Assembly: GCF_042453785.1 (NCBI RefSeq)
Contig: NC_091671.1
Coordinates: forward strand, 10,300,001 to 10,364,000
Direction of reading: 5' to 3'
Length of the DNA: 64,000 nt
From: Malus domestica
Lineage: Eukaryota; Streptophyta; Magnoliopsida; Rosales; Rosaceae
The translations under genes and the position numbers were made by a program. Below, one piece after another: positions 1-64,000 of the stretch. Each line of letters begins with the position of its first letter. The first letter of the stretch is position 1. The notes beneath the pieces were generated by a model. The model was not told where the DNA came from. It made no database searches and worked only from the letters and a program-made list of their open reading frames with translations.

Positions 1-848
1 AGTTGTATCACGGAATCCCAATCATATCAGTATTTTTCTCATCTTGGGTTCATTGGGATTTTTAGGATTATTGTGTTGAGTGATTGATATGAACTAACTT
101 TTTGCAGAAATAAAATTATAAATTGGCAATTATAAGTAAGAGTACGATCAATTTTTAGAAGCTTTTAAATTATGACCTCGTTGTTGTGAATTTTGGCTCC
201 GACATGATAATTAACATGTCAATCGCTTATGAACATGAGATGATAAAGATCTAACCTTATCTAAGAAAAACATGCCGATTCCTAAACAATCTGTTATTTA
301 GACCGAACTAATTATATTACATTTATAGAGCTTAGATTAACTTGATATTAAACTCTAAAAGCGTCTCATTTTTATATAAAAGAAAAGCAATTAGCAATAT
401 GATCAGTAAACGTAATTTTATGGTTGACATTCAACTCTAGAAAAAAACACGAACACTTTGATGAATAATTGAGATATATTAGGAACCACATATGATAATG
501 CAAATAGTCATTTGTCGAGGCGGCTGCCAAAATGGTCCCCTCTATTGTCCCCCAATTGCAAATAGGGGACAGTGGGATATTCTGTTGCAGGATGGTCCTC
601 TAAATTCTTTTATTTATTTTCCTTTCCCGGATACCAAAAGAAACGAATATTATACAAATGGGCCTTCTAATGGGCTTCAAGCCCAATTTACAAAGACGCC
701 CAATAGAATCCAGATTTTCCTGAGAAACGGATATTTTCCGGGAAGCCCAATGGAAACCCGTTTCAAAACGTCGAACCAGAAGAAAAGCACAAGCAAAGGA
801 CCTGTCTCTCTCTCGTCGACTCAGGGACGGTGATATCATATCACTGAT
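1..848 (+). other. Upstream flank and 5' leader of UFL1
   Basis: No ORF here looks genuine. The DNA is AT-rich up to about 480. At 534-571 there is an imperfect hairpin (arms around gtcccctctatt and aaataggggac). The last 200 bases before the UFL1 ATG are richer in GC and carry short pyrimidine tracts, as plant 5' leaders often do. I could not place a TATA box or transcription start with confidence. The promoter of UFL1 is presumably in this interval (inference from position). Confidence 0.4.
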
Positions 849-3800
849 ATGGACGACGAATTGCTGGAACTGCAGAGGCAATTCGAGTTCGCACAGCAGG
901 CGAAATCGAGCATCAGATTATCCGATCGAAACGTCGTCGAATTGGTCCAGAAGCTTCAGGAGCTGCATATCATCGACTTCGAGCTTCTCCACACCGTCAC
1001 CGGCAAAGAATACATTACTCCCGTATACCTCTCTCTCTCTCTCTCTCTCTCTCTGTTTGTTTCTCGAGAAAATAGACGAGAAATTATCTAAAGAAACTTT
1101 CTTTACTTTTTTTATTTCGGTCATCAAACACGGCATTTCGGTTTTTGAATTTCATCGCAATTCAAATTAATATTGTGTTTAATTATTAATTATCGTGTTA
1201 TTGTTGTTATTTTATTCGATACGATATTTGCATTTGTAATTTGAGTACTGGGTGTGGTTTTTGGCTTAAAGATTTGAGTTTGATGATGGTGGTGGTGTGG
1301 TAATGATAGGATCAATTGAGGAATGAGATATCGGCGGAGGTCGGTAAACTAGGGCGTGTTTCGTTGATTGACCTGGCGGACGCTACCGGAGTTGATTTGT
1401 ATCATGTTGAGAAGCAAGCTCAACATGTTGTTTCGGATGATCTGGGGCTTATGTTGATTCAAGGGGAAATAATATCGCAATCTTATTGGGATTCTGTCGC
1501 CGAAGAAGTCAATGACAGGCTTCAAGAGTGTAGCCAAATCGCTCTGGCAGAACTTGCCGCGCAGTTGCATGTCAGTTCGGAAATGGTGGCATCTGTGTTG
1601 GAGCCCCGCCTTGGGACTTTGGTAAATACTTTCCCTGGTTTTGAGTGATTTTGGAATTGAAGAAAGGAAAATTATGATATGGGTTGTTCTCTTGATTCAG
1701 GTGAAAGGTAGGCTTGAAGGTGGGCAATTGTATACTCCTGCATATGTTGCACGGGTTACTGCCATGGTTCGTGGTGCTGCCAGAGGTATCGCAGTTCCCA
1801 CAAACTTATCATTGTTGTGGAGTTCTTTACAGCAGTTGCTGCAAGAAATGGATGGAGCGAGTGGAGTGGCTGTAGAAGGTTCTTTTTTCCAGTCCCTATT
1901 TAATGGGCTTGTAAAGGAAGGACAGCTTCTTGGATCACTTCGCGCAGGAGTTCATTGGACACCTAATGTATGTGTCATATTCTTGTTTCATTTGGTTTCG
2001 GTGCTTCGATTTCATTGCATATGACGACCGCAGTAAAAACTGCATACTCTGATTAACATGGACTTCTGTAATGTTCCAGCACAAACTTGCAGAACCATTA
2101 GCTTTGTTATTACAGAATCACTTCCCATAGACTTTTTGGCTTTCTATCAAAGAAACATATATTCTTTAAAGCTGACTATATGTCTACATTATTTGTAAAT
2201 TTCGTACAGGTCTTTGCCATTGCTCAAAAGGAATCAATTGATTCTTTCTTTTCACAGGTATGAAGCCCTTTTCTCCCTCCTATTTGTAAAAATGTGGTGT
2301 CCAAAAACCTTTAGATGCTTCCCGAACTTCAAATTTAACATGTACTCCTAATTACATGCTCAGTTATATGTTTTAGTTTCAGCCTCTGATTTGGCCTTTT
2401 ACTTTTCTTTTCAACAAGTGTAGTATATGTGGCATTTAGCACTATTTTTTGTATGTGTAGAGTGTCAAGATTACTGGTAGCTTCTCAGTTCAAGGCTTTG
2501 GACCTTTTCAATGAATTTGTGGTTTTGTGGTTACATAATTTTCTGGGAAACCAAAGTTCAATACATTTTGTGTGGTTTCGACCATTTCTTTTTGGTTTGA
2601 AATAGGGAAGAACATTCTTAGATGTTGATGATTCTTTCTTCTGACTTGTTCTTCAATTTCCTGCAGAATTCTTTCATTAACTATGATGTTCTGCACAAAC
2701 TTAGAATTCCTCAGCCTATTCAGTTCTTGCAGGTATCTAATTGCTTTCATGTTGACGTTCTGATTTTGGAGCTTATAGGGTTTATATGTGAAGTCATTGC
2801 TTATTTCTTTTATTTTTTATGTAATTAAAATTTGTGGTTATGTACTTGAATTTAGTCCAGATATCCAGAAGGCATACCTTTGGTTACTACATTTGTTCAC
2901 CCCTCAATGATTGAGATGCTTGATGCTGCTACGGAAGATGCTCTCGAACGTGATAGCTGGTAAACTTCTCTACTATTTTTATGAATACTTTACTTTTATA
3001 TATGAGTTAATTTCATCACCTCTTAAAACTTTAGTACGAAAATTTATCACTTGACACTGTACCTTTTCTGTTTCTTACTCTTTGTGCCTCTAATTAGATA
3101 GCTTTCATGGGTGGACAAAGTGGCCATCTTATTATAGTGATAGTGCTGTTTCTTTTCTTTCGGGTTTGGAATTTTTTAGCTGAAGGCCATTTAATCTGTT
3201 GTTTCACTGAAATTCTTATAATTGAAACGGTACTTAAATTCATCAAGATATTTTTTGTGGAGTAGATAGATATAGAAAGCTGTTTTAACAATGTTCTTGG
3301 ATGTGTTTCCATTATACTGTTATGTTAAGGTAGGCATTACATTTTTATTTCCTGATATGATTGGATGGAGCAATGCAGGATCGATTCTCTTTCTATACTG
3401 CCGATGTCCTTTGGGTCTCAAGATGCGTCTAAACTGTTGTCCCTTTGCCCTTCCATTCAGCAGGGTCTCAAGGTGCCTTTTTGATATCAAGTCTGCTCTT
3501 TTACTCATACACTTGATCTGTTAAAGTCTTATGTGCATCATCTTTTGCAGTCTGATAAAGCAATAATATTCGGGGACTCGTATGTGTTTAGCAGTGGCTT
3601 TATCAAGGTATGTCCATTGAACTATATATTAAAACTAGTTACTTTTAGGATCCAGGTCCCTGATAGGTATTTTTATTATCTAAGGTCTAATGGCTAAAAC
3701 TCTTAAGTTGAGTCCAAGTAGGAAAGCAAAATGCTGACATATATTGCATACCCAAAAACAACAAAAGTTACAAACATGACATTGACATTTTTGCTATTCA

Positions 3801-6800
3801 TAAAATCTATTCTGTTTTTCAGAAGCACGTTGTTTATTTGAGATCTATTGATCAAGACTATGATGATTATTGGATTTTACGAATGACAAATTTACAATGC
3901 AGAAAATCCATTGTGCATTTTATTTATCCAAAAAAACAATGTCTGACTAAGGGCATCAGGCTAATTAAATACGATTTTAATCACAAGTTTGCACATTTGC
4001 ACCTGGTGTTTTCATCAATGTTAAACTGAATTACTTGTGAACCATCAGCCATAAATCTCTTATACCCTCCCTGTACATTTACAATTTCTTGCCTGAAAAG
4101 TGATTATTGTTAGAAATATAAATGAATTTAATTTGCCAAAAAATGAGCAAGAACCTGGTTTTTATATTTACTGTAGAAGTAAAGCTGTGGGACTCGTGGA
4201 CTTTCTGACTTCTAGAGGTCTTCTTTGTGACTTTAAAGCATTTCTACACCTCTTTTTGGTTTATGAATTCTGATGCTTTGAGTATGTGTCCTCATGACAG
4301 GATGTGTATGATCTTCTAGAGAAAGAAATGGAAACCTTTAGTGTTTCAGTTCCTTCCAGTACTGTGGTGTCAGATGATTTGCGTGAGACAAAAATTGGTC
4401 ATGACACAAGCAGGTCGACTGAGTCAAATGAAACTGTTAGTGACAGCAGCAGTAATAAACAGGCAACGGAGAAAGGATCAAAAAAGAAAAAAGGTAGAGG
4501 GGCTGGGAACATGATGACAGGGCCAGCTGAGAGTGAGCTGGACAACCAGGACAGTGTTCCTACGAAATCTAAGAAAAACCAAAGGAAGGGCAAGAATATC
4601 TCTTCCGGGCAGGCCACAGAGTCAAAAGCAGCTGCTAAGTTGGTGAAAATAAAAGAGGAAAATCTCAACGTCCCTTCAGAAGATTGGGTAATGAATAAGA
4701 TTACAGTGCTAGTACCTGATTTTGAAGAACAAGGTCTGTTGATTCTGACTTCAGCTACTTTGTTCATTTAATCATTGAGACCTAATGCCATGAGTTTCGA
4801 ACCCAATGTTGATAGAAGCAGTGGACTAATTTGATAGGTCTTGACGGTCCCCAAACGATTCTTGGACCTTTGGCACACTATTTGAGGCCTAAGTTAATCA
4901 ACTCCTGGAAGGAGAGAAGAAAGGCATTGTTTACAGAAAATGCGGAGAGAATGAAGAACTTGCTTGATAATTTGCAAAAGAAACTTGATGAGGTAATAAA
5001 CTCCTGCAAGGCTGCAACGACTATATTTTTTGTTCAATTCCTTAGTTCTTGCATTGGGTATTCTATTGGAGTATAAGAGGCATCTTTTAGTAAGGTGCTT
5101 TTTGGAACCTTTTAATTTAGAATCTTCCATGTGCTAAACTGCCTTTTCTTCCGTGCAGTCTTTCTTAAATATGCAGCTTTATGAAAAGGCTTTAGATTTG
5201 TTTGAAGATGACCAATCAACCTCAGTAAGTTTTCCCTCTAGTGATGCGTATTAAATGGTTTCAGTTGGTGATACAATGGACTAAAGAAGGCTCATCTATG
5301 AATTATGATTGACAGGTCATTTTTCACAGGCATCTGTTAAGAACAACAGCTACTACTATTGCCGACATACTTCTTCACAATTTGGTAGCTTTTTTTCATT
5401 GTGATCTTGTCATGTTCATGGTCACAATATGTACATGTATACCCATATTAAATGGTCACCATATGCATGTAGCTGAGCTGTTTCACGGATTTTAAATGAT
5501 GGATACCTATGATGTAGGACATGCACAACAAATTGAAGAATGGAGTTGAAGAAGTTGCAGAGCCTCAAATTTCAGAATCTATTTCCCTCAATGCGGGAGA
5601 GAGAACTTCCATTGTAGGAAATAATCTACTACCTGATGTTAATTTTGACATTTCCAGAGAGTAGTTTGTCATTTTCTTTCATAAATATGAAACCTGTCAA
5701 TCACGTTATCCAATAAAAAAAACTCAAGGTAAGCAAAAGTTTTATGGTCTTTGGTTTTTTGCAGGCCAAGAATTTTCCTGGATCTCTTTCAAACAAGGCT
5801 CTTGCTGTAGTTGAAGCATTGGAAGGAAAGGTCAGTTCTTATTTGGTAGAAACACGTTGACTTTTTGTTTCTTGGACCTATCTGGATCGATTAGTTACAA
5901 ATCTTGTGCTAATATTTCAGTTTAATGTTGGGTATATAATTATTTATTTCTATTTTATTGATAGATATTCCTTTATACAGTGATTTTCATTTTTCTTAAC
6001 TATTTTAGGTTGCATCCTTAGTGGATTCAGAACTTTGTTTCTGATTTCTAAACTCTTCTGGTTCTGCAGAGTTTGCATTCATTTTGTTATTATTATTTTG
6101 TATGTAAGTTAAGCACTCAACACCAGTTCAGTTTATAGATTGATATCTTAGTATCTGTTTCCATTTCTTTGTATGCAATGTTCAAGGAAGAGCTGATTAT
6201 TTTTATCTCTGAAGGTTACCCATTATTAAATGAGGCAGTTGAAAGCTTGGAATGTTATTTTTTGCGGAAAGTTTTTGTTTAGTGGCAATTATTATAATTC
6301 GTATCTCTTCTTATCTGCGTGATCCATCTTATATACTTTTGATGAAATCAAGACTTTGTATGTATTACACTGTTACTCAACTCCGTCAACTTACCACAAT
6401 GACTTCACATGTTGAATGTTCTACATGGCAGCGGGTGGAAGCATTCATGACTGCTCTAAGAGATATTGCAGAAGAGAGGTATTTGCATGCTTATTTATTT
6501 GTCTTTGTGATGGGTTCGTTGAAGCACTTATTTTTCTCTGAAGCTAATATAAACGTTTGGGTTTAAATTTTCTAGCGGCTTGCTCTTGAAAAAGCTTGAC
6601 AAGAAATTGGAAAGAACGCTTCTGCATTCATATCAGAAGGTTTTGCTCTTGTATAAGGAATTGTCAAATCTATAATCCACAAATAGCTAGATGTGTAACT
6701 TGATCATATGGAGATGAAAATTTCCTTTTACAGTTTTCTATCTGTATCATTTTCAGGATTTGGTGTCTCAAGTTTCTGCTGAGACAGATCCAGTTCCTCT

Positions 6801-8293
6801 TTTGCCAAAAGTTGTTTCCCTGATTTACGTTCAGGTTTGTTAATTTTTGTTGCTACCAGATTCAGTACAATACATGCATTCATGCTTCGTGGTGCTTATC
6901 CAGTTTAGTAACATGAATTTTCATATGTAGTTTCACCATAAAGCTCTTCAAGCACCTGGAAGGGCCATCGCTGTTGCTGTTTCACGGCTGAAGGTACGCT
7001 TTTTATTTATGAAGGGAGCTTTCACTGCTAACTTCTCCTACAAGTTGAACATATTTGCAGTATGTCTAGCCAAGATGATTATCCTAGCAGTATAGTTTTG
7101 ACAAGATATTACTATATATCTCCATTCTTTTCAATAAATTATAATACTTGATCCAGTTAGCAGCTGGGAGAAAAAGAAAGAGACAAGATATGGTCGTTAA
7201 TTTTGGATTTTATTTATTTTGGTGATGTGATTTGCTACACAAGATCTGTTGAGTAGTAGGTTCCAATATTCAAGTCACCATAGAAACTGAACTTAAGGAA
7301 CTGAAAGCAAGGAATTGTACCCTTACTAGAAGAGTTCCTACGATTAATTTTTTTTTTTTCATTTGAATAAAAGGGTACAGTAGTAAACATAAACAGTCAT
7401 CCTGCCCTTTTTTCTTGTACATCCGATTAAAGGAAACTTCCTATCTTCACTCTTAAACAAAAGACATCACATCTCCCTATCCTGTCTTATTTTCCTCAAT
7501 AGAAATCATCATCTCATTTTTTTTCCGTATTGAACGCCCAATCAATGTATAAGGACACATCAGCTGCTCTGCTAATTGCTTCAGAGAGAACGTTGCTGGT
7601 ACTTTGCTATTACTGAGCTCCAACGATGCTCTGGCTCCCTGTATTTGTGTGCATATTGTTTCCAGTATTCTGTTCCTATTAACAACACAACTTTTTTCAG
7701 GATAAACTGGATGAATCAGCCTTCAAGATCCTGACAGATTATCAAACTGCAACAGTGACACTGTTAACGTTAATATCTGCTGCAAGTGTAGAGGTGAGCA
7801 ATTATTTTGCGGTTTTCTAGTCAGATACTTGGTGTATGCAATGATAACAATTGATCCATAAATTTTCATCCCTGAGCCAATATTTTATAGCACTTGAAAA
7901 AGTTTTTCTTCAAGGGCAAGTGGCTCTCTACCACAGTGGTGGAGAGGAGTGTTGACCTTGAACCATGACGTGAGTTCGAATCCCATCGGCTCCCTAATCT
8001 AACAAATCTATCATTTGACCAAAAAAAAAAATCTTCAAGGAGTTCATAAATGGTAGAGTATTGTATCATCCGATAAAATGTGCAGGTTTACCCTTAAATT
8101 TTCAAAATTTCTTTACTGTCTCGTTGAAGTATTAATTAATCTTATGCTATTAACCGGACTCATTACTTAATTTAATGTGTGTTTGCATCAGGAAGAAGAT
8201 TGTTCATCTGATAGACTCTTGAACAGAAGGGAGCTTTTGGAGACTCAAATGCCTGCACTCAAGGGCCTGGTCTTACGCACCTCACAATCCTGA
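849..8293 (+). CDS. UFL1: E3 UFM1-protein ligase 1 homolog (UFL1), 20 exons, 817 aa
   Basis: UFL1 transfers the ubiquitin-like modifier UFM1 to targets such as ribosomal uL24 at the ER. In animals it works with DDRGK1 and CDK5RAP3. Exons: 849-1022, 1310-1621, 1701-1967, 2210-2257, 2667-2732, 2856-2959, 3379-3472, 3551-3607, 4301-4733, 4838-4992, 5159-5224, 5316-5384, 5518-5613, 5765-5830, 6432-6478, 6576-6639, 6757-6834, 6931-6993, 7701-7793, 8192-8293. All junctions are GT-AG and the sum (2,454 nt) is a whole number of codons. The N-terminus (MDDELLELQRQFEFAQQAK) and the LHTVTGKEYITP segment match plant UFL1 closely. Residues about 375-518 (exon 9) form a Lys/Ser-rich disordered linker. The C-terminal exons encode LYEKALDLFEDDQST and TDYQTATVTL. 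The length fits the family (about 800 aa). Intron 18 and everything from exon 19 on are repeated downstream. Confidence 0.95.
1023..1060 (+). repeat. (CT)n microsatellite abutting the UFL1 intron 1 donor
   Basis: A run of about 14 CT dinucleotides begins within a few bases of the exon 1 splice donor (gtatac). Length polymorphism here would change the donor-proximal intron but not the coding sequence. Confidence 0.8.
7916..8031 (+). mobile_element. tRNA-derived SINE in UFL1 intron 19
   Basis: About 116 bp with an A-box-like segment near its start, a B-box-like core (agttcgaatcc near 7973), and a 3' A-run. It is bounded by a 9-bp direct repeat, tcttcaagg, at 7907-7915 and 8032-8040. The same insertion sits at the matching place in two downstream units (near 15300 and 23120). 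A diverged copy of this intron near 45.3 kb lacks it, so the insertion is younger than that copy and older than the other duplications. Confidence 0.75.
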
Positions 8294-9945
8294 CTCTGAC
8301 TTGAAATCTTGTTTCCGAAAATGAAATGAACCTCTGAAAACACAGTGGAATGCTTCAAATTAGAGATTGGCGTTCATATATTAGTGTTTAAATATCATTA
8401 CTACATCAATATCTTGTAAAAAAGAAAGATTATTAAGAAAGGCTTAGAAATTAGTAGATCCCTTGTGGGGGTCAGTCTTGAATTTGTTATGGATGCTACT
8501 TCAGTTTTGGTATGACTTAACATTAAAGAACTGAGAAATTTTATGTTCTGAATACAAATGGCACGCCCGGACCGGGCTTCGGTGGGTGGAAAGTAACCCC
8601 ACGTCTGGAAGAGATTTTTCAATATTTTCGAAACACATAGCGATACACTAGAATACAAGTAGTGAGACACTTATGTTAAAAATTTAACAACTTGCAAAAT
8701 AAAACTTCCCCTCATTTATACAATGACACGTGATATACCACCTATATTTCAGGTACATTTGGCATTGTGTTGAGAATATTAAAAATGATGATGATTTGTT
8801 CTGGATTCATTTTCATAAGGATTCGACGTGATCATGGAGTGCCGGCTGTCGACTACCTGACGCCCTCCCCCTCCTCCTTCATTTCTTACTAATTTAGTCG
8901 CAATCGCTAACAAACAATCCATCACCCAAACAAAGACTGGAAAACAAATGAAAGGGCCAATAATAATATAAGACCTTTTATTTTATTTTTTATTATTGGT
9001 TGAGGAAATTGAATAATAGTGCATAGCAAAATAGCGCGTAACACGGTGTAGAAAATAAATTAAATCATTGCAATAATAAATATGTAGTGGGTAACTTCAA
9101 CAACAAGGCATAGTAAGTAATCTTTTTTTTTTTGACATAAGTACAATATCCATTAATAATATAGATTAAGAATGCAACATCCAATAAAGATTAAGAATGC
9201 AATTTGGTTTAAAAGAACATATCATTCATGGTCATCACACTTCATGTTAAATACAATATGTATATGTTCTGGAATGGCAAGATTCACAGTTTTCATTTGA
9301 TAAAGGATAAAAGTGGCGTTTGTATTTCTTTTGGTCGAGGCTTTGACATTTTTTGTGGTTGAAGTTTGAATTGTGATTGATAGTGATTTATCAAATTGAA
9401 TTTTAACTGGTGTTGACTCGATTTGATTTAACTTAAAAAAATTCTTTAAATATAAATAGAACTGAGTTTGAATATAAAAAGAAAAATAATGAAAAATGAT
9501 TTAAAACTTTAAATCTTAACCAGACACATTTTAATAACTTTATTTAATAATTAGAACGAATAATAATAATAATAAAATATTAACAAAAATGGTCCCCACT
9601 TGGCTGGTTGGCTGCCTTGTAGCCACGCACGCCAAAAATTGGGTTGTTGCCCTCCTTTCATTGAAGTGCAAGCCATTTTAATTAAATAAAATTATTAGGT
9701 TAGTTTAGGTTTGAAGAATCTTTTTCGTTAGAACTCTCTAAATAAAATTGGACAACTCAAGCCTAATCTGAGTTAGGATTGGTTAACCATCCAATCCGTC
9801 GCCGAATTTCTTAGACTGAGTCACAAGGTCATAAATAATACTTGACTACAACTTGGCCAATTAACAGAATATCTTATTTATAATCGAAACTGTTATAACT
9901 ATAAGCACAATAGTTTGTGAAAAAGTCAAAAGTGTTTTTGAGAAA
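8294..9945 (+). other. UFL1 3' flank fused to an orphan BAHD promoter region
   Basis: There is no gene here. The sequence from about 8294 is repeated near 15690 and 23525. From about 9590 it runs through ggtccccacttggctgg and on to gtgtttttgagaaaa. In the 33-kb unit this is exactly the DNA just 5' of the BAHD gene. The promoter-side flank is therefore present without its gene; see the scar at 9946-9973. Confidence 0.7.
8799..8879 (+). mobile_element. 81-bp fragment of the RTE LINE 5' end
   Basis: This segment matches the 5' terminal part of the RTE element at 32457-32537 almost base for base, including ggattcgacgtgatcatgg and the CCTCCCCCTCC run. The other two array units have unrelated DNA at this position (near 16180 and 24020). 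It is a patch of LINE 5' sequence with no tail or target duplication that I can see. Confidence 0.8.
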
Positions 9946-9973
9946 AAGTCAAAACTGTTATAACTAAAACTTG
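9946..9973. other. BAHD gene deletion scar, unit I
   Basis: The DNA 5' of the BAHD gene (equivalent to position 32886) is joined here to the DNA 3' of it (equivalent to 34500, ggcaaccagttatcaataaa). Between them lie about 26 filler bases that resemble the nearby segment at 9886-9906 (gaaactgttataactataag). The whole BAHD body of about 1.6 kb is missing. Unit II has the same scar. Confidence 0.75.
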
Positions 9974-10844
9974 GCAACCAGTTATCAATAAATTATAACA
10001 TTTGATCCAGTTAGCAACTGGGAGAATAAGAAAGAGACAAGATATGGTGGTTAATTTTGATTTTTATATCTTTTGGTGAATGAGATTTACTACTCAAGAT
10101 CTGTTGAGTAGCATGTTCCAATATTCAAGTCACCATAGAATCTAAACTTTTTAAAGTGAATTTATACTATCTTTGGACGAGGGAGATAACTTGAAATTTA
10201 GATAAAAGTCAGAATTTATAAATTGACATGCATCAATTCACTTGTTTAGATTCATTAATATAGAAATTTAGAAATTTCGCGTGGAAAAGAAAAACTTGAA
10301 ATTTAGGACCTCCTATTCCTAGTTTAAATTCAATGTAAAAAGATGTCATTTTCCAATTTTTACGATTAAGACTTTAAAAATAATGAATTTCATATCCAAT
10401 TCCATTGTTCTGTTAGGTTAATCAAATAAGAAAATTTAGAAATTCTAGAAAATAAAACTCGTCATTTCATTTTCTGTTATTTTTTTAAATTCTTTAGTAA
10501 AATTAATTTTCTTCATCCAAACATGATGTCAAGGAACTGAACGCCAGGAATTCTACCCTTACTAGAAGAGTTCCTACGATTAATTTCTCATTTGAATAAA
10601 AGGGTACAGTGGTAAACATAAATAGTCTTGTCGCCTTTTTTTCTTGTACATCCGATTAAAGGAAAACTTCCTATTTTCTCTCTTAAACAAAAGAGAGTAC
10701 ATATCCTATCCACTGTCTTATTTTCCTCAATAGAAGTATCATCTCATTTCGTTTCCGTATTGAACGCCCAATCAATGAATAAGGACACATTAGTTGCTCT
10801 GCTAATTGCTTCAGAGAGAACGTTGTTGGTACTTTGCTATTGGA
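9974..10844 (+). other. BAHD 3' flank / UFL1 intron-18-like DNA, unit I
   Basis: No gene. The sequence matches UFL1 intron 18 (about 7140-7610) in stretches such as gatccagttagcaactggg and gaacgcccaatcaatg. It also matches the DNA following the intact BAHD gene at 34500-35360. It marks where the duplication unit re-enters UFL1 intron sequence. Confidence 0.65.
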
Positions 10845-11740
10845 GCATCTACACTAGTTGGTGAAGGGCAACGGCAATTAGAGGGTAAGGGCAATAAAAT
10901 TACGTTTACTTTTCACTCTAAATAGTAATTACCTTTGTGCAAGTTCACCAGTTTGGAAGGAGGAAGAGCAATGGCAAACTATTGACAAATATTTGTTTTA
11001 ATTTTTTTATGAATGTGGGTGTTATAATTCCAATAAATAATTTCAAATACAAAGGAAAGTCAATGCATTACAACAAACATAATTAATTTTTAAGATAAAA
11101 TCAGTGTGGCTCAATCTGTCTTTTCTTGGAATGTGTGGAACTTCCTCATCTTCCAAGGAAAACCTTCTTCTCATGATGCGATTTTTTCACTTCAAAAACA
11201 TTTTGAAACTAGGAGATTCACTGTCGAGGCGTCAGGACATGATCTCCCGATCCTTGTCCTCTTGCCTTTCTTGCTGATTCAACTGTCTTTCTCTCGCATT
11301 TGCTTCATTTTTAGCCTTGTTTTGCTCATATGTTAACCTGTCTCATTCCATATTCAATGAATGTTGGCGAGCCAATTCATCAACGATTTTTGAATAATCA
11401 TTACTCAAAGAACTCCCTCTTGCAGCTTTTTTCTTAGCAACCTTCTTACCAATAGGCCTTGTTATTTCTTCAGTTTGTGTGGCCGGTTCAATAGGGGTCG
11501 CCAATGGTGTCTCAAATGGGTTCTCCAATGATGACTCCTCAATAGTTGATTCGTGCAATAGAATCTCATTCAACTGAATTTGTGGACCAATAGGTTCATT
11601 AGTACGTCTATATGTTGTAAAAATGATTATTAAGAAAGGCATGGAAATTAGTAAATTCCTTGTGAAGGTCATTCTTGAATTTAGTCTGGATGCTAGTTAA
11701 GTTTTGGTAAAGAATTACGATTTTTTTTTTGTTCTGATAC
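10845..11740 (-). mobile_element. PIF/Harbinger-like remnant with ORF1 fragment, unit I
   Basis: The plus-strand edge (gagcatctacactagttgg) looks like the GAGCATCTCCA-type terminus of PIF/Harbinger elements. On the minus strand 11672-11343 encodes 109 residues with RPIGKKVAKKK and DELARQHSLNME. This is the C-terminal NAM-associated part of Harbinger ORF1 (Myb/SANT-type) proteins. The frame is broken beyond NME by a TGA, and further matching sequence reaches 11106. No transposase ORF2 was seen. It is a dead element. Confidence 0.55.
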
Positions 11741-12219
11741 ACTTAGCACTCCCTGGGGGTCTCTATAAAAAGTAATCCCCTATCCGTGGAGTGAAGTAAA
11801 AGAAATCTCTTACTACTATAAAGCCAGGGGCTTGTTTTGGTGAAACGAGGGTTCAACAAAAAGAATTGGACTAAAACTCCCTTGAAACAAAAAATAAATA
11901 AAAAAGACTAAAATTAATACTTCAAAATTCGTCACAAAAAGGAGTTTTATATATAGAGACAAAAACTTTTATTATATTTCAAGGAACTCTATTAGTTTTT
12001 AAATATGTCAATGAGACACAAAAGTATAAAAATAATTAAAGCCCAGCCAAAAAACATGAAAACGATATTTTAAAAAACCAATCACACCCCTAAGATTTTA
12101 GACTTTTAGTAGAACCCAACCCTCACAACTCTAACAAAATTAATATGTGTCATAAACTCAACCCATCTTTGATTATTTCTGCAGAATCAGTTTTGAAACT
12201 ATATGTAGAATAAGTTTGC
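11741..12219. other. Unannotated AT-rich spacer, unit I
   Basis: No ORF or RNA gene that I can support. The interval is copied at about 18960-19420 in unit II and absent from unit III. Confidence 0.4.
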
Positions 12220-12960
12220 ATGATTTATTACTATAATCAATTCAATCAATCTTTGACTATTTTTGTAGAATCAGTTCAACCAATATTCGACTATTTTTGC
12301 AAAATCAGTTCAACTCGTTCTCGACCATTTTTGCAGAATCAGTTCAACCCGCTTTCGACTATTTTTGCAGAACCAATTCAACCCGTCTTCGATCATTTTT
12401 GCATAATTAGTTCAACCCATCCTCGACCATTTGTAGAATCAGTACAACCCGTATTTGACTATTTTTTTTAGAATCAGTTCAACTTGTCTTTGATCATTTT
12501 TGCAAAATTAGTTTAACTCGTCATCGACCATTTTTTGCAGAATTAGTTCAGCTTGTCTTCGACCATTTTTGCAAAATCAGTTCAACTTATCATCGACCAT
12601 TTGCAGAATCAGTTCAACCCGTCTTCGACTATTTTTGCATAATTAGTTCAACCCGTCATTGATCATTTTTGTAGAATCAGTTCAACATATCCTCAACGAT
12701 TTTTGCAGAATCAGTTCAACCCATCATCGACCATTTGCAAAATCAGTTCAACCCGTTTTTGACATTTTTTGCAGAATCAGTTTAATCCGTCCTCGACCGT
12801 TTTTGTAGAATCAGTTCAACCTGTCCTCGACCATCTGCAGAATCAGTTAAACCCGCATCAACCATTTGTAGAATCAGTTCAACTTGCCTTCGACAATTTT
12901 TGCATAATCAATTCAAACCATCTTCGACTATTTTTGCAGAATCAATTTCAAATACATGTA
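12220..12960. repeat. Minisatellite, 27-34-bp period, unit I
   Basis: More than 20 degenerate copies of a unit built on tttttgcagaatcagttcaa followed by cccgtcctcgaccat. Some copies lack the T-run, which gives the shorter period. Open frames across it (12220-12471, 12769-12990) come only from the repeat. A second array lies at 19430-20065. Confidence 0.9.
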
Positions 12961-14178
12961 AAATCAATTTTGTATACTTTTTTTACTTAAAAAAAAACAT
13001 GCAACTTAATTGACTTTAATACTTTAAAAAAAAAAATGCAACTTTCTTATTCATGCGAGGGAGGTGAGAGTTACGGAAGAATCGAGAGCATCGTAGAGCA
13101 CGAAATTGAACCAATTTTATATATTTTATAATAGAACCAATTTGTATAGTTTTAGAGGAATTAGTAAATGGGGAAGCCTATTTTGTGTTGGGTTGGGTTA
13201 CATTGATTCTTACTTGGTATTTATAAGTTCTAAAGAATTTACATTTTTATCAATCAAATTAAGTTCAAAGTTAAGTAACATCCTCCTTCAAATTAAATTA
13301 ATCACTGTATATTAATTTAATTTCCCTTATGCAGACCCCATCATGTGTTCAATCCTTTGAGAGTTCATTAAACAATGTCTAAATGTATAAGGATATAAGA
13401 TTGACGTTTGTTTTGTAATTTGGTTTTTTTTTTTTACTTGGATCAATTTTTTTTATCCTTTTAAAAAGTTTGAGAGCATGTTTGATGTACCTGACGAAAC
13501 AAATAAATTTGAAATAGGTTTTCCAAAGTCTCTTTCCCAAGTGTAAATAGAATTGTTTTAGTTTTGGTACTAGTCAACCTCAACTAATGATGGGAAACTC
13601 CTTTTTGCGGCAAAAAGGTGTAGATGCACAACCTGCACATAATACATAGTCTCTTTCAACCCCGAGAAATAAGGCGCCTAAGTGGCACGAACAACTCCAA
13701 TACTTGAGAGAGAAATGTGAAAAGATACAAAAAATAAAGAGTATTTTCGTGAGTTAAACTCCAGAGAAAAAAAAGCAAATGATGTCATCTTCATATTTAT
13801 TATTGTTTGTCTCTCATTGAAATGTTTAAAAAGTGTTGTCTCAATATAAAATTAAATATTAAAAGTATACTCTATGTGTAATTGCTTGTCTTTCATTTAA
13901 AATTTTAAAATAGTCCGACAGTGGATTAATTAATAACCTTATACTATTCCTGTTATACCCTAACAAAATGATAATCTCGATTAAAAAAAAAAGTTTCACG
14001 CGTGAAACCCTTCTATCTTCTTCTCCTACCTATCTCTCTTCTCTCTATCCCTCTCTCCCTTCAATCCCTCTCTCCCTTCTCCCCCTCCCTCTCCATCTAC
14101 GCATTTTGTGTGAGTAGCAGTGCATATATTAGTATATTAAGATTAAGAATAGTATTTGGCTAAACAAGGAAAGATCAC
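12961..14178. other. Repeat-unit DNA with a perfect 16-bp palindrome
   Basis: No gene that I can support. The block recurs at about 20070-21269 and, from about 13270 on, at 35580-36474. It contains the palindrome gtttcacgcgtgaaac at 13993-14008, whose core is kept in all three units, followed by pyrimidine-rich DNA (ccctctctccc runs). Confidence 0.5.
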
Positions 14179-14337
14179 CTCATTATTATCAGATTTCTTG
14201 TCAGCTTCGATGAGAACAAAACCCTTGATGTGCTCAACAGCAAACGCAGAAACAATCTGTAGTTTGGCACCTAGTGATTGGAAGTCAACGAACATTTGCA
14301 TCATACAGAAGGCTGAATGCCTCTCGCGTCCAACCAA
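14179..14337 (-). pseudogene. Trapped exon like the NGN domain of KTF1/SPT5-like, unit I
   Basis: The 159-nt minus-strand segment reads through 53 codons: GRERHSAFCMMQMFVDFQSLG at the start (two substitutions from the family, as I recall it) and HIKGFVLIEADKKSDNNE at the end. This resembles the NGN domain of the plant SPT5-like RNA-directed DNA methylation factor KTF1/RDM3. An AG precedes it and a GTGATC donor follows codon 53, so it looks like one exon with both splice signals. No neighbouring exons are present, so it cannot encode KTF1. Confidence 0.6.
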
Positions 14338-15250
14338 CTTCCCAAAACAGTTGATGCGTAGGGGAAGAAGATGGAAGGGGAAGAAGATGGAATGGGAAGG
14401 GAGAGAGAGAGGATGGAAGGGAGGGAGATGCGTAGGGAAGAAAGGGGATTGAGATGATTTGTTTGAGTGTAACAAGAATAATATTAAAGTTATTGATTAA
14501 TCGACTGTAAAATTAATTTAAGAGTTTAAATAAAAAAGAACCTTACAAACCCTCAAAATGAGAACCTTAGATGAGCATTACTCGATCTGAGTTTAGCAGG
14601 AATTTGAACAATAACTAAAATTAAAGTGTGTAACTTTTCGTTCCCATTTGGGCAGTAAGTTTTCTTTCCTCTTCAAATTTACGATTTTGATTTCCTTTTT
14701 CTCCCTCCCTCTCTCCTTTTTTTTTTTTTTTTTCTTGAATGTTGGATTGGATTTGTATTCCACGTTGGTGTTTGCCTCACTCATATGCAGGCTGCAGATT
14801 TCTATTTTCGAGTTTGAATATAACATTATTTTATGGCTAGTCCTATGAGGATAGAGTAGTTGGAAGATAATACATGTGATAAAAAATTAAGATTTAAGCC
14901 TATGTGGTGAAGTATATTAGGATTTAGGCCAATGTGAGCCTCATGTGCTAACAATTAACGAAGAATTGATGAAATTTTTAATTTTTGGTCTAAATTCTAA
15001 CAGACTTCACCACAGGAGCTTAAATCCTAAGTTTTTTTTTACTTCATGAGCTATTTTCCAACTACATTATCACTACCAAACTATTAATCTAATTAAACAT
15101 TATTTTATTTGTTTATCATAAATTGGTGATTCCGATGACTTTTTGTAATTCATTCCTTACTAATTTAGTCACTATCACTTACCACTTGACAATCCATCAC
15201 CCAGACAAAGACTAGAAAAGAAATGAAAGCGTTGAGCCAAGTATGGAGTA
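14338..15250. other. End of unit I
   Basis: No gene. Purine- and pyrimidine-rich tracts at 14360-14450 and 14690-14735. At 15250 the sequence ...gtttgtggcc passes straight into aatattctatagcac, which is UFL1 intron 19 sequence. This is the unit I/unit II junction. In units II and III the same left side continues instead into gatgctaagtgcctgc. Confidence 0.55.
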
Positions 15251-15688
15251 GAGTTTGTGGCCAATATTCTATAGCACTTATAAGAGTTCTTCTTCAAGGG
15301 TAAGTGGCCATTTATCGCAATGGTAGAGAGGAGTGTTGACCTTTGCATCATAACGTGAGTTCGAACCCTATCGGCTCCCTAATCTAACAAATTTATCGTT
15401 TGACCAAAAAGAAAAAATCTTCAAGGAGTTCGTAAGTGGTAGAATATTGTATCATCCGATAAAATGTACAACTTTACCCTTAAATTTTCAAAATTTCTTT
15501 ACTGTCTCGATGAAGTATTAATTAATCTTATGCTAGTAGTCGGACTCATTACTTAATTTAATGTACGCAATCTCTGTTTGCATCAGGAAGAAGATTGTTC
15601 ATCTGATAGACTTTTGAACAGAAGGGAGCTTTTGGAGACTCAAATGCCTGCAGTCAAAGGCCTGGTCTTACGCACCTCACAATCCTGA
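15251..15688 (+). pseudogene. UFL1 3' end copy (intron 19 part and exon 20), unit II
   Basis: The copy starts inside intron 19, so exon 19 is absent. Exon 20 is at 15587-15688 with the catcag acceptor, an open frame and the same TGA stop. It differs from the real exon by a few bases, including one codon change (ACTGCAGTC for CTGCACTC, Leu to Val). No upstream UFL1 coding exons are attached, so it is a relic. Confidence 0.85.
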
Positions 15689-17285
15689 CTCTGACTTAAA
15701 ATCTTGTTTCCGAAAGTGAAATGAACCTCTGAAAACACAGTGAAATGCTTCAAATTAGAGATTAGCGTTCGTATTTTAGTGTTTAAATATCATTACTACA
15801 TCTATATCTTGTAAAAAAGAAAGATTATTAAGAAAGGCTTCGAAATTAGTACATCCCTTGTGGGGGTCAGTCTTGAATTTGTTATGGATGCTACTTCAGT
15901 TTTGGTATGACTTAACATTAAAGAACTGAGAAATTTTATGTTCTGAATACAAATGGCACGCCCGGACCGGGCTTCGGTGGAAAGTAACCCCACATCTGGA
16001 AGAGATTTTTCAATATTTTCGGAACACAAAGTGATACACTAGAATACAAGTAGTGAAACACTTATGTTAAAAATTTAACTTACAAAATAAAACTTCCCCA
16101 CTTATACAATGACACGTGATATACCACCTGTGTTTCAGGTACATTTGGCGTTGTGTTGAGAATATTAAAAATGATGATGATGCTTGAGAATTTTTTTTGT
16201 AATTCATTTCTTACTAATTAAGTCGCATTTGCTTACAAACAATGCATCACCCAAACAAAGACTGGAAAACAAATGAAAGGGCCAATAATAATATAAGACT
16301 TTATTTTTATTTTTTATTATTGGTTGAGGAAATTAAATAATAGTGTAGAGCAACTTAGCACGCAACACGGTGTAGAAAATAAATTAAGTCATTGCAATAA
16401 TAAATATGTAGTGGGTAAGTTCAACAACAAGGCATAGTAAATAATCTTTTTTTTTGACATAAGTACAATATCCATTAATAATATAGATTAAGAATGCAAC
16501 ATCCAATAAAGATTAAGAATGCAATTTGATTTAAAAGAACATATCATTCATGGTCATCACACTTCATGTTAAATAAAATATGTATATGTTCTGGAATGAC
16601 AAGATTCAAAGTTTTCATTTGATAACGGATAAAAGTGGCGTTTGCATTTCTTTTGGTCGAGGCTTTGACATTTTTTGTGGTTGAAGTATGAATTGTGATT
16701 GATAGTGATTTATCAAATTGAATTTTAAATGGTGTTGACGCGATTTGATTTAAAAAATTCTTTAAATATAAAGTAGAACGGAGTTTGAATATAAAAAGGA
16801 AAATAATGAAAAATGTTTTAAAATTTTAAATCTTAACCAAACACACTTTAATAACTTTATTTAATAATTAGGACGAATAATAATAATAATAAAACAATAT
16901 TAACAAAAACACAAATTAATCAATTGTTGGTCCCCACTTGGCTGGTTGGCTGCCTTATAGCCACGCACGCCAAAAATTGGGTTGTTGCCCTCCTTTCATT
17001 GAAGTGCAAGCCATTTTAATTAAATAAAATTATTAGGTTAGTTTTGGTTTGAAGAATCCTTTTCATTAGAACTCTCTAAATAAAATTGGACAACTCGAGC
17101 CTAACCTGAGTTAGGATTGGTTGACCATCCAATCTGCCCTTGAATTTCTTAGACTGAGGCATAAGGTCATGAATAATACTTGACTATAATCTGGCCAATT
17201 AACAAAATATCTTATTTATAATCGAAACTGTTATAACTATAAGCACAATATTTCGGGAAAAAGTCAAAAAGTGTTTTTGAGAAAA
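15689..17285 (+). other. Orphan BAHD promoter region, unit II
   Basis: A diverged copy of 8294-9945 without the LINE patch. There is no ORF. The RTE target sequence is uninterrupted here (cctttcattgaagtgcaagccatttta, about 16991-17017), as it is near 9657. Confidence 0.6.
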
Positions 17286-17311
17286 AGTCAAAACTGTTAT
17301 AACTATAACCT
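17286..17311. other. BAHD gene deletion scar, unit II
   Basis: Same breakpoints and the same filler as at 9946-9973, with one or two base changes. The shared filler means one deletion that was later duplicated. Confidence 0.75.
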
Positions 17312-18087
17312 GGCAACCAGTTATCAATAAATTATTACATTTGATCCAGTTAGCAACTGGGAGAATAAGAAAGTGACAAGATATGGTGGTTAATTTTGAT
17401 TTTTATATATTTTGGTGAATGAGATTTTCTACTCAGGATCTGTTGAGTAGTATGTTACAATATTCAAGTCACCATAGAAACTAAACTTCTTAAAGTGAAC
17501 TTACACTATGTTTGGATGACGGAGATAACTTGAAATTTAGATAAAAGTTAGAATTTCTAAATTGACATGCATCAATTCCCTTGGATTCATAAATATAAAA
17601 ATTTAGAATTTTCACATGAAAAAGAAAAACTTGAAATTTAGGACCTTGTATTCCCAGTTTAAATTCAATGTAAATAGATGTTATTTTCCAATTTTTACGA
17701 TTAAGAGTTTAAAAATAACGAATTTTATATCTAATTCCATTATTCTGTTAAGTTAATCAAATAATTTTTTTTACAAATTCTAGAAAATAAAACTCGTCAT
17801 TTCATTTTCCGTTATTTTACGATCAATTTCTCATTTGAATAAAAGGGTACAGTGGTAAACATAAATAGTCTTGTCGCCTTTTTTTCTTGTACATCCGATT
17901 AAAGGAAAACTTCCTGTCTTCTAGCTTTTAGACAAAAGAGAGTACATATCCTATCCACTGTCTTATTTTCCTCAATAGAAGTATCATCTCATTTGGTTTC
18001 CGTATTGAACGCCCAATCAATGTATAAGGACACATTAGTTGCTCTGCTAATTGCTTCAGAGAGATCATTGTTGGTACTTTGCTATTG
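17312..18087 (+). other. BAHD 3' flank / UFL1 intron-18-like DNA, unit II
   Basis: No gene. It copies 9974-10844, with an internal loss of about 85 bp before gatcaatttctcatttgaa. Confidence 0.55.
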
Positions 18088-18960
18088 GAGCATCTACACT
18101 AGTTAGTGAAGGGCAACGGTAATTAGAGGGTAAGGGCAACAAAATTGTGCTTACTTTTCACTCTAAACAGTAATTGCATTTATGGAAGTTCACCAGTTTG
18201 AGAGGAGGAAGAACAATGGCAAAGATGATTACTATTGACAAATATTTCTTTTAATTTTTAATGAATGTGGGCGTTATAATTCCAATAAATAATTTCAAAT
18301 ACAAAGGAAAGTCATTGCATTACAACAAACATAATTAATTTTTAAGATAAAATAAAATCATTGTGGCTCAATCCGTTTTTTCTTGGAATTTGTGGAACTT
18401 TCTCATCTTCCAAGTAAAACCTTCTTCTCATGATGCGATTTTTTCACTTCAAAAACATTTTGAAATTAGGAGATTGACCGTCGAGGCGTCAGGATATGAT
18501 CTCCCGATCCTTGTCCTCTTGCCTTTCTTGCTGATTCAACTATCTTTCTCTCGCTTTTGCTTTATCTCTAGCCTTGTTTTGCTCATATGTTAACCTGTCT
18601 AGTTCCATATTCAATGAATGTTGGCGAGCCAATTCATCAACGATTTTTTAATAATCTTTACTCGAAGAATTCCCTCTTGCAGTTTTTTCTTAGCAACCTT
18701 CTTACCAATAGGCCTCGTTGTTTCTTCAGTTTGTGTGGCCGGTTCAATAGGGGTTGCCAACGGTGTCTCAAATGGGGTCTCCAATGGCGACTCCTCAATA
18801 GATTCGTGCAATGGAATCTCATTCAACAGAATTTGTGGACCAATAGGTTCATTAGTACGTCTATATCTTGTAAAAATGATTATTAAGAAAGGCACATAAA
18901 TTAGTAAATCGCTTGTGAAGGTCATTCTTGAATTTAGTCTGGATGCTAGTTCAGTTTTGG
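18088..18960 (-). mobile_element. PIF/Harbinger-like remnant with ORF1 fragment, unit II
   Basis: Second copy of the 10845-11740 element. The minus-strand frame at 18925-18611 again carries THE NAM-associated signature (RPIGKKVAKKK) but is frameshifted just after it. The plus-strand text beyond (read on the minus strand as NMELDRLTYEQNKA) preserves more of ORF1 than unit I does, then meets stops. Confidence 0.55.
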
Positions 18961-19429
18961 TAAAGAACTAAGAATTGTTTTTTGCTCTGATACACTTGGC
19001 ACTCCCTGGGGTTCTCTACAGAAAGTAATCCCCTATCCGTGGAGTGAAGTAAAATAAATCTCTTACTATTATAAAGCCAGGGGCTTGTTTTGGTGAAACG
19101 AGGGTTCAACAAAAAGAATTGGACTATAACACCCTTGAAACAAAAAATAAATAAAAAAGACTGAAAGTAATACATTAAAATTCGTTACAAAAAAAGGAGT
19201 TTTATATATAGAGACAAAAACTTTTATTATATTTCAAAGAACTCTACTAGTTTTTAAATATGTCAAGGAGACACAAAAGTATAAAAATAATTAAAGCCTA
19301 GCCCAAAAAAATGAAAACGATATTTTAAAATACCAATCATACCCCTAAGAATTTAGACTTTTAATATAACCCAACCCTCACAACTCCAACAAAATTAATA
19401 TGTGTCATAAGCTCCACCCATCTTCGACT
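18961..19429. other. Unannotated AT-rich spacer, unit II
   Basis: Copy of 11741-12219. Nothing coding seen. Confidence 0.4.
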
Positions 19430-20065
19430 ATTTCTGCAGATTCAGTTTTGAAACTATATGTAGAATAAGTTGCATCATTTATTATTATAATCAGTTCAAC
19501 CCATCTTTGACAATTTTTGCAAAATCAGTTCAACCCATTCTCGATCATTTGCAAAATCAGTATAACCCGTATTCGACCATTTTTTCCAGAATTAGTTCAA
19601 CCTGTCCTCGATCATTTTTGCAAAATCAGTTTAACTCGTCCTCGACCATTTTTTTGCAGAATTAGTTCAGCTTGTCTTCGGCCATTTTTGCAAAATCAGT
19701 TTAACCTATCATCGACCATTTGTAGAATCAGGTCAACCCTTCTTCGATCATTTTTGCATAATTAGTTCAACCCATCATTGATCATTTTTGTAGAATCAGT
19801 TCAACATATCCCTAATTATTTTTGCAGAATCAGTTCAACTCGTCATCGACTATTTGCAAAATCAGTTCAACCCGTTTTTGACCATTTTTATAGAATCAGT
19901 TTAATTCGTCCTCGACTGTTTTTGTAGAATTAGTTAAACCCGTCCTCGACCATCTGTAGAATCAGTTAAACCCGTCCTCAACCATTTGCAGAATCAGTTC
20001 AACTTGCCTTTGACAATTTTTGCAGAATCAATTCAAATCATCTTCGACTATTTTTGCAGAATCAA
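19430..20065. repeat. Minisatellite, 27-34-bp period, unit II
   Basis: Second array of the caguttcaacccgtcctcgac-type unit (DNA, t for u), about 100 bp shorter than the unit I array. Individual copies have been gained or lost since duplication. Confidence 0.88.
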
Positions 20066-21269
20066 TTTCAAATACATGTAAAATCAATTTTGTATACTTT
20101 CTTTACTTTAAATAAAATATGCAACTTAATTGACTTTAATACTTTAAATAAAAAAAAGCAACTTTTTTACTCATGCGAGGGAGGTGAGAGTTACGGAAGA
20201 ATTGAGAGCATCGTGGAGCACGAAATTGAACCAATTTTATATATTTTATAATAGAACCAATTTGTATAGTTTTAGAAGAATTAGTAAATGGGGAAGCCTA
20301 TTTTGTGTTGGGTTGGGTTACATTGATTCTTACTTGGTATTTATAAGTTACAAAGAATTTACTTTTTTATCAATCAAATTAAGTTCAAAGTTAAGTAACA
20401 TCCTCCTTCAAATTAAATTAATCACTGTATATTAATTTAATTTCTCTTATATCATGTGTTCAATCCTTTGAGAGTTCATGAAACGATGTCTAACTATATA
20501 AGGATATAAGATTGACGTTTTTTTTGTAATTTGGTTTTTTGTTTACTTGGATCAATTTTTTTTATCCTTTTAAAAAGTTTGAGAGCAGGTTTGATGTACC
20601 TGATGAAACAAATAAATTTGAAATAGGTTTTCCAAAGTCTCTTTCCCAAGTGTAAATAGAATTGTTTTAGTTTTTGTACTAGCCAACCTCAACTAATGAT
20701 AAGAATCTCCTTTTTGTGGCAAAAAAGTGTAGATGCCCAACTTGCACATAACACATCGTCCCTTTGAACCCCGAGAAACAAAGAGCCTAGGTGGCACGAA
20801 CAACTCCAATGCTGGAGAGAGAAGTGTGAAAAAAATACCAAAAATAAAGGGTATTTTCGTAAGTGAAACTCCAGAGAAAAAAAAGCAAATGATGTCATCT
20901 TCACATTTATTATTGTTTGTCTCTCATTGAAATGTTTAAAAAGTGTTGTCTCAATATAAAATTAAATATTAAAAGTATACTCTATGTGTAATTGTTTGTC
21001 TTTTATTTAAAATTTTAAATTAGTTCGACATTGGATTAATTAATAACCTTATATTATTTTTGTTATACCCTAACAAATGATAATCTCGATTAAAAAAAAA
21101 ATTTCACGCGTGAAACCCTTCTATCTTCTTTTCCTACCTATCTCTCTTCTCTCTATCCCTCTCTCCCTTCTTCCCCTCCCTCTCCATCTAAGCTTTTTGT
21201 GTGAGTAGCAGTGCATATATTAGTATATTAAGATTAAGAATAGTATTTGGCTAAACAAGGAAAGATCAC
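20066..21269. other. Repeat-unit DNA, unit II
   Basis: Copy of 12961-14178. The palindrome core tttcacgcgtgaaa is at 21102-21115. No gene seen. Confidence 0.45.
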
Positions 21270-21428
21270 CTCATTATTATCAGATTTCTTGTCAGCTTCG
21301 ATGAGAACAAAACCCTTGATGTGCTCAACAGCAAACGCAGAAACAGTCTGTAGTTTGGGACCTAGTGATTGGAAGTCAACAAACATTTGCATCATACAGA
21401 AGGCTGAATGCCTCTCGCGTCCAACCAA
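21270..21428 (-). pseudogene. Trapped KTF1-like NGN exon, unit II
   Basis: Second 159-nt copy, still open over 53 codons, with a clean gggcag acceptor and the gtgatc donor. Substitutions include SLGPKLQTVSA in place of SLGAKLQIVSA. Confidence 0.6.
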
Positions 21429-22370
21429 CTGCCCAAAACATTTGACACGTAGGGGGAGAAGATGGAAGGGGAAGGGAGAGAGAGAGAGGATGAAAGGGCG
21501 AGAGATGGGTAGGGGAGAGAGGGGATTGAGATGATTTGTTTGGGTGTAACAAGAATAATATTAAATTATCGATTAATCGACTATTAAATTAATTTAAAAG
21601 TTTAAATAAAAAAGAATCTCACAAACCCCGAAAATGAGAACCTTAGATGAACATTACTCAATTTAAATTTAGCGGGAATTTGAACAATAACTTAAAAAAC
21701 TGTTTTTGTCCACGATTCAAGCAAGAATAATGGTGAGTGTGTAACTTTTCGTTCCCATTTGGGCACTAAGTTTTCTTTCCTCTTCAAATTTACGATTTTG
21801 ATTTCCGTTTTCTCCCTCCCTCTCTCCCTTTTTTACTTTCTTTTCTTGAATGTTGGATTGGATTTGTATTCCACGTTGGTGTTTGCCACACTCATATGCA
21901 GGCTGCAGATTTCTATTTTTGAGTTTGAATATAACATTATTTTATGGCTAGTCGTATGGGGATATGGTAGTTGGAAGATAGTGCATGTAGTAAAAAATTA
22001 GGATTTAAGTCTATGTGGTGAAGTCTATTAGAATTTAGGCCTACGTGAGCATCATGTGCTAACAATTAACAAAGAGTTGATGAAATTTTCAATTTTTGGC
22101 CCATATTCTAACAGACTTCACCACCACAGGAGCTTAAATCCAATTTTTTTTACTTCATGGGCTATTTTCCAACTACTCTATTACTACTGGACTATTAATC
22201 TAATTAAACATTATATTATTTGTTTATCATAAATTGGTGATTCCAATGACTTTTGTGTAATTCATTCCTTACTAATTTAGTCACTATCACTTACCACTTG
22301 ACAATCCATCACCCAGACAAAAACTAGAAAAGAAATGAAATCGTTGAGCCAAGTTTGGAGTAGAGTTTGT
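21429..22370. other. End of unit II
   Basis: No gene. It copies 14338-15240, with a purine-rich tract at 21455-21530. Confidence 0.45.
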
Positions 22371-22537
22371 GGCCGATGCTAAGTGCCTGCTTTGTTAAAA
22401 CAGGGGGCCAATAATAATATGACCTTTTTTTTTGTTTTATTTGTTGAGGATAATAGTGCATAGCAACACAGCATACATTTAAATCCTTGCAATAAAAAAT
22501 ATGTAGTGGTAAGCTTCAGCAACAAGGCACAGTAAAA
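22371..22537. other. Second BAHD promoter fragment and deletion scar
   Basis: From gatgctaagtgcctgctttgttaaaac to ggcacagtaaa the sequence matches the DNA 5' of the second intact BAHD gene (37627-37784). It then jumps to agaaagagacaagatatggtgg, which lies 3' of a BAHD gene (near 34558). The breakpoints differ from those at 9946 and 17286, so this is an independent loss. Confidence 0.7.
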
Positions 22538-23523
22538 GAAAGAGACAAGATATGGTGGTTAATTTTTTTCATTTGAATAAAAGGGTACAGTGGTAAACAT
22601 AAACAGTCTTCCTGCCCTTTTTTCTTGTACATCCGATTAAGGGAAACTTCCTATCTTCTCTCTTAAACAAAGACATCACATCTCCCTATCCTGTCTTATT
22701 TTCCTCAATAGAAATCATCATCTCATTTCTTTTCCGTATTGAACACCCAATCTATGTATAAGGACACATTAGTTGCTCTGCTAATTGCTTCAGAGAGAAC
22801 GTTGCTGGTACTTTGCTATTACTGAGCTCCAACGGTACTCTGGCTCCCTGTATTTGTGTGCATATTGTTTCCATTATTCTGTACCTAATAACAACACAAC
22901 TTTTTTCAGGATAAACTGGATGAATCAGCCTTCAAGATCCTGACAGATTATCAAACTGCAACAGTGACCTTGTTAACGTTAATATCTGGTGCAAGTGGAG
23001 AGGTGAGTAGTTATTTTGCGGTTTTCTAGTCAGATACTTGGTGTATGCAATGATAACAATTGATCCATAAATTTTCATCCCTGAGCCAATATTCTATAGC
23101 ACTTAAAAGAGTTCTTCTTCAAGGGCAAGTGGCCCTCTACAATAGTGGTGGAAATGAGTGTTGACCTTGCACCATGGTGTGGATTCGAACCCCTTCGGCT
23201 CCCTAATCTAACAAGTCTATCGTTTAACAAAAATAATAAATAAATAAATAAATCTTCAAGGAGTTCATAAATGGTAGAATATTGTATCATCCGATAAAAT
23301 GTGCAGCTTTACCGTTAAATTTTCTAAATTTCTTTACTGTCTCGTTGAAGTATTAATTAATCTTATGCTAGTAGTCGGACTCATTACTTAATTTAATGTA
23401 CACAATCTCTGTTTGCATCAGGAAGAAGATTGTTCATCTGATAGACTTTTGAACAGAAGCGAGCTTTTGGAGACTCAAATGCCTGCACTCAAAGGCCTGG
23501 TCTTACGCACCTCACAATCCTGA
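22538..23523 (+). pseudogene. UFL1 3' end copy (exons 19 and 20), unit III
   Basis: Exon 19 is at 22910-23002 and exon 20 at 23422-23523, each with intact acceptor and donor signals, open frames and the same stop. Changes include SGASGE for SAASVE and SEL for REL. No upstream UFL1 exons are attached. The intron-18-like lead-in has lost about 150 bp between two ttaattttt motifs. Confidence 0.88.
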
Positions 23524-24690
23524 CTCTGACTTAAAATCTTGTTTCCGAAAGTGAAATGAACCTCTGAAAACACAGTGGAGTGCTTCAAATTAGAGATTAG
23601 CGTTCGTATTTTAGTGTTTAAATATCATTACTACATCTATATCTTGTAAAAAAGAAAGATTATTAAGAAGGGCTTGGAAATTAGTAGATCCCTTGTGGGG
23701 GTCAGTCTTGAATTTGTTATGGATGCTACTTCAGTTTTGGTATGATTTAACATTAAAGAACTGAGAAATTTTATGTTCTGAATACACATGACACGCCCGG
23801 ACCGGGCTTCGGTGGAAAGTCACCCCATGTTTGGAAGAGATTTTTCAATACTTTCAGAACACAAAGTAATACATTAGAATACAAGTAGTGAGACATTTAT
23901 ATTAAAAATTTAACCACTTAAAAATCAAATTTCTCCACTTATACAATGACACATGAGATAACACTTGTGTTTAAGGTACATTTGGCGTTGTGTTGAGAAT
24001 ATTAAAAATGATGATGATGCTTGAGAAATTTTTTTGTAATTCATTTCTTACTAATTTAGTCGCAATCGCTTACAAACAATTCATCACCCAAATAAAGACA
24101 GTAAAACAAATGAAAGGGCCAATAATAATATAAGACTTTATTTTTATTTTTATTATTGGTTGAGGAAATTAAATAATAGTGTAGAGCAACATAGCACGCA
24201 ACACGGTGTAGAAAATAAATTAAATCATTGCAATAATAAATATGTAGTGGGTAACATCAACAAGGCATAGTAAATAATCATTTTTTTATCCATTAATAAT
24301 ATAGATTAAGAATGCAACATCCAATAAAGATTAAGAACGCAATTTGGTTTAAAAGAACATATCATTCATGGTCGTCACACTTCATGTTAAATAAAATATG
24401 TATATGTTCTGGGATTGCAAGATTTAAAGTTTTCATTTGATAACGGATAAAAGTATTTCTTTTGGTTGAGGCTTTGACATTTTTTGTGGTTGAAGTTTGA
24501 ATTGTGATTGATGGTGATTTATCAAATTGAATTTTAACTGCTGTTGGCGCGATTTAATTTAATTTTTAAAAATTCTTTAAATATAAAGTAGAATTGAGTT
24601 TGAATATAAAAAGAAAAATAATGAAAAATGTTTTAAAATTTTAAATCTTAACCAACGACACTTTAATAACTTTATTTAATAATTAGGATA

Positions 24691-24727
<37 letters not shown>

Positions 24728-24841
24728 TATTACCAAAAATACAAATTAATAATCGTTGGTCCCCACTTGGTTGGCTGGCTGCCTTATAGCCACGCAGGCC
24801 AAAAATTGGGTTGTTGCCCTCCTTTCATTGAAGTGCAAGCC
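23524..24841 (+). other. BAHD-1 distal promoter flank, left of the LINE
   Basis: Copy of 8294-9675 ending at the LINE target sequence attgaagtgcaagcc (24827-24841). It includes a (TAA)n run at 24690-24726. In the ancestor this DNA continued into 32602. Confidence 0.65.
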
Positions 24842-25475
24842 AACAACAACAACAACAACAACAACAACAAAGCCTTTTCCCACTAAGTGGGGTCGGCTAT
24901 ATGAATCCTAGAACGCCATTGCGCTCATTTGTGTCATGTCCTCCGTTAGATCCAAGTACTCAAGTCTTTTCTTAGGGTCTCTTCCAAAGTTTTCTTAGGT
25001 CTTCCTCTACTCCTTCGGCCCCGAACCTCTGTCCCGTAGTCACATTTTCGAACCGGAGCGTCAGTAGGCCTTCTTTGCACATGTCCAAACCACCGGAACC
25101 GATTTTCTCTTATATTTCCTTCAATTTTGGCTACTCCTACTTTACCTCGGATATCCTAATTCCCAATCTTATCCTTTCTCGTGTGCCCATACATCCCACG
25201 AAGCATCCTTATCTCCGCTACACCCATTTTGTGTACGTTGATGCTTCACCGCCCAACATTCTGTGCCATACAACATCGCTGGCCTTATTGCCGTCCTATA
25301 AAATTTTCCCTTGAGCTTCAGTGGCCTACGACGGTCACACAACACGCCGGATGCACTCTTACACTTCATCCATCCAGCTTGTATTCTATGGTTGAGATCT
25401 CCATCTAATTCTCCGTTCTCTTGCAAGATAGATCCTAGGTAGCGAAAACGGTCACTTTTTGTGATCTTCGCTAGA
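24842..25475 (-). mobile_element. RTE LINE 3' end fragment with (CAA)n tail
   Basis: On the plus strand it opens with about nine CAA repeats (a TTG tail on the element strand) and continues with gtggggtcggctatatgaatc. This matches the 3' part of the RTE at 29317-29890. Minus-strand translation reads [20 protein letters not shown] and [22 protein letters not shown], the end of the RTE reverse transcriptase, and is frameshifted after that. Homology stops near 25475. Confidence 0.85.
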
Positions 25476-26895
25476 TTGCTCCGGTCATTAGTGTGGATAA
25501 GTATATAAATGGAGAGAGATAGGAAAGCAAACACAAGATGTACGTGGTTCACCCAGATTGGCTACGTCCACGGAATATAGGAGTTCTCATTAATTGTGAA
25601 GGGTTTACACAAGTACATAGGTTCAAGCTCTCCTTTAGTGGGTACAAGTGAATGATTTAGTACAAATGACATTAGGAAATATTGTGGGAGAATGATCTCG
25701 TAGCCACGAAACTTCTAAGTACCGGAGTGTGGTATCGTCTTGACTTGCCTTATCTGTCTCATAGGTAGATGTGGCATCTTCTCTGGAAGTACTCTTCCTC
25801 CATCCAGGGGTGGTATCTGTAACTGGTGGAGATGCACAAGGTAATGTATCAATTTCACTTGAAGCTTACTTGTAGTTTCATGCTTGGTCAAGCGAGATAC
25901 AAACCATGTAGTAGGAGTCCCCCAAGTCGCCGAGCTGGGGGATTTGCTGAAAGAGGTGACAGACAAGGTAAGCAATCAGAGCTCCGGCTGATTGTTCACA
26001 TTCTCCCTATCTTGCAGGCAGCATGAAGGATAAAGAGAAGAAAAATGAGGAGAGATGATATGGGATACTTTTGCTTTTGAAGAAGTAACTTTCCACAGGC
26101 TTATTCTTGAACTGGGCTGGAGGGTTTTCTGGTTTCCTCCAGAGTATAAGGCCGACTGAAGAATTTGAGGGTCAAAACAAGTCCATCAAATCTAGAGTAC
26201 GTTCGACCCTGCTGATATGGGATACTTTTGCTTTTGATAGAGTAGTGGATGTATCGGCACGTGTGCTGTTACGCTTGTCTCCACATGCTTCCTTGTATCC
26301 TTCTCACTTGCCCTATCTGTTCCTCAGGCAGATGCGGTATCTTCCCTGGAAGCATAAGATGTTGAAGATGAGTACTCGAGAGCAATGCCAGGTAAGTAAT
26401 CAGGTAAGGGGTTCCAGGCAGTCAGTTCCTAGCTGAAAGCTTGATTCCAAGTGCTGACTGATTGCTCTCTTTCTCCTTGTCTTGCAGGTAAGAACAAGGC
26501 CAAAGGAAAAGACAGGGAAAAAGCATGATATGGGATACTCTTGCTTTTAACCCTGATGATATGAGATAATCTTGCTCTAGTATAGCTTGTTTACAGAGGT
26601 ATTATCGGGGGGAAAGAAAGCTGAATATTTCGAAAGGCTTTGTTGGGAGTGCCCTCTCAGATAAGAGAAAGGGTTGAGCATTTTTGCAGGTCTGCCTGTC
26701 CGTTAGGGATGGAAGTCGACATATATAGGAGTCTCCCTAACATCAAGTAATAATGTTATTCCTTTACCCTGCTTGGTTATAGCACGGTAGTGGGAGCTGC
26801 CAGCTTCACATGTTTTAACTCTGTCAGAGCACTTTGAAAAAGTGGTTTGTGGTATCTGGAAAGCTGATGTTGCGTGTGAAGATTACAGACCTGTC

Positions 26896-27150
26896 GGGGG
26901 TCTGGCTCTCGAGATTCGGAGAACGATGCCTCTTCGATTTTTGAGAAAGCAATCCTGCTGGGGGTCTGGCTCTCGAGATTCGGAGAACGATGCCTCTTCG
27001 ATTTTTGAGAAAGCAATCCTGCTGGGGGTCTGGCTCTCGAGATTCGGAGAGCGGTGTCTCTTCGATTTTTGAGAAAGTAATCATGTTGGGAGTCTGGCTC
27101 TCGAGATTCGGAGGGCCGTGCCTCTTCGATTTTGGAGCAAGCAATCTTGT
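26896..27150. repeat. 64-bp tandem repeat, about 4 copies
   Basis: Units start at 26896, 26960, 27024 and about 27088 with gggggtctggctctcgagat and end in cctcttcgatttttgagaaa. The period is exactly 64 bp for the first three copies. Confidence 0.9.
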
Positions 27151-27720
27151 TGGGAGTGTTTTCTCGAATGTGAGTAAAGGTTGGGCATGTTTGCTAGTCT
27201 ACCTTGCCACGAAGCACAGAGGTCGACACACAGGGACTTTCCAATTATCCAGCAGTGGTACTGTTCCTTTACCCTCTCTTCGATTTTGAGAAAGTAATCA
27301 TGTTGGGAGTCTGGCTCTCGAGATTCGGAGGGCGGTGCCTCTTCGATTTTGGAGCAAGTAATCTTGTTGGGAGTGTTTTCTCGAATGTGAGTAAAGGTTG
27401 GGCATGTTTGCTAGTCTACCTTGCCACGAAGCACAAAGGTTGACACACAGGGACTTTCCAATTATCCAGCAGTGGTACTGTTCCTTTACCCTCTCTTCGA
27501 TTTTTGAGAAAGTAATCATGTTGGGAGTCTGGCTCTCGAGATTCGGAGGGCGGTGCCTCTTCGATTTTGGAGCAAGCAATCTTGTTAGGAGTGTTTTCTC
27601 GAATGTGAGTAAAGGTTGGGCATGTTTGCTAGTCTACCTTGCCACGAAGCACAGAGGTTGACACACCGGGACTTTCCAATTATCCAGCAGTGGTACTGTT
27701 CCTTTACCCTTGTGGGTAAT
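27069..27720. repeat. 217-218-bp tandem repeat, about 3 copies
   Basis: The segment ttgggagtctggctctcgag recurs at 27086, 27303 and 27521. Each copy includes one 64-bp-type unit plus tttgctagtctaccttgcca and ttatccagcagtggtactgt. The larger array appears to have grown from the edge of the 64-bp array. Confidence 0.9.
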
Positions 27721-28021
27721 AATATGGTAGCTAGACCTTCAAAATTTATGTGTCTAAACTTTGTTAGTGTTGTTTCTTTGCAATTCTTTTACCCTTCTTG
27801 GTCAAAGCGATGTAGTGGGAGCTGCAAGCTTCACGTGTCTCAACTTTGTCAGAGAACTTTGGCAAAGTTATCTGTGGTACCCATGAGCTACTGTTGCGTG
27901 TGGGAAGTGGGTGATTGAACAGTACGATTCATGTGCTTTCTACTTCGCCAGAAATCTTCGACAGAATGCCCATAATTTCCGCAAAGCTGAGTGTGCGTGT
28001 GACAGGTGCTGACAAGGCTGG

Positions 28022-28240
28022 ACTGAAATCGGCCCTCGTGGTCTCTGAGCAGCCCAGCTTTTGAGAAAGCAAGACTCTTCGATTTCTGAGATCGGCCTTT
28101 GTGGTCTTTGAGCAGCCCAGCTTTTGAGAAAGCAAACACCTCTTCGATTTCTGAGATCGACCCTCGTGGTCTCTGAGCAGCCCAGCTTTTGAGAAAGCAA
28201 ACGCCTCTTCGATTTCTGAGCAGGCGCCTCTTCGATTTCT
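28022..28240. repeat. 64-66-bp tandem repeat, about 3.5 copies
   Basis: Units start at about 28026, 28090 and 28155 with atcggccctcgtggtctctg. Each ends with agcttttgagaaagcaa and cctcttcgatttctgag. The closing motif is shared with the 64-bp array 1 kb upstream. Confidence 0.9.
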
Positions 28241-28381
28241 GAAGCGTCGTCGAGTGCAGATTTTTATAGGGGCTGATATTAAGTTCCAAAGCACACTTGA
28301 ATATTCACCAGTAGAAGCTCCATTCTTGCACTTCTAAGATCTTGATTTGTCCGACCTCTTCTCTCTTCAACACCTTTGAAA

Positions 28382-29056
28382 ATGTATGGCCCCTCCGACC
28401 GTCGTTTTGACTTGAACCTTGTTGAAGAGGCAACCCCGCCTTCTCCAGACAACATATGGCGCCCATCCTTCGTCTCCCCTACTGGTCCTCTTACCGTTGG
28501 GGATTCCGTGATGAAGAATGATATGACCGCTGCGGTAGTGGCCAGGAACCTTCTCACTCCCAAAGATAACAGACTACTTTCCAAACGGTCTGATGAGTTG
28601 TCTGTTAAGGATTCTCTGGCTCTCAGTGTTCAGTGTGCAGGTTCTGTGTCTAATATGGCCCAACGCCTATTTGCTCGAACCCGCCAAGTTGAATCATTGG
28701 CGGCTGAAGTGATGAGTCTCAAACAGGAGATTAGAGGGCTCAAGCATGAGAATAAACAGTTGCACCGGCTCGCACATGACTATGCTACAAACATGAAGAG
28801 GAAGCTTGACCAGATGAAGGAATCTGATGGTCAGGTTTTACTTGATCATCAGAGATTTGTAGGTTTGTTCCAAAGGCATTTATTGCCTTCGTCTTCTGGG
28901 CTGTACCGCGTAATGAAGCTCCAAATGATCAATCTCTGATGCCTCCTCCTTCTAGGGTTTTGTCCAGTACTGAGGCTCCGAATGATCCCCCTCCGGTGCC
29001 TTCTCTTTCTGGGGCTCTACCGACTGCTGAGACTTCTCCTAAGCAACCTTTGTGAA
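28382..29056 (+). pseudogene. Coiled-coil ORF of the non-autonomous element, frameshifted
   Basis: The first ATG gives MYGPSDRRFDLNLVEEATPP. A heptad-like stretch follows (QVESLAAEVMSLKQEIRGLK, then HENKQLHRLAHDYATNMKRK), consistent with a coiled coil. The frame shifts at about 28899, in cttctgggctgtacc, where one G seems to be missing compared with the related downstream cttctttctggggctctacc. After it another frame stays open (APNDQSLMPPP, then EAPNDPPPVPSLSGALPTAE) to the TGA at 29053-29055. There is no catalytic motif. The function of this family is unknown to me. Confidence 0.55.
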
Positions 29057-29315
29057 GGCTCCCTCTTGTTTGTTTATTTTGACTCAAGTATATGTACATA
29101 TTTGTAACTTATCGGGGATATCAATAAATAAGCTTTCCTTCATTTCAACGTATTGTGTTAAATACACCAAAGCCTTCTTCGCTAAGTTCTTTGAATTTTC
29201 TTTTGTTGAAGCTTGTATGTTGAAGCTTTGTGAGTGGAGCATATAGGTTGAGGTAGTGTTCCCTTAATTTCCCGAGTGAGGAAAACTTCTCGGTTGGAGA
29301 CTTGAAAAATCCAAG

Positions 29316-32300
29316 TCACTGAGTGGGATCGGCTATATGAATCTTAGAACGCCATTGTGTTCTGTCCTGTGTCATGTCCTCCGTTAGATCCAAGTACTCT
29401 AAGTCTTTTCTTAGGGTCTCTTCCAAAGTTTTCCTAGGTCTTCCTCTGCCCCTTCGGCCTTGAACCTCTGTCCCATAGTCGCTTCTTCTAATCGGAGCGT
29501 CAGTAGGCCTTCTTTGCACATGTCCAAACCACCGTAACCGATTTTCTCTCATATTTCCTTCAATTTCGGCTACTCCTACTTTACCCCGGATATCCTCATT
29601 CCTAATCTTATCTTTTCTCGTGTGCCCACACATCCAACGAAGCATCCTCATCTCCGCTACACCCATTTTGTGTACGTGTTGATGCTTCACCGCCCAACAT
29701 TCTGTGCCATACAGCATCGCTGGCCTTATTGCCGTCCTATAAAATTTTCCCTTGAGCTTCAGTGGTATACGGCAGTCACACAACACGCCGGATGCACTCT
29801 TCCACTTCATCCATCCAGCTTGTATTCTATGGTTGAGATCTCCATCTAATTCTCCGTTCTTTTGCAAGATAGATCCTAGGTAACGAAAACGGTCGCTCTT
29901 TGGTATTTCTTGATCTCCGATCCTCACCCCTAACTCGTTTTGGCCTCCATTTGCACTGAACTTGCACTCTATATATTCTGTCTTTGATCGGCTTAGGCGA
30001 AGACCTTTAGATTCCAACACTTCTCTCCAAAGGTTAAGCTTTGCATTTACCCCTTCCTGAGTTTCATCTATCAACACTATATCGTCTGCGAAAAGCATAC
30101 ACCAAGGAATATCACCTTGAATATGTCCTGTTAACTCATCCATTACCAACGCAAAAAGGTAAGGACTTAAGGATGAGCCTTGATGTAATCCTACAGTTAT
30201 GGGAAAGCTTTCGGTTTGTCCTTCATGAGTTCTTACGACAGTCTTTGCTCCTTCATACATATCCTGTATAGCTTGGATATATGCTACTCGTACTCCTTTC
30301 TTCTCTAAAATCCTCCAAAGAATGTCTCTTGGGACCCTATCATATGCTTTTTCCAAATCTATAAAGACCATGTGTAAATCCTTTTTCCCATCTCTATATC
30401 TTTCCATCAATCTTCGTAAGAGATAGATTGCCTCCATGGTTGAGCGCCCTGACATGAACCCGAATTGGTTGTCCGAAACCCGTGTCTCTTGCCTCAATCT
30501 ATGCTCAATGACTCTCTCCCAGAGCTTCATTGTATGACTCATTAGCTTAATTCCCCTATAGTTCATGCAATTTTGTACATCGCCCTTATTCTTGTAGATA
30601 GGCACCAAAGTGCTCATTCACCACTCATTCGGCATCTTCTTCGTTTTCAAAATCCTATTGAAAAGGTCAGTGAGCCATGTTATACCTGTCTCTCCCAAAA
30701 CTTTCCACACTTCGATTGGTATATCGTCTGGGCCTACTGCTTTTCTATGCTTCATCTTCTTTAAAGCTACACCCACTTCTTCCTTCCGGATTCTACGATA
30801 AAAAGAGTAGTTTCTACACTCTTCTGAGTTACTCAACTCCCCTAAAGAAGCACTCCTTTCATGTCCTTCATTGAAAAGATTATGAAAATAACCTTTCCAT
30901 CTGTCTTTAACCGCGTTCTCTGTAGCAAGAACCTTTCCATCCTCATCCTTGATGCACCTCACTTGGTTTAGGTCATTTGTCTTCTTTTCCCTTGCTCTAG
31001 CTAGTTTATAGATATCCAACTCTCCTTCTTTGGTATCTAGTCGCTTATACATATCGTCATAAGCCGCTAACTTAGCTTCTCTCACAGCTTTCTTCGCCTC
31101 TTGCTTCTCTTTTCTATACCTTTCACCATTTTCATCGGTCCTATCCTTATATAAGGCTTTACAACATTCCTTCTTAGCCTTCACCTTTGCTTGTACCTCC
31201 TCATTCCACCACCAAGATTCCTTTTGGTGTGGGGCAAAGCCCTTGGACTCTCCTAATACCTCGTTTGCTACTTTTCGGATACAACTAGCCATGGAATCCC
31301 ACATTTGGTTAGCTTCCCCCTCTCTATCCCACACACACTGGGTGATTACTTTCTCTTTGAAAATGGCTTGTTTTTCTTCTTTTAGATTCCACCATCTAGT
31401 CCTTGGGCACTTCCAAGTCTTGTTCTTTTTTCTCACTCTTTTGATATGTACATCCATCACCAACAAGCGATGTTGATTAGTCACGCTCTCTCCTGGTATA
31501 ACTTTGCAATCCTTACAAGTTATACGATCCCCTTTCCTCATTAGAAGAAAATCTATTTGTGTTTTTGACGACCCACTCTTGTAGGTGATCACATGTTCTT
31601 CTCTCTTCTTAAAGAAGGTGTTGGCTAAGAAGAGATCATATGCCATTGCAAAATCCAAGATAGCTTCCCCATCCTCGTTTCTCTCCCCAAAACCATGGCC
31701 ACCATGAAAACCTCCATAGTTGCCTGTCTTCCTGCCCACGTGTCCATTTAAATCTCCTCCTATAAATAACTTCTCCGTCTGAGCAATTCCTTGCACCAAG
31801 TCTCCAAGGTCTTCCCAAAATTTCTCCTTCGAACTCGTATCCAACCCTACTTGAGGTGCGTACGCACTAATCACATTGATAAGTTCTTGTCTTATTACAA
31901 TCTTGATTGCCATGATTCTATCTCCTACCCTCTTGACATCTACAACATCTTGTGTCAAGGTCTTGTCCACGATGATGCCAACACCGTTTCTCGTTCTATT
32001 TGTGCCCGAATACCATAGTTTAAACCCTGAGTTTTCTAGATCCTTTGCCTTACGACCAACCCACTTAGTTTCTTGTAGGCACATAATATTTATCTTTCTC
32101 CTCACCATAACTTCTACTACTTCCATAGATTTTCCCGTCAAGGTTCCTATATTCCACGTTCCTAAACGCATTTTGCTCTCTTGAACTCTACCCTTCTGTC
32201 CTATCTTCTTCACCCTTCCCCGTCTAATAGGATCAAAGTACTTCTTTTGTGTGTCCCGTGTAAAGTTGATAGGAGCATATGCTCCCAAACAACTTTGAGT

Positions 32301-32474
32301 GGAGTCGTTCGAAAAGAAGTTTCTATAGCCCCCTTGCTCATTTAACACTGTATCCGGGTGCCGATGGAGATACAACGACCCTTGCTCACTTATCACTGTG
32401 CTCAGGCCACACAGCGCGCCACTTACGGGTGACGCCCTAGCTTTAGCGCGATTTCGTTCTGGATTCATTTTCAT
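29316..32474 (-). pseudogene. RTE-type LINE polyprotein (endonuclease + reverse transcriptase), one in-frame stop
   Basis: The protein reads N to C from 32474. An apurinic-type endonuclease domain comes first (MRLGTWNIGTLTGKSMEVVE, LQETKW, NVISAYAPQ, GGDLNGHVG, and SKTQIDFLL near its end). A linker follows, then a reverse transcriptase ([66 protein letters not shown], and the catalytic FADDIVLID). Thumb and C-terminal regions end at [10 protein letters not shown]. One TGA at 30618-30620 (after MPNEW) splits a single continuous frame of about 1,050 codons. The element resembles the RTE clade: one ORF, a short tandem-repeat tail and no RNase H. Without readthrough it should be inactive. Confidence 0.9.
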
Positions 32475-32601
32475 AAGGATTCGACGTGATCATGGAGTGC
32501 CGGCTGTCGACTACCTGACGCCCTCCCCCTCCTCCTTTATCCGGGCTTGGGACCGGCAATGTAAGATAAACTTACACGGCGGAGTTATTGAAGTGCAAGC
32601 C

Positions 32602-33015
32602 ATTTTAATTAAATAAAATTGTTAGATTAGTTTTGGTTTGAAGAATCCATTACATTAGAACTCTCTAAATAAAATTGGGAAACTCAAGCCTAACCTGAGT
32701 TAGGATTGGTTGACTATCTAATCCGTCCCCGAATTTCTTAGACTGAGGCTAGACTGAGGCATAAGGTCATGAATAATACTTGACTATAACTTGGCCAATT
32801 AACAAAATATCTTATTTGTAATCGAAAATGTTATAATTATAAGCACAATATGTTGTGAAAAAGTCAAAAGTGTTTTTGAGAAAAATTCTTTCATAACCTT
32901 GAGTATGCAAGTATTATTCTAAAGTCATTGACTTATTGTTGCCGTTGGGCAAGAAAAGCTGCCTACTTATATGGACGGACTATTTATGAAAATCACAACT
33001 TTTGTGGAGCAAAAG
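32602..33015 (+). promoter_or_regulatory. Proximal promoter of BAHD-1
   Basis: This continues the array sequence displaced by the LINE. A TATA-like element, ttatatgg, is at 32967-32974 and is kept just 5' of all three BAHD genes (37963, 47485). An ATG (32971) overlaps it. If the TATA is used, transcription would begin about 30 bases later and the first ATG in the mRNA would be 33016. The LINE separates this proximal part from the distal flank by 7.7 kb. Confidence 0.5.
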
Positions 33016-34359
33016 ATGGCTTCAGAGATCAAAATTGAAGTGATCCACAAGGAAACAATTAAACCACTCTCTCCAACTCCTGACCACCTTAAAAGCTTGA
33101 GCTTCTCTGTTTTTGATCAGTATCAGCCTGAAACTTATATCCCACTACTTTTTTTCTATCCCAACAACAATAACAGCGACAACGGCGGGGTCAAAAATAA
33201 TGATCATCATTCTTTGTTTGCCGAAAGATCCAACCTTCTAAAGAAATCACTGTCTGAAGCCCTCACTCGATTCTACCCCTTCGCCGGAGAATTCAAATAC
33301 AATGTTTCAATCAGCTGCAATGACCATGGGGCTGCATTTCTTGAAGCCCAAGTCAACTGTCCCGCATCGAAGATTTTGGAAAACCCCGATTTTGAGATCC
33401 TAAAACAGTTGCTTCCGACTGATTGTATGTCCACACAAGCAGAGACTGGATATCTTGTGCTAGTCCAGGCCAACTCATTTGAATGTGGCGGATTGGCAAT
33501 CGGGGTCTGCATTTGCCATAAAGCCGCCGATGCTTTTACAGCGACCACATTCATCGAATGCTGGGCTGCACTTGCTCTTGGCTCGGCCAGTAGTACTACT
33601 GATCACCACGTACTGCTTCCTGAGGAATTTGGTATTGCAGCTTCTCTTTCCCCATCCCTTGATTCCTTCAACTCACCAGGAGCTCATGTGACAATTCGTA
33701 CCGAGAAAAGCACAACGAGGAGGTTTGTGTTTGATGCTTCGAAAATTTCTGCTCTCAAGTCTAAGGCTGCTAGTACCGTGGTCCCAAACCCAACACGTGT
33801 TGAAGTAGTATCAGCACTCATTTGGAAAAGCCTAATCCAAGCATCAAGATCGAAGTTAAGTTTGACGAAGGCATTCACGTGGTTTGCAGCGCTGAACTTG
33901 CGCAAAAGATGGGGGCAGGCCATGACAGAAAATATACTGGGGAATTTCGTGTGGTACACGGCAGCATTGACGACAGCAGAGGGTGAAGTAGAACTCGAGA
34001 GCTTGGTTGGTAAATTGAGGAAAGCGGTTGAGGAGTATAAGGAAAAGCATCCAAATGGAGTCAGTGGTGAGGAAGTATTTCAAACCATCAAAGCGTCTGC
34101 GAGTCGTTCGTTGGGGGGAGTCGTAGAAATGTATGGTTGCACCAGCTGGTGCAGGCTTCCGTTGTATGAAACCAATTTCGGATGGGGAAAGCCGTCATGG
34201 GCGACTTCTGTACCTATCAATGGTTTATTTTGTCTGAGTGACACAAGAGATGGTGATGGCATAGAAGCAGCCTTGTCATTGAAAGAAGACGTCATGGCCA
34301 TAATCGAAAGCAGCGAGGACCTGCTCCAGTATGCTTCTCTGAATCCGACTGTCATGTGA
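33016..34359 (+). CDS. BAHD acyltransferase, vinorine synthase-like (copy 1)
   Basis: Single-exon gene of 447 aa from MASEIKIEVIHKETIKPLSP. BAHD enzymes transfer acyl groups from acyl-CoA to alcohols or amines in the cytosol. The catalytic HxxxD is HKAAD at residues 168-172 (33517 on). The structural DFGWG motif appears as NFGWG at 387-391. ENILGNFVWY fits the vinorine synthase/clade III subgroup. An in-frame ATG at 32971 would add 15 residues (MDGLFMKITTFVEQK), but the 447-aa form matches family length and the TATA position. The substrate cannot be inferred. The protein is intact, but its distal promoter flank is split off by the LINE. Confidence 0.9.
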   Translation: MASEIKIEVIHKETIKPLSPTPDHLKSLSFSVFDQYQPETYIPLLFFYPNNNNSDNGGVKNNDHHSLFAERSNLLKKSLSEALTRFYPFAGEFKYNVSISCNDHGAAFLEAQVNCPASKILENPDFEILKQLLPTDCMSTQAETGYLVLVQANSFECGGLAIGVCICHKAADAFTATTFIECWAALALGSASSTTDHHVLLPEEFGIAASLSPSLDSFNSPGAHVTIRTEKSTTRRFVFDASKISALKSKAASTVVPNPTRVEVVSALIWKSLIQASRSKLSLTKAFTWFAALNLRKRWGQAMTENILGNFVWYTAALTTAEGEVELESLVGKLRKAVEEYKEKHPNGVSGEEVFQTIKASASRSLGGVVEMYGCTSWCRLPLYETNFGWGKPSWATSVPINGLFCLSDTRDGDGIEAALSLKEDVMAIIESSEDLLQYASLNPTVM

Positions 34360-36474
34360 TTATCATCATCATCATTCATCTTCATCGTTACTTCTTTTGA
34401 TGTTGTGTGTGTTTCTTCCCCACCTTCTCGTTGTTGTGTTGTTTTTGAACAAGACTGTTGGTATATTTTCAAAAGAACAAGCAAATGTAACAAGTCGCAG
34501 GCAACCAGTTATCAATAAATTATTACATTTGATCCAGTTGGCAACTGAGAGAATAAGAAAGAGACAAGATATGGTGGTTAATTTTGATTTTGATTTATTT
34601 TGGTGAATGTGATTTACTTCACAAGATCTGTTGAGTAGTATGTCCAATATTCAAGTCACCATAGAAACTGAACTTTTTAAAGTGAACTTACACTATCTTT
34701 GGATGAGGGAGATAACTTGAAATTTAGATAAAAGTCAAAATTTATAAATTGACATGCATCAATTCTCTTGTTTGGATTCCTAAATATAGAAATTTAGAAT
34801 TTCCACGTGGAAAAAAAACTTGAAATTTAGGACCTCTTATTCCTAGTTTAAATTCAATATAAATAGGTGTCATTTCCAAATTTTTACGATTGAGAGTTTA
34901 AAAATAACGAATTCCATATCCAATTTCATTGTTCTGTTAGTTTAATCAAATAAGAAAATTCACAAATTCTAGAAAATAAAACTCGTCATTTCAATTTTCA
35001 TTATTTTATAATACTTTAGTAAACTTAATTTTCTTCATTCAAACATAATGTTAAGGAACTAAACGCTAGGAATTCTACCCTTACTAGAAGAGTTCCTACG
35101 ATTAATTTCTCATTTGAATAAAAGAGTACAGTGGCAAACATAAATAGTCTTCTCGTCTTTTTTCCTGCACATCCGATTAAAGGAAAACTTCATATCTTCT
35201 CTCTTAAACAAAAGACAGTACATATCCTATCCACGGTCTTATTTTCCTCAATAGAATTATCATCTCATTTCTTTTCGTATTGAACGCCCAATCAATGTAT
35301 AAGGACACATTAGTTGCTCTGCTAATTGCTTCAGAGAGAACGTTGTCGGTACTTTGCTATTGGAGCATTTCCACTAGTTGGTGAAGGGCAACGGCAATTA
35401 GAGGGTAAGGGCAATAAAATTGCGCTTACTTTTCACTCTAAACAGTAATTGTCTTTGTGCAAGTTCATTAGTTTGGGAGGAGGGAGAGTAATGGCAAAGA
35501 CAATTACTATTCACAAATATTATTTTTAATTTTTAATTAATGTGGGCATTATAATTCCAATAAATAATTTCAAATACAAAGTTAAGTAACATACTCCTTC
35601 AAATTAAATTAATCACTATATATTAATTTAATTTCTCTTATGTAGACTCCATCATGTGTTCAATCATTTGAGAGTTCATTGAACGATGTCTAAATGTATT
35701 AGGATATAAGATTGATGTTTGTTTTGTAATTTGGTCTTTTGTTTACTTGGATCAATTTTTTTATCCTTTTAAAAAGTTTGAGAGCATGTTTTATGTACCT
35801 GATGAAACAAATAAATTTGAAATAGGTTTTCCAAAGTCTCTTTCCCAAGTGTAAATATAATTGTTTTAGCTTTTGTAATAGCCTCTACCTCAACTAATGA
35901 TGGGAAGCTCCTTCTTGCGGCAAAAATGTGTAGATGCCCAACCTGCACATAATACATTGTCTCTTTGAACCCCGAGAAACAAGGCGCCTAAGTGGCACGA
36001 ACAACTCCAATGCTGGAGAGAGAAGTGTGAAAAGATACCAAAAATAAAGGTTATTTTCGTAAGGTAAACTCCAGAGAATAAAAAGCAAATGATGTCATCT
36101 TCACATTTATTATTGTTTGTCTCATTGAAAAGTTTAAAAACATATTGTTCCAATATAAAATTAAGTATTAAAAGTATACCCTATGTGTAATCGTTTGTCT
36201 TTCATTTAAAATTTGAAATTAGTTCGACATAACCTTATATTATTCCTGTTATACCCTAACAAAATGAAAATCTCGATTAAAAAAAAATGGTTTCACGCGT
36301 GAAACCCTTCTGTCTTCTACTTCTACCTATCTCTCTTCTCTCTATCCCACTCTCCCTTCAATCCCTCTCTTCTCCGCTCCCTCCCTCTCCATCTAAGCTT
36401 TTTGTGTGAGCAGCAGTGCATATATTAGTATATTAAGATTAAGAATAGTATTTGGCTAAACAAGGAAAGATCAC
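34360..36474 (+). other. BAHD-1 3' flank and unit III spacer
   Basis: No gene. 34500-35360 matches UFL1 intron 18 and 9974-10844. 35361-35580 is the left part of the PIF/Harbinger-like element. At 35578-35584 (atacaaag|ttaag) the sequence skips about 2.2 kb present in units I and II, including ORF1 and the minisatellite. A caaag motif stands at both breakpoints. The 16-bp palindrome is at about 36290-36305. Confidence 0.6.
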
Positions 36475-36633
36475 CTCATTATTATCAGATTTCTTGCCAG
36501 CTTCGATGAGAACAAAACCCTTGATGTGCTCAACAGCAAACGCAGAAACAATCTGTAGTTTGGCACCTAGTGATTGGAAGTCAACAAACATTTGCATCAT
36601 ACAGAAGGCTGAATGCCTCTCGCGTCCAACCAA
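36475..36633 (-). pseudogene. Trapped KTF1-like NGN exon, unit III
   Basis: Third 159-nt copy, open over 53 codons with gggcag acceptor and gtgatc donor. It carries AGKKSD where the others have ADKKSD. Confidence 0.6.
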
Positions 36634-38011
36634 CTGCCCAAAACATTTGACGCGTAGGGGAAGAAGATGGAAGGGGAAGGGAGAGAGAGAGGATGGACGG
36701 GAGAGAGATGGGTAGGGGAGAGAGGGGATTGAGATGATTTGTTTGAGTGTAACAAGAATAATATTAAAGTTATTGATTAATCGACCGTCAAATTAATTTA
36801 AGAGTTTAAATAAAAAAGAACCTCATAAGCCCTCAAAATGAGAACCTTATATGAGCTTTGCTCGATCTAAGTTTAGCGGGAATTTGAACAATAACTAAAA
36901 AAACTGTTTTTGTCCACTATTAAAGCAAGAATAATGGTGAGTGTGCAACTTTTCGTTCCCATTTGGGCACTAAGTTTTCTTTCCTCTTCAAATTTTCGAT
37001 TTTGATTTCCGTTTTCTCCCTCCCTCTCTTTTTTTTTTCCTTTTCTTAAATGTTGGATTGGATTTGTATTCCACGTTGGTGTTTGCCTCACTCATATGCA
37101 GGCAGCAGATTTCTATTTTCGAGTTTGAATATAACATTATTTTATGGCCCAATTGGATTATTAGTCCCATGAGGATATGGTAGTTGGAAGATAGTACATG
37201 TGGTAAAAAATTAAGATTTTTGTCCGTGTGGTGAAGTCTATTAGGATTTAAGCCCGTGTGAGCCTTATGTGCTAATAATTAACGGAGAGTTAACAAAATT
37301 TTCAATTTTGGGTTTAAATTCTAACAGACTTCATCACATGGCTTAAATCCTAATTTTTTTACTTCATGGACTATTTTTCAACTACTCTATCACCACCGGA
37401 CTATTAATCTAATTAAACCTTATTTTATTTGTTTATCACAAATTGGTGATTCCGATGACTTTATTTGTTTATCACAAATTGGTGATTCCGATGACTTTTT
37501 GTAATTCATTCCTTACTAATTTAGTCACCATCACTTACCACTTGACAATCCATCACCCAGAGTCCCAGACAAAGACTAGAAAAGAAATGAAAGCGTTGAG
37601 CCAAGTTTGGAGTAGAGTTTGTGGCCGATGCTAAGTGCCTGCTTTGTTAAAACAGTGGGCCAATAATAATATGACCTTTTTTTGTTTGTTTTATTTGTTG
37701 AGGATAATAGTGCATAGCAACACATCATACATTTAAATCCTTGCAATAAAAAATATGTAGTGGGAAGCATCAGAGGCACAGTAAATACTTGGCTGCTACT
37801 TGTTGGCCGATTCACAGAACATTTGGTCTATGATTGAAACCGTTATAATTATAAACACAATGTTTTGTGAATCAATTAGAAAGAGTTTTTGAGGAAAACT
37901 TTCATTGAGTTGCCAAGTATTATTCTGAAGTCATCGACTCATTGTATGGTAACCGTGCCTACTTATATGGACCAACTTTTTATGAAAATCACAACTTGTG
38001 TGGAGCAAAAG
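36634..38011 (+). other. End of unit III and BAHD-2 promoter
   Basis: To about 37620 it repeats the end of units I and II. A local duplication of about 44 bp (atcacaaattggtgattccgatgac) is at 37436-37500. From 37622 it is BAHD-2 upstream sequence with the TATA-like ttatatgg at 37963-37970. A TTG-initiated extension from 37889 is open but not credible as coding. Confidence 0.55.
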
Positions 38012-39358
38012 ATGGCTTCAGAGATCAAGGTTGAAGTGATCCACAAGGAAACAATTAAACCATTCTATCCAACTCCTGACCACCTAAGAAGCTTGAGCCT
38101 CTCTGTTTTTGATCAGTATCAACCTGAAGTTTATATCCCACTACTTATCTTCTATCCCAACAACAATAACAGCGACAACAGCCAGGTCAAAAACAGTGAT
38201 CATCGTTCATTGTTTGCCGAAAGGTCCATCCTTCTAAAGAAATCACTGTCTGAAGCCCTCACTCGATTCTACCCCTTCGCCGGAGAATTCAAATACAATG
38301 TTTCAATCAATTGCAATGACCATGGGGCTGCATTTCTTGAAGCCCAAGTCAACTGTCCTGTATCGAAGATTTTGAAAAACCCCGATTTTGAGATCCTAAA
38401 ACAGTTGCTTCCAACTGATTGTATGTCCACGCAAGCTGAGACAGGATATCTTGTGCTAGTCCAGGCCAACTTATTTGAATGTGGAGGATTGGCAATCGGG
38501 ATCAGCATTTACCATAAAGCCGCCGATGCTTTTACAACCACCACATTCATCAAATGTTGGGCTGCACTTGCTTTTGGCTCGGCCAGTAGTACTACTGATC
38601 ACCACGTATTGCTTCCCGAGGAATTCGGTGTTGCAGCTTCTCTTGCACCATCCCATGATTCCTTCGACTCACCAGGAGCTCCTGTGACATTTTCTACGGA
38701 GAAACTCACAACGAGGAGGTTTGTGTTTGATGCTTCGAAAATTTCTGCTCTCAAGTTTAAGGCTGCTAGCGCCACGGTGCCAAACCCAACGCGTGTTGAA
38801 GTAGTATCGGCAGTCATTTGGAAAAGCCTAATACAAGCATCAAGATCGAAGTTTGGTTTTATGAAGCCATCCACATGGTGTGCAATGTTGAACTTGCGCA
38901 AACGATCGGGGCAGGCCGTGACAGAAAACATACAGGGGAATTTCGTGTGGTTCGCTGCAGCATTGACGACGGAAGAGCAGAGCGAAGTAGAGCTCGAGAG
39001 CTTAGTTGGTAAACTCAGGAAAGGGATTGCGGAATATAAGGAAAAGCATCCAAATGGAGTCAGTGGTGAGGAAGTATTTCAAACCATCAAAGCGTTTGTG
39101 AGCCTTTTCTTGAGAGGAGACTTAGAAATCTATACTTGCAGCAGCTGGTGCAGGTTTCCGTTGTATGAAACCAATTTCGGATGGGGAAAGCCGACATGGG
39201 TGACTTCTCAACCATTCAATGATTTATTTTTTTTGACTGATACGAGAGATGGTGATGGCATAGAATTGTCCTTGTCACTGAAAGAAGACGTCATGACCAT
39301 ATTCGAAAGCAGCGAGGACCTGCTCACGTATGCTTCTCTGAATCCGACTGTCATTTGA
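38012..39358 (+). CDS. BAHD acyltransferase, vinorine synthase-like (copy 2)
   Basis: Single exon, 448 aa from MASEIKVEVIHKETIKPFYP. HxxxD is HKAAD at 168-172 in the context GISIYHKAADAF. The DFGWG equivalent is NFGWG at 388-392. It has one extra residue relative to copy 1 near TTEEQSEVELE. Substitutions cluster around the substrate channel side of the motif (CICHKA, SIYHKA, SIHHKA in the three copies), which could alter acceptor preference (inference). In-frame ATGs at 37967 (MDQLFMKITTCVEQK) and 37946 would extend it. I chose the start that is equivalent in all three copies. Confidence 0.9.
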   Translation: MASEIKVEVIHKETIKPFYPTPDHLRSLSLSVFDQYQPEVYIPLLIFYPNNNNSDNSQVKNSDHRSLFAERSILLKKSLSEALTRFYPFAGEFKYNVSINCNDHGAAFLEAQVNCPVSKILKNPDFEILKQLLPTDCMSTQAETGYLVLVQANLFECGGLAIGISIYHKAADAFTTTTFIKCWAALAFGSASSTTDHHVLLPEEFGVAASLAPSHDSFDSPGAPVTFSTEKLTTRRFVFDASKISALKFKAASATVPNPTRVEVVSAVIWKSLIQASRSKFGFMKPSTWCAMLNLRKRSGQAVTENIQGNFVWFAAALTTEEQSEVELESLVGKLRKGIAEYKEKHPNGVSGEEVFQTIKAFVSLFLRGDLEIYTCSSWCRFPLYETNFGWGKPTWVTSQPFNDLFFLTDTRDGDGIELSLSLKEDVMTIFESSEDLLTYASLNPTVI

Positions 39359-40100
39359 TTGTTATCATCATCGATCATTCACCATCATCATTAATTCGTT
39401 TTGATGCTTGTACCTTTTGTGTGTGTGTGTGTTTTTTTACCTACTGTTGTTGTGTTGTTGATGTAGGACAAAAATTAGACTATTTCACATGCAATAAAAT
39501 TAAAAGAAGGCATTGATGTAGGGCACAAATTAGATAATTTCACACACAATAAAATTAAAAGAAAAATGGCGATCAATCGAGAAAAGTGGTTGAAGAATTG
39601 GTAAATCACGTGTCAATAGATTATTTGTTGGAGCCATAACCCGGAAGTGTATGTTTTGGATTTTTCATATTGTCCGAATTGATGCAACTTTGATTTGACA
39701 TATCTGTTTTAGTTTGACATGTCAAGTTTAAGGCAAAAATGATGTATTCAACTTCCAAAACAGCATTTTAATGTTTGTAATTAAAATTAGACTTCTGGCT
39801 TTCCTCCCAATTAATGTAATTTGTTTTCGTTTTAATTACCTAAGCCTTTTGAGATGCCCAAGGGTTGTAATACGTTTATTTAAACCATTTGACTTCTCAT
39901 TTGTAACAATCTTTCTTCAATTATCATTTAATAAAAAACAACCTTTGGATTTCCAACCAAAAACTGGTGGATTCTAGATTACCGGTTCTTCAAGGATTTA
40001 CACTTGTAACCCTTCTACGCTTGTACAGACACAGTTGTTTTTGAACAAAACTGTTGGTATACTTTCAAAAGAACAAGCAAATGTAACAAGTCGCAGGCAA
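39359..40100. other. BAHD-2 3' flank
   Basis: No gene. A direct duplication of about 55 bp (gatgtaggacaaaaattaga and gatgtagggcacaaattaga) is at 39459-39563. DNA around 40030-40105 (ttttgaacaaaactgttggt, then aagtcgcaggcaaccag) is shared with the 3' flanks of copies 1 and 3. Confidence 0.5.
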
Positions 40101-40375
40101 CCAGACTTATCAAGCCACTTCGAACTTTGACAGAACAACTTCCTCCCTTCCGACAAACTAATCCAAGCCCGAGGATGCACGACATCCTCTTGATGCAGTC
40201 TCCTCAAAGAAAGTATTTCGCCTTGAGAACCGTAGCCCGAAAATCCTCCAGATTATTCCATAAGCTGGATCATTGCCCCGATAGTTGTGCATGGTTAAAC
40301 TCCTCCAAATCCCAGAAGCCCATAGTGGCTTAGGATCACCGAACGTTAAGAGGTCACGAAGAGCAGCCAACAAAC
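40100..40375 (-). mobile_element. L1-type LINE C-terminal fragment, copy at BAHD-2
   Basis: The minus strand gives pieces such as AYGIIWRIFGLRF. The better-preserved sister copy at 49040-49267 reads NNPEDFRARVLQAKYFRQGD, a pattern typical of the region after the RT in plant L1-like polyproteins. It is short and broken. The fragment lies at the same place 3' of BAHD-2 and BAHD-3, so it predates their duplication. Confidence 0.55.
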
Positions 40376-40449
40376 TAATTTACATCTGCCTCATTCATTG
40401 TGTGATAACTAAGAGTCCATTTGATAACCATTCAAATTTCTCAGTAGTC

Positions 40450-40640
40450 TGTAATGTTAAGTGCCCAAGCACCTTGTGGTTAAGTGCGTGAGCAATAAAT
40501 CGTCATGGTTACGGGTTCGAGTGCTGGTATTTGAAGAGAAAGATGATGATGGCCTAACCCGAAACAATTTGAACATAGCCCCTCACACGTTAAATTTGCA
40601 TGACCAAATTTGATTTTGTCACAAAGTAGAGCTCATGGGA
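40450..40640 (+). mobile_element. Possible tRNA-related SINE fragment
   Basis: The head resembles a tRNA promoter: tggttaagtgcgtgagca (A-box region), then acgggttcgagtgc (B box) about 30 bp later. No clear tail or target duplication. The family is not identified. Confidence 0.4.
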
Positions 40641-41200
40641 TGAAAGAATGAAGTGATAACTCTCAAAAAATGTGTGCGGAAAACAAAATATTAAAAAAAT
40701 ATATACATTTATATAAAAATTAAAATAATTAAACCCAAAAAGTGGAGCAACAAAAAAATTATATTTATATATAAATTAAAGGATTATAAAGATCAAATAA
40801 ACCAAATTTACAAATCAAATAATATATCACCAATAAAAAATAAACATATTAATCAATATTTAATAATTTAATTATCAACAATCATATTATTTAGTTTACA
40901 AAATTAAATTAAAAAAATTTAATCTCTCGACATTACTGAAAATTAAGATAATTAAACTCAAAAGTGGAGCAGTTGCTCCACGTTGCTGAAACTGCAAAAT
41001 AAACCGCAGTGGTGGCTTCGTGCCTCTCCACCCGTCCCTTTTATCCAAAAGTGCTTTTTGAAGTCTATAATACAAGTGATATTAAAAAGCACCCGTTGAT
41101 AAATTTTTCTGTCCGTCCGTAATACAAGTGATATTACGTATTATTGTATAAATTGTGAGAAATTTTACCTTTTGTTTTAATTTTTTCGCACAAAAACCTC
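40641..41200. other. AT-rich intergenic DNA
   Basis: Poly-A/T-rich, no ORF. The motif aatacaagtgatatta occurs twice (41070 and 41123). Confidence 0.4.
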
Positions 41201-41229
41201 AACACGTGATGTATCATTTCTTGTCTGTA

Positions 41230-42260
41230 CACATTGAAAAATCTCTTTCACCATTGTAAGCAGCAAAGGGAGTTGACACCAAAGCACAGCAGCAGGAGAC
41301 AAAACAAAAAGAACACGGCAAGGAGGAAGGCGAGAGGTCACGGCAATAAAAAGGAGAAGGAGAAAACCAGAAAAACAGCAGCAGGGAGACACACGGCAAA
41401 GAATGAATCAGAGAAGAAGAAACTTCAAAGACTCTTTGGGTATAAATTCGTTGTTTTAACTCCTTGGTTATTATTTTTTGTTGCTTCTCTTCACATTGCA
41501 GGAAAGAAAAAGAAGAAGCAAAGAAACACTTAAGCTTCTTCAATCTTCCTCTTTCCCCATGCAAGAAAAACGGAGGGACCGATGCGATGCCCCATGGCAG
41601 CCATTAGCAAAGGAGAAAATAGGAAGAGGAAAAAATCTCTCTTCCTTCCTCCTCAATCTTGCCGACAACGGGTAAAGCAACCCACCCCTCTGATAGGGGG
41701 GCGTTGCTTTGAAAACCCAGCCACCATCGAAAGATGCTCTGCTATCTCCCTCCTCCTTGCTCGGAGCCTCAACCCAGGACTCCTGCAGTCTGCGGCACCA
41801 CCCTTTCTTCCACCGACAATACCAAAACGGGGTGGCCATCAATGGAGCTCTCTGTATCGAATCCCAAAAATCCTATCTTCCTTTCCAAAAAGGGGATCTC
41901 TGCAAATCCCAAAAAGATGACGCTGACTCCCTTCCTCTGGCCAAGCAGCGCCGATTCCCTGATGGCAGGCAGACCCGCCGCCCCATTTTCCGGGCAAAGA
42001 AGCTCTCTTGATGGACGGTTTGACCGGCCAGAGGTCCTCTCTCTGCAGGATATGATACCTTCACCATAACCGCCGCACCTCTCCCCGGAAGTTGGCGAAA
42101 GCCGTGGCCTCCAAGAAACGTGCAAAGCAGAAGCAACCCCGACTCACCATCTTCCTCCAGTCCGTACCCCCATGGCCAAACAAATGGACATTTCGCCAGC
42201 GATGAAGAATCGGATACTCAAGTTCTCAGGTTAATCCCACAACGGCAAAACTCAGGTCAT
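41230..42260 (+). other. GC-rich island with overlapping open frames, identity unknown
   Basis: Base composition rises sharply against the AT-rich surroundings. Several frames are open for 80-118 codons on both strands, for example 41734-42069 (+) and 42125-41769 (-). None shows a recognised domain, and the plus-strand frames end or shift within 340 bp. It could be a decayed gene, a first exon of an unrecognised gene, or a captured fragment. I do not assign a coding sequence. Confidence 0.35.
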
Positions 42261-43070
42261 TAACTTCCATGAACTTTTCGTAAGTGTTAAATCCCGCAAA
42301 GTATTTGGGTACAAAACTCATGCAGTTCTTGGATGCCAAATTCGTCTCAAACTCAGTTTCGTCTCTTCTTACAGCTACTGATCACAGTAAACAATCCAAC
42401 GAAAACATGAGAGATCCCCGTCGTGATTTGCAAGTCCGCAAAATGAAGGAAGTGAAAAATAGCAATGGTGCTCTAGCACCTGGTAAAGTCGGCGAGCTAT
42501 TAAGTGACTTTGCATGCATTGCTCACTAGTTTGTGCCAAAGGAAAGCAGAGTAGATGAAGGAAAGTGTGGACAAAAAGTAAGTTACAAGAGTGGGAAAAA
42601 CACACCCCATGTCATTCACGTGGGTCATTCACTTATTGAAAATCTAGAACTACGCTGGTTTGATTCTGTCAATGATACGTAGACAATCTAGTTTCACATT
42701 CTAGATGCAACTGCAAAATCAAAATACTAAATCGAATCTCTGGTTAATTTAAGGGTGTTTTAGATTTTGGCCCTTACAACTCATTATTTCTAAATAAAAA
42801 CTCATTTATCTTTAAAGATTCAGTTTAAGCCCAAATTTAAAATTTGCAAACATATGGGAACACTATTGACCTATTAATACAATTTATTTACACCCCTGCC
42901 ACTCATACTTTTTGGTCCCTTTTCCAAATTCCTAAATTTATGCCAAATTAAAAGTAGTAGAAAAAGTGAAATAAAATGTAAAAAGTGTTTGCATTAACCG
43001 TATCCATGTCAAACTAGAAAAGTAGTTTTTTTTTTCGTGATATATTTTGCAGCAATTTTATCCATATTAA
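42261..43070. other. Intergenic DNA
   Basis: An 81-codon frame at 42284-42529 shows no recognisable feature. From about 42600 the sequence is AT-rich with nothing that I can support. Confidence 0.35.
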
Positions 43071-43072
43071 TT

Positions 43073-43870
43073 GGTAGGTAAATTAGTTTGTTCCATTTAT
43101 TTTTAAAAAAAAATACTACACCTATATTATATATTTTGAATCAAATAACATTCCTCTAACTTGTAGGTAAATTATTTTCTATGTATTGTTATATATGTTA
43201 GACACGTTTTGCTGTTGTATAAGCATGAGTGGAACATAATATTGTTGATTTTATACATCAAATTGCATTTCTTTTGTTATAGGTAAATTATTTTCCATGT
43301 ACAAGTACTTATGTTAGGCACGTTTTGTTGTTGGTACATATAATATTTTGTATCATTGTAAAGAAAGATATTACATTACACCCATGGTACAATTGTTGTA
43401 GGTAAATTATTGGAAATTAATTTGTAGTTAGGTAATGAACATTTTGCATCATTGGAAATGAACATTTCAAATAGTAGGTAGGTAAATTAATTTGTTCTAA
43501 TTATATATAAAAAAATTACACTACACCTAGTTATATTTAATTTTTCTAATTATTAAAAAAATTTATACTACACCCAACCAAATAACATTTCTCTAACTTG
43601 TAGGTAAATTATTTTCCATGTATTGTTAGATATGTTAGGCACGTTTTATAGTTGTATAAACATGGGTGTAACATAGTATTTTTAATACTATGCATCGAAC
43701 TACATTTCTTCTTAATATAGGTAAATTATTTTCCATGTATTAGTACATATGTTAGGCACGTTTTGTTGTTGGTATAAACATTATTTTGTATCATTGTAAA
43801 AAATAGATATTATATTACACCCATGGTATAATTGTTGTAGGTAAATTAATGTGCATGTAGATAATGAAAT
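43073..43870. repeat. About 117-bp repeats in a duplicated four-unit block
   Basis: The motif taggtaaatta(ttttccatgta) recurs at about 43077, 43164, 43281, 43398, 43481, 43601, 43715 and 43836. Units differ in type, and the order repeats: units 5-8 are most like units 1-4 (for example 43164 with 43601, sharing tatgttaggcacgtttt-type text). A four-unit block of about 0.43 kb has therefore been duplicated in tandem. Confidence 0.75.
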
Positions 43871-44255
43871 ACAATGTTCTAATATATTAATAAAAAGAAG
43901 GACAAATTCAAAAGTATTCAAGAGTAGGGTGAAAAAAAACTGAATCGAATAGTTTTATGAAAATTCTAAGCCTTTCTAAAAAATTAATATGCAATAAATT
44001 TTTAACATTAATGTGTTTTTTTTTTCTTGTTGCAAAATCATTTCCTCTCTCCTTACAATTAATTGTCTACATCAAATATGTAATAGGGGTATTTTAGGCA
44101 TGTGAAAATGTAAAATGTGTGAAATAATATGAAATTAATGAATTTGCTTATGTGGATCCTAGTCATTGGGTTTTCTTTGAGTAAAAAAATTATGTAGGGT
44201 TTTATATGAAGAAAATTGAGTTTGAAGGGCTAAAGTCATATTTTCAGTTAATTTA

Positions 44256-44770
44256 ACCAAGTTCACCACAAAACTGAAATCAAATCCCTAGTTCATTCAT
44301 TCAACCAAATTCACCCCAAATCCAAAACCAAATCCTTGGTTCATTCAACCAAATTCACCACAAATCCAAAACCGAATCCCTGGTTCATTTAACTAAGTTC
44401 ACCACAAAACTAAAATCAAATCCCTAGTTCATTCAACCAAATTCACCCCAAATCCAAAACCGAATCCTTGGTTCATTCAACCAAATTCACCACAAATCCA
44501 AAATCGAATCCCTGGTTCATTCAACCAAGTTCACCACAAAACTAAAATCGAATCCCTAGTTCATTCAACCAAATTCACCACAAATCCAAAACCGAATCCA
44601 TGGTTCATTCAACCAAGTTCACCACAAAACTAAAATCGAATCCCTAGTTTATTCAACCAAATTCACCACAAATCCAAAATTGAATCCCTGATTCATTCAA
44701 CCAAATTCACCACAAATCCAAATTAAAATCTTTGTTCATTCAACCAAATTCACCCAAATAAATCAAACAC
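44256..44770. repeat. 44-bp minisatellite, about 11 copies, two variant types
   Basis: Type A contains aaattcaccacaaatccaaa. Type B contains aagttcaccacaaaactaaa. Both end in cctggttcattcaacc or cctagttcattcaacc. The types alternate in a partly regular way across the array. No frame is kept. Confidence 0.9.
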
Positions 44771-45071
44771 AAATCCTTTTTAGTAGGTCATTCACTCACT
44801 AAAAATCCCCAAACCAAATCAAAGGAACTACGAGTAACTTGATCTAGGTTCAGTCACAAAATCAAATAAGCACACCAATCCCTAAAATTCATATTTTTTC
44901 AAGTTAGAATCAAAGAGTATTCCTTTCCAAAGGAAGGGTTGTAATTAATAGACGTCTAGTCTAAAATGGAATAAACTCTCCTCGGAAAAATGGACGATGA
45001 TACAATTGTGTCAAGTAAATTATTTGTTCTCGTAACAACTTTTGGTCAACAAACTCATTCAAAATATATCT

Positions 45072-45260
45072 TCATAAAATTTGGGCAGCGAGGTTTATGA
45101 TTTCCACGTTTAGTCCAGTGTCGTGGATTAGTCTGCGTAAAACAGATTGGACATGAATTCTTTCATCTGGCTGACTCCAAAGGGCTTGAAGGACTTCCAG
45201 AGGAAAAACAGGTGCAGGCTGCGCAATCAACCGGTGGTCACGAAACTCATTCCGTTCAAA
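45072..45260 (-). pseudogene. Orphan exon-like fragment, parent gene unknown
   Basis: On the minus strand a good acceptor (tttgtttctag) precedes an open frame of about 62 codons: FERNEFRDHRLIAQPAPVFP, then LEVLQALWSQPDERIHVQSV, LRRLIHDTGLNVE, and a TGA at 45072-45074. Codon use and composition look coding, unlike the flanks. I do not recognise the parent protein. No adjoining exon was found. Confidence 0.4.
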
Positions 45261-45284
45261 CTAGAAACAAAGGACAGACAGACT

Positions 45285-45530
45285 AAATCTGATACATTTA
45301 AAAGTATTTCTTCAAGGAGTTCATAAATAGGAGAATATTGTATCATCAGGTAAAATGTGCAGCTTTACTCTTAAATTTTCCAAATTTCTTTACTGTTTCG
45401 TTGAAGTCTTAATTGTTCTTATGCTAGTCAATGGACTCATACTTAATTTAATGTAAGCAATCTCTATTTGCATCAGGAAGAAGATTGTTCATCTGATAGA
45501 ATTTTAAGAAAACGGAGCTTTTGGAGAGAC
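45285..45530 (+). pseudogene. Diverged relic of UFL1 intron 19 and exon 20
   Basis: Matches 7895-8245 without the SINE. The exon 20 acceptor and first codons are kept (45477 on, EEDCSSDR), then a frameshift and loss of similarity near 45525. It lies about 2 kb 5' of BAHD-3, as expected if BAHD-3 came from the same type of unit. Confidence 0.75.
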
Positions 45531-46527
45531 TGTTAGGATTTAAGTTTGGAGTTGATTTCATGTTGGAAAGCCTTTGAATTTCTGAAAATTTTAAACTTTG
45601 TTCTTTGTTGTAATGTAGGTCTGAGATTAGAACCAGCTCATAGGCTAGATGTTTGACATCTGTCATAGCAGATGGCTGTTTTACATTTATATGGACATGG
45701 TAATGCAGACTAAATTTGGAGATTAAATTGTCAAACTAAATGACATGTCATCAATAAGAATAAACATGTTTATCAACGTATAAGTAATAAATCAATCAAC
45801 TTCTATGTCCTTTAGTTTTCAAAATTTAATCTCTCTAGCATTATGAATAATAGTGAGCGTGTGACTTTTCATTCTCATACGGGCAGTAAGTTTTCTCTGT
45901 TTCCTCTTCAGACTTTACGATTTTGTTTTCCGTTTTCTACCTCCCTCCCTCTTCCTTTTTCTAGGGGTCACTTTTATTTTAAATTTGCTATTTTTGTGTA
46001 CGTCTATTCTGATCGTTTTAATGAATATCATACTTTTTATATATAAAAAAAATGATATATGCATATAATTACTAGCACGACCTATCAAATTTAATAATGC
46101 ATGATTATTGACAACTCGTTTTTTCATATAATAAATATTTATATTTTTTTATTAAAAATAAAAACGGTTCGATTTTTGTAGACCAAAGCAAATACTACAA
46201 TAACCATAACCGAACCCAAAATCAAAAAATTTATTTGACGATTATTCATAACCGTAAAATATCAAAAGATTAATTTCCGAGACCGAACCGTTCGGATCGG
46301 TTCCATCACCCCAAACAAAGACTAGAAAAGAAAAGCTTTGAGCCAAAGTTGGCAGTAGAGTTGGTGGCCGATGTTAAGTGCTGCTTTGTTAACACAGTGG
46401 GCCAATAATAATATAAGACTTATTTGTTTTATTGGTTTAGGATATTAAATAATAGTGCATAGGAACATAGCATGCAACGTCCAGATTCAGATTATGCAAT
46501 TGGGTTTAAAAGAACATATCACTCATC
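45531..46527. other. Intergenic DNA 5' of BAHD-3
   Basis: No gene. 46320-46450 matches the BAHD-2 distal upstream sequence (gtggccgatgttaagtgc, then gtgggccaataataatata). Confidence 0.5.
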
Positions 46528-46535
46528 ATACTCAT

Positions 46536-46956
46536 TAGACCTATAAACGGGTCGGGTTTATTGGGTTTGGGTCGGGTTGAACCCGACCCGTTAAGTTAAC
46601 GGATCATCCGAACCCAACCCGTTAAGCTAACGGGTCACCCGAACCCGACCCGTTAAGCTAACGGGTCACCTGTTTCACCCGTTATCATCCGTTAACAATT
46701 ATTATTATTATTATTTTTGCATAAAGTTTATTTTTTATTATTAAGACTTTACTAAAATTACTAAAATATCCTCAACTAACGGGTGCTAACGGGTGTTAAC
46801 GGGTCTAACGGATTGACCCTAAGTGACCCGTTATTTAACGGGTTGTTAACGGGTTCACCCGTTAGCGACCCGACCCGTTAAGTATCCACCCAAATACAAA
46901 TATTAACTGGTTAGGTCGGATCGGGTTAACGGGTTGGGTCCAAAATGCCAGGCCTA
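46536..46956. mobile_element. hAT-type MITE
   Basis: 421 bp with short terminal inverted repeats (tagacct and aggccta) and an 8-bp target duplication, atactcat, at 46528-46535 and 46957-46964. An 8-bp duplication is the hAT signature. The interior is made almost wholly of gggtcgggtt, aacccgaccc and taacgggt motifs in both orientations, so a single strand would fold on itself. No transposase. Confidence 0.8.
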
Positions 46957-46964
46957 ATACTCAT

Positions 46965-47533
46965 CCCACTTCATATTATATAAAATACGTATACGTTTTG
47001 GGACGGCAAGATTCCAGGTTTTCTGTGGAGGTTGATATGTGGAATTGAAGTTTGAGTTGAGACTGATAGTGATTTATCAAATTGAATTTTAACTGGTGTT
47101 GATGCTGTTTGATTTGATGTTTGATAAATAAAATTGGGCAACCTGAGCTAACCCGAGTCAACTTGAAAACGATTGAAACACGAGCGCAAATGAATCTACA
47201 GGAACCCGAATGTGAGTCCGATTATAGGTTGCGTTAGGGACCTAGGGTTAGTTGCCCCTCCAATCCACCCCCGAATTGCCTAGCGTGGGATATAAGGTCA
47301 TGAATAATACTTAGCTGCTACTCTTGGCCACTTTACATAACTTCTTGTTTATGGTCGAAACCGTTGTAAACATAAGTACAATTTTTTGTAAATCAGTCAG
47401 AAAGTGTTTACGAGGAAAACTTCCTTTAAAACCTTGAGTAGCCAAGAATTATTGACTCATTGTGTGGTAGGTAACCCTGCCTACTTATATGGACCAACTC
47501 TTTATGAAAATCCTAACTTGTGTGGAGCAAAAG
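46965..47533 (+). promoter_or_regulatory. BAHD-3 promoter
   Basis: No other gene. The proximal part aligns with the other BAHD promoters and ends with the TATA-like ttatatgg at 47485-47492. Confidence 0.5.
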
Positions 47534-48874
47534 ATGGCTTCGGAGATCAAGATTGAAGTGATCCACAAGGAAACAATTAAACCACTCTCTCCAACTCCTG
47601 ACCACCTTAAAAGCTTGAGCCTCTCTGTTTTTGATCAGTATCAACCTGAAATTTATATCCCACTACTTTTCTTCTATCCCAACAAAAATAACAGCGACGA
47701 CGGCCAGGTCAAAAATATCGATCATCCTTCTTTGTTTGCCGAAAGATCCAACCTACTAAAGAAATCACTGTCTGAAGCCCTCACTCGATTCTACCCCTTC
47801 GCCGGAGAATTTAAATATAATGTTTCAATCAGCTGCAGTGACCGTGGGGCTGCATTTCTTGAAGCCCAAGTGAACTGTCCCGTATCGAGGATTTTGGAAA
47901 ACCCCGATTTTGAGATCCTAAAACGGTTGCTTCCAACTGATTGTATGTCCACACAAGCTGAGACAGGATATCTTGTGCTAGTCCAGGCCAACTTATTTGA
48001 ATGTGGCGGATTGGCAATCGGGGTCAGCATTCACCATAAAGCTGCCGATGCTTTTACAGCCGCCACATTCATCAAATGTTGGGCTGCACTCGCTCTTGGC
48101 TCGGCCAGTAGTACTACTCACCACGTACTGCTTCCCGAGGAATTCGGTGTTGCAGCTTCTCTTGCCCCATCCCTTGATTCCTTGGACTCACTAGGAGCTC
48201 CTGTGACATTTTCTACGGAGAGACACGCGACGAGGAGATTTGTGTTTGATGCTTCGAAAATTTCTGCTCTCAAGTCCAAGGCTGCTAGCGCCACGGTGCC
48301 AAACCCAACACGTGTTGAAGTAGCATCGGCAGTCATTTGGAAAAACCTAATACAAGCATCAAGATCGAAGTTTGGTCTTATGAAGCCATCCATGTGGTGT
48401 GCAACCGTGAACATGCGCAAAAGATGGGGGCAGGCTGTGACAGAAAACATACGGGGGAATTTCGTGTGGTACGCTGCAGCATTGATCACAGCAGAGAGCG
48501 AAGTAGAACTCGAGAGCTTGGTTGGTAAACTCAGGAAGGGGATTGAGGAATATAAGGAAAAGCATCCAAATGGAGTCAGTGGTGAGGAAGTATGTCAAAC
48601 CGTCAAAAGGTCTGCGGGTCTTTTGTTGAGCGGAGATATAGAAATGTATACTTGCAGCAGCTGGTGCAGGTTTCCGTTGTATGAAACCAATTTCGGATGG
48701 GGAAAGCCATCATGGGCAACGTCTCAACCATCCAATGGTTTAATTTGTTTGAGTGACACGAGAGATGGTGATGGCGTAGAAGCGTCCTTGTCATTGAAAG
48801 AAGACGTCATGGCCAAAATCGAAAGCAGCGACGACCTGCTCTCGTATGCTTCTATGAATCCGACCGTCGTTTGA
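47534..48874 (+). CDS. BAHD acyltransferase, vinorine synthase-like (copy 3)
   Basis: Single exon, 446 aa from MASEIKIEVIHKETIKPLSP. HxxxD is HKAAD at 168-172, preceded by an extra His (SIHHKAAD). The DFGWG equivalent is NFGWG at 386-390. It is one residue shorter than copy 1 because STTDHHV is STTHHV. A start at 47489 (MDQLFMKILTCVEQK) is the alternative. Motifs, length and frame are intact, so it should be functional if expressed. The acyl acceptor is unknown. Confidence 0.9.
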   Translation: MASEIKIEVIHKETIKPLSPTPDHLKSLSLSVFDQYQPEIYIPLLFFYPNKNNSDDGQVKNIDHPSLFAERSNLLKKSLSEALTRFYPFAGEFKYNVSISCSDRGAAFLEAQVNCPVSRILENPDFEILKRLLPTDCMSTQAETGYLVLVQANLFECGGLAIGVSIHHKAADAFTAATFIKCWAALALGSASSTTHHVLLPEEFGVAASLAPSLDSLDSLGAPVTFSTERHATRRFVFDASKISALKSKAASATVPNPTRVEVASAVIWKNLIQASRSKFGLMKPSMWCATVNMRKRWGQAVTENIRGNFVWYAAALITAESEVELESLVGKLRKGIEEYKEKHPNGVSGEEVCQTVKRSAGLLLSGDIEMYTCSSWCRFPLYETNFGWGKPSWATSQPSNGLICLSDTRDGDGVEASLSLKEDVMAKIESSDDLLSYASMNPTVV

Positions 48875-49035
48875 TTAGTATCATCATCATCTTTAATTCG
48901 TTTTGATGCTTGCATACCTTGTGTGTGTGTGTGCGCGTGTGTTTTTTTTCTCCCACCTTGTTGTGTTGTTTTTGAACAAAAGTGTTGGCATATTTTCCAA
49001 AGAACAAGCAAATGTAACGAGTCGCAGGCAACCAG
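48875..49035 (+). other. BAHD-3 3' flank
   Basis: A short (GT)n run near 48918 and DNA shared with the other BAHD 3' flanks. No terminator-like element was identified. Confidence 0.4.
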
Positions 49036-49300
49036 ATTTGTCAAGCCACTTCGAACCTTGACGCGACAACTTCCTCCCAACAAACTAAACAAGCCCAAGG
49101 ATGGACGGTATCCTCCGGACGCAGTCTCCTTGACGAAAGTATTTCGCCTGGAGAACCCTAGCCCGAAAATCCTCCGGGTTATTCCATAACCAGGCACATC
49201 GCTCCGATGGTAGTGCTTCGTTAAACTCCTCCAAATCCCAGAATCCCATATCGTAGGTTAGGATCACTGGACGTTAAGAGGTCACACAAAGCTGCCAACA
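49036..49300 (-). mobile_element. L1-type LINE C-terminal fragment, copy at BAHD-3
   Basis: The minus-strand frame 49267-49085 reads MGFWDLEEFNEALPSERCAW and LWNNPEDFRARVLQAKYFRQ, matching the post-RT region of plant L1-like polyproteins. It is truncated on both sides. Confidence 0.6.
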
Positions 49301-50214
49301 AACCAATTACATCTCTTTCACTCATTGCGTGATAACTAAGAGCCCGTTTGATAATCATTTCAATTTCTAGTTTCAGAAAAATATAAAAACTGAGTACCAA
49401 AATCAAGTTGAATTTTAAAAACTCAAAATATTAAAAACTGAAAACAAAATGATCATCAAACGGCTCTAAATATCTCTAGCCAAACAAACAAACTTATATG
49501 AACTTTGTGTTTGTTTTAGAATTACTTGACTCCGTAATCAGTCATAAGAAAAATAATCCAAAGATTGTCTCTTTAACTTTTCAACGAAGGCCACACTAAA
49601 CATTTCAGTATATAAAGGGAAAAAATTTCCGCTGTTTTTTGTTTCTATAAATTCCTGTTTATTTTCGCTTTTAATTCTCCTTTGATCTTTTTTTTTTTGA
49701 AAAAAATAATTCGCCGCTAATTTTATTCAATTCGAAGACCAAAAAGAAACAGGGGGTGCGCCGGTGATAAAAGCGTGCAAAACTCACTTCCCTATATAAA
49801 AGCACCAAGGAGATGCTCAAAACTTCTAACAATGCTTCAAACAATGGTTGAAATTTAACACAACACTTTTGTCCATACAAGCACTTTGATAGCAAAATTT
49901 TCAACCAATCAGTTGACCCATATAAAAATCAAACTATTGTTAAGTAATAAATTTTACCTCCAATGCTTAAACCTTGCAGCCCAGCGTCAAAGCAGCAGCT
50001 ACTTCAGACAACAGTTATCGTTCGAGCAGTCACATAAATTGGTAAAAAAACAGAAGGGTAAGAAGCTGATTAGCTGAACACTGCAATAAGGTGTATAAGA
50101 CGATTGCTTACAATTGCTAAATTGAAGGAACATTGATTGATACGAGAAACTGATTTACGTTCTAATGAATGAAATCCATCAACTGAAACTTTACATTCTA
50201 AAATATTAAGAGTG
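49301..50214. other. Intergenic DNA between BAHD-3 and NOT2, including the NOT2 3' UTR
   Basis: No ORF that I can support. The two genes are convergent. The NOT2 3' UTR presumably occupies the right-hand part. I could not pick one poly(A) signal. Confidence 0.4.
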
Positions 50215-52899
50215 TCAATGCTGTGGTAACACCGGTCTCTTCTCCAACAACTCGTAATGCACAATAAAATTATCCTGCGCATAAAATATAGGTTCAACTC
50301 GGGACTACAATTTGTCAAGTTAGGATAAAATGCACGAAATATAATTCAATCAGTTTACCTTTCGGATAGTTTCAAAGGTATTGGGATCAAAGCAGTGATA
50401 AGATCCTCTCTCACACGTGTTGGTCTTCACAAGTGGTTCCATGTTGGGTACTCTTATGAACCATAGGCGGTGTTCCTTGTGATAAAACCAGCCTCTATTA
50501 TTTCTGCCAACAACAAATGTCATACAACATTTTAGTACACACCAATCAAGGCTTGTTTATATATATTGCTGAACATTAAACACTCTTAAGTCGTAAAAAG
50601 AAGGGCACATAGGATTTAAAACATGATCTCAAAGAAACTGTTAAGAGGTCAAAAGCATTCCATCACTATAAGCTCTTAAGTGGACAAACGTACGCATATT
50701 ATGGGGTTTTTAAACTTTTTATATAAGGGAAATAATACAAATTTATAAACAAATGAACACTTACAGTTCATTGGCAGCATATAATTGGGCCTCGTCTTTG
50801 GGCATGCTGCAAACAAAAGAGAATGACTCTGTGAGTTCAATACTTTGAAAATTGAAAATAACTTGAGAGGTCCAACAAGAAGCACCTGTAAAAGATATAG
50901 AACAACGTTTCCACAGAAAACTTTGAAAAATACCCTTGCTGCAGCCACCAATTTGAGTTAGAGCACAGAGGCACAATATACATGAAGAAGATTGAATTTG
51001 CAAAAAGATTTTTAATAAAAAGAACAGCTCACATGTAGTACAGGCGGTTGTTTAGCATAGTAACATTGCGGAACACTAAACTCTGGATCACCCTTAGCCG
51101 GCTCGTCAGACCATGGGGAACCAAAAGTCTTGTGAAGGTTTTCTGTTGAATTCAAGTTTAATCCAAGCGTTGTCAAATCAATTCCAAGTGCAAGAGATGT
51201 AAGATCAGGATCACTCATCCTTATGACACTTAACAATCCAAGCAAACCAAATAGGTCTGGAGCAGATTGCGCTGACTGCATCGATTTCATTCCCTGATCC
51301 CTATATGATTGATTGCCAGCTGACATCTGGTGCAGGCGAAACTGGGATTGATTTTGTTGTTGATACTGCTGAATAAGCTGGTCATATGAACCCATGCCAG
51401 AAACTGAATTGGCAGAATTCAGAGGTCTTAATCCAATGCCAGGAGGTCCTCCACTAGTCTGAATCAAAAGTTTTAGATGTTAGATCCCACAATTACTAAA
51501 GAATTTAAATAAATGCTTATAACTCAAGCTTTTCCCGATCTGAGGATAAAAAACCATTCAACTTTCCTGATGTACTAGAATCGACTTATTTGGACCAACA
51601 AATCATTTTGAATCAAATCATCAGATATATACCTACAATCATAAGAATATGTTTTCCAATCCACGTTGAATGACACCATAAGAATAAAATCACCATACAA
51701 TCTATTCCCACAGTGAAACCCCATTATAACAAAAAGAATAATTTGTGAAACCAAACTACCACACCTGTGAATGATATGTTGAATGTGATGATGGGAATAT
51801 GTCTGAACCATGCATATGGAGAAGATCCTGATTGTTTACTTGTGAAAACGAGACACCACTACTGCTGACTGATGGAGCATGTTGTTGCTGTTGTGGCCTA
51901 TGAGAAGAATAAGTTCCCCCCAAGTTAAATCCTGAGGACCGTCCCATCTGCAAAACAATATACATAGATATAAGGGCTTAGAGAAATTTGGAGCAAGTAA
52001 TAATCCAAGGGCAAGGGGGGAAAAGGACTCTTCTTTGATTTAGAGCTTAGAACCCACTGGGAAGTGCTGAGATTGCATCATCGACACAGCATTGTCATGG
52101 AGTTGTTCTTTCTGGTGCATATTGATCCCATATTCAGCATCACCACCTGCTGAAGATCTAATAATAAGGTCAAAAATGCAAGTAGGCAAGCAGCCTCCCC
52201 TACAGGAATGTTGTTCAACCATTCAAGCAGTATGTATATGTGGTGAAACGACATAATGCTAAGTCCTTGGGGTTATCCTAAGCAGTGAGGGAGGAGGAAA
52301 TGGTTTAGGAGTATGATAGGTCAAGGGTTACATGATTACATCCCTTCAGTTGTAACAAAAAAAAATGGTAGATGAAAGATATATTGGCACCCATGATTAT
52401 CTGACACTGCCTAGTTCCTCAGCTCAAAGGGTGCCCTTCTATCCATCCTTCCACAATTCTCCCTCCACTCAACCACACAACCCACCAAAGAGAAAAAAGA
52501 ATAAAAGCCCCAAACACAATCCATTATCACAAGTCTACCTCTGTCGCCAACAATTGTAATGCACTTTCCTCATACACAACTAAAGAACACAACAGGGGAT
52601 GGTTAGAGAAATTAGGTAAAAATTAAAGGATGAACATAGCAAGTATATATGGAGGCTACATTATTTTGTGAAGAGGTCAGCAGACTAGCAAAATGGCAAG
52701 TCATTTAGGTATTCTGTCCACTATTTTCATAGATTAGTAACTAATTTAATTTTTGAAACACAAGAGAAGGATGTCTTTCAAGATAATCTAGTGGAGGTAG
52801 GAGCAATTGACTAGAAGAGCAAAACTCCTTTCCGATTGTTCTATTTCATATAGTTTTGGGAGTATGTTAATCATATTTGGGGATATATATGTTTGAGAG

Positions 52900-52953
<54 letters not shown>

Positions 52954-55900
52954 TGTGTGTGTGTGTGTGAGAGAGAGAAAGAGAGAGAGAGAGTGAGCGT
53001 GTGCATGTAGTGTGTGTGGTGTGTGAGAGAGAGAGAGAGAGACAGCGTGTGTGGTGTGTGAGAGAGAGAGAGAGAGACAGCGTGTGCATGTAGTGTGTGT
53101 GTGAGAAAGAGAGAGGTGAAGTTGAATGAAAATTCAGAATACCCTCAATATTCTAAAACTTGGAAATAAAAATGTAAAATCACCAAAAAAATGACACGTC
53201 AAAGAATACTAACATCTGAAAATCACCTACCGAAGAAACATTTCTCAAAATATTAAATTTCAAACTCTAAAATATATCTAAGTCTTGGTTAACTTAACAT
53301 TTAAATTATGCAACTGCAAAAACGAATAATCTAATCAACTTATAAATGAATATATCGCGCACCTTTAAATCCCGGTAAAGCTGGAAAGTCCTCATTTTGG
53401 ATGCTGAACTCTTGGTTCTGTTGAACAATAGGACTAACACCAAGGCCTTGTTTTCGTAGTGAACCTAAAAAAAATTCTGTATATTATATTCCAATTACTG
53501 TATAGAATACAACCAAAACTGCATCATATTTCTTTACTAACCCAACTGCCCCTGAGGCCCTCCCGCAGAACTGGGACGACTTGTTAATGAAGGGAAATCG
53601 TTGATGTCAAAAGGAGAACTGTCATTAGAATTCACATCATTCATTATTCCCATCGAGCTCAAATTATTCACTTGGACATGGCTTTGAGAAAGTGGACCAC
53701 CAGCATTAGGGTAAGAGTTTCCTAGCATCGAAATTACTTGCGGAGACCCTGAAACCAGAAAATTATGTACAGGAAGATTCCGTAAGTAAAATTTGATAAA
53801 ATGATAAAACAATTTCATTTCAGCACCAGACAGCCATATGCAATAACAACCAATACAGCTGAGCCTGCTAATTCTTGGACTGCTATTCAAACCTAAAAAC
53901 TAAGGAACTACACCAAACTGTGTTACAACAATTCAACAGAATCCACCAAGGTATTAAAAAAAATTATAGTATTTGCATTAATTACCAAATTAATAAGCAA
54001 ATGAAATCTTATAACAAATCGTGAACCAAAGCTCAAATTCATTTCAAACATCAAATCTTACTAGAACCTAAGTCATCAGTCTCATAGATAAGGCCTTCCA
54101 CAGTAGGCTGGGAAATTGAGTTTGTTTCCAATTTTGTAGGAATCAAATTCATACAATAGTCCAAAAAATTTGAGTTCTATGAGCGTAATTCCAACTCTGA
54201 GTTCAATATATTGAACTCATGAGTTTGATTCCTATACAATAAATGACAAACCCTTTAAAAGAAAATGGAATAACCAATATGAGAATAAAAATTGGACGGA
54301 TCCCGCAACTAATAGATATAACTCACCTCTCTCAAACTCATACCATTGTAGTAATTGCGTTATAGGAATCAAACTCACCTTAACCACTGCAGAAGGCCTA
54401 ACTATAGTTATAAAGCACGAAAAGAACTAATTCCATAAGGAAGGCAATATACCTTGTGGTAGCACACCACTCATCAAGCGATTTTGCCCTTGTACAGTTA
54501 AACTTCCAGATCCACCATTTCCGCTTAAATTCAGACGAGAAGCAAGACCAGGCACCGACAAGCCTCCACCAGTGCTAATACTCCTCCCAATGTTTCCCCC
54601 ACCAACCATGTTTCCCATGGAACTTGTAATCCGAGGACCTGCATTTCCCAAAATTGGGGACACACCCAATCCTGAAACAGCACTCCGGTTACCAATTGCA
54701 GCAGATGTAGGGAGAATCCCAGGAATAGAACCGCCAATTCCATTTGTGCTACTACTAAATCCAGGGTTTCCTACTACACTTATACCTCCTCTATTAGTGA
54801 CTCCTGAATGTGCATGGGAGCTTCCATGAGATAACTGCAAAAACAGTTTTTTTTTAAGGAAAATATGGGAGAAGAGTAAAATACAAGACAAAGAAAGACA
54901 GAGAGAAGCAGAGAGAGAGGTTCATCGATTATGTCACTGCTCTCAAAACTACAATTAGCATATGAAATACATATCCCATGCACCTGAGACAAAGCAACAG
55001 GAAGGTTATTTGATGTGAATCGTCCGCCAGAGAGGCTTCCAGCTGGTTGTTGGACTCCACCAGAAGGAACATTATTTATTGTTGAGTTTCTTGATGTTAA
55101 TGTACCCGGCATGTTGGGAACATTGAAGCTCCCATGAATATTATGCAATCCCTGCATACTTCCTGCAGAAAGAAACTTGAAATTTCACTAACATTGACAC
55201 TAACACAAGAAACTCAAGCAATAGTAACCCACCTGAGTGATGAAAAACGGGAGAAGCTGCACCAGATTGACCAGAGAAAGATGATGCAAATCGCCCACTA
55301 CTGTCTGGGAGATTTGAGGCTGATCCGTTTAGAGAAGACTGCAACCAAAAGCAAATTAGGTTTCCCGTGATAAATGAACAAATTATGCAACACATATGAA
55401 ACACAAAACACATATCAACACTAGAGACTTTAAATTCCTCTTAATCCTAAAAACCACAACTGCAACAATAACCGTAAGGAATACAATATTTGGCACTGTT
55501 TTGTCTACATAAAATTAGAAAAACTATTCAATATTGTAACATTTCTTGCATACTGCAAAAATAATTATAGTTCATCATGCAAAACATAACACTAATAAAC
55601 AATAGACATGCATGAAATCACCAAAAATTTAGAAACAAAAGCATACAGCATCATGGTCTGACCATAAACTATTTGCAAATAAAGTGCAAATCCTAACGAG
55701 CATCTCACGACAATGTTAAAATTGAAGGGGAAAAAAGCCGTGTATAAGTGCAAGTGCTTGGAAAGATGCATGAACAGACAAATGACACATTTCTTTCAAC
55801 AACAAATCCAGAGTTCAATCATTAAACAATCCAAAACCTTACATGATTAGACAGACTTGTTGGGAAAAAGATAACATTTTGAGTCAAGAAGACAATCTTA

Positions 55901-55972
55901 ATATCTTATACACAAAATTTACTGTAGAGAAGTGATATGGACAAAAGACTGTACATTAAGTAAACCCGACAT
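50215..55972 (-). CDS. NOT2: CCR4-NOT complex subunit 2 (NOT2/VIP2-like), 13 exons, 664 aa
   Basis: NOT2 joins the NOT1 scaffold of the CCR4-NOT deadenylase, acting in mRNA decay and transcription; plant VIP2 binds Agrobacterium VirE2-associated factors. Coding exons, 5' to 3': 55972-55955, 55338-55233, 55162-54984, 54834-54453, 53748-53542, 53464-53363, 52149-52058, 51947-51765, 51458-51033, 50938-50886, 50806-50765, 50503-50359, 50274-50215. The sum is 1,995 nt. The N-terminus (MSGLLNSSLNGSASNLPDSS) and the Gly/Ser/Asn-rich region (GPRITSSMGNMVGGGNIGR) match plant NOT2. A Gln-rich stretch (YDQLIQQYQQQNQSQF) precedes the C-terminal NOT box, which contains LTSLALGIDLTTLGLNLNST, MPKDEAQLYAANEL and RGWFYHKEHRLWF. 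All junctions are GT-AG. Confidence 0.95.
52880..53120. repeat. Compound (GA)n/(GT)n microsatellite in a NOT2 intron
   Basis: A long GA run, then GT, GA, and two near-identical segments containing gcgtgtgcatgtagtgtgtg. It lies in the intron between exons 53464-53363 and 52149-52058. Long frames here (LSLSLS, HTHTHT) are artefacts. Confidence 0.9.
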
Positions 55973-57420
55973 TGCATGAGCATCAAAAGGTCATGCAATA
56001 ACGCATTCCTTGCTTCCTTGCCGAGAAATAACCCTTCCTTGTACGAACAACTTGATATATCTTCTCCGTTAACAAATAACCTATAGCCTGAAAAGGACAA
56101 CTTGATAAATCTTCTTTGTTGACAAATAGCCTACAGATGCATCCATAATAATTCAATAACTTGGCATCAACTTTAGTACAAAATAATTCCGCACAGATAC
56201 ACAACCAACACACGCAAACACACATATGAGAGATTATGGTAAAGTACAAGTATTCATTTCATTTCTTTTATAACCCAGGACTCAACATGTCAACCTTGCT
56301 GACACAGCTTCTAAACTGGATCCATTGCCTACCCCTACAATCTTTGGGGGAATGAAACAATAGCCATTGCAAGGTAGGTACCTTCGGGTTTCTAACCTGA
56401 GACCACAAGGTACAAGCCGTAGTTCTTAAGTCCCAAACTGGGTTTTCTTAGGCAAGGAATTGACACACTATAATCAGCTTTACAGAAACCCAAAATCTTC
56501 TACGTAATAATTTTGCAATGACTAACTAAATTACTAATGCAATGTATCTCCTGCAGCATAAGGTGTCCAGATTTTTTAGGAACTCTCGACTTCCCAAACG
56601 CAAATGAAACTATCAATTACTATAACAACATAAAAAATCAGATTCCCATAGATGGTATTTTCAATTACCATGTCAAGTTCCATAAAACGAAAAGGTAAAC
56701 TATACAATATCTTAAAGGTGAGCAATCCCAAGAAGAAAATTACAGAGTTCTCCAGTAACTTTCTCAGATTCCCACAGACTTAACCATCTGCTTCCCAATT
56801 TCAAATGCACTTTAACTCACTGAAAACATTTTCAAAAACATCTAACACCATTTCAAAATCAAAACACGCCACCGGAACGTTGTAATATGCTTCACCAAAG
56901 ATTAACTCATAATTCGAGACGTTCCACAAACTACCCCATTTTCAATCGCTAAAATATTCACAAGCTTCTAAAACGAAAATTTAAAAAAAAAAAAAAAAAA
57001 GGAAAAGATCTCAAGCCATAAATTCTAACGAATACAAAACCTAACACTTAAATCATAAACTCCACCACTTTCTGGTTTCTTCATTAATCCAAATTTTCTC
57101 GACAGCCAAACAAAATGCAACGCAACGCACACTAGCCTCAGTCATTTCGATGTTAAAATCCTAAAATCAAAAACCCTAGGAGAGAGAGTGATGTTGCTAG
57201 GGCACCAAAACCAAAATCTCCTCAACAGTCACAGGCGCGAGGATCCACGAAAGAGGAACGAACTCGGAGCGATTGGAGATCGAACTCGGACCGAGTCGGG
57301 ATCGAGTCCGACTCGGGGAGAGAGGAGAGAGTGAGTACCTGAGGGAGCAGATCAGCGAGAGCGAGGGTTTGGGGGTCTGAGTCAAACAGCGAGTTAGATT
57401 GCCCTAAAGAGAGAAGAGGA
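55973..57420 (-). promoter_or_regulatory. NOT2 5' leader: split 5' UTR with a long intron
   Basis: A first untranslated exon seems to end at 57339 (ctcag|gtactc on the minus strand). The ATG-bearing exon can start at 56087 (ttttcag) or at 56130 (ctgtag). These two acceptors lie in a 43-bp tandem duplication containing ggctatttgt and gaagatatatcaagttg-type text. The leader holds a short upstream ORF (MRYCMTF) and an overlapping ATG 8 bases before the start. The positions are predictions. Confidence 0.5.
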
Positions 57421-59220
57421 GAACGTCAGAGAGGGAAGAAAATGTCGAGATTTTTCAATGATAAAGTTCGGTGTAGGGAGAAGAGAAAAGATCGTATGCG
57501 GCGGCGAGTACTTGTGGTGGAGTGGGCCGCACTCTGTGGCTATTGGGTGACTGTTGGATCTGATAATTTAGGTGGGCCTGGGTGCAGGGTAATAAAGGAA
57601 AATTGTAATTTAGTGAAGACAATCTCGACTGCCAATTGTCGGTTGTTGTTGTTTCTATTGCCCAAAAGCAAAGTTGTAATTTTTTACTTTTATAACGAAA
57701 TGAAAATACAATTTTGCTTTTAAACATTTTTTTATTTATTTTTTTAACAAACGACGTAATGTACATTAAGAAGTACGGGATTAGGCTAAGTTTCGCAATG
57801 GAGTAGCAATAATGTAGTTCAAATTCGTCTTTGGCGATAATTGAACCTAAAACCTCATATATAAGTTTTGTGAACCTAAAACCTCGTATATAAGTAGATA
57901 AAACATCATAAGATAAAAATCGGGAATAAAAGCATAATTTCTTTTGTGAAAAAAATATTCAATTCTTATATATTAAGGTGGTATACTTGATTTCTAGACT
58001 CTTGTTGTAATTTATAAGTTTTGTCTGAAACAGTTTTTCTCGAGAAGATTTTTTTTTTTTTTATAGAAAAAAAAGTCAGAAATACAGCTATATAAGTGTC
58101 ATATTATAATTGGTTAGAATTGTTTTTCAAATTTTCAACCAATTATACTCTAATAATTGATTCACTAAACTGTATTCTCAGCATACTGAACTGTGCAAGG
58201 ATCCAGGGATCATCTGCACATAATTTTTGAACAAGGCATATTCATGTTTTCCATACAATATCTCAAGAGTGTTGCCATCCACACACCTTTTTTACCTTTC
58301 ACATATTTCATGTAAATTTATGTCATTTAATCCTCTTCAGCTCAATCGACCGACAACTGAAAATTAAGAGAATGTTGCTACTATCCCAGTGGGCTTTTTA
58401 GATCTGCCATCGAAGTGAAGTGCTGCCCCTTTTCGGCTAGGCCCATAAGGGCCACTGTTGCAGCATAAGCACCTTCTTGCCACCATCTCACTCATGTCAA
58501 AACGAGAAGAGATCCTCCATCAAGATCATCGAATCAAATGATCTAGGCTTTTAAAATTTCATCTAATGACAAAAAATTATTATAACTTTTAAAGGATCAA
58601 AACAGGTGGGCCGTTAGATGAAATTTCAAAGGCCCGGATCACTTGATCCGATGACCTTGGTGGAAGAGATCTGGAAATGATATCTTCTCGTTTAAACACA
58701 CTTCACCTCTTTCTCCAACTCCCCAATCCCTTTTTTTAATTGAAGGTAACGAACTCGGAACTCCCCAATCCCTTAACTCGCATAGAGTTGCATAAATTGT
58801 GTCGAAGAATGCACTGGATGAGCAAATCATAATCTGTAATGGTTTTGAGGATGAAATACAAAACAATCAATGAATGTTATGGGTGTTTTAGCCATTAGAT
58901 TTAATTTCTACAACGATTAGATATTATATTTTCAATCGGTGTTGCATACTACTAAAGAAAAATTAGAGAATGTAACTTTTTTGTACGCTTTTTCATTTGT
59001 GAATATTATTGACACTCTAAACAGTCACCGTGTGGTAACTAGATTCATATAAGTCGTTTAGAAAGTAGAATTGAGTGTAGAGATTAAATTATGTTTGAAC
59101 TTTGTGGCACGTTCAGAAATTCCAGCATCTAGCTAGCTTGTGAAACTGCAATTTATTCGACCCTTCTTATTGATGGAGGGAAACAAATAAAATTAAAAAT
59201 TAAAAAACACAACTATGTAT
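57421..59220. other. Intergenic DNA between the membrane-protein gene and NOT2
   Basis: Contains the NOT2 promoter on its left and the 3' flank of the next gene on its right. At 58490-58387 (minus) a coding-like stretch, WWQEGAYAATVALMGLAEKG, ends in a stop soon after. I cannot name its parent. Confidence 0.4.
58496..58696. mobile_element. Foldback MITE
   Basis: Imperfect inverted repeat with arms of 65-80 bp. The left arm runs from aacgagaagagatcctccat to aaatttcatctaatg. The right arm runs from ttagatgaaatttcaaaggc to ttctcgttt. The centre is about 45 bp and AT-rich. Target duplication not resolved. Confidence 0.65.
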
Positions 59221-59289
59221 GAATACAATTTTGACTCACACATGACACAACTATAAACAAAAGATGACCGGCCGGCGACGGCGAGCCAC

Positions 59290-62200
59290 TTAATAGAGTG
59301 GCCTTTCTTCGTTCTGTTGAGGTGTTAGATCTGGTGTTGTTGGGGCACTTTGCCCTTGAATATTCACCTCAAATTGATTCATCGCTACTTCTGCGTATTT
59401 CCCCACCATCTGGGGATCTATTGGCCCTCCTTGTGATGGCTGGCCGTTAGGCATGTTGCCACCACCGTTTTGCCCTATAAAATGCACAAAAATAGGAGTC
59501 ACAATAGTTCATAATTTCAAGCATATAGACTAATTACTAAAATATTGAGTAAATCCACATAACTTGTCGTTGGGTATCATGACACTAACATGAGAGAACC
59601 TAGAATCATCAGGTCGTTGAATTAAATGATTGTTTAGACCATTTAATATTTTGTAGGTATATATATCGACACGTTATTGACTACTGACACGTCAATCATA
59701 CTATTGATACTTTGAATGGATGTTTGTCGATATGCTTGTCAGTAGAAATCTAGCTGAAAACTAAATGCTAATGTGAGGACATCTTATTATAGGTGGCTAG
59801 ATAAGACACACGGTCAAACTCTTCAACCCAAGATTTCCCCACTAACAAAATTGAGACTTACATACAATACGCCACTAAGGTGGTATTGCATACTAATTAT
59901 GCGTTATTAGTTTAGAATATCGGTGAAAAGTTGTTTGTCGCGTGATAAGTCCTACTATTTTTAATTGGCCAGATAGGTCGCTACCTAGGTTTACTACCTG
60001 TTTTAACGATGATGTATTACACAATATGATACTCAGAGATTAGGTTGTATGCTTAATTACCTGCATAGTGTGCTGCAATTGCTGCTCTTCTCCTGTTACC
60101 GCTGCTTATAACACAAACTATGATTACCACAATGACCACAAAAACAATGATAGCTGGAACTGTAACTCCAATAATTAATGGTAGCTTGCTGCTTTTCTTC
60201 TTGCTGCTGCCACCACCAAGAGAAGAGCCATTATCACTATCAGCTGGAATTATTGTCTTACAGGTCGCGCCGGCGGCACAAAGATCAGGATTTCCCGACG
60301 ACCTTCATCCCCAGAAAATAGAAGTTCAAACTGTCAACACAAAAGCAAAGAAAAAAGAGAAATATATATACAAAAACAGAACCGGTTCTATATAAACTCT
60401 TTTTTTTTAAATAAAAAATAGAACTTGAGGAACACTAACCCGAGAATAATATGACACTAAATCGTAGCTCATATGATATGATCTAGTTTCCGTATTTTTT
60501 TTAAACTTGTTATCAATTCTATTTGTCCATATTACATCAAGGGAGAAAAAGGAATAAGTATACTTACACTAATTTCAGCTTGGTATTCGTTGAAATTGTG
60601 GTGGGAATGGGTCCACTGAGTTTATTGTCTGCTAAATTCCTAATACAGGAGAAAAATTATGGTTAATTATACAGAAAGTAGCAAGAATATAATATGCTAG
60701 GAGACAGTTTCTGGGAAAATATTACAACTGGGTTAGTTTAGGTAAGGTGCCAAGAAAATCAGGAATGGCTCCACCCAAGCTGTTGTTGTGCATGTCTCTG
60801 CAATTCAAAAAATAATTTGCAAGTGCATTGGTTAGAATCTAAAAAACTATTTAAACAGGTTCCTTTTTTTATTTAATTATATTTTTCAGTTTATATTATT
60901 TTCTTTTCACCAACTAACTAGCGGTGTTCAGTGATAGCTTACATTGTCTGAAGAGCATCAAGGGAGCTGAAGTCTGGAAGTTGGCCAGAGAGACCATAGC
61001 CACTCAGGTACCTGAAATCTCAAGTGCGTTGCAAATTAATGAATATATAATATAATTGAAAATTTAACATAAAAATAAAAAGGTTTAAACTTGGGAAATT
61101 TTTTTAAGTAATTACAGTGCTGTTACGCGGGGTGTAATATCAGAACTGCAATTGACCCAGTCCCAGGTAAATGGAGAAGGGAGGCATGGGTCACCAGTCC
61201 ATTCCTGTAATATACTGAACTTGTCTTGCAATATACCTAACCCTGTCACTGATATGTAGCAAAAGAAAACCCACAAAAAAGGAAAAAAATCGTCAATTTC
61301 GGAATGTAATAACTAGAAAATGCACACACAAAATAATGAGCTCATTGATGGTCATATAATGATATTAGATGTAAATCATGCTATGTTATTAGGCTCTGAA
61401 TATGATCAACGCTATTGAGCGCCTTGTTTCAACGATAAGATGGGAGTATGGATTCACGTTCACATGTGAACGTGAGCAGTAGTACTATATTCCGGGGATC
61501 CTCAAATCGTATTCCTTTATCGTACATTGTACGACCAGTTTTCGTCAGGTACTGTTCATGTTTAATTTTAAATAAAAATATTTAGAATGATTTATGACTG
61601 TACGATGTACAATGAACGGACACAGTTTGAGAATTCTCAGGATTCTTACAAAGAGGATCCGGAGAGGATCCTCGTGCATGAATTATCATAGTATGATAAG
61701 ATTAAGGACTCGAATACCAACCGTCATTGCTATCCGTTCCACCCGTTAACGGACCACTGACATAATAAACTTCCATGGCATTAATCAACGGTGGAAGTGT
61801 CGAATCGGCAGTAGCTACCAGAGAAATATTTGTGCTAGAAGAAGCAGTAATGTTGGTAATATACATCTCAGTGACAGTTCCATAGACAGGAACAATGGGG
61901 TCCGACTCCGACTTGCCATCGATGTAAATCTCGAAGGATCTGGTTTCGGACGTGGTCAGTTGGCTCATTTCGGTGAAGTACATGATGATGTAGATGGGAA
62001 CTTTATCGGTCGGAAGATCAGTGCCCAGACTAATTGATACGGAGGGTTTTGAGGTAGTTATTGCATACTGGAAAGCAGCAGCTGGAGGCTGATCTGGCAC
62101 AGAGGTATCAATAATATGTAGATCGTTTGTGAGTTTTACTAATCCATCTCCACCCTCCACTGGCTCCCAAATCCGATCATAATCATCACTTGGGTACCTA

Positions 62201-64000
62201 GAAAACCCACACACATATAAATATATTAATATCGCATGGAATTTGATTGTCTCATGAAATAAATAAATTGAAGTCAACTTAAGTAGGATTAGTATATACT
62301 ATAGACTTTTGATAAATTATGGACTATATGTGGATCCTACATCCAGAGGTCGCACTTGCTGTGATGGCAAGTGCCTTCGCCCATGAGCGGTAGGTCTCGG
62401 GTTCGAGACTTGGGAGCAGCCTCTCCATAAATGGGGGTAAGGCTAGCCGACATTCACCTCTCTCAGACCCTGCGTAAAGCGGGAGCCTTGTGCACTGGGT
62501 ACGACCTTTATGTGGATCCTACATCCAATCCATTGTCAGGCTTTGGGTTGAGTTGACTTAAAATTTGGCCAAGTTAATTGAGTATGTTGATATAGTACTA
62601 CTGCTCACATTCACAATAGCGACTGTTGTTAGTTTTTCTGTAATCTCTAACAGATTTATGTCAGTCTCGCGTGAACATGTGATTGATTATTGCTAAACGT
62701 AAATCTAGGTGAGCTCACATGCAGTGGAGCTTACAAGTATATACGGCCATCAAAATTGTTTATATGCTCACATTCACATGAGCGATCGTTGTTAGCTTTT
62801 TCTTTAATCTCTAACAGATTTATTGTTGATCTTTTGTGAACACGTGATTGATTATTGCTAAATATAAATCTAGTTGAGCTCACATGCAGTGAAGCTTACA
62901 AGTATATACGGCTACCAAAATTGTTTATATGACACAAGTGAATGACTAATAATGTTAGAGTCGTTATCAAATTTGTTCACTAAATAATGTGCCTATAGAG
63001 GTGCAAAGTATAAAATGATAAAAGAAGGGCGTCAAAATGTTTCAATTATAAGCAACCTTTTATATACCTTATATTATCAGTTGCACCATAAGCAACCCTT
63101 CTTGTATGAACCATAGCATATTCAGCGTCCACATGGCTGTACATATCCGTGCCCAAGCCCCGGATCTCGATAGCTGATATAAACGGAAGCTGGTTAGGCT
63201 TCGTTTGAGCAAGACAAATCTCTATAAAATCACCGTTGGCGACATAAACTAGTTCTTTATACACAAGATCAGTGGCTGAAGTTATGACGTCGGCCCAATA
63301 GTTCCCGTCCAGAAGAAGAGCAAATTCAGGAGGAGATGATTTCTTGTCATAGTTTCCATAAAAGAAAGTTGCTCGCACAAGAAACTGAGCCCCCTTTTCT
63401 GCTTTGATGGAGTAACAGTTTCTTTTCCTGGTTGAAAACACTCTCAAGGTGGTCAACACACGAGGCACTCCGTTTGTGGTTTGAACCACTTGGGATTTTC
63501 CACCTGAAACAAATTCGTCGTCTCCAACCCATTTGATCGTATTTTCGTCCGTGAATGAATCCGATGACCCGCAATCGATGCTAACAACTGCAGATGAATC
63601 ATGTCAGCAAGCAAAAGAAGTTAGTTTGATACAAAACATACAAGGATGGTATCCAACACGGTGATGCTATACTGCAACTGTTTATCCGAACTCCAAAATA
63701 GTCATCATACACTCATTCAAGTGCAAATTCTCTCCATCACTTTTTAAAATGCCAAAAATAACTTTTTAAAGTAAAGAAAGTGAAAGCTAAGTACAAAAAA
63801 GTACAAGAATAATCTTATTTGTATCAAATTTACTAACAGATCGCATTTATGACATCCTGATTATTAAAGTACGTTTACTTATGAGATATGAAATTAAATT
63901 ATGAATATAAAGTGTTAATAGATAAATTAGTAAGCATAGTACAAATAATTGCATTACTCACGATTAGCGGATACAGATAACAGAGACAGAGCTACGAGGA
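59290..64000 (-). CDS. Malectin-like/LRR single-pass membrane protein without kinase (5' end beyond window)
   Basis: Exons: 64000-63962 (partial), 63587-63068, 62197-61722, 61242-61116, 61011-60943, 60797-60726, 60639-60568, 60302-60061, 59474-59290. Phases agree throughout. Exon 1 gives signal-peptide text (LVALSLLSVSAN). Next come a malectin-like domain (VSIDCGSSDSFTDENTIKWV; WADVITSATDLVYKELVYV), WTGDPCLPSPFTWDWVNCSS, three LRRs (LSGYGLSGQLPDF, NNSLGGAIPDFLG, DNKLSGPIPTTI), a transmembrane helix (LPLIIGVTVPAIIVFVVIVV) with basic stop-transfer NRRR, and a cytosolic tail ending EERPLY. No kinase domain follows. The layout fits the kinase-less plant group typified by Arabidopsis At1g24485/At3g19230. 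Ligand unknown; carbohydrate or peptide binding at the cell surface is inferred. Confidence 0.9.
61455..61680. mobile_element. Foldback element in an intron, with 20-bp palindrome
   Basis: It starts with the perfect palindrome cacgttcacatgtgaacgtg at about 61456-61475. Then come inverted arms around tcgtacattgtacga (left) and tgtacgatgtacaatgaacg (right) and tcctcaaatcg / tttgagaattctcagga. It ends near ggatccggagaggatcc. It lies between exons 62197-61722 and 61242-61116. Confidence 0.6.
62346..62508 (+). mobile_element. Au SINE
   Basis: 163 bp starting gaggtcgcacttgctgtgat and ending gtacgacctt. It has the tRNA-type A box (gatggcaagtg), the B box (gggttcgagac) and the conserved Au body (gcctctccataaatgggggt). 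A perfect 19-bp target duplication, tatgtggatcctacatcca, lies at 62327-62345 and 62509-62527. It is in the intron between exons 63587-63068 and 62197-61722, in antisense orientation to the gene. Confidence 0.93.
62600..62932. repeat. 165-bp tandem duplication in an intron
   Basis: Two copies, about 62605-62764 and 62765-62932. Each runs from ctcacattcaca through gtgattgattattgctaaa and gctcacatgcagtg to aaaattgtttatatg. They differ at roughly one base in ten. Confidence 0.85.

Follow-up and report, generated by a model that had tools for sequence, protein, structure and literature searches.

In L1 3' transductions, extra sequence and then a second 3' end come after the LINE body. Plant LINEs of the RTE clade are described as ending in (TTG)n (PMC3747384), and insertions in which three transcripts are fused within one target duplication are described for M. 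grisea (WEIRD/Mg-SINE/MGL) and mouse (B2/U6/L1) in PMC2104539, according to which chimeric retroinsertions are usually single dead copies. The window analyzed here, a stretch of 64,000 nucleotides from Malus domestica, holds an element with likenesses to each of these systems. Like an L1 3' transduction, it consists of a body, extra sequence, and a second 3' end, but its body lacks a 3' end and tail of its own, the new end is a further copy of the 3' end of the same LINE, and the added part is common to the copies. With the plant RTE-clade LINEs, as PMC3747384 portrays them, it shares an endonuclease/reverse transcriptase frame, (TTG)n, target duplications mostly starting with T, and 5' truncation; however, it is more than twice as long, and its body has a broken 3' end, in whose place stand 3.86 kb derived from an LTR element and a second RTE 3' end. 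It also resembles the tripartite cases of PMC2104539, but those are reported as single insertions in which the LINE part is 5' truncated, whereas here the LINE body is whole and the copies number in the thousands. We consider it very probable that this element is a single copy of a composite LINE of 7.7 kb that constitutes a multicopy family of its own and whose fusion is ancestral.

The copy in the window is a 7,745-bp unit between target duplications of 15 to 16 bp and comprises an RTE-type LINE body, followed by 3.86 kb of other DNA and then by a second RTE 3' end with its (TTG)n tail. The repeat ATTGAAGTGCAAGCC occurs at 24827 to 24841 and 32587 to 32601, as well as on the plus strand in tandem units I (9660 to 9674) and II (16998 to 17012), four exact matches in all, where shuffled sequence gave a mean of 0.14 with up to 2 mismatches allowed. 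Fifteen base pairs of the duplication are certain; the 16th base (24842 and 32602) is common to both copies and ambiguous with the tail, and the left and right copies can be drawn as 24827 to 24842 and 32587 to 32602. The left and right flanks align to units I and II, minus the insert, with 89 to 95% identity, and repeat match and flank alignment together define the two duplication copies and the two empty target sites. Unit I also carries 88 bp that match the RTE 5' region at 98.9% identity and include neither end of the RTE. A sequence-only reading had proposed that a 15-bp repeat encloses a composite LINE of 7.7 kb and that units I and II represent the unoccupied site, and both proposals stand: the repeat is exact at both ends, the order of parts is as described, and each unit has the site with flanks that align without an insert. 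The whole composite entered the site in one target-primed event.

The first RTE (29317 to 32586, minus strand) has a complete 5' end but lacks its tail and the last ~19 nt, in which the hairpin's 3' half would lie. Its open frame for endonuclease and reverse transcriptase (29316 to 32474, minus strand) closes with a stop codon that lies on the joint between RTE body and insert, referred to here as junction A. One in-frame stop (30618 to 30620) interrupts the frame in the window copy, with Pfam domains Exo_endo_phos (PF03372) and RVT_1 (PF00078) on opposite sides of it, and the 1,057-codon frame is open in four of six near-full-length copies fetched. A single frame with an AP-type endonuclease followed by reverse transcriptase, a (TTG)n tail, target duplications of variable length, and 5' truncation are all features of an RTE-type LINE. 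The clade name itself rests on the tail, the domain order, and the literature as represented by PMC3747384.

The insert consists of a 3' LTR segment from a Ty3/Gypsy-type element (25458 to 25699, minus strand), which stops ~50 nt before the LTR end, and a 3' internal region from downstream of the integrase in the same LTR-element family (25700 to 29316, minus strand), largely colinear with L031/L035. Within it lies a 187-aa open frame on the plus strand (28376 to 28939), antisense to the composite element, which has no Pfam hit, is 84% identical over 173 aa to a frame in LTR element L035, and appears shifted near its 3' end. The C10 LTR element has the order gag, integrase, antisense frame, and LTRs, and its gag (PF03732) and integrase (PF00665) domains lie on the minus strand of L032/L035, equivalent to the RTE-sense strand. 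Gag and integrase are thus found upstream of the matching region on the same strand, with an LTR at the end, as would be the case for a Ty3/Gypsy source. The reverse transcriptase piece and a 363-aa piece of this element gave no Pfam match, and its outer flanks showed no clear target duplication. The insert derives from the 3' part of a Ty3/Gypsy-type element; it stops within the 3' LTR and has the same sense as the RTE. The foreign 3.8-kb element had earlier been called antisense, which is correct for the plus-strand open frame but not for the source LTR retrotransposon, whose gag and integrase strand gives it the sense of the RTE. The source lineage presumably comprises Ty3/Gypsy elements that carry an antisense extra frame downstream of integrase; the composite holds only the 3' part of such an element, which would have been moved by RTE machinery.

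Both edges of the insert fall in short similar sequences. Junction A lies at ~29316, within a stretch in which 8 of 10 positions are similar, and similarity to the LTR element reaches 29326; junction B, between insert and second 3' end, lies at 25457/25458 in a shared CAAA. A nested insertion into a single RTE was rejected, as the insert ends have no target duplication and the 580 repeated bases would be left unexplained. The two ends share five six-mers, the mean after shuffling being 2.7, with five or more in 45 of 300 shuffles, and a looser gapped similarity between them was equaled in 33 of 2,000 shuffles. The earlier doubt about simple nesting was thus well placed, and a foreign element with its own target duplication inside one RTE, named at that time as counterevidence, was not seen.

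The second RTE 3' end (24871 to 25457, minus strand) contains two premature stops and three frameshifting indels and has a complete terminal stem-loop, next to which lie 10 perfect (TTG)n units (24841 to 24870, minus strand; (CAA)10 on the plus strand). The half hairpin and tail that are gone from the first end are both present here. In the comparison of the repeated ends (24881 to 25461 versus 29317 to 29902), 39 of 581 aligned bases differ, or 38 in an alternative alignment, with three indels in addition. A late local duplication of the 3' end is ruled out by these differences and by the unequal frame damage, and the divergence check proposed in the sequence-only reading therefore does not support such an event. 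Nor can the 580-bp repeats be taken as LTRs, since each is an RTE coding end and does not sit where an LTR would; the second alone adjoins the target duplication, via the tail. Folding of the terminal stem-loop is not unusual (z = -0.6 to -1.8), its conservation is seen in two sequences only and without compensatory changes, and Rfam and tRNA scans gave nothing informative.

Damage to the frame was concentrated in the second end, with five events in 581 bp versus one in 3,157 bp of RTE frame (binomial p = 4.7e-4), and with five versus none when the 3' ends alone are compared (p = 0.03). A literature search for the sequence of the element yielded nothing, and searches of viral, phage, plasmid, and prokaryote collections gave nothing useful except one mislabelled plant BAC, which we took as outgroup; only ~67% identical, it allowed 27 of the 39 differences to be polarized. 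Substitutions were nearly equal (15 in the second end, 12 in the first, 12 unpolarized), as were CpG losses (three and four, respectively). These near-equal counts and the distance of the outgroup speak against the explanation that the second end is simply older than the first. Private changes, in contrast, had synonymous-to-replacement ratios of 2:13 in the second end and 7:5 in the first (Fisher one-sided p = 0.019), from which we conclude that the frame of the second end was already broken before the family spread.

In the 651-Mb genome, junction A had 2,297 matches and junction B had 2,226, each within 2 mismatches, and the RTE 5' end had 249 at the same threshold, with none for reversed-pattern controls. 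The count for A slightly exceeds that for B, the reverse of what 5' truncation would produce, and decay of the CpG-rich B pattern may account for the excess. Because each joint is present more than 2,200 times, the fusion predates the window copy. An origin at this very locus, whether by a fresh 3' transduction or by patching of a local RTE, could draw on the single target duplication and on an RTE frame with just one stop, but it is refuted by these copy numbers and we give it practically no credence; an in-situ repair patch is excluded on the same grounds. The genome search called for by the sequence-only reading thus found both joints in abundance elsewhere and yielded family copies and partial sources, but not the donor locus. 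That reading had also proposed read-through followed by one retrotransposition, of which the single target-primed event is retained, given the one target duplication, whereas a transduction at this insertion is not.

Besides that in the window, the second 3' end had 39 scored matches, of which we fetched the best 20 as 10-kb loci; as these are the closest matches, the sample favors young copies. Junction B was present in all 20 and junction A in 14, the other six being 5' truncated short of it. Five copies start exactly at composite nt 1, one (L014) at nt 8 to 11, and the other 14 at scattered positions. With the window included, 9 of 21 copies had direct repeats of 13 to 18 bp, which lie no more than 2 nt from the 5' end and overlap the end of the tail by 3 to 6 nt; eight of these nine begin with T, as is likewise reported for plant RTE insertions in PMC13295347. 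The remaining 12 had no clear target duplication, in L012 because the fetched stretch is cut off at the 3' end. On C1, each of the 15 exact 5' ends located below 27.08 Mb leads into the composite: 12 pair with a junction A among the matches listed, 2.0 to 9.0 kb away (nine at 3,218 to 3,243 bp), and in the other three (L020, L036, and L037) junction A was seen in the sequence. A pattern for the RTE-only form, combining the first-type end with an intact hairpin, had no match within 3 mismatches, and of the 249 5' ends, 15 were traced. The average deviation from the sample majority is 0.4 to 0.6% in RTE body, insert, and second end alike, which indicates that they spread as one unit.

How the founding fusion came about is a separate question. 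Since all parts are in RNA sense, the hairpin half and tail are lost, and each joint coincides with a short stretch of similarity, joining at the RNA level is favored. One plausible, though far from assured, route is a double template switch during one insertion, in which reverse transcription started on an RTE 3' end, moved to the 3' end of an LTR-element RNA, and from there entered an RTE mRNA close to the 3' end. RNAs of LTR elements end inside the 3' LTR, as does the insert. Parts in RNA sense inside one target duplication are what a template-switch chimera presents, and the similarity at junctions A and B and the missing hairpin half and tail of the first RTE also argue for it. Common orientation is regarded as a sign of RNA processing or template switching in PMC13174262, and PMC2104539 includes tripartite LINE chimeras with 14-bp repeats. 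Against this route, the nearest LTR-element sequence found is only 77 to 93% identical to the insert, by segment, and the acceptor would have been entered ~19 nt plus the tail short of the RTE end, whereas in PMC8857657 the R2 reverse transcriptase is described as jumping best with 1 to 2 nt paired to the template 3' end.

Alternatively, it is possible, if somewhat doubtful, that an RTE upstream of or inside an LTR element was transcribed through to an old 5'-truncated RTE end in the 3' LTR and then retrotransposed. An old RTE end in an LTR would be an ordinary nested insertion, and the breakage of the second end before the spread is consistent with such a history. However, a 3' transduction has a body with its own end, then flank and a second end, and plain read-through of an intact element would leave both tail and complete hairpin between RTE body and insert; as neither is there, the donor RTE must have been 3' deleted or spliced. 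No donor was found. Just past junction A, 4 of 14 truncated copies start within 104 nt of it (nt 3269, 3302, 3344, and 3374), above the even-truncation expectation, and have no LTR-element sequence upstream. A rearrangement or break repair at the DNA level that joined the three elements before the first retrotransposition appears unlikely, as random joins would not favor a common RNA sense or an end inside the LTR, even though templated patching seems to occur in the array, as in the 88-bp stretch of unit I.

Taken together, we propose that the fusion took place in an ancestor, probably by template switching in reverse transcription or by read-through. The RNA of the composite would start at its one RTE 5' end, pass through the endonuclease/reverse transcriptase frame and the LTR-element 3' part, and finish in the decayed RTE 3' end, which bears the (TTG)n tail and could still fold into the terminal stem-loop. 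The protein encoded by the first part would prime on the borrowed end of the second, and the whole RNA would be copied with the usual 5' truncation.

In PMC6643876, LINE/RTE content is put at 8.03% and said to be far higher in M. baccata and M. domestica than elsewhere in the Rosaceae, which is read there as "suggesting a unique evolutionary event"; for a pear assembly, PMC3974708 lists 0.30%. The founding fusion may underlie this excess. We tentatively suggest, short of confidence, that one chimera founded the RTE burst of the apple lineage, displaced the plain RTE, and makes up most of the 8% LINE/RTE of Malus. If so, an RTE body without its own 3' end, the 3' part of an LTR element, and a decayed RTE end became a more successful LINE of 7.7 kb. 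Chimeric retroinsertions are as a rule single, dead copies; here a fusion of two retrotransposon classes kept a whole enzyme and became an abundant LINE, every full-length move of which takes a 4.4-kb 3' extension along. Where annotation expects an RTE of 3.3 kb, each copy would probably be broken up into one RTE, a piece of LTR, and another RTE. The abundance of the composite suggests that a LINE can thrive even after its recognition end has been lost and replaced, and the composite family offers a concrete, testable cause for the RTE excess of Malus.

The 15-mer ATTGAAGTGCAAGCC flanks the 7.7-kb composite LINE copy (24827-32602) at 24827 and 32587, with 7,745 bp enclosed, and it recurs unoccupied at 9660 (unit I) and 16998 (unit II), where the array flanks run on as they do on either side of the pair. 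The sequence-only reading had proposed both the bracketing repeat and the empty site in units I and II, and both were borne out; the composite entered this site by a single insertion event. In element sense, and on the minus strand throughout, it consists of an RTE body (32586-29317), 3.86 kb of non-RTE DNA (29316-25458), a second RTE 3' end (25457-24871), and 10 TTG units that form the tail (24870-24841). The RTE frame encodes an endonuclease and a reverse transcriptase and has one in-frame stop in this copy. Plant RTE insertions, as described in a passage of PMC13295347, have a run of T some ten bases upstream, and their duplications start with T, usually followed by A. At this site, three T occupy -9 to -11 and the duplication likewise starts with T; its second base, however, is G.

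The array that hosts the element also carries BAHD-type acyltransferase frames (Pfam Transferase) at 32971-34359, 37889-39358, and 47489-48874. Unit I holds an 88-bp stretch (8793-8879) that matches the RTE 5' region (32450-32537) at 98.9% identity. It has neither RTE end nor a tail, is missing from units II and III, and looks like a templated repair patch, not a LINE insertion.

The composite is a multicopy, LINE-like family whose parts spread together. The 651-Mb, 19-contig genome, in which the window was placed at C11:10300001-10364000, was searched with 24827-25475; this gave 2,039 candidates and 40 scored matches (window included), with 98 to 100% identity that extended beyond the RTE part into the insert. 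We fetched 10 kb around the best 20 of the 39 scored matches other than the window. Junction B, between the insert and the second 3' end (25457/25458), was present in all 20 loci, and junction A, between the RTE body and the insert (~29316), in 14. Five copies (L010, L020, L023, L024, and L025) start exactly at composite nucleotide 1, L014 starts at nucleotides 8 to 11, and the remaining 14 start at nucleotides 1064 to 7078. Four of these truncated copies (L012, L015, L027, and L029) begin at most 104 nt past junction A, an unexplained cluster; in the fetched loci, they had no LTR-element sequence upstream of the start and no clear target duplication. Two other 5'-truncated copies begin with inverted pieces of the element, presumably as twin priming would leave them: the 5' end of L028 is an inverted 342-bp insert piece, and L026 is preceded on its left by what reads as RTE sequence in inverted orientation.

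Nine of the 21 copies (window included) are immediately flanked on both sides by direct repeats of 13 to 18 bp, eight beginning with T and five with TA; only shorter or displaced repeats were seen in the other 12, including L012, which is cut by the fetched stretch. Four copies (L010, L014, L023, and L024) keep the 1,057-codon frame open; in L020, L025, and the window copy, it is interrupted. Mean divergence from the sample majority, with rows covering <95% of a piece left out, was 0.49% for the first 3' end (n = 15; loci with a second-type end as best match dropped), 0.45% for the RTE body part (n = 11), 0.58% for the insert part (n = 19), and 0.40% for the second end (n = 21). This similarity across all parts indicates that they spread together.

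Genome-wide pattern counts, allowing up to 2 mismatches, gave 2,297 matches for junction A (1,203 + 1,094), 2,226 for junction B (1,091 + 1,135), and 249 for the RTE 5' end (111 + 138), and the reversed-pattern controls for all three gave 0. Of the 249 5' ends, we followed the 15 on C1 that match without any mismatch and lie below 27.08 Mb, the point to which junction A matches were listed. Twelve pair with a correctly oriented junction A among the matches listed, nine at a spacing of 3,218 to 3,243 bp and the others at 2,015, 2,863, and 9,013 bp; at the remaining three (L020, L036, and L037), the composite was evident on inspection of the sequence. A plain RTE, with a first-type end and an intact hairpin, had no match genome-wide within 3 mismatches. 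At C1:8086088-8086208, two junction B matches lie on opposite strands with starts 79 bp apart, so that the 3' parts of two family copies are arranged head to head.

A comparison of the two RTE 3' ends had also been proposed. The first (29317-29902) and second (24881-25461) differ at 39 of 581 bases (38 differences in another alignment) and by three indels, and 27 of the 39 could be polarized with an outgroup RTE copy on L001. This plasmid-collection record (NZ_CP104070.1) carries the name of a plasmid of Alicyclobacillus fastidiosus but seems to be a mislabeled plant BAC clone in an F-type vector with catA1. Changes on the first end were 7 synonymous and 5 replacement, versus 2 and 13 on the second (Fisher one-sided p = 0.019), and frame-damaging events numbered 5 over the 581 bp of the second end and 1 over 3,157 bp for the first RTE (p = 4.7e-4). 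Neither the raw polarized changes (12 and 15, respectively) nor the CpG losses (4 and 3) were unequal. The unequal replacement share and the frame damage suggest that the first end belongs to a lineage under selection and that the second is an inactive copy. One terminal fold, with outer AGCC/GGCU and inner CCCAC/GUGGG, is possible in both the second end and the outgroup; it is no more stable than shuffles (z = -0.58 and -1.21; outgroup, -1.76).

A mis-spaced pattern search returned one composite copy and four sites with the insert's left end and no RTE; at these four, similarity starts at 25458, and the TG end of an LTR lies ~50 bp further. L033 and L034, on C15, are 99.4% identical to each other, have the 5-bp duplication ACATA, and look like a solo LTR of ~0.5 kb; their 3-kb stretches, 71 kb apart and 99.4% identical, represent a recent segmental duplication or an assembly duplicate. 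On C10, an LTR element comprises L031 and L032, which have a 510-bp stretch in common (95% identity), and L035 between them; no clear target duplication was seen at its outer flanks. The insert matches L031/L035 at 77 to 93% identity by segment (LTR part, 93%; 28223-29326, 86%; right edge, 92%), and its open frame does so at 84% amino acid identity over 173 aa. The middle part had been read as a foreign element in antisense; an antisense frame is present, but the gag (PF03732) and integrase (PF00665) of the C10 element lie on the strand equivalent to RTE sense. Two other pieces that were scanned had no Pfam match. Together, these matches and positions identify the insert as the part of the LTR element downstream of the integrase, with the antisense frame, to ~50 nt before the 3' LTR end. 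Relative to L031, ~0.3 kb is missing from it near the LTR. Tandem arrays of 64-, 218-, and 65-bp units occupy 26890-28220 of the LTR-derived part.

The RTE sequence CCACTTAGTG and its LTR-element counterpart CCATTCAGTG at junction A match at 8 of 10 bases, and CAAA is common to both sides of junction B. The closing stop codon of the RTE frame falls on junction A, and its letters are kept in all 14 fetched copies holding this junction. All parts of the composite are in sense orientation, and the first RTE has lost half of its hairpin, breaking off within the 3' arm of the terminal fold, together with its tail. The RTE protein would work on the distal hairpin and tail of the same RNA, and the LTR-derived stretch would then be a 3' extension carried along as a passenger. 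We favor joining at the RNA level as the founding event. A double template switch is slightly ahead of read-through from the first RTE end to a downstream one, because the first tail has left no remnant and the tripartite LINE chimeras in the literature resemble this one in the passages that describe them (PMC2104539, PMC13174262, PMC2912911, and PMC8857657).

No such composite was described among the open-access papers listed by our literature searches; repeat libraries such as Repbase may catalogue part of it. The relevant passage of a wild-apple paper reports an RTE excess in Malus (LINE/RTE, 8.03%) and gives no cause; a passage of a pear paper gives 0.30%, and one on a Golden Delicious assembly gives 4.1% LINE (PMC13334179), below the 8.03%, so published values for the Malus share differ. 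If every junction A copy retains the following 4.4 kb, the family would total ~10 Mb, or 1.6% of the genome.
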